A stretch of 32,936 nt of DNA from a virus (IMGVR_UViG_3300025132_000155:1-32936), one strand, 5' to 3'; numbered from the stretch's first letter, positions 1-32,936 are shown. Notes: generated from the letters alone by a model not told the origin. Numbers and translations are program-made.

Positions 1-2
1 AA

Positions 3-833
3 GGACCGGTGGGCAGACCTAAACCAGAACTGCGACCTGGGGGGCACATCACTGAACGTCGAGCGGGGGAATACTCTTGGATGGATGCGCCTGCGCTTGA
101 CTCTGGTTCTATAGAGGTTGAGCAGACGTTGCTTAATCAGGCAGACGAAATGGTAGGGTTGAGTGACCCTGCAACCGATCCAGATGCTTCGATCAAACGA
201 GCATTTTATTTGAATAAGTTTCTGGGACACGTCCGCGATGTCATTCGGGAGGCGTATAAGTGCTACCTGCGCTACGGACCTGACGAAATAATGTTTCGGG
301 TGTCTGGCGTGCCGGAACCGCAACAGTTCCAAAAAGGCAGCGCCGATTCGGAAGACATGGACATTTCGATTCACTTTGATTCTCAAATGAGTGACCCCGA
401 AACGGTTGAGAAAAAGCTGGCGTCAATGTTGCAACTTGTCCAATTCGACCGCACTGGGAAAATTGACGTAGAGTCGATGCTGGAGTTTGCCGCTGCCGCT
501 ATTGACCCGGTGCTTGCCGAGCAAATCATTCAACCGCAGGAAGCTGGCGCAGCAAAGATTGCAAAAGAGGTCGCAGAGGATTTGTCAAAAATCTACTCCG
601 GCATAGAGGTGGGCGCTCGTCCAACCGGGTCACAAATCGCTCTCCAGATCGGGCAAAACTACGCGCAGGTGCCCGACGTGCAGCAAAGATTGCAACAGGA
701 CGAGGCATTTGCGGAGCGTCTGACCAAGTATTTCGATCAGCACCAATTCCAAATCACTCAGCAGCAAAATGCTGAGATAGGTAGGTTAGGCACCGAGCCT
801 GCCGCCTTTCAGGGTGTAAATAATCAACAATAA
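3..833 (+). CDS. Portal protein, C-terminal part (5'-truncated by window edge)
   Basis: The reading frame is already open at the left edge, so the true start lies upstream; the GTG at position 9 is only the first in-frame start-type codon. The visible 270 or so residues fit the C-terminal half of a podovirus-type portal: an acidic helical region followed by a Gln-rich tail (near LQQDEAFAERL and QHQFQITQQQ) that would form the crown or barrel. The portal dodecamer forms the DNA entry channel at one capsid vertex. The call rests largely on position, directly before scaffold and major capsid genes, and on composition. Its TAA overlaps the ATG of the next gene (TAATG), suggesting translational coupling. 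Confidence is moderate because the conserved clip and stem region is not in the window. Confidence 0.6.
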   Translation, partial: GPVGRPKPELRPGGHITERRAGEYSWMDAPALDSGSIEVEQTLLNQADEMVGLSDPATDPDASIKRAFYLNKFLGHVRDVIREAYKCYLRYGPDEIMFRVSGVPEPQQFQKGSADSEDMDISIHFDSQMSDPETVEKKLASMLQLVQFDRTGKIDVESMLEFAAAAIDPVLAEQIIQPQEAGAAKIAKEVAEDLSKIYSGIEVGARPTGSQIALQIGQNYAQVPDVQQRLQQDEAFAERLTKYFDQHQFQITQQQNAEIGRLGTEPAAFQGVNNQQ

Positions 834-1036
834 TGGACGCAAACCTTGATCCATCGTTTGAAGAAACGGTCGATTACCTCAAGACAACCGCCTACAACCG
901 CCCGCTTATTGCGGAGCTGACTTTACGGCGGGAAGCAGCACTGGAACAACTATCCAGCGGCGGTAATGAACAGGAAGTTTTTAAGCAAGTCGGGCGGATT
1001 GATGCCTTTGACGATCTGATTGCGACCCTTCGCTAA
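833..1036 (+). CDS. Small hypothetical protein between portal and scaffold
   Basis: A 67-residue, predicted helical, mostly acidic protein whose ATG overlaps the portal stop codon. Small ORFs at this position are frequent in podovirus-like head modules. I recognise no domain. A repeat-free amphipathic helix (roughly residues 24-66) with charged residues and two short hydrophobic patches is the only visible feature. The coupled start and the absence of any competing frame make it a real gene; its function is unknown, and a packaging accessory or minor head role is only inference from position. Confidence 0.6.
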   Translation: MDANLDPSFEETVDYLKTTAYNRPLIAELTLRREAALEQLSSGGNEQEVFKQVGRIDAFDDLIATLR

Positions 1037-1094
1037 ACGACATCGGACACGCGCTCGTATATTTACAGCACGCAAACGTCCGGGCGAGTAGAGG

Positions 1095-2123
1095 ATGCAA
1101 CAAACAGAGAACAACGCGGTGACCGTGGATACCGCTACAGAAGACACCACGAGACATACGGAAGCAGCAGACGATTCGGTCACACCCGATCAACTCGTTC
1201 AAATGCTTTCGGACCCTGCCGAACAATCAGAAAGCGAATTCGATACGGAGGAGGTATTGGATGAACTTAAAGAGGAAGCGGCGCAACCTGCTGAAGCAGA
1301 CCTAGAGTCATTGAGCGAGGAGCAACTTGAGCAACTTGCGGAACAGATGAATAGTCGTGGTGCAGAACGCATCGCGCAACTCATCCGGGAACGCAAAGAA
1401 CTCGAAGCGCAAATTGAGCAATTGAGCAGCAAGGAGAATCCTTTAGAGGAGGAACCGTCTGCCGAGTCTAACCCGTTCGCAGAGATCACAACGACTGAAG
1501 ACCTTCGCAAGAAGTATTCTGAAGTGTCAGAAATGGTCACTTGGGGACAGGAATTGCTGGAAGATCACGAAGATGAGCACCGAGACACGGTGATTCACGA
1601 AGAAGATGGTCAGCAATTCACTAAAGGGCAGATTCGGTCGCTCCTTAGGAATGCTAGAAAAGCAAAAGACCAGCATCTTCCAGCGAGATTTGAGCAACTC
1701 CAGCAAAAGGAGCAAGTCATCGCTACCCGGCAGCAATACCGTAATATTGCGGAAGAGGAATTCGACTGGATGCAAAGTGAGGACAATCCTGTCCGTCAGC
1801 GTTTTGAGTCAGTGTTGAACAACCCTGCACTTCAAAACCTGGCTGATGAGATGCCTGAATTGCCTCTGGTTTTAGCGCACGCCGCAGATTCCATTGCTAG
1901 GTCGGAAGCAAGACAGAAGGGAGCTACGGAGGAAGCACAACCGCAGAAGCAGGCGACTGTTTCAAAGCGTTTACGCCCACCAAGCAACCCAAGTGCATCA
2001 ACTGCTGCCCCCGCCAAAGGCAACAGCAAACCTGCACAACGCCTTGCCGCTCTTCAATCGCAGTTTGAGAAAACCGGCGACCATCATGTTCTCACTGAGA
2101 TCCTCGAAATTCAAAATTCATAA
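1095..2123 (+). CDS. Putative capsid scaffolding protein
   Basis: A 342-residue, highly acidic, Glu/Gln-rich protein placed between portal and major capsid protein, which is the usual place for the scaffold. Residues about 40-130 are dominated by Glu/Leu heptad-like segments (LESLSEEQLEQLAEQM, LIRERKELEAQIEQL) predicting coiled coil; the C-terminal part becomes Lys/Arg/Pro/Ala-rich, matching the basic capsid-binding tail of known scaffolds. Scaffolds guide procapsid assembly and then leave or are degraded. I see no protease domain in it or nearby, so release without proteolysis is likely (inference). No family name is certain; the call rests on position and composition. Confidence 0.65.
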   Translation: MQQTENNAVTVDTATEDTTRHTEAADDSVTPDQLVQMLSDPAEQSESEFDTEEVLDELKEEAAQPAEADLESLSEEQLEQLAEQMNSRGAERIAQLIRERKELEAQIEQLSSKENPLEEEPSAESNPFAEITTTEDLRKKYSEVSEMVTWGQELLEDHEDEHRDTVIHEEDGQQFTKGQIRSLLRNARKAKDQHLPARFEQLQQKEQVIATRQQYRNIAEEEFDWMQSEDNPVRQRFESVLNNPALQNLADEMPELPLVLAHAADSIARSEARQKGATEEAQPQKQATVSKRLRPPSNPSASTAAPAKGNSKPAQRLAALQSQFEKTGDHHVLTEILEIQNS

Positions 2124-2144
2124 CCAGAAAGGAAACTATAAAAA

Positions 2145-3134
2145 ATGGCATTTTCAGCCAGCTACGATTCGCCTGCCGCCCCCCAAACGGGTGCTGCTGT
2201 GTCGAACAGAGAGGATCTGACCGATCTTCTTTCCATGCTTTCGCCACAAGACACTCCTTTTGTGTCCTTGTGTCCTAAGCGATCCGCCAAAGCAACTAAC
2301 CACGAATGGACAATCGACAGTCTTGCCGACGTAGACACTTCAGGTGTTCTTGAAAGCGCAGACGTATCGTCGTTTGACGACAAGTTCGCCAACAAGTTGC
2401 GCATCGGCAATGTTGTTCAGGGATTCCGCCGTTCTTTTGGCACGAGTGTTGTTCAGGACGCAGTGTCTTCCGTAAAGAGCAACTTTGCTCAAGCGTCTGT
2501 CAAGGCAGTGCGTGAGTTGAAGCGTGACATGGAGGCAGCAATCTCCAGCGCCAATGACAAAGTAGTCGGAAGCGGTAGCGCTAAGGCGCTTCTTCGCGGA
2601 ATGTTCAAGTATGTCTCTAGCTCACCGGGCAGTGACATCCCTGCTCTCTACTCGCCTGCCGCTGCGCAGACGATTAGCAGTCCAGCAAGTAACATTCTGA
2701 CAGAAGCACTGCTCAATAGCGCACTTGCTTCGATGTACAATGTGTCCGGCACGCTGAACAATGTGACGATGATTGCGGACACTGCTGTTCGTAGTGACGT
2801 TGCAGACTTCATCAGAACTGGAGGTTCTACCGACTCACGTCAGTATAACATTTCGGGCACTGCAAAAACGGTCACTCTTGCCGTTGACGTTTATAATTCC
2901 GATTTCGGTCGGGTGAACATAGTCAACAGCAACCCTGATTGTTCCGCAGACAGCACTAACCACGACCGCGCACTGATCGTCAATCTCGACTACGTTGGGT
3001 TGGCATCGTTGATTCCGCTTCGCTCAGAAGAGCTGGAAAATCAAGGTGCAGGGCGCAGAGGTTTCACAGAAGCCTGGGCAACGCTCGAATGTCTCCAGCC
3101 GCAAGCGCACGCAAGCGTCGATCTTGGAGCCTAA
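2145..3134 (+). CDS. Major capsid protein (SU10/DUF5309-like, HK97 fold)
   Basis: A 329-residue protein that forms the icosahedral shell. The N-terminal pattern, with DLTDLLSMLSPQDTPFVSLC followed by a basic stretch and an HEWTIDSL motif, is characteristic in my recollection of the SU10-type major capsid family (DUF5309), an HK97-fold group found in podoviruses. The central part (GFRRSFGTSVVQDAV, then an alpha-helical AVRELKRDMEAAI segment) fits the spine helix, and a Thr/Ser-rich beta part follows. A strong ribosome binding site (aaagga, 2129-2134) precedes the ATG, in keeping with high expression. It is followed after 24 bases by another gene with an equally strong site. No large N-terminal delta domain is present, consistent with a separate scaffold. 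Confidence 0.85.
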   Translation: MAFSASYDSPAAPQTGAAVSNREDLTDLLSMLSPQDTPFVSLCPKRSAKATNHEWTIDSLADVDTSGVLESADVSSFDDKFANKLRIGNVVQGFRRSFGTSVVQDAVSSVKSNFAQASVKAVRELKRDMEAAISSANDKVVGSGSAKALLRGMFKYVSSSPGSDIPALYSPAAAQTISSPASNILTEALLNSALASMYNVSGTLNNVTMIADTAVRSDVADFIRTGGSTDSRQYNISGTAKTVTLAVDVYNSDFGRVNIVNSNPDCSADSTNHDRALIVNLDYVGLASLIPLRSEELENQGAGRRGFTEAWATLECLQPQAHASVDLGA

Positions 3135-3158
3135 TCTGAACAGAAAGGAGAAAACACA

Positions 3159-3629
3159 ATGAGTTTACTTACAAAACTTAGCAACCAAGCAGCAGCGGGA
3201 GGATTCACCCACAAGTTTGCGGTCACGCATGAAGACTTGACTGAAACCTCCGACACTACGGCGCAAACTCTGACGGTGCCAGTCACCGCAGGGCAACTTG
3301 TTACGCACGTTAGTTACAAACTGGTCACCGCTTTTAACGATAGCGGCGGCGGTGATGAGCTTGACGTTGAAGTCGGTGACGGAGCTGATCCAGATGGATA
3401 CTTGGATAATACCCAAGGGGACATTCACTCTGACCAAACACCTGCTTCATACGGGCACGGTCTGGGTGCGTTGACCGCTGGTGGTGGAAAGGTTTACACC
3501 GCCGCAGACACGATTGATTTCGTGTTCACGCCTGATCGAGCAACCGGCACAGCTTACAACTTGGCAGAATTGAATGCCGGGGAGATTCACTTCTACCTGC
3601 GCATCCTTGATATGTCAGAGCAGGACTAA
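3159..3629 (+). CDS. Putative head decoration or accessory structural protein
   Basis: A 156-residue beta-rich, Gly/Thr/Asp-rich protein immediately after the major capsid gene and with its own strong ribosome binding site (aaaggag, 3144-3150). Hydrophobic/Thr-alternating strands (for example QTLTVPVTAGQLVTHVSYKL and GEIHFYLRIL) predict a beta-sandwich. Position and predicted high expression fit a decoration or head-fibre protein bound to the shell. No named family is recognised. The hairpin immediately downstream (3651-3694) may set the expression ratio of this pair relative to later genes. Confidence 0.55.
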   Translation: MSLLTKLSNQAAAGGFTHKFAVTHEDLTETSDTTAQTLTVPVTAGQLVTHVSYKLVTAFNDSGGGDELDVEVGDGADPDGYLDNTQGDIHSDQTPASYGHGLGALTAGGGKVYTAADTIDFVFTPDRATGTAYNLAELNAGEIHFYLRILDMSEQD

Positions 3630-3650
3630 ATTTGGTTCGTCCAACCAACC

Positions 3651-3694
3651 GCCCCCAGTCACCAATCGGATCTTATTTCCCGGTGACTGGGGGC
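3651..3694 (+). terminator. Perfect 13-bp hairpin after the capsid genes
   Basis: The arms 3651-3663 (GCCCCCAGTCACC) and 3682-3694 are perfectly complementary, with an 18-base loop. The stem is very stable but is followed by acctgttggcag, not by a U-tract, so it is not a classical intrinsic terminator. It may be a partial terminator, an RNase barrier protecting capsid mRNA, or an attenuator between high-expression capsid genes and lower-expression connector genes. What is seen is the inverted repeat; the function is inferred. Confidence 0.5.
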
Positions 3695-3707
3695 ACCTGT
3701 TGGCAGT

Positions 3708-3998
3708 ATGCAAATCCTAGAACACGTCACGAAGCAGCTTGAGCACGAACTGCGGTGGGGAGCAAAACTGCTCGAACACCGAGAGCGAGCAATTAATCAA
3801 CAAGCGTCTCGGCAAGCGCGTTACCACAAAAAAGACGTGCGCTTCAAAAAGCAGAAGGCGATGAACCACGTTGGGTCAATCCCTGCCGAGGAGTTTTTTG
3901 CCTTTGCAACGCATCCAAAATACAAGGGGTGCTGGAGCGACGATGGATTTGTAAAAGACTACTTCAAGCGCAACCCGCACTTGAAAAGCAACAAGTAG
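3708..3998 (+). CDS. Hypothetical small basic head-region protein
   Basis: A 96-residue basic protein rich in Lys, Arg and His, starting 13 bases after the hairpin. The N-terminal half is helical (LEHVTKQLEHELRWGAKLLEHRERAI) and the middle is strongly basic (QARYHKKDVRFKKQKAM). The C-terminal part, SIPAEEFFAFATHPKYKGCW and then DDGFVKDYFKRNPHL, looks like a conserved module I have seen in phage hypothetical proteins but cannot name. Its stop codon abuts the next ATG without a gap, indicating co-translation. A DNA- or head-associated role is a guess from charge and position. Confidence 0.6.
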   Translation: MQILEHVTKQLEHELRWGAKLLEHRERAINQQASRQARYHKKDVRFKKQKAMNHVGSIPAEEFFAFATHPKYKGCWSDDGFVKDYFKRNPHLKSNK

Positions 3999-4922
3999 AT
4001 GTCGCAGACTGAGACATACAGCAACGTGCTCTCAATGATTGAGAGTTATCACGGGGCGACTCTTATCGACATTGAAAAGACTCGGGTAAGGCACCTTGTA
4101 AATGCACGAGCCAGGTCTGCATACCGGGAGTCTGATCTTTGGGATCAGTTTCTTGTTACCGCAGAAGAGCGAGTTGTAAACGATTCAGACCCCACAAGAC
4201 TTTTTGTGCCGTTTGTAGGCACAACCTCTGCCACAACTGATGTCACAAACATTAAGGGAGGGGATATTGACACCATTCTGCGGGCGCATGACGCAAACCC
4301 TTTTGCGGTCAACAGTGTGCGGGAATACGAGGTGTTTATGGGCAAAGACGGCGTTGAGCTGCCCGGATACAAAGTTGCCTACGGAGCTGAAACAGGAGTG
4401 ACCGGATTGACTGGTGGATCGCCTAACTTTCAGTTTTTAACGGCACAAAAGCGGGATGCTATCAAGGGAGGGACAATAAGCGTTGCAGACGTTGTCACAA
4501 GCAACGGCACGGCAACTGACGCGCTAGTCAATGACACGCACACACTAACAAACGTCACTTACCTAACTGATTCCCAAACTTACTTAGATTTTTCGTTAGC
4601 AACTACCATTTCAGGCGTAAATCTTAGTTCTGCAAAAATCAAATTTCCGGTGGTGTTTTTGACCTACAAGCGCCGTCTTACTGAAGTCTACGGAGACCAA
4701 GTAGGAGACACCACTTCTTTGCCAATGGAGTGGAAAGACTACATCTCCCTTGGCGTCTATGCCGATATGCTGGCAAGTGACGGATTCCATGAAAAGTCAT
4801 TGGCATGGGAAGGACGGGCGAACAAAGCACTTCAAAGAGAACTTGAGCGGATCGACCGCAACCGGGCGCACCAATTTGTAAACCATCGGGTGAGAACAAA
4901 CGCCAGCAACCAAGCAAGATAA
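3999..4922 (+). CDS. Putative head-tail adaptor/connector protein
   Basis: A 307-residue protein. The N-terminal helical part (YSNVLSMIESYHGATLIDIE, HLVNARARSAYRESDLWDQF) and C-terminal helical part (YISLGVYADMLASDGFHEKS and the following ERANKALQRELERIDRN-like stretch) resemble the helical bundle of podovirus head-to-tail adaptors. They enclose a Thr/Val-rich beta insert (about residues 60-235). Adaptors bind below the portal and receive the tail tube or nozzle. Position between capsid and tail hub genes supports this. Family membership cannot be confirmed by eye; a neck or tail-completion protein is the main alternative. Confidence 0.5.
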   Translation: MSQTETYSNVLSMIESYHGATLIDIEKTRVRHLVNARARSAYRESDLWDQFLVTAEERVVNDSDPTRLFVPFVGTTSATTDVTNIKGGDIDTILRAHDANPFAVNSVREYEVFMGKDGVELPGYKVAYGAETGVTGLTGGSPNFQFLTAQKRDAIKGGTISVADVVTSNGTATDALVNDTHTLTNVTYLTDSQTYLDFSLATTISGVNLSSAKIKFPVVFLTYKRRLTEVYGDQVGDTTSLPMEWKDYISLGVYADMLASDGFHEKSLAWEGRANKALQRELERIDRNRAHQFVNHRVRTNASNQAR

Positions 4923-5098
4923 TGCCACAAGGACCAGGAACATACGGGAACAAGGTCGGAAGACCTGCAAAGAAAAAAGCGGGAAGTGCTTTGGGACAGT
5001 TATTTTCCTCAGGCACCGCTAGAGCAATGGGAGGTAAAACTGCCAAAAAAGCGGCAAAGAAAATGGCAAAGCGGCAGAGGATGCGTAGAGCACGTTAG
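4922..5098 (+). CDS. Very small, strongly basic protein (58 aa)
   Basis: A short ORF whose ATG overlaps the preceding stop codon (TAATG at 4920-4924). It encodes 58 residues beginning MPQGPGTYGNKVGRPAKKK and ending in runs of Lys, Ala and Arg (AKKAAKKMAKRQRMRRAR). Similar tiny Lys-rich proteins starting MPxGxGTYG or alike occur in structural modules of many environmental phages (my recollection). The charge suggests nucleic-acid binding inside the head, analogous to small internal basic proteins, but that is inference. No competing frame covers the interval convincingly. Confidence 0.6.
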   Translation: MPQGPGTYGNKVGRPAKKKAGSALGQLFSSGTARAMGGKTAKKAAKKMAKRQRMRRAR

Positions 5099-5122
5099 AC
5101 AGTCGGTGCGATTATAGTGGGC

Positions 5123-5380
5123 ATGGGACAAGGAGCTACAGCAAGCAGTCTGACAGCAGTCAACGGCGGAGTGTTTATTAACGATACCGCAGCGCACACT
5201 GGCGACTTTATGGCAATCCAAGCTGTGGGGGACGCGGCAGCGGCAATTAACAATTCCGGCACTACCAGCAACATCGACGACTTCGACGCCAACATTACAA
5301 TTAGCGCTGGGCAGACTATTTACGGTCGTTTTGCTGCGATCACTTTAGCTTCAGGGGCAGTCATTGCCTACAAACGATGA
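5123..5380 (+). CDS. Small beta-structured phage protein
   Basis: An 85-residue protein from the ATG at 5123; a GTG two codons earlier (5117) is an alternative start. It is rich in Gly, Ala, Thr and Ile, with alternating strands and the pattern TGDFMAIQAVGDAAAAINN, ISAGQTIYGRFAAITLASGAVIAYKR. This matches in style the short proteins encoded beside head-tail genes in many phages that read gdF.aIq...a.i......itaGt.i.G.f..i.l.sG.viaY. The fold is probably a small beta barrel or decoration-type protein. Its role in the virion is unknown. It ends one base before the next chosen ATG. Confidence 0.6.
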   Translation: MGQGATASSLTAVNGGVFINDTAAHTGDFMAIQAVGDAAAAINNSGTTSNIDDFDANITISAGQTIYGRFAAITLASGAVIAYKR

Positions 5381-5381
5381 G

Positions 5382-7586
5382 ATGCCTTTGGACAGTCCAG
5401 TTCTGTCTGACGGAGACACGGGTTTCCGCGCTTTAGTTTCAAGACTTCGCCCGTCCCAGTTAAGTCCCGGGGATGTGGCGATCTCAAAAAATATGCGGTT
5501 TGACGAAAACGGATCTGCAAAGGTTCGGGAGGGATACAAGAACGTCTCAGGCACGCTTATAACTTCGACAATCCTGCCTACGTTAAAAGCAACTGGAGAC
5601 GCTACGCAGGGAGCACTGTTTTTGATTGGCACTGTAAACATCACGGCAGCGGTTCTTTCAAGCAACGTGGTGACCGTGACAACGGCAACTGACTGGATTG
5701 GTTCCAACCCCGGAATGAAAGTGTTGGTCAATATTGCAGGCTCGTTTTCAGGAGCTACCGCCGACCCAACGGGCAACCGCATTGCAACCTATGTGTCGGC
5801 AACTCAGTTCACTTTCCCGCTGACCGCAAGCAACGAGACATACAGCATCGCTGGCGAGACCGTGGGACCGTTTAAGCTGACCGGAGGCGTCAACGCCATT
5901 TACGGTGCGGGCAGGTTTTCAAACCCCAACAGCAGCAACGAGGATTACATTATCATTGCCAACAACCAAAGCGCAACGGCAGTCAAGCTGGACACCTTGG
6001 CAAAAACGACGATTGCGTATCCTTCTGGCGTGACTGTGTCAAGCGATGCCCAGGTGCAGCAAGAGTTCGACTTGGTAATGCTGCGAGTTGATGGGCAGAC
6101 TACCCTCAAATTTGACCCAGATGACGCAACGTATGGTTTTAGCGGATCAGACGGAACAGCACCGTCTTTTCGCAAGGTATCTACCGGCACTTACACGCAA
6201 CCAGTTGACCTTTCTGCTGCTGCAACTGTCACCACGGCAGGAAAGGTTTCGATAAACGTCACTACTCACGGACTGGAGACAGGAGACAGGATTATTGTTG
6301 TTGATCCAGGCTCGTCTGGGTTGACCGCAGGTTCTGAATTTAGAGTCACCAAGGTAGATGCCAACAATTTTGATTTTCACGCAAACGTCAAAACAGCAGG
6401 AAGCAGTACAGTTGTAGTGCGCAAAAACGTGTCAATGGGTGGCGGATACATTCACGCCCCCGCCGCTGCATGGGGAACGTATCACAATCGAAGAGTTTTT
6501 GTTCCTTACACACACACCTCCGCAGCATCTCCTGCACGTCGCAGTCCTGCCGTATACGATGAGTTAATTGCTTCCGACATTCTAGACAACGACACCTTTG
6601 ACCCAGTTGGCAACGAGTTTCGCATTACTGCGGGGACCAGTGATTTTATTGTCGGGGCGCAACCTTTTGACGAGGACCGTTTAGTTGTTTTTAACCGCAA
6701 CTCGATTCATCAGATGCTGGGCGTTTCCGGCAGTTTGGTTGATGTCAGGACAAATATGCTGACAGACGAGATTGGATGTATTGCCCGGAAATCAATCGTG
6801 ACATACGCAAACCAGATATTGTTTCTGGGAGATGACGGAGTTTATGCGGTAAGTTTTGTTGATGCTCTTAACCTTCGCGGAACTGACCAACCGTTGTCTG
6901 AGGCAATCACTGCAGACATTAAGCGCATCAACAGTTCTTACGCTGACAAGGCAATAGCTGTTTACCATGACAACCGGTATTGGTTGTCGGTTGCAACTGG
7001 CAGCAGCACCTTTAACAATGAAATTTTTGTCTACAATTTCCTAAACAAAGGGTGGGAAAGCATCGACACGTCAAATGCGGTCAATTTTAGCGTTGTAGAC
7101 CTTATTCCGGCTCGCTCTGGGAAAATAAACGAGTTGTATGCCGTGACTGAGCAGGGAGGAATTTTTCAGGTTACAAATACGGGACTTGCACGAGACACAA
7201 TTCCTGTGTCCGCAGGAAGCGCAAGCGAAACCGTTTACAACATTCCTGCGCAGTTACGCACAAGGGGTTACACACACGGCACCCTTGAGCGAAAACGCTT
7301 TAATCATGCGGACGCCCACATTGCGAGTGATGCCCAACACGCCAGCGAAGGCACCTTAAAGATCATAACGGAAGATCCTGACCAGACAATTACGCTAGGC
7401 ACATTATCCGAGCGACTGGGAAGTTTTTTAGATGAAAACGAAGGCGCATCAATTCGCGCGAGAACCGGCAATCCGCGTGGGTTTTCCGCGCAGATTGATT
7501 GGACGCCAAGCGCAGGGCGACCTGAGTTGCGAGCAGTAGGGATTCGCGCAACAAGCACGTTTAACAAACCGACATCAACGAAATAG
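5382..7586 (+). CDS. Large beta-rich tail hub/nozzle protein (gp10/TTPB-like)
   Basis: A 734-residue protein from the ATG at 5382; a TTG at 5364 would add six residues but overlaps the previous gene. Near the N-terminus, RPSQLSPGDVAISKNMRFDE followed by GSAKVREGYKN is the characteristic opening of podovirus tail stabilisation/nozzle proteins (P22 gp10, T7 gp12-type), which form a beta-propeller below the portal. Two Thr/Val-rich inserts are visible at roughly residues 83-160 and 280-346; the second (HGLETGDRIIVVDPGSSGL and following) resembles the ubiquitin-E1 FCCH-like or Ig-like inserts seen in phage tail proteins. The propeller returns with VVFNRNSIHQMLG, LFLGDDGVYAVS and IFVYNFLNKGW. It is the strongest evidence for a short-tailed virion. 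Confidence 0.7.
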   Translation: MPLDSPVLSDGDTGFRALVSRLRPSQLSPGDVAISKNMRFDENGSAKVREGYKNVSGTLITSTILPTLKATGDATQGALFLIGTVNITAAVLSSNVVTVTTATDWIGSNPGMKVLVNIAGSFSGATADPTGNRIATYVSATQFTFPLTASNETYSIAGETVGPFKLTGGVNAIYGAGRFSNPNSSNEDYIIIANNQSATAVKLDTLAKTTIAYPSGVTVSSDAQVQQEFDLVMLRVDGQTTLKFDPDDATYGFSGSDGTAPSFRKVSTGTYTQPVDLSAAATVTTAGKVSINVTTHGLETGDRIIVVDPGSSGLTAGSEFRVTKVDANNFDFHANVKTAGSSTVVVRKNVSMGGGYIHAPAAAWGTYHNRRVFVPYTHTSAASPARRSPAVYDELIASDILDNDTFDPVGNEFRITAGTSDFIVGAQPFDEDRLVVFNRNSIHQMLGVSGSLVDVRTNMLTDEIGCIARKSIVTYANQILFLGDDGVYAVSFVDALNLRGTDQPLSEAITADIKRINSSYADKAIAVYHDNRYWLSVATGSSTFNNEIFVYNFLNKGWESIDTSNAVNFSVVDLIPARSGKINELYAVTEQGGIFQVTNTGLARDTIPVSAGSASETVYNIPAQLRTRGYTHGTLERKRFNHADAHIASDAQHASEGTLKIITEDPDQTITLGTLSERLGSFLDENEGASIRARTGNPRGFSAQIDWTPSAGRPELRAVGIRATSTFNKPTSTK

Positions 7587-7590
7587 AACA

Positions 7591-8355
7591 ATGGCAGATC
7601 AATTTACAGCGGGGGAGACGTTTACCGAGGATGAACAGGTGACGCACACAAAGCTAAACCTGGCGCAGACAAATCTAAAGTTTACGAGCAACGCTGTGGA
7701 CGATTCAACCACTGCTATCTCCAGCGAAGCAATTATTGTCAAAAGCGGAGGAATCACTGCAACGCAACTTGCAAGCAACGCAGTTGAGGAAGCAAAGATC
7801 AACAACGGAGCGGTCACTGCCGACAAACTAGGCGCGGATTGCGTTTCGGCAGCAAAGATTGCAGACAACGCAATCCAAGCAGAGCACTACTCTGACGGAA
7901 GTATTGCTGAGGAGCATCTTAACAATAGCGTCATCACAGGACAAAGCGAGTTGGCCGCAGTGCCTGCAATTACAGACACGATCCTTCTTTCTGATGCTGA
8001 CGACTCTGGCAACCTGAAAAAGTTTGCGCCCATAAAATACCTTCCTTTGCCTCGCGCATTTGGTGTTGTGCCTTGGGTCGTGGGGTCGCAAACAATTTCA
8101 AATGGCTACAACGTAACAGCTTCTGTCACGGTCGTATCAGATGGAGATGTCGATACTGGGCAAGTAACCTTGTCCAACAACATGGCGAACACAGATTACG
8201 TCGTGATCGCCACACATGGCAGAAGTGATACGACCAAAGTAACTTCACAACACAACGTAAGCATCTTCGCAAAAACAGCAAACAGCTTCAAAATTGGAGC
8301 ACCTGCTGCGGCAAACCGTGTCGTCAATTTTGTTGTCTTTGGCACTCTTGCCTAA
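7591..8355 (+). CDS. Tail fibre shaft protein with repeat region
   Basis: A 254-residue protein. The N-terminal MADQFTAGETFTEDEQVTHT is a typical fibre attachment opening. Residues about 50-115 consist of 10-11-residue repeats of the form A(V/I)xxxKIxxGAVTxxKLxxxAV (ASNAVEEAKINNGAVTADKL, SAAKIADNAIQAEHYSDGSI), a known signature of trimeric fibre shafts. The last 100 residues are beta-rich and would form a knob or receptor tip (TVVSDGDVDTGQVTLSNNM ... VVNFVVFGTLA). It follows the tail hub gene by four bases and abuts the next gene, fitting a tail operon. The receptor cannot be predicted. Confidence 0.7.
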   Translation: MADQFTAGETFTEDEQVTHTKLNLAQTNLKFTSNAVDDSTTAISSEAIIVKSGGITATQLASNAVEEAKINNGAVTADKLGADCVSAAKIADNAIQAEHYSDGSIAEEHLNNSVITGQSELAAVPAITDTILLSDADDSGNLKKFAPIKYLPLPRAFGVVPWVVGSQTISNGYNVTASVTVVSDGDVDTGQVTLSNNMANTDYVVIATHGRSDTTKVTSQHNVSIFAKTANSFKIGAPAAANRVVNFVVFGTLA

Positions 8356-8853
8356 ATGGAGCTAGAGGCAGGTCACGTTGCACAATGGCTCAAAGAGGGA
8401 GAATTTCCTCCTTCGACACAATTCCTGTTGGATCAGTTGTATGAGTTTACAACCTCCACTGAGGAAAATGCGTACGTTTTAGAGCATTTTGAGCCGGATG
8501 TAATCAAGACGCTCATTGCTTACCATTACCTGAAAAAAACACTTATTTATCACACTACAGAGGGAGAGGTAGATGGTCTGTTTATGTGGTATCGCTGCGA
8601 TAAGAACTGGACGTGGGATGACATCTTGAACTGGACTCCAGACAGCAAAACGGGGAATTGCTACTTTCTTGCGTTCTTGTGGGCAAAAGGAGAGGCGTTG
8701 CGCCGCATGACGCTTGAGTTAATTGATCGGCAACCAGAAGTCATCCGGGGCGAGCTGTTTGGGTGCCGCGAGAGGCAGGATGGACCGCAGATAGTAAGAT
8801 ACGATCAACGTCTTTTGGTGAAAATATTGCAAAGTAATGGGAGGAAAAAGTAG
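8356..8853 (+). CDS. Hypothetical virion-module protein (165 aa)
   Basis: The ATG directly follows the preceding TAA, and the 3' end overlaps the next gene by 17 bases. The N-terminal half is helical and acidic. The conserved-looking core reads GLFMWYRCDKNWTWDDILNW, then PDSKTGNCYFLAFLWAKGEA, aromatic-rich and reminiscent of a short alpha/beta enzyme-like domain; I considered acyltransferase or GNAT folds but see no decisive motif. It ends with a helical basic tail. Location between fibre and internal virion proteins suggests a minor virion or assembly role. The gene is real; the function is unknown. Confidence 0.6.
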   Translation: MELEAGHVAQWLKEGEFPPSTQFLLDQLYEFTTSTEENAYVLEHFEPDVIKTLIAYHYLKKTLIYHTTEGEVDGLFMWYRCDKNWTWDDILNWTPDSKTGNCYFLAFLWAKGEALRRMTLELIDRQPEVIRGELFGCRERQDGPQIVRYDQRLLVKILQSNGRKK

Positions 8854-9925
8854 AGCACCGCAAATGCCGGACCCAATCGACCCTAACCAGTCGATGGGCG
8901 AGTTTCTGTTTGGAAGTGATTTCCAAGGAGGGGCAGGCATTACAGATCCTGAGTTTCAACGAAGATTGGTAGACGCAGAGCGTGAGTTCTCGCCCCAATA
9001 CGTTCAGAACGAACTGGCACGCCAAAACATGGCGTTGTTTGGCACTGACGATCAGCCAGGATTGTTAAATCTTTACGAGCAGGCAGCGCCTATTACTGAA
9101 AGAATGCGTGCTCAGACTGCCAGTGCGCAGCGAGAAGCCGACATTAGCGATGTCGAACAATATGGAGGAAGGGCAATTGAGGCGCTGCGGGCGGCAGATC
9201 CCGAGAGGGCAAGACTCATGCAGCAGCAGCAGGGACTCACAGATGACCTGTATGCCCGCGCACAAGGAGTTACACCCCAACAGACCAGAATGGCGCAGCA
9301 AAGCGCGAGAGAGGCATTTGGAGCCAGAGGGAGGGAAATGGACAATGCTGGTATGTTTGCCGAGGCGCTGGGCAGAGAAGAGCTAATGCGGGCAAACCGG
9401 GCAGAGGCGCAGGGCGCGGGCGCAAACCTGTACTCAATGCTGGCGGGCACAGGCGACCCCATGCTGGCAATCACTGGGCGACCGGCACAATCCATGCCTT
9501 ACAACTTCCAAACGGCACAGGGAGCAATGGGGGCGGCACAAAGGGGCACTCCGTCTCTGTTTAACCCTGACACCGGCTTGAATTTGGCAATGTCTCAACG
9601 TGGGCAGGATATGGAATACCAGTCCAACGTCTACGGAGCGCAACAGGCAGCAAGCGGGTCTGCCTTGGGAGGATTGTTTACTGGGATGGGTCAACTTGGT
9701 GCAGGTCTTGCACAAGCGGGGATTTTTGGTTCTGACCGCAACCTTAAAACAGACATCCAACGCATTGGCACACACACATCAGGTGTAGGCATCTACCAAT
9801 ACCGCTACAAAGGGTCACCGACTCAGCAGGTAGGCGTGATTGCGCAAGAAGTGCAGACAGTAAACCCGGAGGCAGTGGTAACGATGCCAAACGGATACCT
9901 TGGTGTTGACTACGGAAAGATATAA
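8837..9925 (+). CDS. Virion protein with C-terminal S74 intramolecular chaperone domain
   Basis: A 362-residue protein. Residues 1-230 are helical, rich in Ala, Gln, Met, Arg and Glu (for example RMAQQSAREAFGARGREMDN, GMFAEALGREELMRANRAEA), resembling internal or ejection proteins, followed by a Gly/Ala-rich hydrophobic stretch (about 271-297). The C-terminus begins at GSDRNLKTDIQRIG and continues VGVIAQEVQTVNPEAV ... YLGVDYGKI, the endosialidase-type intramolecular chaperone/peptidase S74 domain; Ser299 and Lys304 are the expected self-cleavage dyad. S74 domains usually trimerise fibres and cleave themselves off. The domain is short (about 64 residues), so it may be a minimal version. It may be a fibre, or an internal protein using the chaperone for folding. 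Confidence 0.7.
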   Translation: MGGKSRAPQMPDPIDPNQSMGEFLFGSDFQGGAGITDPEFQRRLVDAEREFSPQYVQNELARQNMALFGTDDQPGLLNLYEQAAPITERMRAQTASAQREADISDVEQYGGRAIEALRAADPERARLMQQQQGLTDDLYARAQGVTPQQTRMAQQSAREAFGARGREMDNAGMFAEALGREELMRANRAEAQGAGANLYSMLAGTGDPMLAITGRPAQSMPYNFQTAQGAMGAAQRGTPSLFNPDTGLNLAMSQRGQDMEYQSNVYGAQQAASGSALGGLFTGMGQLGAGLAQAGIFGSDRNLKTDIQRIGTHTSGVGIYQYRYKGSPTQQVGVIAQEVQTVNPEAVVTMPNGYLGVDYGKI

Positions 9926-9927
9926 AC

Positions 9928-12087
9928 ATGGCTAGAATAGGAGACACAGTTGACCCGCGACTTATGCGGGCAGACACCAGCGGCATTTTGCGCGGATCAG
10001 CAGCAGGAGCAGCGGCAATGGGTCAAGGGATTGCAAACTTGGGGGCAGGACTTGGGCAAGCGGCGCAGACCATCGGTGCAAACAAAAACGCCGTCAAAGA
10101 TGGCAAAGAGATGGCAAAGGCAATGCTTCAGTTGCATGGCGCAAAGTCTGAAATTGGCAAGGTGCTGCTTCCGGTTGTTGACGCCTTTGATTCTGAGGAG
10201 GTGCGGTTTTCAGAAAAGCTAGGTCTTGCTAGGCGGTTGACTCCGCTAATTGGTGCAGCAACGCAAAAGCAAGCGCAGGACATTGCTGCTGAAACACGTA
10301 AACAACAAGATCGCTTTGAGCGCCGTAAGTTGGGGCAAGGTGATCGCGCCTTAAACTTAGAAAGCCGCAAACTAAAAGCTGCTGAAAGCGCGGCGCGTGG
10401 TGGGTTAGGACCAAATAATCTTGATCCTGTCACTCTTGATTTTAACAAGAAAATGCTCACTGACATTACCCCTTTGATGGCAGGGGGGGCAGAACTTGTG
10501 CAGCAAAAAATTGATAGTCTTGATGAGGTTATTGAAGTGCTAACGCCGGGAGAAGACCGGCAGGTAACCGTAGTTACAGGTCCGCTTGTTGGCACGATGC
10601 CTGAGTTTGCAAAAAAACGTCTTTTGCAAAACACGACTAAATACAAAGACATCGTTAAAGGCATTACTTTTGAGTCGTTGAAGGAAATTCTTGGCTCGCA
10701 GTTTACTCAGGAGGAGGCGCAGGAATTTGTCCGATTAGCGTGGGACGATCTAGCGCAAGAAGGAATTAATGCGGACAAAGTGCGTGCTCTCAAAAAGAAG
10801 TTGCAGGGCAAGCTCGATGCCCAAATGAAATATGTAGACCAGTATAAAAGACTTGGATACATGACTCCTGACGCTGGACTGGGTGCAGCAAGTCCGTCAG
10901 GGCAAGCGCCCGGTGCAGCGCCAACACCAGCAACCTCATCGCGTTTAGGCGGGTTTAGACAAAGAAGAGAAGGCGCAGCGCAACCTGCCGTGCCGGGAGC
11001 GCCCGCAGCTCCTACAGCGCCTGCTTCACAACAGGAGTTTAACGCTCCTGCTTTTGAAGATCTTAGTCCTGAAGAGCAAGAAGCACACAGAGAAAGAAAG
11101 CGGCAGCGCATAGCAGACCGCGCACCGGTCGCGCTTCCTGTTGCTCCAGGACAAGCGCAAGCGGTCATAGAACCGGGGCGCGTGCGCCAACCAAGAGGCG
11201 CTCAACCAGTTGCGCCCACTCAAGAATTGCCAACCGGTTCTGATCTTGTCGAAGGTCCGGGCGGGGTCATGTATGAAAGCATTGATCCGCCAATTGGACC
11301 GTCATTTTTGCGTAAAGTTCCGCAAGCAGACGTTCCAGTAGAAGGCGCAGCAGAAGCAGATCCGGTGCAAGCGGTGCCGGTGCCAGAGCCGCAAGCGGTC
11401 ACGCCGATGTCAGATCGAAACTTTGCTCGCGGAGCAAGGCAAGCGCCTGTCATTCCTGCCGAGATTCGGACAGCTACGAAAATTGTTGGGGAACGGTTGC
11501 CAAGAGCAACTTCTGCATTAGCAAAACAGATTCAACATGACGCTTCTGCACAGTTAAAAATTGTGCCTGAGTTTTCACCATCAGCAACTGCTCGCGCCGC
11601 TTTACGAAAAGAAGGAACAACTCTTGTTAATCTGGACTCCAACCACAGTGGCTTTAAGGCAGACGGCAAAACGCCGAAAAAGCGTGTTTTGGATCCTAAG
11701 ATGATCCTGCCTGATGACGCAACCGAGCAGGACAAAATGCGTGCAAGGATGGCAATTGAGCTGATGGACGAGTTGTATGATTCGGTCCACGGCAAAATGC
11801 CTAAAAGCAGTCCTGACAGCAGAGTGCTGACCCGGTCGCAAAATGAAGGCAGAGGACGCAAAGGGATTACCCACACCGAGTTGTTTGCTGTGACTGACAA
11901 CAAGATGGTCAACTTCCTAAAGACGCTGGAAGGCGGCAAAGAATACGCAAACATTTTGCGAACTGCTTACGGTGACCTAGACAAAATTAAGTTTTTCCTG
12001 CCGCATTCTGAGGCAAGTCCGGGCGCTAAAACCGACAAAGGAAGCACAGAGGCAGACCTTGCGCTGCACTTTATGAAATACCTGTAG
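9928..12087 (+). CDS. Putative internal virion/DNA-ejection protein (719 aa)
   Basis: The N-terminal 60 residues are Gly/Ala-rich and weakly amphipathic (ILRGSAAGAAAMGQGIANLG), typical of podovirus ejection proteins that enter the host envelope. Residues about 60-170 are helical and coiled (HGAKSEIGKVL, KQAQDIAAETRKQQDRFERR). Residues about 310-500 form a long Pro/Ala/Gln linker likely to be disordered. The C-terminal 200 residues are folded-looking, with KPGIT-like and EGGKEYANILRTAYGDLDKI segments but no enzyme motif I recognise. It lies immediately upstream of the giant polyvalent protein with a five-base gap, as in T7 gp14-15-16 and P22 gp7-20-16 style cassettes. The assignment is by architecture and position. 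Confidence 0.55.
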   Translation: MARIGDTVDPRLMRADTSGILRGSAAGAAAMGQGIANLGAGLGQAAQTIGANKNAVKDGKEMAKAMLQLHGAKSEIGKVLLPVVDAFDSEEVRFSEKLGLARRLTPLIGAATQKQAQDIAAETRKQQDRFERRKLGQGDRALNLESRKLKAAESAARGGLGPNNLDPVTLDFNKKMLTDITPLMAGGAELVQQKIDSLDEVIEVLTPGEDRQVTVVTGPLVGTMPEFAKKRLLQNTTKYKDIVKGITFESLKEILGSQFTQEEAQEFVRLAWDDLAQEGINADKVRALKKKLQGKLDAQMKYVDQYKRLGYMTPDAGLGAASPSGQAPGAAPTPATSSRLGGFRQRREGAAQPAVPGAPAAPTAPASQQEFNAPAFEDLSPEEQEAHRERKRQRIADRAPVALPVAPGQAQAVIEPGRVRQPRGAQPVAPTQELPTGSDLVEGPGGVMYESIDPPIGPSFLRKVPQADVPVEGAAEADPVQAVPVPEPQAVTPMSDRNFARGARQAPVIPAEIRTATKIVGERLPRATSALAKQIQHDASAQLKIVPEFSPSATARAALRKEGTTLVNLDSNHSGFKADGKTPKKRVLDPKMILPDDATEQDKMRARMAIELMDELYDSVHGKMPKSSPDSRVLTRSQNEGRGRKGITHTELFAVTDNKMVNFLKTLEGGKEYANILRTAYGDLDKIKFFLPHSEASPGAKTDKGSTEADLALHFMKYL

Positions 12088-12092
12088 ATGCA

Positions 12093-15000
12093 ATGCCTCC
12101 ACCAGTTGCTGAAGAAGACCAAGATTTGCTGCGCAATGGTCTAATTAACGAAAACTCTGAGCTAACTCCGCAGGGTAGTGACCTGCTCAACAACGCAGAG
12201 CAATCTGGAGAAGACCCAGATGAGATGCTCGACTTCTTCTTGAAGGGGTGGATTGACACAGGTTTAAATCTGACGCCGGATGGAGCAATCTGGGAAGGAG
12301 TCATGGAACGTGGTCTCCAAGACATTTTGGACGAACCTAACCGCGCTAAAGGGGCACAGATGTACATGAGGGCGCGTGACAATGGCGCTCTTGATTGGTG
12401 GAAAGATCAGACCGGTGAAGACTATGAGGACACCGCAGAATTTGTGGCGCACGCTGCAAAGAATTTTTTGCCAATGGCAGGGTCTTTATTTGGAGAACTA
12501 GCAAAGGTGCCGGGAGGACTGTATAAAGCGTTTGAGGTCGCTGAAAGAAGCAAACCCTGGTACGCGCAAACTCCGGCGGGTTGGATTTTGGGTGCTGTTA
12601 AAGGTCCACCAACTCAGGAAGAGCTGGACCGGGTTAAAGTGGGGGTTGATGCCTACGCAAAAGAGGCGTTAATAAGAATGCCCGCCACAATGAGTCATGG
12701 TGCTGCCGCTGCTTTGACTCACGGACCTGGGACAAAGCATTTGTTTTCTGATGAAGACCGGGCGCTCACGGCATATCTTTACCGAAAAGCGCAGCACGAT
12801 ATTGAAAAGATTGAGACCGGGGTAGCGATTGCAAGTGCAGCAGATTTTGCGGCAACAACTGCGGTTGCCGTTGCTGACAAAGCTACGCTCGGATTGGTGT
12901 CTGAAGAGCTGGATGAACTGATTGAGGAGGAACGCGAAAACAATTTTTACGGACAATCAGGAGTTCGAGACACAGTTAAAACAGCAGAGCAGCAATTGGA
13001 CGAATTGGACCGGGCAGAGGGCATTGATCCTGACGTGCCGTTTTACCTCCGTCCTGCGCAACAACAGACCCGGGCAGAAAAAGCAAAAGGCACTGGCACC
13101 GCAGTTGGGATGATTTTGTCCCCAGATACTGCTGCAACTCTTGGCTATGCCATGCTTCCAAAAGCAGGGTTGACGATGTCGATGCGCAAGGCGCTGACGC
13201 TGACAGATGAGTTGTTGGCGTTGCGAGGCAAGCGCGAGTTGCTCCAAGCATCACAAAAAGCGGCAGCAGCAAGTCCTTACGGCAAACAAGCAGCGACAGG
13301 GTTGCAACGTCAGATTGACAATATTGACGAAAACCTCCGCCTGACACAGAAGCGTTTGGAGCGCGTGCAGCAGTCTGTTGAACCAAAAGCATTGGCGGCA
13401 CTGGGGCAGGTTGGAAGGAACTTGCGCAGCGTTCCTCTGCAAGTTGCTGGCAATACGCTAGAAGCGACAGGCAAGGTGCTTCAGCGATTTAATCCGGCTA
13501 TGTCTGCCGCCACACAAGGCGCTGCGTTGTTTGCGCTGACAGGAGGCAATCCGTTTTATGGGGCGTTGGGAGTACTCACTGGTATGACCGGGAAAAGCAG
13601 CAAGGTGCTTGCGTTTGGGCAGCAGGTGTCGCGCCTGGGGGCAGAGTGGACAAAGCGCAGGACAGCAATTCCCTACTTTCGCAAGTTAGCAGAAGAGTCC
13701 ACCGACAGCGCGTTCCGCAGAAACCTTTTCTTGGCGGGAGAGATGGCAATCTCCAGACCAATTCGCGCAACTCGCAACTTTGCTAATCTGTATCGCAGAG
13801 CGTTCATTGCAGAGGTTCCTTTTAGTTACATCGCCGCAGGGGGCGCATCTTATGCCGGGGGCAACTGGTTGACTGACGCAATGGCAGAGGCGCTTGGGTT
13901 TGAAGCTCCAATGGGATTGACCGGGCAGTTGATGGGCAGCGTCATGGGCATGAAAACTGCCGGCACAGTCGAGGAGCAAAACCGGCTTGCCATGAATGCC
14001 GCTCTCAACTTTCGAGATGAGTTTTTGCGCGATCCTGACAAGCGCAAGGCGTTTGATAACTTGTCGCCCGTTAGCAAAAAGGCACTCGGCAACTACCACA
14101 CTGCTTTTCCTGACGTTCACTGGGACTTTGATGTTACTGTTGAAAACGGCAGTTCCTATTACGACGAAGACTCAAACACCATTCGCATTAATCCTAGCGA
14201 CCCACGAGGAGCAGAGGTAGCAATGGCGCACGAGTTTAGGCACTTCCTAGACTCCCAAGGGTTTCAGCAATCTGTTGTTGAAGAGTTGATTGGACCGACA
14301 GGCATTTTAACTGTGGGCGACGGCAAAGGAGGCAGGACGCTTATGCCCACCTTTGTTACTTGGTCTGAAAATGAAAACCGGTTGCGGGGCAACAAGTGGG
14401 ATTTGTCCCGGGAAGACAGCGCAGACTGGGCAGACGCTGCGCTTGAGTGGGCAGCGTATTCCTCGATGGACGGCATAGCACGAAGCGTGCGGCACAATGC
14501 TCTAATCGAAGCAGCAAAAAAGCATCCGTGGATGCGCAGTTTGTTTGACGCAATCATGCCCGCTTCTTTTAGACAAAAGAGTCTGATGAACATGGGATTG
14601 CTTTTTGAGCCGGATGGCACAGTTGCAGTGCGCAAAGGTCTTCCAGGCAAAGATGCTTACAAAGATCAGTCCGCTGTAGCAAAGCGCATACAAAAGTATA
14701 TGCGCGACCGGGCAGGGATCGGGATGACAGATGCTGACCGCGCCGACTTAACTGACCCGGAAAGCAAGAAAAGGGATCCCAATGCAATCTTGCCTAACGA
14801 CAAAGAAGGTCTGAATCAGGTTGAGACAACGCTGACTACCGATCTTGAGCACGATGCAGACGGCAACGTCATCTACAAGAACGGCGAGGCACAAATAATT
14901 TCACAGGAGACAGCAACCGCCCGCGCCGGGGAAGGGCAACCGTTGTTTGGTCCGCAGTTGGAAGCAGAAATTAACACAGAGCTTCCAAAAGTAAACGTAG

Positions 15001-18000
15001 GCAGAGGCACCGATAACGGCACTGACCTTACTGGCGCGGCAAAGATGCAAGGACCAGTGCAGGCTGATCAGCTTACAGGTGCGGCAAAACTAAAGGAGCT
15101 TCTGCGCAGTTTGCCTTACAGCGATTACCAAATGACGATGATTGATGAGATTATCGACATTCTTACCAATCCTGACCGGGCAGGGGAGTCTGTCCTGTCT
15201 TTGTATTTCCCGGCGTGGCGCAAAAAGAGAGCAAAAGGCAACTGGCGCAACTTTGTGCCAAAGAAAGGCATTGCTGGTAAGTGGACCAAATGGGCGCCCT
15301 ACGCGCTGGTGCAAAGCGATGTAGGCAACTTGCTGGTCTACGGGATCTCGCACGATCAAGTAGCAGAAAACATCGCAACGCTTGCAAAGAGCGCAGCAGG
15401 TCGAAAGCTATACGATGGGAACGCTGGACGCATTGCTGCGGACTTTGAGCTAATGGTCAAAAACTGGGGCAAAGACATTAAGAACATTACCCAGTTCACA
15501 GACGAGCAGCTTAACTTCTTAAACGCTATTTTTGGCAACTTAGGAAAAGGCAATCCTGACTTTAACCCTGCGCTGCTTGAAGCGCCGTTCAAGAAGCTAC
15601 GTCCTGCGGTCAGGTCATTCCGTCTCGACCGCATCAATCGTCTGCAAACTCTTCCCCGGGATCCTTTCCCGTTTGCTCTTGAAAAGGGCAAGCGCCGGGA
15701 GTTGCCTTTTGGGGAGCAGGCGATGGAAGGGGAAAAAGGAACCTCACTGACGGTCTACCACGGAGGCACTCTTGACGCTGACAGGCACGGAGGGTTGCTG
15801 TTTACAAGTGCTGACCGCAGACAGGCAGAAGCATACGCAGAGGAAGAGGGCGCACCTGTAAGTCAGTTTACTATTGATCCAGCAACAATCGCTACTGAAG
15901 AACAAGCGTTCCAAGTCATGGAGGAGCTGGGGATTGTGCCCTTGGACCCCAACCTAGCAGGTGCGGTTGGGCGGCGCGAGGGAATGCTGCAAGAATACTT
16001 AGACAACGATCCTGTCTTTGACTACCGGATTGGAGCCGAACAAAGGCGCAAGTTCGTTGCCGAAATGAAGTCCCGGGGGTTTACGGGGGTCAAGTCAACT
16101 GGGGTCAACGCAGTCACTACCACTGACACCAACGTCCAAGAATACATCTTATTTGAAGTCCCCGCGACTCAAGACGCAAGCAGACCCACCACGCCAATAG
16201 TTGAGCCAGGTCAACGCCGGGAGATGCCGCTTGAGCAACCTGACTTTTACGGGATGCGGTCACCAACTGTTGAAAAACTAAGTGAGAAGGTGCAAGGCAA
16301 ACGAGCAAGCGCCGATCAACTTAGAGCTTTAATCAGCGCAAAGAAAGGACTGGTCAACCAAGAGGAGGTTAAGTGGTTAATGGTTGAAGACCTTATCGAC
16401 AGGCTGGCTCGACAGCACAACGGCAAGGTGCCGGTTGCAGAGTTTTTTGAAGAACTGCGTGAGCGAGGAAACCAACTGATACAGGAAGTTGAGTTCCGTG
16501 AATTTTTTCCAGAAGGCGAAATTACGCCTGAACAATGGCAACTTGACGAAAGAAAATTGGAAATAGGAACTTCAGGAGGAGACGCTGTCGCGCAGGTGAT
16601 AGATGAGCACCTTGCAGAAGAAAGCGTGGGTGTGATTGCTGCAAACCAACGCAAACGAGTGCCCGGAAGACATATAGACGTTTTTGAGCACCAAGAAATT
16701 GGCACGCCTATGTATGGCTATGTTGAAGACCTTACGGACGGCGACACAGCATACAGGCTTTTGATTCATACCATTCATGGCGTCAGGGTTCCTCATGGAT
16801 CAAAGACATTCAGAGATGTCCATGAAGGTCGATCATGGTTGGAAAGGTTTGTTGAAAAGCGATTGGAAACCCGTCTTCGGCAGGAAAACCCCAAACCTCT
16901 TTATGGGCGATACACTTTGAACGGGGGCGTAGATTACAAGGAGCGGTTGCTTGTGGTCGGGCAGGGTAGAAATATTCGCTACGCAGACTCAGCTCGGGAA
17001 TATAGCTCAAATCACTTTACGAGCGCACAGTTAGGCCGAAAGACGAAGGGATACGTTGCTCATTCTCGCCAGAAGACCAGAAAAGCAGAAGACGGCACGA
17101 CAGGCACGTTCCTTGAGGAGGTGCAGAGTGATCGTCACCAGAAGGGGCAGAGGGAAGGGTATGCGGAGCTACTTTCAGAAGACGAAAAGCTCAAGCTCAA
17201 GAGGGATCTAAGACAAACTCAAATAGAGATCGAAAAAAATTCCAATGCTTATCGCGTAGAAAAAAACAGGGGGCGTGTTTCTGACGAGCAGTTCGCGAAA
17301 TTTGAAGAGAACCACAACCGATTAAGAAGGCAACAAAACGAGCTTGAGAAAAAATTGGCGAATACCGAAATCGGTGTCCCTGACGCTCCATACCGTGACT
17401 CCAATGCGTGGATTTTGGCACTGTTCAAGCGTGCCTTAAAGGATGCCGTAGACCAGAACCACGACTGGGTTGGGTGGACTGACGGGGACACGCAAAATGA
17501 GAGGTATGACATCAATCTGGCAGATACGTTTAGTTTTATTCGGTGGGACGGAGATATGTTATATGCCGAAAATAACGAGGGGGGGCAAATAGACGAATCT
17601 GTAAGCAGGGATGAACTCGCGGACTACGTTGGGCAGGATCTTGCCGTTAGGTTGCAAAACGACTATGATGCTAGTGAGCAGCGTTTTGACAATTTGGTTA
17701 CTGAAAACACGGAGGAGTTAATCAAGGAATATTCTAAGGAAGAAAACCTGGGGGAACGGCCGGAAGCGCCAGCAACCCCAATGTCTGAACAGGAAGCTCT
17801 TAACCTTCGATCAGCGCAAAACGAATGGGATCTTAAAGAAGATGAAATTCGAGAAAGGGCATATGAAGAGGCAGTTGAAGACGCTTACAATACGGGAGGA
17901 GGCGCAGAGGGCGTTCTAGAAGGGGATGAATTAGAAGATAATTCAGAAGGGGATCCCGAACCTTTCCGCAGAATGTATGACCGTCAGATTCCTAACGTGG

Positions 18001-18134
18001 TAAACAAATACCTTAAAAAACATAAGGTAAAAGCTAACCCTGATGAACTTATCGACGGTCAGAATTTCTGGAGAGTCGATATTTCAGACGCAATGCGAAC
18101 CGACATTCAGGAAAACGGGCAACCTCGATTCTAG
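12093..18134 (+). CDS. Giant polyvalent internal virion protein (2013 aa) with zincin and ART-like domains
   Basis: The largest gene here. Residues about 350-620 include Ala/Gly-rich hydrophobic segments that may insert in membranes. HEFRH at 713-717 is an HExxH zincin signature preceded by a typical strand-helix run (TIRINPSDPRGAEVAMAHEF). About 1218-1345 (LTVYHGGTL ... LLFTSADRRQAEAYAEEE ... NVQEYILFEV) resembles the ART-like fold of polyvalent proteins. About 1370-1475 (FYGMRSPTVEKLSEKVQ ... VKWLMVEDLIDRL) is a frequent phage polyvalent module. About 1655-2010 carries EVQSDRHQKGQREGY, APYRDSNAWILALFKRAL, WTDGDTQNERYD and DISDAMRTDIQENGQPRF, a block shared by many polyvalent/MuF-like proteins. 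Such proteins are packaged and injected; peptidoglycan passage, protease or ADP-ribosylation roles are inferred and not shown. Confidence 0.75.
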   Translation: MPPPVAEEDQDLLRNGLINENSELTPQGSDLLNNAEQSGEDPDEMLDFFLKGWIDTGLNLTPDGAIWEGVMERGLQDILDEPNRAKGAQMYMRARDNGALDWWKDQTGEDYEDTAEFVAHAAKNFLPMAGSLFGELAKVPGGLYKAFEVAERSKPWYAQTPAGWILGAVKGPPTQEELDRVKVGVDAYAKEALIRMPATMSHGAAAALTHGPGTKHLFSDEDRALTAYLYRKAQHDIEKIETGVAIASAADFAATTAVAVADKATLGLVSEELDELIEEERENNFYGQSGVRDTVKTAEQQLDELDRAEGIDPDVPFYLRPAQQQTRAEKAKGTGTAVGMILSPDTAATLGYAMLPKAGLTMSMRKALTLTDELLALRGKRELLQASQKAAAASPYGKQAATGLQRQIDNIDENLRLTQKRLERVQQSVEPKALAALGQVGRNLRSVPLQVAGNTLEATGKVLQRFNPAMSAATQGAALFALTGGNPFYGALGVLTGMTGKSSKVLAFGQQVSRLGAEWTKRRTAIPYFRKLAEESTDSAFRRNLFLAGEMAISRPIRATRNFANLYRRAFIAEVPFSYIAAGGASYAGGNWLTDAMAEALGFEAPMGLTGQLMGSVMGMKTAGTVEEQNRLAMNAALNFRDEFLRDPDKRKAFDNLSPVSKKALGNYHTAFPDVHWDFDVTVENGSSYYDEDSNTIRINPSDPRGAEVAMAHEFRHFLDSQGFQQSVVEELIGPTGILTVGDGKGGRTLMPTFVTWSENENRLRGNKWDLSREDSADWADAALEWAAYSSMDGIARSVRHNALIEAAKKHPWMRSLFDAIMPASFRQKSLMNMGLLFEPDGTVAVRKGLPGKDAYKDQSAVAKRIQKYMRDRAGIGMTDADRADLTDPESKKRDPNAILPNDKEGLNQVETTLTTDLEHDADGNVIYKNGEAQIISQETATARAGEGQPLFGPQLEAEINTELPKVNVGRGTDNGTDLTGAAKMQGPVQADQLTGAAKLKELLRSLPYSDYQMTMIDEIIDILTNPDRAGESVLSLYFPAWRKKRAKGNWRNFVPKKGIAGKWTKWAPYALVQSDVGNLLVYGISHDQVAENIATLAKSAAGRKLYDGNAGRIAADFELMVKNWGKDIKNITQFTDEQLNFLNAIFGNLGKGNPDFNPALLEAPFKKLRPAVRSFRLDRINRLQTLPRDPFPFALEKGKRRELPFGEQAMEGEKGTSLTVYHGGTLDADRHGGLLFTSADRRQAEAYAEEEGAPVSQFTIDPATIATEEQAFQVMEELGIVPLDPNLAGAVGRREGMLQEYLDNDPVFDYRIGAEQRRKFVAEMKSRGFTGVKSTGVNAVTTTDTNVQEYILFEVPATQDASRPTTPIVEPGQRREMPLEQPDFYGMRSPTVEKLSEKVQGKRASADQLRALISAKKGLVNQEEVKWLMVEDLIDRLARQHNGKVPVAEFFEELRERGNQLIQEVEFREFFPEGEITPEQWQLDERKLEIGTSGGDAVAQVIDEHLAEESVGVIAANQRKRVPGRHIDVFEHQEIGTPMYGYVEDLTDGDTAYRLLIHTIHGVRVPHGSKTFRDVHEGRSWLERFVEKRLETRLRQENPKPLYGRYTLNGGVDYKERLLVVGQGRNIRYADSAREYSSNHFTSAQLGRKTKGYVAHSRQKTRKAEDGTTGTFLEEVQSDRHQKGQREGYAELLSEDEKLKLKRDLRQTQIEIEKNSNAYRVEKNRGRVSDEQFAKFEENHNRLRRQQNELEKKLANTEIGVPDAPYRDSNAWILALFKRALKDAVDQNHDWVGWTDGDTQNERYDINLADTFSFIRWDGDMLYAENNEGGQIDESVSRDELADYVGQDLAVRLQNDYDASEQRFDNLVTENTEELIKEYSKEENLGERPEAPATPMSEQEALNLRSAQNEWDLKEDEIRERAYEEAVEDAYNTGGGAEGVLEGDELEDNSEGDPEPFRRMYDRQIPNVVNKYLKKHKVKANPDELIDGQNFWRVDISDAMRTDIQENGQPRF

Positions 18135-18171
18135 TTGAACCTTGGTGAAGAACCTATAAACCCTGTAGAAG

Positions 18172-18390
18172 ATGGCAGAACGAGCAACAGCAACACCTGA
18201 CGCGCCTAAACGTGCCGCAGACCGTCTGCCAAGGGTTCCTGAAATCCTGTTTCTGCTTGAGAGAAAGAAAGCAGAAAGGAAGGAGATGGAGGACGCTGAG
18301 AAGTATAGCTTGGTGCCCCCTCAGTCCGGTTCTGCTCCGCTACCCAGCGAGGTAGACCCTCCCATTACCCGGGACGATTTCCAGCAGTAA
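18172..18390 (+). CDS. Short hypothetical protein at the end of the virion operon
   Basis: A 72-residue charged protein, starting with ATG 37 bases after the giant internal protein. The Lys/Glu helix EILFLLERKKAERKEMEDAE is flanked by Pro/Ala-rich, probably disordered ends. No domain is recognised. It is the last + strand gene before the attachment site and could be the remnant or accessory tail of the virion operon. Coding status is likely but not certain because it is short and low in complexity. Confidence 0.45.
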   Translation: MAERATATPDAPKRAADRLPRVPEILFLLERKKAERKEMEDAEKYSLVPPQSGSAPLPSEVDPPITRDDFQQ

Positions 18391-18668
18391 TTGCCACGGC
18401 AAAATTCGTTTGCCATTTGCCATTAATTTGGCAGAGTTTCGCCGCATTTAGCGAATAGAGGTATAGCTTGGTATAGCTTTGTTTACCGATGTTATACCAA
18501 GTGGCACCTCGCGGAATGGGGTTCGAGTCCCGTCCGCTCCGCCACTCGCCTTTATTTGCAAAGTGCGCTTAACCCCCTCGAAATACGGGGTTGCTGTTAT
18601 CGGGATTCGTCCAAATCATGTCATTTGGAGTGTCTCATTTGCCATTTCATTTGCCATTAAACGGCAAA
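18391..18668 (+). other. attP: Phage attachment site (attP) with tRNA 3'-end core and flanking arm repeats
   Basis: The core at 18518-18544 reads as a tRNA T-loop (TTCGAGT, 18522-18528), acceptor 3' strand (18534-18540), discriminator G and CCA, without any 5' tRNA half upstream. The identical 11-mer TTTGCCATTAA lies at 18416-18426 and 18650-18660. Each copy has another TTTGCCA just before it (18409-18415, 18638-18644), and an ACGGCAAA in inverted sense lies nearby at 18396-18403 and 18661-18668. The distances from repeat to core are 92 and 94 bases. With the integrase gene starting at 18729, this is the layout of a lambda-type attP with arm-type sites on both sides. A hairpin AACCCC/GGGGTT (18571-18592) lies between core and right arm. 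The interval otherwise lacks genes. Confidence 0.8.
18460..18501 (+). repeat. Iteron cluster 1, between left arm and attP core
   Basis: Two perfect tandem copies of GGTATAGCTT (18460-18479) run into CTTTGTTTACC, and an inverted copy TATACCAAG (18493-18501) mirrors CTTGGTATA (18467-18475). The 20 bases 18463-18482 recur with 18/20 and 17/20 identity on the opposite strand at 30652-30671 and 31522-31541. The position is where excisionase/Cox-type or IHF-type sites sit in other attP regions. The period of 10 bp, one helical turn, fits cooperative binding of one protein on one DNA face. Confidence 0.75.
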
Positions 18669-18728
18669 CGGGTGTCTCAGCGACCTCCTTTCAGCAGGGT
18701 TTTTGGACAAACCAAATAAGGACGAACC

Positions 18729-20126
18729 ATGAGAAAATCGACGCCGCAACCGGCGGCAAAAGGAAGTAAGCAGCACAAGAAGAACTGGACTAAAACCTGG
18801 GACGCAAACGTGCATTATAGGCACAATGCTGCCGGAGAGATCAGTTTTGCGACCCGGACCTACAACAGGGGCACCAGACACTACCGGGTCTTACAGGCAC
18901 GGACGTTTGAGGCAGCACGCCGGGAGGCGATGGCAGCGCAGGACGAGGCAGAGAACCTGCCCCAAGTTCGTGACATCCCGACTGTAAGGGAATACTGGGA
19001 GGAGAGAGTCAAACCTGCCATTAAACGTGGCGACCAGAGTCAGCGAACGATTTTTGGGTATTTGCAGAACGTGGAGCAGATCCTGCACGGCAATCAGGCA
19101 GCAAAGGGCAGGCGACTCCGCAATGAGCAGGGCAAGCTCGCTAAGAAGGGAGACGGGGCGTGCCCTAAGCACATTCTCAACAAGCGCATAGACTATCTGG
19201 ACGAGGAAGACTGCGCGGACTGGTTTAACAACGCATTTCTCAACCCTTACCGCTTCAAACCGGTCAACAACCAGTGGATCGTCTGGCGCATCCTGTTTAA
19301 GCTCGCCATCAGGGATGGGTTTCGCACCAAGATGCCAGATTGGTGTATCGACAAGAAAAAGGCACGGGGGCGCGACAACAGGTATGTGGTCAACGTGCGC
19401 GGAGAGAGCCGCAAGCTGGAGGTGATGGACCGGCACCAACTCCTTGAGGTGATTGAGGAGATCAAGCGCAACGGTCAGAAACTGGACGATCGGGCAGAGG
19501 ACGTAGCAAACGTGAACCTGCTGGTGGCGACTACCGGGATGAGGACGTGTGAGCTGCTGGCGCTACGTTGGCAGGACATTGATTTTGAGAACCGGGTTGC
19601 AACCCTTGAAGGAAGACTGAAGAGCAACCGGGACACCGTGGACTACATCGACCTGAACCCGTGGGCAATTAAGGCGCTACTCCGCCTGAAGGCGTGTGGA
19701 CACACCCGGGTCATTGAGAATGACCGAAACGGCAACGAGCGCACCTACCGCATCTTCAGGGGCACGGTGACCGAGGAGAAGACAGAGCAGGGGACTATCC
19801 GACTACGGAAAAGCAATCCCTGTCTGCGCCCCTCTGATTACGTATCTCCGTTTAAGTCCATAGACCGGGCATTTGCCAACGCTTGCAAGCGTCTTGGGTA
19901 TGAACCGCAGTCACCGCATAAGCTCCGGCACTTCTTTGCCACGGAGTGCGCAGAGCAGGGAGATAGCTGGGCAGTCATTGCGCAGCACCTAGGGCACTCA
20001 GATGGCGGCGCATTGGCCGCGAAGACGTATTCCCATGTCAGGAGGGGTCACGTTGCCGAAAGGGCGTCACAGTGGGATCTGGAGCGATCTGAGGAAAAAC
20101 CTGTCGCCAAAGCACGGGTTTCCTAG
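18729..20126 (+). CDS. int: Tyrosine recombinase / phage integrase
   Basis: A 465-residue site-specific recombinase that joins attP to the host tRNA attB. Catalytic residues are visible: Arg272 in TTGMRTCELLALRWQDID, Lys near 298 (EGRLKSNRDTV), His397-x-x-Arg400 in SPHKLRHFFATE, His423 in AQHLGHSDG and the nucleophile Tyr434 in KTYSHV. The N-terminal basic region (KGSKQHKKNW) and residues 80-220 would be the arm-binding and core-binding domains. ATG 18729 follows an aagga site (18719-18723) at normal spacing. It lies 185 bases from the attP core. All active residues are present, so it should be functional. Confidence 0.95.
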   Translation: MRKSTPQPAAKGSKQHKKNWTKTWDANVHYRHNAAGEISFATRTYNRGTRHYRVLQARTFEAARREAMAAQDEAENLPQVRDIPTVREYWEERVKPAIKRGDQSQRTIFGYLQNVEQILHGNQAAKGRRLRNEQGKLAKKGDGACPKHILNKRIDYLDEEDCADWFNNAFLNPYRFKPVNNQWIVWRILFKLAIRDGFRTKMPDWCIDKKKARGRDNRYVVNVRGESRKLEVMDRHQLLEVIEEIKRNGQKLDDRAEDVANVNLLVATTGMRTCELLALRWQDIDFENRVATLEGRLKSNRDTVDYIDLNPWAIKALLRLKACGHTRVIENDRNGNERTYRIFRGTVTEEKTEQGTIRLRKSNPCLRPSDYVSPFKSIDRAFANACKRLGYEPQSPHKLRHFFATECAEQGDSWAVIAQHLGHSDGGALAAKTYSHVRRGHVAERASQWDLERSEEKPVAKARVS

Positions 20127-20154
20127 TGGAATTAAGGAACATCGAAAAAACTTA

Positions 20155-20198
20155 GCACATTGGGCGTGTTTCTCTTGCGAGGAGTGCGCCCAATGTGC
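20155..20198 (+). terminator. 12-bp perfect hairpin behind the integrase
   Basis: The arms GCACATTGGGCG (20155-20166) and its exact complement (20187-20198) enclose a 20-base loop that contains a further CTC/GAG mini-stem. It begins 29 bases after the integrase stop codon. No U-tract follows, so termination would be weak or factor-dependent. It may stabilise the int transcript or act in retroregulation similar to lambda sib (inference). Confidence 0.45.
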
Positions 20199-20214
20199 AT
20201 AGTGATTGTGTTGA

Positions 20215-20229
20215 CCGGGACAGTCCCGG
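20215..20229. promoter_or_regulatory. Short GC-rich palindrome before the early ORFs
   Basis: CCGGGA (20215-20220) and TCCCGG (20224-20229) form a palindrome with a 3-base spacer, 22 bases before the next start codon. It overlaps a TTGACC hexamer (20211-20216) that could be a -35 box, but no good -10 follows at 16-18 bases. It may be an operator or a small terminator stem; it could also be chance. Confidence 0.25.
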
Positions 20230-20250
20230 GCGACATCACACTACAAAATA

Positions 20251-20466
20251 ATGAATACACCATACGTCACAGTAACAGTGGAAACCACTACCGTTAGCTT
20301 CACTAAGAATGACAACGGCACTTACAGCATTACCTACGTCGATACAGATGCTGAAAGGCATAGCATTTTCTCGGAATACGATTGCACGCTCACACAAAAA
20401 AAAGCGCGAAGGTGCTTAGGTGCTTGGATTGCTAAACCGAACGCAACTGTTAGTCGCAGCAACTAA
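20251..20466 (+). CDS. Small hypothetical early protein
   Basis: A 71-residue protein, Thr/Val-rich in its N-terminal half (VTVTVETTTVSFTKNDNGTY, alternating strands) and then KKARRCLGAWIAK. It resembles a small two-layer alpha/beta or Arc-like fold but no family is recognised. It is the first ORF rightward of the integrase, 23 bases before the next gene. No ribosome binding site is evident. It is probably part of the accessory (moron-like or anti-host) cluster that ends at the terminator near 21.8 kb. Confidence 0.5.
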   Translation: MNTPYVTVTVETTTVSFTKNDNGTYSITYVDTDAERHSIFSEYDCTLTQKKARRCLGAWIAKPNATVSRSN

Positions 20467-20489
20467 ACCCACCCAGAAAGGACGAACTA

Positions 20490-21212
20490 ATGAACAGACC
20501 AAAATGGACACACAATGTCGGTCAGAACGCTGACTGGAGCTACGAGGCGCATCACTACGGTGTCGGACACCCGAACGGCAACAATGGCGACTGGTATATT
20601 ATTGAGGGCGAAGAGGAGGGCGACCCAAACTACTGGGTAGTGCAAAGGTTTCGCCCCCTTGACGATCCGGGCGGAGGTGAGACAAAGCACGTTGCTAAGT
20701 TCGACGATTATGAAGACGCCCGGGAAAAGGTTGAGGATTTGTGGTGGGAGCGAGCTTTGCGGGACCACGATGACGATGCTGTTTATTTGTATTACGTAGA
20801 TTCAGAATACATTGAAGTGTTTGACTCTGTGGAGGACCGCAATGCAGAAATCCGCTCGTGGGGCAGCAGACCTGTTTTGTCTTGTGAGATTGACGATGCG
20901 GACGAATTGCAACGGATGCTAGGGAGCTTCAGGTTTGTTGTGCCACGCATTCCCAACCAGTTTTGCGAAAAGCAGTATAAGAGCTACCTCAATTGGTTAG
21001 CTACTTCTGACTGGTCGTATCACCTTGACGATGCAGGAGAGGACGGCACGGGCATTAAGAGTATTCTTTGGGAAACTGATGATCTTGCTGATCTTGACGT
21101 GCTCAAGCTGCTTGCATTCAATCACGCAAGGTTGATGGCAGTGATTCCTCCCGAGAGGAAAGAGGAGTTTGAGAATTTCTACTACGCGCTTTCAGCAAAG
21201 CACAATTTCTGA
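20490..21212 (+). CDS. Acidic hypothetical early protein (240 aa)
   Basis: A strongly acidic protein, preceded by a good site (aaagga). Asp/Glu are concentrated in IIEGEEEGDPNYW, DDYEDAREKVEDLWW, LRDHDDDAVYLYYVDSEYIE, EIDDADELQRM and LDDAGEDGTG. Many Trp and Tyr residues suggest a folded protein. There is no enzyme motif, signal peptide or membrane segment. Early location beside the integrase, high negative charge and an HTH gene at the end of the cluster recall DNA-mimic anti-restriction or anti-CRISPR proteins, but that is inference only; it could also be a replication or lysogeny accessory protein. Confidence 0.6.
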   Translation: MNRPKWTHNVGQNADWSYEAHHYGVGHPNGNNGDWYIIEGEEEGDPNYWVVQRFRPLDDPGGGETKHVAKFDDYEDAREKVEDLWWERALRDHDDDAVYLYYVDSEYIEVFDSVEDRNAEIRSWGSRPVLSCEIDDADELQRMLGSFRFVVPRIPNQFCEKQYKSYLNWLATSDWSYHLDDAGEDGTGIKSILWETDDLADLDVLKLLAFNHARLMAVIPPERKEEFENFYYALSAKHNF

Positions 21213-21231
21213 TGAATAAACAGGCGATGAA

Positions 21232-21564
21232 ATGAGTTTACTGAATTACAAACAGCAAGCAAACGAGCCTGACTGGTTCAACGAAAACGACGATCACTTT
21301 TACCACTCAGTCACTAGCGGATCTTCACCAAGCAACGAGTGGTATGAGTTTGAAAGCGAGTCTGACGCACTAGATTTCGCGTTGTCTTTTGAAAGCCAAA
21401 GCGTGATTGACCAGTTTGAGGTAGCGGCTTTTGACAGTAAGGATCGATGGTTTCACCATGAAGACATAGCAAAGCACGCAGACGGGTGGGAGCCTGCTGA
21501 AGCTGTTCCGGGGGCAAACCCGGCGTCCTTTGCAGACCTTGCCCAAGCACAAAGTCGTTTTTAA
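21232..21564 (+). CDS. Acidic hypothetical early protein (110 aa)
   Basis: A second acidic protein (NEPDWFNENDDHFYHSV, EWYEFESESDALDFALSFES, FHHEDIAKHADGWEPAEAV) 19 bases after the 240-residue one. The aromatic/acidic pattern resembles the style of its neighbour, so the two may act together. No known domain was recognised. The following HTH gene starts one base after its stop when the GTG at 21566 is used. Length and charge would fit an anti-defence protein, without direct evidence. Confidence 0.55.
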   Translation: MSLLNYKQQANEPDWFNENDDHFYHSVTSGSSPSNEWYEFESESDALDFALSFESQSVIDQFEVAAFDSKDRWFHHEDIAKHADGWEPAEAVPGANPASFADLAQAQSRF

Positions 21565-21565
21565 C

Positions 21566-21751
21566 GTGGAGTTTTCAAAGCAATTACAGGCAGAAAAAGA
21601 CCGGCTTGGGTTTTCAATTGCAGACCTTTCTCAGTGTCTGGAGATTGCACCGCGCACAGTTCAGCACTGGTTGAACGGGGATCGTGTTCCGTCTGCGGTG
21701 TGTCAGGAGGGGGCGCTGGCACGACTTAAAAAGTGCCGCAAGCGCACCTAG
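21566..21751 (+). CDS. Small HTH (XRE-like) DNA-binding protein, possible autoregulator
   Basis: From GTG 21566 the product is 61 residues; a TTG at 21530 would add 12 and overlap the previous gene. The body is one HTH domain: FSKQLQAEKDRLGFSIADLS, then QCLEIAPRTVQHWLNGDRVP (recognition helix RTVQHWLNG) and a basic tail ALARLKKCRKRT. It is nearly nothing but HTH, as in Aca-type autorepressors and small phage Cro proteins. It is the last gene of the acidic ORF cluster and is followed directly by a strong terminator, so it probably controls that operon. Target and partner are unknown. Confidence 0.65.
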   Translation: MEFSKQLQAEKDRLGFSIADLSQCLEIAPRTVQHWLNGDRVPSAVCQEGALARLKKCRKRT

Positions 21752-21777
21752 AAACCATCTGCTCCCGCCCCTCAGAA

Positions 21778-21809
21778 TGCTCCTTGCCGTTGGCAGGGGG
21801 CATTTTTTT
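21778..21809 (+). terminator. Strong intrinsic terminator
   Basis: An 11-bp stem (TGCTCCTTGCC 21778-21788 with GGCAGGGGGCA 21792-21802, two G-U pairs) with a 3-base loop is followed by seven T residues (21803-21809). This is the clearest rho-independent terminator in the window. It closes the early cluster 20251-21751 and separates it from the excisionase-like gene. Confidence 0.9.
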
Positions 21810-21845
21810 ATTGCTGACTTTCCGATTCGCCCGGAAATCTGACGG

Positions 21846-22049
21846 ATGCCAATCGCAATACCCAGACCTGATGAGCGCCCCGATTTCTACACCTTGCGAG
21901 AATTTGCCGCAGTCTTTGGAAGAGAGCGACGATGGAGTAAGCGACTGGTTGACAACGGCACCATCAAAGCAATTAAGCTCACTGGAACTGGCGAGCAACT
22001 TTGGATTGCGTCAGACCAAATTGAATGCGCTCTTATCCAGAGCAATTAA
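21846..22049 (+). CDS. Excisionase-like / MerR-type HTH protein
   Basis: A 67-residue protein with a single winged HTH: FYTLREFAAVFGRERRWSKR, LVDNGTIKAIKLTGTGEQLW and IASDQIECAL follow the pattern of excisionase (HTH_17) domains: helix, turn, recognition helix, GxI wing and a final helix. Xis proteins bind attP beside the core and turn integrase towards excision. It lies about 1.7 kb from the integrase stop, after the terminator, and its 3' end overlaps the convergent RHH gene by 4 bases. It is one of two candidates for binding the iterons in attP. No good Shine-Dalgarno site is seen before ATG 21846. Confidence 0.65.
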   Translation: MPIAIPRPDERPDFYTLREFAAVFGRERRWSKRLVDNGTIKAIKLTGTGEQLWIASDQIECALIQSN

Positions 22050-22306
22050 TCGTTTTCCGATTCCAAGTCGTGACCCAGGTCGCGCAAACCTTTGATGATG
22101 AGACTGCGCATGATAGTAGCCTTGCTGTCTGAATCTCCTGACTCTGCACGGCGGGTTTGCTCCTCGCGCAGAGCTTTGTCTAGCGCAGCATCAAACTTGA
22201 TTGTGCCTTGATACTTTTTAAGCTCACCCTCGTTCTTTTTTGGGCGACCACGCACGTTCTTTGCAGTGCGACGATAGCCGGTGGGTAACTTTTTTTTGCC
22301 AGCCAT
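22046..22306 (-). CDS. Ribbon-helix-helix-like DNA-binding protein
   Basis: An 86-residue protein. The basic N-terminal arm (KKKLPTGYRRTAKNVRGRPK) precedes a plausible ribbon strand (YQGTIKFDAALDKALREEQT) and second helix (KATIMRSLIIKGLRDLG), the order of Arc/CopG-type regulators. An AT-hook-like RGRPKK (residues 19-24) is also visible. It is transcribed opposite to the recombination operon that begins at 22493 and may repress it and itself. Because RHH dimers often bind tandem repeats, it is a third possible ligand of the dispersed iterons, though none lie next to this gene. Confidence 0.6.
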   Translation of the reverse strand: MAGKKKLPTGYRRTAKNVRGRPKKNEGELKKYQGTIKFDAALDKALREEQTRRAESGDSDSKATIMRSLIIKGLRDLGHDLESEND

Positions 22307-22492
22307 GGGTTAAGGACCTTCCAAAGATATTTGACGAAACCTGTGCGAGCAAGGGTTTTTGGACACGCTGTCTTAGTATTGCTCAGGATTCACAAACGAT
22401 TCTGAACAACGTGCGAATCGAATGTTGATCGAAAGATATTGCTGAATAGGGGATTCCTTCAAAACCTTAGGGACCTTTAAGAACATCCAAAA
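22307..22492. promoter_or_regulatory. Divergent intergenic control region
   Basis: A 186-base non-coding stretch between the leftward RHH gene and the rightward recombination operon. It contains an inverted pair CGATTC / GAATCG (around 22398-22420) and two related words, aaagatatttg near 22324 and gaaagatattg near 22431. No convincing -35/-10 pair could be fixed. By layout it should hold both promoters and the operator of the RHH protein. Confidence 0.35.
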
Positions 22493-22723
22493 ATGGTGAG
22501 GACGAACGAACAAAAAGAAAAAAGGGCGCTAGGACGGCAGAAGGTCTGCGGACGGCGCAATCCGGGGCGTAAGGCAAGAACGGGAGAAAACTGGGCGCTG
22601 AACCTGCACCAAGTCGAACGAGCGTGCGACCAATTCTGGCAGGAACGCGGAATGCCTGAGCCACAGCACACCATTCAGATGACAAGCACTGGTCACTACT
22701 GGTCTACCCCAACAGCAATCTAA
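22493..22723 (+). CDS. Small basic protein, first gene of recombination operon
   Basis: A 76-residue protein. The N-terminal half is very basic (MVRTNEQKEKRALGRQKVC, GRRNPGRKARTG) and the C-terminal half contains LHQVERACDQFWQERGMPEP. No family is recognised. It precedes the RecT-like gene by 3 bases. The basic region suggests nucleic-acid binding. The alternative frames here are shadows. A role in recombination or replication is inferred from operon position only. Confidence 0.5.
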   Translation: MVRTNEQKEKRALGRQKVCGRRNPGRKARTGENWALNLHQVERACDQFWQERGMPEPQHTIQMTSTGHYWSTPTAI

Positions 22724-22726
22724 CCT

Positions 22727-23653
22727 ATGAGCGAAACAACAAACATTACTACGACCACGACAGACGCCAACGCGCTTTCTGTTTTTACGGACTCCAACTC
22801 TTTCGAGCTGGCACAACGCGCTGGCAAAATGCTGGCAGCGTCAGACTTAGTGCCTCCTCAATTCAAGCAAATACCAAACGCAGTTTTGGCGTTAAATATT
22901 GCGCAACGTATGGGCGCGGATGTTTTTGCCGTGATGCAGTCACTTTACATTGTGCATGGTCGCCCTGCATGGAGTTCGCAATTTCTAATATCAATGGTCA
23001 ATGCCTCCGGGCGTTACAGTCCGCTGCAATTTAAGATGAGCGGACAGGGCGATAGTAAAATGTGCGTTGCATACGCAAAGCACTTGGAAACCGGCGACAT
23101 TGTTGAAGGACCAGAGGTGTCTATTGAAATGGCAAAAAAGGAAGGATGGTATGGAAAGAACGGGTCTAAGTGGCAGACGCTTCCAGATTTGATGCTAAGG
23201 TATCGGGCGGCAGGATTCTTTGCCCGTCTTTATGTCCCGGATCTCTGTCTTGGCATCCGAACAATGGAAGAAGAGACAGACATTAAAAGGAATGAGCGCG
23301 AAACGGCTCCTATTTTTACTCCTCCTGTGCTGCAAAACTCAGAAGGCACGCAAAACGTGTTTAACGGCAAAGATTCAATAATTATTGACGCAGAAGAAAC
23401 CGCAGACCAAGACGAGCCTGATCCCCGCGCAGATGCGTTGGCAGATGTTTTGCAACTGGTCACGGAATCGGATGCTGACGCCACACAAATCGAACAAGTG
23501 CTTCGGGCGCGTCAAATCTTAGGCGAAACAGGAACCATCCCGCGCCTGGGGGAAGCAAAATTGCGCGACATTGCTCGTGAGTTTGCCTCAATTGAAGCAG
23601 AGGCACTTGCTATTGGCGAACAACCGCTCCCAACAAACTTGGGCACCCTGTAA
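22727..23653 (+). CDS. recT: RecT-family single-strand annealing protein
   Basis: A 308-residue recombinase. The signature region MQSLYIVHGRPAWSSQFLIS followed by MVNASGRYSPLQF, then EGPEVSIEMAKKEGWYGKNG, KWQTLPDLMLRYRAAGFFAR and YVPDLCLGIRTMEE, is typical of RecT/phage recombinase annealing proteins. They coat single-stranded DNA and anneal it to homologous strands in replication forks. The C-terminal 100 residues are acidic and variable (IIDAEETADQDEPDPRADAL). It is followed by a RecE-like nuclease gene, forming the standard two-gene recombination pair used for replication, repair or circularisation. Confidence 0.85.
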   Translation: MSETTNITTTTTDANALSVFTDSNSFELAQRAGKMLAASDLVPPQFKQIPNAVLALNIAQRMGADVFAVMQSLYIVHGRPAWSSQFLISMVNASGRYSPLQFKMSGQGDSKMCVAYAKHLETGDIVEGPEVSIEMAKKEGWYGKNGSKWQTLPDLMLRYRAAGFFARLYVPDLCLGIRTMEEETDIKRNERETAPIFTPPVLQNSEGTQNVFNGKDSIIIDAEETADQDEPDPRADALADVLQLVTESDADATQIEQVLRARQILGETGTIPRLGEAKLRDIAREFASIEAEALAIGEQPLPTNLGTL

Positions 23654-23775
23654 CCCTTTTCTCCCTCCCGCGACGGTCCTTGCACAAACGTGTCAGCAAG
23701 CATGAGTTAATTCGTTGGCAATTGATTTTGCTGATGAAGCACTCATTGGACCAAGCGGGAGGGAGATCATCTAAG

Positions 23776-24579
23776 ATGAGCGCAGAATATCACGCACGAA
23801 AAGCAACCCCCGCCAATCGGCACGCACCGGTGTCAAAGTCTTTGCTTTGGGAATTTTCGCAAAGTCCTTACAAGTGGGCGCACAAAGAACCAACTTCGCC
23901 AAGCGCAGCAATGCGCCTTGGAACGGTTGCGCATTTGATGGTGCTTGAACCGGATAAGGTTGAAGCAGCGGTCGCGTTAAGTCCGTTTGATTCATTTCGC
24001 ACAAAAGAAGCGCGGGAATGGCGGGCAGAGCAAGAGGACTCAGGAAAAATCGTAATGACCTCGCAAGAGACAAAGATTCTTGAGGGAGTTAAGTCAGCGT
24101 CATCTCTTGCTATTGCCGACTGCCTATCAGGCAACACCGGTTACGAAGTCGAGGTTGAAGTGTCAGCCGTTTTTAATGATGTCGAATTGTGCGGGTTGAT
24201 CGACCTTGTTGGTCCGAACGGCGACACTCTTTGGGATCTAAAAACAACAAGTAGCATTGGTGACGAACGTGCTTTGACGCGCTTGATATATGACCGAGGA
24301 TATGATGTGCAGGCAGCGTTGTATGCGGACTTGTTTGCTTACCACAACGACCGGCAAGATAACCCCCCAGAGTTTGGGTTTATTTTTGTTGAGACAAGCG
24401 AGCCATACGAGGCGACTTGGATAAAGCTGTCCGACAATAGTCTTACGCATGGACGTGCTCGATATTTGCCAATGGTCGAACGGTGGAAGCAATTGCGTGA
24501 TGTGCCGCTAGGGGATCTGCCCGGTGGGGTCAAGAAAGGCACCGTTATTGACCCGCCTGCGTGGGTGCGCATGGACTAA
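23776..24579 (+). CDS. RecE-like PD-(D/E)xK exonuclease
   Basis: A 267-residue nuclease from ATG 23776, preceded by a purine-rich gggagggag; an upstream in-frame start at 23680 looks spurious. RecB-like nuclease motifs occur in order: GTVAH (His53), GLIDLVG (Asp143), LWDLKTT (Asp154-x-Lys156) and VQAALYADL (Gln179). These match exodeoxyribonuclease VIII/RecE-type (DUF3799-like) enzymes that resect double-stranded ends 5' to 3' and hand single strands to RecT. All catalytic residues are present. It stands 122 bases after recT and just ahead of the overlapping Cys-rich and replication-like ORFs. Confidence 0.85.
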   Translation: MSAEYHARKATPANRHAPVSKSLLWEFSQSPYKWAHKEPTSPSAAMRLGTVAHLMVLEPDKVEAAVALSPFDSFRTKEAREWRAEQEDSGKIVMTSQETKILEGVKSASSLAIADCLSGNTGYEVEVEVSAVFNDVELCGLIDLVGPNGDTLWDLKTTSSIGDERALTRLIYDRGYDVQAALYADLFAYHNDRQDNPPEFGFIFVETSEPYEATWIKLSDNSLTHGRARYLPMVERWKQLRDVPLGDLPGGVKKGTVIDPPAWVRMD

Positions 24580-24605
24580 GTGACGTAAAAACAAAGGAGT
24601 GCCCC

Positions 24606-25268
24606 GTGCAAGAATGTGTAAAGACTATGAGTGCAAGCAGAGACAAGCCTGCTACCGATACCTCGCGCATCCCTCATACATCCAAACAGAACAAGGAAAG
24701 TTTGAAGAGCGGCAAAGCTGGTTTCCCAGAAGTCCCCGACCAGACAACCCCCGCAAAAAATGCACGCAATTCTGGGACGCAACCATCGGAGGTGGAAAGT
24801 GCCACTACCCGGGCACTATCAGAAGTGTTGAATGGGCAGATAACGTCAATAGAAAGTGTGCCGCCAACAAAGCGGATTAAGTGGGACGAAACTGGGTTTA
24901 CAGGAATCCTGCACATGGACCGGATCCGTTGGCGCAAGACGTTCCCGGCAGTAAAAATTAACGCAGAACTGCGGATCATGCACGACTGGTTGCTGGCAAA
25001 CCCGCGCAAGCGTAAGAAAAACTACTACCGCTTCATTAGTTCGTGGTTGTCCCGGTGTCAGGACGTAGGCGGATCGTCAGGCGTGCGAACAAAACCTGCT
25101 CATTGCTCTGGCGTTTACAAATACGCGCCCTTAACCAAAGAGCAAATAAAGGACGCAACAAAAGAGAATGAGCGCCCAGGCGGCAATTGTGACAAAGTCG
25201 AAGCGCTGCGCAAATTGCTGCGCCATGAGATCACTGAGGACGAGTATAACGCCATCGTTCACGATTAG
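24606..25268 (+). CDS. Putative replication-associated protein (start uncertain)
   Basis: The frame is open from 24561; GTG 24606 has aaaggag (24593-24599) at 6 bases and would give 220 residues. The N-terminal 80 or so residues are Ser/Thr/Pro/Lys-rich and lie over the Cys-rich ORF in another frame, so they may not be real coding sequence. The convincing part is KINAELRIMHDWLLANPRKR plus KKNYYRFISSWLSRCQD, a helical module common at the ends of phage replication/primosome-type proteins, followed by a Lys/Glu-rich tail. It ends in a 3-base overlap with the convergent - strand operon. Function in DNA replication or loading is inferred. Confidence 0.5.
   Translation: MQECVKTMSASRDKPATDTSRIPHTSKQNKESLKSGKAGFPEVPDQTTPAKNARNSGTQPSEVESATTRALSEVLNGQITSIESVPPTKRIKWDETGFTGILHMDRIRWRKTFPAVKINAELRIMHDWLLANPRKRKKNYYRFISSWLSRCQDVGGSSGVRTKPAHCSGVYKYAPLTKEQIKDATKENERPGGNCDKVEALRKLLRHEITEDEYNAIVHD
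24614..24880 (+). CDS. Small Cys-rich protein overlapping the next gene in another frame
   Basis: An 88-residue product from ATG 24614 (GTG 24599 is possible). Cys2, Cys7 and Cys13 (MCKDYECKQRQACYRY), then EERQSWF and Cys50-TQFW, follow a pattern, C-x4-C-x5-C-xRY ... QSxF ... C-xxFW, that I recall from short phage proteins probably binding zinc or iron. The last 30 residues after FW look less conserved. If it is real, the N-terminal part of the 24606 frame is either a true dual-coding region or not translated. It sits behind the RecE-like gene with a Shine-Dalgarno site 14 bases upstream. Confidence 0.45.
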   Translation: MCKDYECKQRQACYRYLAHPSYIQTEQGKFEERQSWFPRSPRPDNPRKKCTQFWDATIGGGKCHYPGTIRSVEWADNVNRKCAANKAD

Positions 25269-25795
25269 CTCACCTGCTCAGGCGCGTATCTGTCGATCCA
25301 CTCAACCCACTTGTCATCTCCGACCGTCTCAAGGTCTTCCAATTCTTTAGCGGTCAGCAAATCTTTTTGTGAGCCAGTGCTGATTACCAAGGCAGATCCG
25401 CCAAAGGTCTTGGTTGACCGGTAGGCAATCACGCCGTGCCCTTCTGGGAATTCTGCCAAACGCTTCTGAGCGCTGCTTTTGGCGCGATACTTAACGTAGC
25501 TCTGCGACAATGCTGCGGTTTGCCCCGGCTCTTCCTGAGAGGTCCACGCTGGTCCTGCAAGCTCCTCCAAGATCTCTGCGTGCGTGTAGGTGTCCATGCC
25601 TTGAAATGCCTCTGGCGTCTCTCCATCCCATTTAAGAATCGTCTTTGTTCCATCGACCGACAAACGCAAACCTTCACGGCTTTCAAGCGCGTGGTCAATG
25701 TATGTGTTGCCAACTAGCTCTCCATCCTCGTAGATGTCTCCGCCAGTAATTGCTTGCAGGGTCATAACAACCCATTTTCTACTTTCAAAACTCAT
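25265..25795 (-). CDS. Hypothetical protein downstream of the lectin genes
   Basis: A 176-residue protein, last gene of the leftward operon, starting 4 bases after the lectin stop. The N-terminal part is beta-like (WVVMTLQAITGGDIYEDGEL, GLRLSVDGTKTILKWDG), the centre helical and the C-terminus acidic. No family is recognised. Co-location with two lectin-domain genes suggests a structural or adhesin-assembly role. Its TAA shares bases with the TAG of the rightward operon (25265-25268), so the two operons meet with no intergenic terminator. Confidence 0.55.
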   Translation of the reverse strand: MSFESRKWVVMTLQAITGGDIYEDGELVGNTYIDHALESREGLRLSVDGTKTILKWDGETPEAFQGMDTYTHAEILEELAGPAWTSQEEPGQTAALSQSYVKYRAKSSAQKRLAEFPEGHGVIAYRSTKTFGGSALVISTGSQKDLLTAKELEDLETVGDDKWVEWIDRYAPEQVS

Positions 25796-25799
25796 GTAA

Positions 25800-26912
25800 T
25801 TAAGGGGCGTCAGTTTGTATGTTTGCGCTTCCTTGCAGGGTTGCGGTGTGTCCGTTGACTTCTTTAAGAGACACGTTGTCTAAAAAGAACTCGCAAGCGG
25901 TTGACCGCTTAAATTCAAGGTTCGCATTGCTTCCTGAAGCGACAGTGATTAGCTCATAAGAGCCACTTGTCGTGTAAGCTGTTTGAGCTGCATTGATGTC
26001 TCTAGCGATAAGCGTGCCGCTGACAACCTGCAGGTCAAACGACAGCTTGTAAGCCTTGCCTGATGTCACTGATATGTTCTGGGTAATGCCAACAAACGTC
26101 CCGTCCGAAACAATGTGAGCCGATGGTGAACCAGCAGCATTCGTTGCTATTTCAGCTGTTTGTCCACCAGTGTTGGTTACGGTCCAACTGGTAAAGTCAC
26201 CTGTTTCGTAGTCACCATTAGTAACCAGCTCTGAACCTAGTCCCGGATTCGCTTGGTCAAAGAGCAGATTACTCGTCCCATCAGCCGCAGGCACTGTAGC
26301 ATCTCCCATCCTCCACCAGTGATCCAACCCGCTCAATCCGGTCAGGTCGCCAGGCTTTCCGCCGTTATAAAGATCGTTGACGATTCCCGTCTTGTCCCCG
26401 TCAAAGATGGCAAACTCGTCGATGCTACCATCAAAGAAATTGTTCCCTCCGCGGCCAATGCGAATCCCGGTCGTGTAAGAAAGCGTGCTGCCGCCGGTAA
26501 CGCTGGAATTTACCGCTACCTCTACGCCGTCGCAAAACAGTTTTGTAGCCGTAATGTCAGACGACACAAGAACGAGCCAATGGTGCCACGCGTTGTCCGA
26601 CTGCTGAGACGTCTCGTTCCAGAAACGATAGACGCCGCCAAGAAACAGCAGAGAACGGCCTTGGCTACCCCATCTAAAATAGAATGCCCCTCGATTGATG
26701 TCTCCGTGGTCAAAAAGAGCGTTTCTAGCCGCGCTTGAGCCGTCATCGCTTTTTGCCCAGAACGAATACGTCTTGGTTGCTAGGGTAGAATCCGCAGAGG
26801 AAGTAAGATTGTCGTCCGTTGCGTCAAACAGGACGCTCTTGGTAGACACGAACGAGCTTCCCAACCGAGGAGCTGAAGCGATGCCAGCAGAGATTCCTAA
26901 AGCAAGTGCCAT
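25800..26912 (-). CDS. LamG/ConA-like lectin-domain protein, paralog 2
   Basis: A 370-residue protein; the ATG at 26912 is chosen because it gives MALALGISAG as in the neighbouring paralog and lies 5 bases after that gene's stop, although the frame is open to 26948. The first 220 residues form a laminin-G/concanavalin-like fold: FDATDDNLTSS, KTYSFWAKSDDGS, NAWHHWLVLVSSD, LFCDGVEVAVNSSV and FDGSIDEFAIFDGDKTGIVN. A second beta-sandwich (GSELVTNGDYETGDFTSWTV ... CEFFLDNVSLKEVNG) resembles carbohydrate-binding modules. It would be a virion adhesin binding host-surface glycan, encoded with the lysis genes. Its C-terminal NIQTDAP nearly equals the paralog's TIQTDTP. Confidence 0.75.
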   Translation of the reverse strand: MALALGISAGIASAPRLGSSFVSTKSVLFDATDDNLTSSADSTLATKTYSFWAKSDDGSSAARNALFDHGDINRGAFYFRWGSQGRSLLFLGGVYRFWNETSQQSDNAWHHWLVLVSSDITATKLFCDGVEVAVNSSVTGGSTLSYTTGIRIGRGGNNFFDGSIDEFAIFDGDKTGIVNDLYNGGKPGDLTGLSGLDHWWRMGDATVPAADGTSNLLFDQANPGLGSELVTNGDYETGDFTSWTVTNTGGQTAEIATNAAGSPSAHIVSDGTFVGITQNISVTSGKAYKLSFDLQVVSGTLIARDINAAQTAYTTSGSYELITVASGSNANLEFKRSTACEFFLDNVSLKEVNGHTATLQGSANIQTDAP

Positions 26913-26916
26913 GTTT

Positions 26917-28077
26917 CTAAGGGGTATCTGTCTGAATGGTTGCGCCACTAATGGTGGCCGTTTTCCCGTTTAGCTGCTTAACTGAAATATTGTCGTAAAA
27001 AGTTGTCCCAGCGGTATTGTCTCCCGCTCTTAGATAGAGGTAAATGTTTGCAGTTGATGGTGCAAAAATAGTGTCAATCTTTCCGTTTGTGCGCGCAGGC
27101 ACTTGGTTGTTACCTCCGCCTGAAATATAGACTGCAGCGCCGATATCTGAGCCATCTCCAGAAATGTCCATCTGGATTTGGTAGGCGACTCCTGCGGTAA
27201 GCGATGGAACATTCAAGCGAACACCTTCATTACTTCCGTCCGTTGTAAGTTGCAATTGCCCGCCGGTTATTTGACGAGTTGTTGGCGAGCCATATGCAAA
27301 ATAATTTGAAACATTGCCAACCGGGTCTGTGCCGTCCGCTACGCCGTCAAAAGAACCATTAGCGATTAGTTCTGAGCCTAGGCTTGTGTCTACTTGGTCA
27401 AAGATGAAATTACTCGTCCCGTCTGGTGCAGGCAGTGTAGCGTCTCCCATGCGGTAGTAAGCCTGGAGGTTGCTGGACGAAACGTAAGCGCCCGAATTCT
27501 TTGTTAGGTCAGTAGGAACCCCTGCATTATATAGAGCAGCCACCTCGTCGCTAGTAAGCGCAGAACTCCACATGGCGAACTCATCAATCGACCCGTTCAT
27601 AAAATGAGCGGTAGATGAATGGCTCATTGCGCCTACAAAAATGTTACCGCTTGGGTTGCTTGCAGAGTTTTGCGTGTAGCTAAGCGTGTCTCTAGCTACA
27701 CCATCTAGATAATAAGTTGCCGTTCCCCCGTCCGCCACCATCGCTATGTGGTGCCATTGACCAACCGCAATGTAGGCACTCAAATCCGCTCCTGAGCCAA
27801 GGTTGTTGGCATTTTGAACTCCCATTGCCGCTTTGCTGCTAGAAAATCCGAGATAGAATCTCTTGCTGTTGTGTGTCCCGCAATTCTGGTTAGACGTGAA
27901 GTCATCCATGTTAACCCAGTAAGCCATCGTTGCATTGGTGTGGATGAAGTCAGGTTGAAACCCTGTGTCCACAACATCATCCGTCCCATCAAACGAAAGG
28001 CTCTTGGTGTTAGTAAACGGCGTTCCCAATCGCGGCGCTGATGACAGACCGGCAGAAATTCCTAAAGCGAGAGCCAT
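26917..28077 (-). CDS. LamG/ConA-like lectin-domain protein, paralog 1
   Basis: A 386-residue protein from ATG 28077 (MALALGISAGLSSAPRLG), 15 bases after the endolysin stop; the longer frame to 28392 would run through the endolysin gene and is rejected. Motifs: FDGTDDVVDTGF, ATMAYWVNMDDFTS, GQWHHIAMVADGG, YYLDGVARDTLSY, MNGSIDEFAMWSSALTSDEV and AALYNAG, a classic LamG_3 order. A second carbohydrate-binding-like domain follows (ELIANGSFDG ... NIYLYLRAGDNTAG). N-terminal and C-terminal ends are shared with paralog 2 while the middles diverge, indicating duplication followed by receptor-binding divergence. It is probably an exposed virion adhesin. Confidence 0.75.
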   Translation of the reverse strand: MALALGISAGLSSAPRLGTPFTNTKSLSFDGTDDVVDTGFQPDFIHTNATMAYWVNMDDFTSNQNCGTHNSKRFYLGFSSSKAAMGVQNANNLGSGADLSAYIAVGQWHHIAMVADGGTATYYLDGVARDTLSYTQNSASNPSGNIFVGAMSHSSTAHFMNGSIDEFAMWSSALTSDEVAALYNAGVPTDLTKNSGAYVSSSNLQAYYRMGDATLPAPDGTSNFIFDQVDTSLGSELIANGSFDGVADGTDPVGNVSNYFAYGSPTTRQITGGQLQLTTDGSNEGVRLNVPSLTAGVAYQIQMDISGDGSDIGAAVYISGGGNNQVPARTNGKIDTIFAPSTANIYLYLRAGDNTAGTTFYDNISVKQLNGKTATISGATIQTDTP

Positions 28078-28091
28078 GCAATTAAGATACG

Positions 28092-28523
28092 TTACCATGT
28101 CGCATTGCTGCCACGCGTATCTACGTGGCAAAACGTAGAGTATGCAGAAATGCCGCCAAGAAACGCTCCGGCTTTTCGCAGGTTTCGCAGTTGCAGAAAC
28201 GCTGCCTGGGGACTCATGCCTTTGACCTGAAAGTCTATTGCACAATTCTTCATGTGGTAGGAATGCTTCGCGCCTTTTACCCCTTTGCGATTGTAATCCG
28301 GTGAGCGGTAAATCGACGTTAGTGTGATCGGTTTTTTGATGTAGTGCCGCAGCGCATCTAGGGTGTTGATGGTCGGGACAAGCGCGTCCCACATCTCTTC
28401 AGGCGGCAGGGAATTCTTGACTCCATTACGCACTGCATCTGCGTAACTGCAAATTTCTTCAGGCTCGAAATAACGAAGGCGCAGTGCCCGCAAAAAAGAG
28501 GTGTAGGAATCAGCGTTGCTCAT
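28092..28523 (-). CDS. Peptidase M15-type endolysin
   Basis: A 143-residue lysin that would cleave peptide crosslinks of peptidoglycan at the end of infection. M15_3-type motifs: SIYRSPDYN (residues 70-78), AKHSYHMKNCAIDFQV with zinc ligands His90 and Asp97, and CHVDTRG with His133 and Asp135. It overlaps the upstream membrane/coiled-coil gene by 14 bases. There is no signal peptide, so release needs a holin, for which a candidate lies at 29603-29800 in the same orientation. Length is typical for single-domain M15 phage lysins. Confidence 0.8.
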   Translation of the reverse strand: MSNADSYTSFLRALRLRYFEPEEICSYADAVRNGVKNSLPPEEMWDALVPTINTLDALRHYIKKPITLTSIYRSPDYNRKGVKGAKHSYHMKNCAIDFQVKGMSPQAAFLQLRNLRKAGAFLGGISAYSTFCHVDTRGSNATW

Positions 28524-28737
28524 TGTCTTGGAGGATGGCAGCGATTTGGTCGTGCAGCTTTTCTCTGTCCTGCTCGCAGGCGACTAACCGCCGCCGCACG
28601 TCAGTCAGTTGAGCATCGTAATTGTTTTCTACCTTCTGAGTTAGCACGTCATTGCGCTTGTTTAGAAACCAAACGGCGACACATAACGCCGCAATCAGTC
28701 CTCCGTGTTCAACTAGATTGGTCAAAGTGGGATCCAC
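28510..28737 (-). CDS. Membrane-anchored coiled-coil protein, possible inner-membrane spanin
   Basis: A 75-residue protein from GTG 28737. One N-terminal transmembrane helix (GGLIAALCVAVWFLNKR) precedes a charged coiled coil (NDVLTQKVENNYDAQLTDVR, LVACEQDREKLHDQIAAILQ). This is the design of i-spanins (Rz) and of some holin-associated proteins. It immediately precedes and overlaps the endolysin gene. The lipoprotein at 29800-29949 could be its outer-membrane partner. No GTG-associated Shine-Dalgarno site is seen. Confidence 0.55.
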   Translation of the reverse strand: MDPTLTNLVEHGGLIAALCVAVWFLNKRNDVLTQKVENNYDAQLTDVRRRLVACEQDREKLHDQIAAILQDNEQR

Positions 28738-29000
28738 GGAATAATCCTACCGCAAAGTGTCTCACGCCCTTGTTTCGCAGTGCGCGGGCACACCATTACA
28801 GGCGTCTTAAAGATAACAAAACATCGACTGGTTTCTTTTCTTCATCGTATTTAATGATGTTCCAAAAAAGTGCTTGTGCCGCAACAATTTACGCTCAGCA
28901 TGACCAATGCTAATTCTCGTGATTACCGCTTGCTGACTGACTTGTGCAGCATGGTCAACATGAGGACTCAGCCTATACACACACAAACACGCTCTTGCCC

Positions 29001-29432
29001 ATGAAGCTCTCTGATTCCCGACGATTTGCAGACCCCCACGATTTTAAGAGTCCGTCCGCCGTGACAATCACCGTCAACCCTGATCCCGAAGCTGACGAGT
29101 ATTGTGTTAATGTGGAGAGCAACATTGAGAGGCGCTCGACCATCGCGGCATTGCTAAAAGCAGTTGCCAAAATGATGCCTTATCTAAACCCGCGCACCGC
29201 CATGTCCGCTTACACTGCAAGCGGCTGCGGTTCTAAGGAAAAGAAAATGATTGCGAACACCGTGATTCAAAATCCGTTGCCTAAAAACACTGAGCCTGTC
29301 TCCATCACGGTCAACATTCACCCTCTCAAAAGCGGACAGGCAGTCCATCAACTGTTCTCTACGCTCCCAGCAGCAACGACGAAGAAGCTATTGAACGCGA
29401 TGCACGAACCATTGATGGAAAAGGTCAAGTAG
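29001..29432 (+). CDS. Hypothetical + strand protein inside the leftward lysis region
   Basis: A 143-residue protein from ATG 29001 (GTG 28944 is an alternative). It has two similar halves: SAVTITVNPDPEADEYCV ... TIAALLKAVAKMMP and VSITVNIHPLKSGQAVHQLF ... TTKKLLNAMHEPL, each a Val/Thr strand VTITVNxxP followed by a helix, suggesting an internal duplication. No family is recognised. It converges with the small - strand gene ending at 29425 (8-base overlap). The 260 bases before it contain no gene and presumably hold its promoter. Opposite polarity to its surroundings suggests an independently expressed lysogeny or accessory gene. Confidence 0.5.
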   Translation: MKLSDSRRFADPHDFKSPSAVTITVNPDPEADEYCVNVESNIERRSTIAALLKAVAKMMPYLNPRTAMSAYTASGCGSKEKKMIANTVIQNPLPKNTEPVSITVNIHPLKSGQAVHQLFSTLPAATTKKLLNAMHEPLMEKVK

Positions 29433-29613
29433 ACTGCAAACCGCCTGCGCAATCACTAATTAATCGTCGCAGCAGCTTTACCCGTTTTAGATTCTCGCCT
29501 CGCAACGATTGCTCAAGAGCTTCTAGCTCCTGCTGAATCACCATCTCCCTCGATACTTGACGGATCTGCCCCCAGTAGGGACGCACGTCTATGGTCGCAC
29601 CGTTAGCTGCCAC
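29425..29613 (-). CDS. Small hypothetical coiled-coil protein
   Basis: A 62-residue protein from GTG 29613, overlapping the holin stop by 11 bases. The central region MVIQQELEALEQSLRGENLK predicts a short coiled coil and the C-terminus is RVKLLRRLISDCAGG. There is no membrane segment. Tight coupling to the holin-like gene suggests membership of the lysis cassette. No family was recognised. Confidence 0.45.
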   Translation of the reverse strand: MAANGATIDVRPYWGQIRQVSREMVIQQELEALEQSLRGENLKRVKLLRRLISDCAGGLQST

Positions 29614-29800
29614 TCAGTGAAAGCGGTTTTCCAGTCAATCCCCGCAGGATAATAATAACGCCGCCCAGGATCGCGCCTATTACGTTCCAGTTGTTGTTGA
29701 GAAACTCTCTGCTCTCAGGAAACTTAGCGCCCACCACACTCACGACACTGGTCAGCAATCCCAACCAGATCGTCTTACTCTTCAGCGGTTTCTTTGCCAT
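29603..29800 (-). CDS. Holin-like small membrane protein
   Basis: A 65-residue protein with a basic N-terminus (MAKKPLKSKT), a first hydrophobic helix (IWLGLLTSVVSVVGA), a polar turn (KFPESREFLNNNWN) and a second hydrophobic helix (VIGAILGGVIIILRGLTG). Two transmembrane segments with this turn are characteristic of a widespread family of small phage holins, which open the inner membrane for the endolysin. Its ATG shares a base with the TAA of the upstream lipoprotein gene. Confidence 0.7.
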   Translation of the reverse strand: MAKKPLKSKTIWLGLLTSVVSVVGAKFPESREFLNNNWNVIGAILGGVIIILRGLTGKPLSLSGS

Positions 29801-29949
29801 TACTGAAACAGATCAAAAAGGTTGCCAGCGTTTACGTCCGCCTCTGTCTCCAGAGATACCTTGAATCCAGCGCAGCTACTCAGTGCCAGTGTCACGCCGG
29901 TCGCCACTATCAGCGCCGCCCAAAGAATGGTGTTGTTCATGCCCATCAT
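29800..29949 (-). CDS. Small lipoprotein, possible outer-membrane spanin
   Basis: A 49-residue product from ATG 29949 (29946 and 29940 are also possible starts; the frame is open to 30012). MNNTILWAALIVATGVTLAL leads to the lipobox LSSC, giving a mature peptide of about 26 residues starting CAGFKVSLETEADVNAG. It overlaps the 3' end of the HTH gene in another frame by 74 bases and ends TAATG onto the holin. A tiny mature lipoprotein beside lysis genes fits an Rz1-type o-spanin or a superinfection-exclusion lipoprotein; evidence cannot separate these. Confidence 0.55.
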   Translation of the reverse strand: MMGMNNTILWAALIVATGVTLALSSCAGFKVSLETEADVNAGNLFDLFQ

Positions 29950-30460
29950 TAGAGCATGACCTGTCCGGTGCTTTGGCTTCATCTTTCCGTGCAGGAATTG
30001 CAAACCTTTCAATTAGCTCTGCGCGAACGACGTTTGGGTCGCAAAACACTTTTCCTCCAATTTTCATAAACGAGAAGTATCCCCTTGCCCGCCAATCGTG
30101 CCAAGTTCGTGAAGAAGGACCGGAAGAATCTGGAAACAGGTACATGCGGGTCGCCCCAAAACTAAGGAATTTCCCCGGTTCAATCCCCGGCGGGAAAGCG
30201 ACTTCCTCAGTGTCTTTCTCTTCTAAGTCGATGCCACAATCCCTATTTTTAGCGATCTCTTCTGCGCTGATGACCGCGTCATTTACCCAATCATACCGCT
30301 TTCTCCACCTCGATAGAGTCCGAGCGTCAATGCCAACTAATGGACACGCCTTGCTCTTTGAAAGTCCCCGACGAAGCTTCTGACAAAGCACCTCAATTGT
30401 CTCAAAGCTTAGTTTGCTGTATCCGTTTTCGCCCATCCTATCCATGTCTTCATAATTCAT
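29876..30460 (-). CDS. Double-HTH DNA-binding regulator
   Basis: From ATG 30460 the product has 194 residues (GTG 30496 would give 206). The N-terminal HTH, YSKLSFETIEVLCQKLRRGL and KACPLVGIDARTLSRWRKRY, resembles terminase-small/transposase-type homeodomain folds. The C-terminal one, TRMYLFPDSSGPSSRTWHDW with ARGYFSFMKIGGKVFCDPNV, has the winged excisionase-like pattern (recognition helix, G-wing, final helix VRAELIERF). Two DNA-binding units in one chain would suit tandem or spaced repeats. The gene lies about 110-220 bases downstream of iteron cluster 2, so it may control itself, the lysis operon and attP. No Shine-Dalgarno site is clear. Regulator identity is inference. Confidence 0.6.
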   Translation of the reverse strand: MNYEDMDRMGENGYSKLSFETIEVLCQKLRRGLSKSKACPLVGIDARTLSRWRKRYDWVNDAVISAEEIAKNRDCGIDLEEKDTEEVAFPPGIEPGKFLSFGATRMYLFPDSSGPSSRTWHDWRARGYFSFMKIGGKVFCDPNVVRAELIERFAIPARKDEAKAPDRSCSNDGHEQHHSLGGADSGDRRDTGTE

Positions 30461-30623
30461 CCAATCAATCAAAACAGAGAGGGAAGCGAGCAGCACGCCA
30501 GTGATGCGCTGCTAGTGAGCACAGCGAACGGTAAGCTCTTCCTTTCTTAGCGCACGCTATCCCGCTCTCTCCCTCCAAACCAAAATTATAAAGGGTATCG
30601 TCAAGACAGAAAGATATTTCTGC

Positions 30624-30680
30624 TTGGTATACCTTTGTATACCAAAGGGGGACAAACCCATACCAAGCTATACAAAGCTA
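30624..30680 (-). repeat. Iteron cluster 2 upstream of the HTH regulator
   Basis: It contains an inverted repeat TTGGTATAC (30624-30632) / GTATACCAA (30637-30645) with a 4-base spacer, then tandem 10-mers ATACCAAGCT and ATACAAAGCT (30660-30679). Bases 30652-30671, read on the - strand, match the attP cluster at 18/20. It belongs to the same dispersed repeat family as clusters 1 and 3. Confidence 0.75.
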
Positions 30681-30686
30681 TGACAT
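30657..30686 (-). promoter_or_regulatory. Putative leftward promoter overlapped by iterons
   Basis: Reading leftward, ATGTCA (30681-30686) could be a -35 and TATGGG (30657-30662) a -10, 18 bases apart. The iterons fill the spacer, so a protein bound there would block or reorganise RNA polymerase. The arrangement parallels the promoter at 31527-31556. The -10 is a poor match, so confidence is low when taken alone. Confidence 0.4.
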
Positions 30687-31185
30687 TACGACACCAGTCG
30701 AAGCACTCGACACGTCATTAAGTCATGTCGATCCGTCGCCCCAGAATCGACTCATATGCCTTTCTCAGCAGTGCTACGCGCAACATTGCATACGCTCTCC
30801 ACTCCCATGCTGCGACACTCTCACGACCATCCTCACACGATCATAGGGAAGGTGAGTAGGAACGGTTCCCCGGGACGAGCTAAGCCTTGAAACAATTAGC
30901 CAGGGCGCGGAATCCACACAATATCTGGTATGGCAGGGACGCTAAAACACACGCATTTGCCCGAGTCTCTCAAACCCCTTGTTTTATAGGGCGAGAATAA
31001 TCGCGGAGTCCGCATTTTGTAGATTGTTGGAAGTTATAGGGGGGGAGGGGGTCAGCGGCTGGCGAGATTTGCTCACCAAAACCGGTCTACTAACCTTTGA
31101 AAAAATCCGGCAAAGGGCGGGAGTCTAGCGTGCGCTAAAGCGTGTGCTAAAGCTACCAAACCAAACCAGATCCAATTAGATCAGA
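30687..31185. other. Non-coding control region
   Basis: About 500 bases without a convincing gene. Visible features are a G-tract (seven G, A, five G at about 31039-31051), a tandem 12-mer CGTGCGCTAAAG / CGTGTGCTAAAG (31129-31152) and a pyrimidine-rich, gene-poor composition around 30740-30840. It may hold a replication origin, packaging site or untranslated RNA; nothing decisive is seen. Confidence 0.4.
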
Positions 31186-31470
31186 TTACTGTTGGGACTT
31201 GGCGTAGAAATCCTCTGTCAGTTTCTCGACTTCCTTTTGGAGCGACTGGATGTGGAGGTTTTGCCGGACATCGTCTGGGAGTGCGCCTAGTTTGCCTACA
31301 GGCCAGTCTCTGACGAAGATTGCGTGTTTTTCGACATCCTTGGAGATCATCTGGATTTGAAAATCATTATGCTGAACTTTGGAGGAGAGGTTTGACGCCC
31401 ACCAGACGATAGCGGCAGCTTGCGCTGCGAGGGTGAGGATAAGTTTGGTATGTTGGGAAAGGGTATTCAT
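31186..31470 (-). CDS. Small membrane protein with coiled coil
   Basis: A 94-residue protein: N-terminal cytoplasmic tail, one transmembrane helix (LILTLAAQAAAIVWWASNL), then a hydrophilic region ending in a coiled coil (NLHIQSLQKEVEKLTEDFYA). The layout resembles i-spanins and other small phage membrane proteins. Its ATG lies about 50 bases downstream of the predicted iteron-covered promoter, so it is likely under the control of the iteron-binding factor. It could be a second spanin, a superinfection-exclusion protein or a lysis modulator. Confidence 0.55.
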   Translation of the reverse strand: MNTLSQHTKLILTLAAQAAAIVWWASNLSSKVQHNDFQIQMISKDVEKHAIFVRDWPVGKLGALPDDVRQNLHIQSLQKEVEKLTEDFYAKSQQ

Positions 31471-31521
31471 GGTGAGGATACTTTGATGCCTGGTGTCCTA
31501 TGGTTTGAAAAAGTTACCCTT

Positions 31522-31556
31522 ACAAAGCTATACCAAAGCATACCAAAGTATGACAA
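31522..31556 (-). promoter_or_regulatory. Leftward promoter with iteron cluster 3 in the spacer
   Basis: On the - strand, TTGTCA (31551-31556; 5/6 of the -35 consensus) and TATAGC (31527-31532) are 18 bases apart. Tandem 10-mers TACAAAGCTA, TACCAAAGCA and TACCAAAGTA (31521-31550 on the + strand) occupy the promoter. Bases 31522-31541 match the attP cluster at 17/20. The expected transcript start near 31520 gives a leader of about 50 bases to the 31470 ATG. Confidence 0.6.
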
Positions 31557-31761
31557 CTACTACTGGTCTAGTAGAAACGTGTTGCTGAGTTAATTATTGG
31601 GTCATACAACCGACCTAAGTGTTCCCGCTTTACGTGATCCTTACAGCGATTGACTAGATTTGGATGAGAGAAGCGTTCGCAAGGAGTGGCAACACTTGCG
31701 TTCATAGTGTGATAGGCGGGACGGGGTGCTGGGTTACCTCGTCCCGCCTTACTAACTGACA
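31557..31761 (+). promoter_or_regulatory. Leader of the rightward packaging operon with a start-proximal hairpin
   Basis: A possible promoter TTGCTG (near 31581) -17- TACAAC precedes a leader of about 150 bases. Just before the ATG at 31762, AGGCGGGACG (31714-31723) and CGTCCCGCCT (31740-31749) form a perfect 10-bp stem with a 16-base loop. No Shine-Dalgarno site is seen between hairpin and start, so the hairpin may influence translation, or be a terminator stem lacking a T-run. Confidence 0.4.
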
Positions 31762-32292
31762 ATGGAATTGGCAGAATCAGGATCTGACGACGAGTTACTG
31801 GCGCGAGAGATTGCGGACAGTGTGGCGTGGGTAGCTGCGGTGGATTGCCCGGACAAGGGGAGAAAGTTGGAGCATCAGAACAGTGAAAAGGCGTGTCAGG
31901 CGATAGCATTGTTGTGTCGAGGGGTGCCGATGCGGACGATAAGTAAGGAATGCGGGGTAGGATTGAGGGTTTTGCGCCGATTAAAGGTGGAGCACAGCGA
32001 GGTAATTGAGAGCACAAAGCAGAATCGTGCGATACAGGCTACCCGGTTGCAGTTAAAGGCGGCAGATGCTTTGGAAAAGAAGCTGGAAGACGTATTGCGG
32101 GATGACGAGGTGCGTGGGAAGACAAGCGTAAAGGATTTGGCGATGGGATTTGGGATCTGCACGGACAAATCGCGCCTATTGCATGGTGAAAACACGGTTG
32201 TGACGCACGAGCACAAGGTGACGTTGGAGGATGCCCGGGCAGCGATTGAGGAGGCAAAGAAAGAGGTGAACAAGGAGGTAATAGACGTATGA
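31762..32292 (+). CDS. HTH protein, candidate small terminase subunit
   Basis: A 176-residue protein. Residues about 45-80 (KACQAIALLCRGVPMRTISK, ECGVGLRVLRRLKVEHSEVI) form a homeodomain-like HTH as in terminase small subunits and transposase-type domains. The middle is a long helix (ATRLQLKAADALEKKLEDVL) and the C-terminus is an acidic helix (LEDARAAIEEAKKEVNKEV). Small terminases bind the packaging site and form rings with such helices. It begins the + strand gene run that should continue to the large terminase and portal. A transcriptional regulator is the main alternative. Its TGA overlaps the next ATG. Confidence 0.5.
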   Translation: MELAESGSDDELLAREIADSVAWVAAVDCPDKGRKLEHQNSEKACQAIALLCRGVPMRTISKECGVGLRVLRRLKVEHSEVIESTKQNRAIQATRLQLKAADALEKKLEDVLRDDEVRGKTSVKDLAMGFGICTDKSRLLHGENTVVTHEHKVTLEDARAAIEEAKKEVNKEVIDV

Positions 32293-32492
32293 GCACAGAA
32301 TTTGAGGAACCATTAATTATTGAGATCAAGCGTGGGCGCATAGGAATGCGCCAAGTGGTAGATGAGGACCAGATGAGAGAGGAGCCTGACCGGGACAGGC
32401 GTCTGAAGTGGTTGTTTATGCGCTGCTACGAGGCGTTTGAGGGACACGAATTTAAGGAGATTGAAGAGGAAGTGATGCGCGGCGTGAACTGA
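32289..32492 (+). CDS. Small hypothetical protein coupled to the HTH gene
   Basis: A 67-residue charged protein starting in an ATGA overlap with the preceding gene and ending immediately before the methyltransferase GTG. It is rich in Glu and Arg (DQMREEPDRDRRLKWLFMRC, HEFKEIEEEVMRG) and probably helical. No domain is seen. Overlapping starts and stops on both sides support real translation within this operon. Confidence 0.6.
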   Translation: MSTEFEEPLIIEIKRGRIGMRQVVDEDQMREEPDRDRRLKWLFMRCYEAFEGHEFKEIEEEVMRGVN

Positions 32493-32936
32493 GTGAATGA
32501 GTTGGCATTATTCGCGGGCGCTGGTGGCGGCATACTGGGGGGAAAGATCCTTGGATGGCGAACCGTGTGCGCCGTCGAGATCGACAGACATTGCCGGGAT
32601 GTCTTGGTCGCCAGACAAAACGACGGATGTCTCGAACCGTTCCCGATCTGGGATGACGTACGAACCTTTGACGGACGAAGTTGGCGAGGACGTGTTGACG
32701 TGGTTTCAGGAGGGTTCCCTTGTACCGACATATCGTGCGCAGGAAAAGGAGCAGGACTTGACGGAGAACAATCCGGTCTTTTCTCCGAGATGCGGCGGAT
32801 TATTGGCGAGGTTCGACCCCGATACGTGTTTATTGAAAACTCCCCAATGCTTGCTCTTCGAGGAGGGACAAGAGTCATTGCAGACCTTGCCAAATTGGGG
32901 TTCGATGCGAGATGGGGAATTGTGGGAGCACACCAT
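32493..32936 (+). CDS. DNA (cytosine-5-)-methyltransferase, N-terminal part
   Basis: From GTG 32493 the frame is open to the window edge (148 residues seen). Motif I is LFAGAGGGILGGKILGWRTV (AdoMet binding), followed by CAVEIDRHC (motif II). Motif IV, VVSGGFPCTDISCAGKGAGL, contains the catalytic Cys; motif VI is YVFIENSPML. It transfers methyl groups from S-adenosylmethionine to C5 of cytosine. No restriction endonuclease gene is visible next to it, so it is probably an orphan phage methylase protecting phage DNA from host restriction, or acting in regulation of packaging or replication. The specificity region lies beyond the edge. Confidence 0.9.
   Translation, partial: MNELALFAGAGGGILGGKILGWRTVCAVEIDRHCRDVLVARQNDGCLEPFPIWDDVRTFDGRSWRGRVDVVSGGFPCTDISCAGKGAGLDGEQSGLFSEMRRIIGEVRPRYVFIENSPMLALRGGTRVIADLAKLGFDARWGIVGAHH

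Follow-up and report, generated by a model that had tools for sequence, protein, structure and literature searches.

Phased direct repeats at attP and at two distant noncoding regions of a phage genome, with a probable role as operators of a recombination directionality factor

In phage lambda, the Xis sites X1, X1.5 and X2 lie between the left arm and the core. The use of one protein both as excisionase and as gene regulator is already known for phages P2 and 186. According to PMC7498355, the Cox protein of P2, HP1 and WPhi is a single HTH protein that acts as excisionase and regulator. Apl of phage 186 binds direct repeats at 10-11 bp spacing, of which att has five and pR-pL has seven. The same source describes Apl binding as cooperative, bending DNA and requiring about three adjacent operators for efficiency, and it presents head-to-tail binding on tandem repeats one turn apart as general among recombination directionality factors (RDFs) (PMC7498355). 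RdfS of ICEMlSymR7A binds attP as well as its own promoter, which it represses, and forms a head-to-tail oligomer (PMC11963761).

The locus described here lies in a complete IMG/VR virus record (G000, IMGVR_UViG_3300025132_000155) of 32,936 bp, the whole of which is called the window. As in 186, direct repeats one helical turn (10-11 bp) apart occur at attP and in separate, distant regulatory regions. An earlier reading of the sequence had proposed one repeat family shared by attP and two distant sites and had named P2 Cox and 186 Apl as cases of the same logic; the scans bear out the shared family, and its geometry is that of known dual-role directionality factors. The second Apl set lies between facing lytic and lysogenic promoters, whereas the window's further arrays stand upstream of a leftward operon (P1) and in the g31186-terS gap (P2); the unit sequence and the candidate protein also differ from those of 186. 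The dual role proposed below resembles that of P2/HP1/WPhi Cox, but the window has no convincing Cox homologue (PHROG 575 at E 0.18 only). Lambda Xis likewise has phased sites within the arm, with the arm sites on one side and the core on the other; binding of distant promoters through the same repeats is not described for it in the material compared, whereas two of the window's arrays are distant. RdfS sites have no consensus motif, in contrast to the strong motif of the window.

Gene layout and attP anatomy

Both termini of the record fall inside the terminase-portal region, so a portion of that region is absent from it; in the relative G008, about 6.4 kb separates the small genes after terS from the portal part present in the window. 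The window carries a head/tail cluster on the + strand, the gene for a 2,013-aa protein, attP and a tyrosine integrase. An early rightward block contains RecT-like and exonuclease-like genes, and a leftward block encodes an M15 peptidase (E 3e-17), LamG proteins and a product with a weak holin-like match. The name terS is given from position, and the gene is best regarded as putative. The features around attP and P2 are as follows.

18409 to 18424, + strand: two overlapping left arm-type repeats TTTGCCATT (18409, 18416), assigned a role by their position relative to integrase and core
18519 to 18546, + strand: attP core, which agrees at 28/28 positions with a tRNA-Asp 3' end (anticodon gtc) from Gammaproteobacteria
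18638 to 18668, + strand: right arm-type repeats TTTGCCATT at 18638 and 18650, with an inverted copy carrying one mismatch at 18660-18668
18729 to 20126, + strand: tyrosine integrase (PF00589, E 4.3e-18; phrog_1, E 1.2e-28)
31186 to 31470, - strand: g31186, 94 aa, the leftward gene after P2, with a weak spanin-like match
31762 to 32292, + strand: terS-like gene to the right of P2, aligned with relatives (HTH_23 at E 0.064 only)

The location assigned to attP in the sequence-only reading is upheld by the tyrosine integrase that adjoins it (start 18729), by arm-type repeats flanking the core on both sides, and by the core itself, which matches the tRNA-Asp(gtc) 3' end of Aeromonas and Photobacterium. 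The repeat array does lie, as had been stated, between the left arm repeats and the core, about 230 bp before the int start. Rfam returned no family at gathering scores; weak miRNA and tmRNA matches on attP were dismissed as chance, or as the inverted-repeat look of the array.

A repeat family in three noncoding clusters

The 20-mer ATAGCTTGGTATAGCTTTGT is found at 20/20 at 18463-18482 (+), at 18/20 at both 30652-30671 (-) and 30662-30681 (-), and at 17/20 at 31522-31541 (-), in agreement with the cluster positions and the 18/20 and 17/20 identities first reported. With up to three mismatches allowed, its matches across the 32,936 bp fall in the three clusters only, against 0.00 in dinucleotide shuffles; the full-window motif scan gave no equally good matches spread through coding regions. 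GGTATASC occurs in 4 places in the window, every one inside the clusters (0.38 matches expected). The original statement that nothing similar exists elsewhere holds at this three-mismatch level, but one extra single copy, GTATAGCTTGGT, is present at 18303-18314 within the ORF at 18172-18390. The relative G003 spells the same codons (EKYSLVP) as AAGTATAGTCTTGTGCC; because of this different spelling the copy is likely coincidental, and it was rejected as a functional site.

Leave-one-cluster-out models, built without the units of the omitted cluster, gave the same picture. The omitted cluster's best site beat all sites outside the clusters when a 20-mer matrix was used, and the omitted cluster likewise outranked the rest of the window under a phased 8-mer array model, for which unit boundaries had been chosen by eye ahead of the scan. 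In an all-against-all comparison of 2,079 noncoding 20-mers at a threshold of at least 17/20, the repeat family links the three places; the other pairs were few, isolated two-place matches. Chance similarity of AT-rich repeats, for which one might cite pattern matches away from any integrase in the unrelated viral contigs L011 and L014, is refuted within the window by the 0.00 expectation and the array-model scan; with recurrence at the G003 attP (below) also against it, chance is a negligible explanation.

The clusters had been described as repeats of about 10 bp. They are real, but the unit is better described as about 8 bp, KGTATASC, in direct-repeat arrays at 10-11 bp spacing. The strand of single units is ambiguous because GGTATACC is palindromic. 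All three arrays are noncoding.

18460 to 18498, + strand: attP array, GGTATAGC at 18460, GGTATAGC at 18470, TGTTTACC at 18480 and GTTATACC at 18491, with spacings of 10, 10 and 11
30626 to 30684, - strand: P1 array, first units GTCATAGC 30684-30677, TGTATAGC 30674-30667 and GGTATGGG 30664-30657; remaining units (TGTCCCCC 30654-30647), GGTATACA 30643-30636 and GGTATACC 30633-30626
31527 to 31554, - strand: P2 array, GTCATACT 31554-31547, GGTATGCT 31544-31537 and GGTATAGC 31534-31527

The attP array is the top 4-unit array in the window, even with its own units removed from the model. P1 has 5-6 units, upstream of g29876 and the leftward operon that this gene begins; repeats are present there as claimed, and the array, at 30626-30684, runs beyond the 30624-30680 initially assigned to it. 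P2 has 3 units between g31186 and terS. Both arrays lie about 12 kb from attP.

Other elements share the noncoding regions. A conserved block at window positions 30985-31125 (GAAGTTAT...AGGGGGGGAGGGGG...AACCGGTC...AAAAA) has 49 invariant columns over six sequences, and every aligned relative has it, whether an integrase is present or not (L105 290-420; L109 2930-3060, - strand; L112 5965-6090; L114 2650-2800; L119 3310-3440); it lies within the stretch where GC skew changes sign and is possibly a replication origin or packaging element. A second repeat family, about 12 bp long and of GCGTGTGCTTGA type, occurs near a conserved G-rich block in most relatives, integrase-less ones included (window 31127-31150; L105 633-682; L109 2880-2925; L114 ~2812-2865). 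A perfect 13-bp inverted repeat, TTAGCGCACGCTA / TAGCGTGCGCTAA, is placed around the P1 noncoding region at 30547-30559 and 31126-31138. Upstream of g29876, a conserved stem-forming stretch AGCGAGCAGCACG(C)CAGTGATGCGCTGCTAGTGAG (window 30485-30535; in G011, L112 4260-4285) is a possible attenuator or terminator. A distant relative (L016, IMGVR_UViG_3300025084_000379) has five adjacent arrays in one noncoding region, 13940-14155, with differing 10-bp repeats: AACCAGTTCC, AGGTGGAATA, GTGGAGCAAT, AGCTATACAA and AGCTGTAGTA.

Arrays in relatives and in unrelated genomes

Relatives were found via the capsid protein (G003, 89%; G008, 66%; G009, 59%; G011, 58%; and others); none of their contigs spans both attP and the terS side. 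Integrase homologues sought in viral contigs and genome contigs included a single close relative, the G003 fragment, and no host prophage; scans with g29876 and g21232, as well as with the C-terminal part of the 2,013-aa protein, yielded no further relatives, and a PDB sequence search gave no useful match. The N-terminal part of the G003 integrase stands at 41% to that of the window. At the G003 attP the tRNA-like end and the arm repeats differ from those of the window, and the same place holds GGTATACC-N3-GGTATACC-N2-GGTTAACC, at spacings of 11 and 10 bp. This array scores 28.2 under the window-trained model; the rest of the contig reaches no more than 13.2, and 100 shuffles no more than 16.6. 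It is the contig's only array. G008, whose contig reaches the terS side only, has a syntenic copy upstream of terS with flanks kept (TACTAGANNNGTAGTAGWTGTCATA) and two good units. Its score of 15.5 is the best in the contig, yet within the shuffle range for a contig of similar size, so that synteny carries the argument. The relatives support the arrays piecewise, G003 at attP and G008 at the terS side.

Relatives without a PF00589 match (G009, 38.6 kb; G019, 40.8 kb; G011) gave background scores only in the stretches scanned, and none of the integrase-less relatives that cover the terS-upstream region shows repeats there; since some relative records are fragments, the integrase-less label is reasonably firm only for the long G009 and G019, both classed as linear records. 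The G011 homologue of g31186 has no array upstream. These comparisons bear on P2 (and P1) as pac/cos packaging-recognition sites or replication-origin iterons with only incidental similarity to attP. About 210 bp separate P2 from the terS-like gene, P1 sits in a long noncoding stretch near the GC-skew sign change, and the terS-side copy is kept in G008, all of which would suit such elements. Relatives with a terS homologue nevertheless have no such array upstream, and both the sharing with attP and the recurrence at the G003 attP would be left unexplained. Terminase or origin iterons were rejected as the main explanation and are very unlikely.

The syntenic copy in G008 also informs the nature of P1 and P2, where the repeats had been placed in an 18-bp spacer between the -35 and -10 boxes of leftward promoters. 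The strings exist, but judged by consensus they are not credible promoters: a promoter scan detected none at either array, and its yield did not exceed that of shuffles. In G008, TGTCAT and two units are kept, whereas the third unit, whose TATAGC had been taken as the -10 box, reads TGTAAGTA. Since the ORF left of the G008 array is on the + strand and the boxes are unsupported, "leftward promoter" is replaced here by "regulatory region". It might still be argued from the retention of TGTCAT in P1, P2 and G008, and from the leftward genes that both window arrays face, that these are sigma-70 or phage-specific promoters with the repeats as promoter elements as such. Against this, the phased arrays vary in unit number, unlike a fixed promoter element, and the window has no recognisable RNA polymerase gene; with the scan empty and the -10 candidate lost in G008, the promoter reading of the spacer was rejected as highly improbable.

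An exact pattern scan of IMG/VR returned nine contigs from about five lineages. In the unrelated phage L013, TATAGTTTTG-TATAGCTTGG-TATAGC separates left arm-type repeats (TTGTCACA..., with copies at 13861 and 14046) from an integrase at 14099; this integrase is cut by the contig end and has no useful similarity to that of the window. In L012, a tyrosine recombinase gene is followed, about 180 bp past its 3' end, by a 3.5-unit array. Both contigs were picked by the pattern itself, and the independent evidence they offer is integrase proximity; that the motif adjoins integrases in two of about five lineages is, among contigs selected in this way, suggestive. A pattern scan of 257 Gb of bacterial genomes gave two matches, one in a Subsaximicrobium contig and one in a Moraxella contig, and the motif is accordingly not widespread; no integrase was recognised by eye among the ORFs beside it in either contig. 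A blastn search of the repeat against plasmids and phages stayed at chance level. In the Moraxella bovoculi 237 contig (L124, ~1400-1540), the same 10-mer forms three phased units upstream of a gene for an outer-membrane-type protein; an inverted copy lies ~60-100 bp away, and no integrase was recognised nearby.

Candidate ligands and a proposed role

Two gene products in the window are candidates for binding the arrays.

21846 to 22049, + strand: g21846, a 67-aa HTH protein (HTH_17, E 0.02; TIGR01764 excisionase family, E 0.039; PHROG 575, Cox-like, E 0.18)
29876 to 30460, - strand: g29876, which opens the leftward operon downstream of P1 (HTH_23, E 6.6e-5; HTH_17, E 0.012 at 116-139)

The matches of g21846 in three libraries agree in type and are all weak, those to HTH_17 and TIGR01764 falling below curated cut-offs; they point, weakly, to this protein as the best candidate for an array-binding directionality factor. 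g29876 combines an N-terminal HTH with a C-terminal HTH_17-like domain and may be regarded as a second, less likely candidate; its C-terminal domain has a match in a small protein from G009, an integrase-less relative. AlphaFold models from single sequences (pLDDT 47 for g21846, 37 for g29876) were unusable for fold search.

The three clusters are probably operator arrays for one phage-encoded RDF, an Xis/Cox/Apl-like winged-helix protein that would also act on transcription. The sequence analysis establishes the arrays with their phasing and specificity, the anatomy of attP and a piecewise presence in relatives. From an array geometry and unit number like those of Apl and other RDFs we infer an RDF that would drive excision at attP and modulate transcription at P1 and P2; a single ligand for all three arrays and the sign of its transcriptional effect belong to the same proposal. 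At attP, protomers would line up head to tail on the four units that separate the left arm sites from the core; once bound, the protein would bend the DNA and promote excision by the neighbouring tyrosine integrase. The same protein would fill the 3-6 phased units of the other arrays, repressing or modulating transcription of the leftward (lysis/fibre) operon at P1 and of the g31186/terS intergenic region at P2. Excision and leftward transcription would thereby be linked.

An unlikely alternative, and one that deserves weighing, is that the ligand is a regulator other than an excisionase, either g29876 autoregulating from P1 or the RHH-like g22046, with the attP sites controlling the nearby integrase promoter. 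P1 is directly followed by g29876, whose product has the HTH_17-like domain, g22046 looks RHH-like by eye, and ribbon-helix-helix (RHH) proteins also bind phased direct repeats. The attP array, however, occupies the excisionase position, flanked by the left arm repeats and the core; a relative that has neither integrase nor arrays also carries the C-terminal domain of g29876; and g22046 has no convincing family match.

An RDF acting at all three arrays would differ from the P2/186 arrangement in its second targets. The divergent g22046/g22493 region is the only switch-like place seen in the window, and it holds no array of the kind expected at a lytic/lysogenic promoter pair; unlike the P2/186 case, P1 and P2 lie outside any recognisable lysogeny switch. 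A broader proposal is tentative and open to doubt: instead of a lysogeny switch, the leftward (lysis/fibre) operon and the terS region might be what the RDF couples to excision. The phage would belong to a temperate branch within an otherwise apparently integrase-less group, its arrays gained or lost with the integrase, and the 10-mer would recur at attachment sites of unrelated phages. If the RDF reading is true, the logic of excisionase as regulator would extend beyond the P2/186 group to a group of uncultured phages, the motif could be used to find RDF targets, and RDF control would be seen to include the terS region as well as a lysis-type leftward operon.
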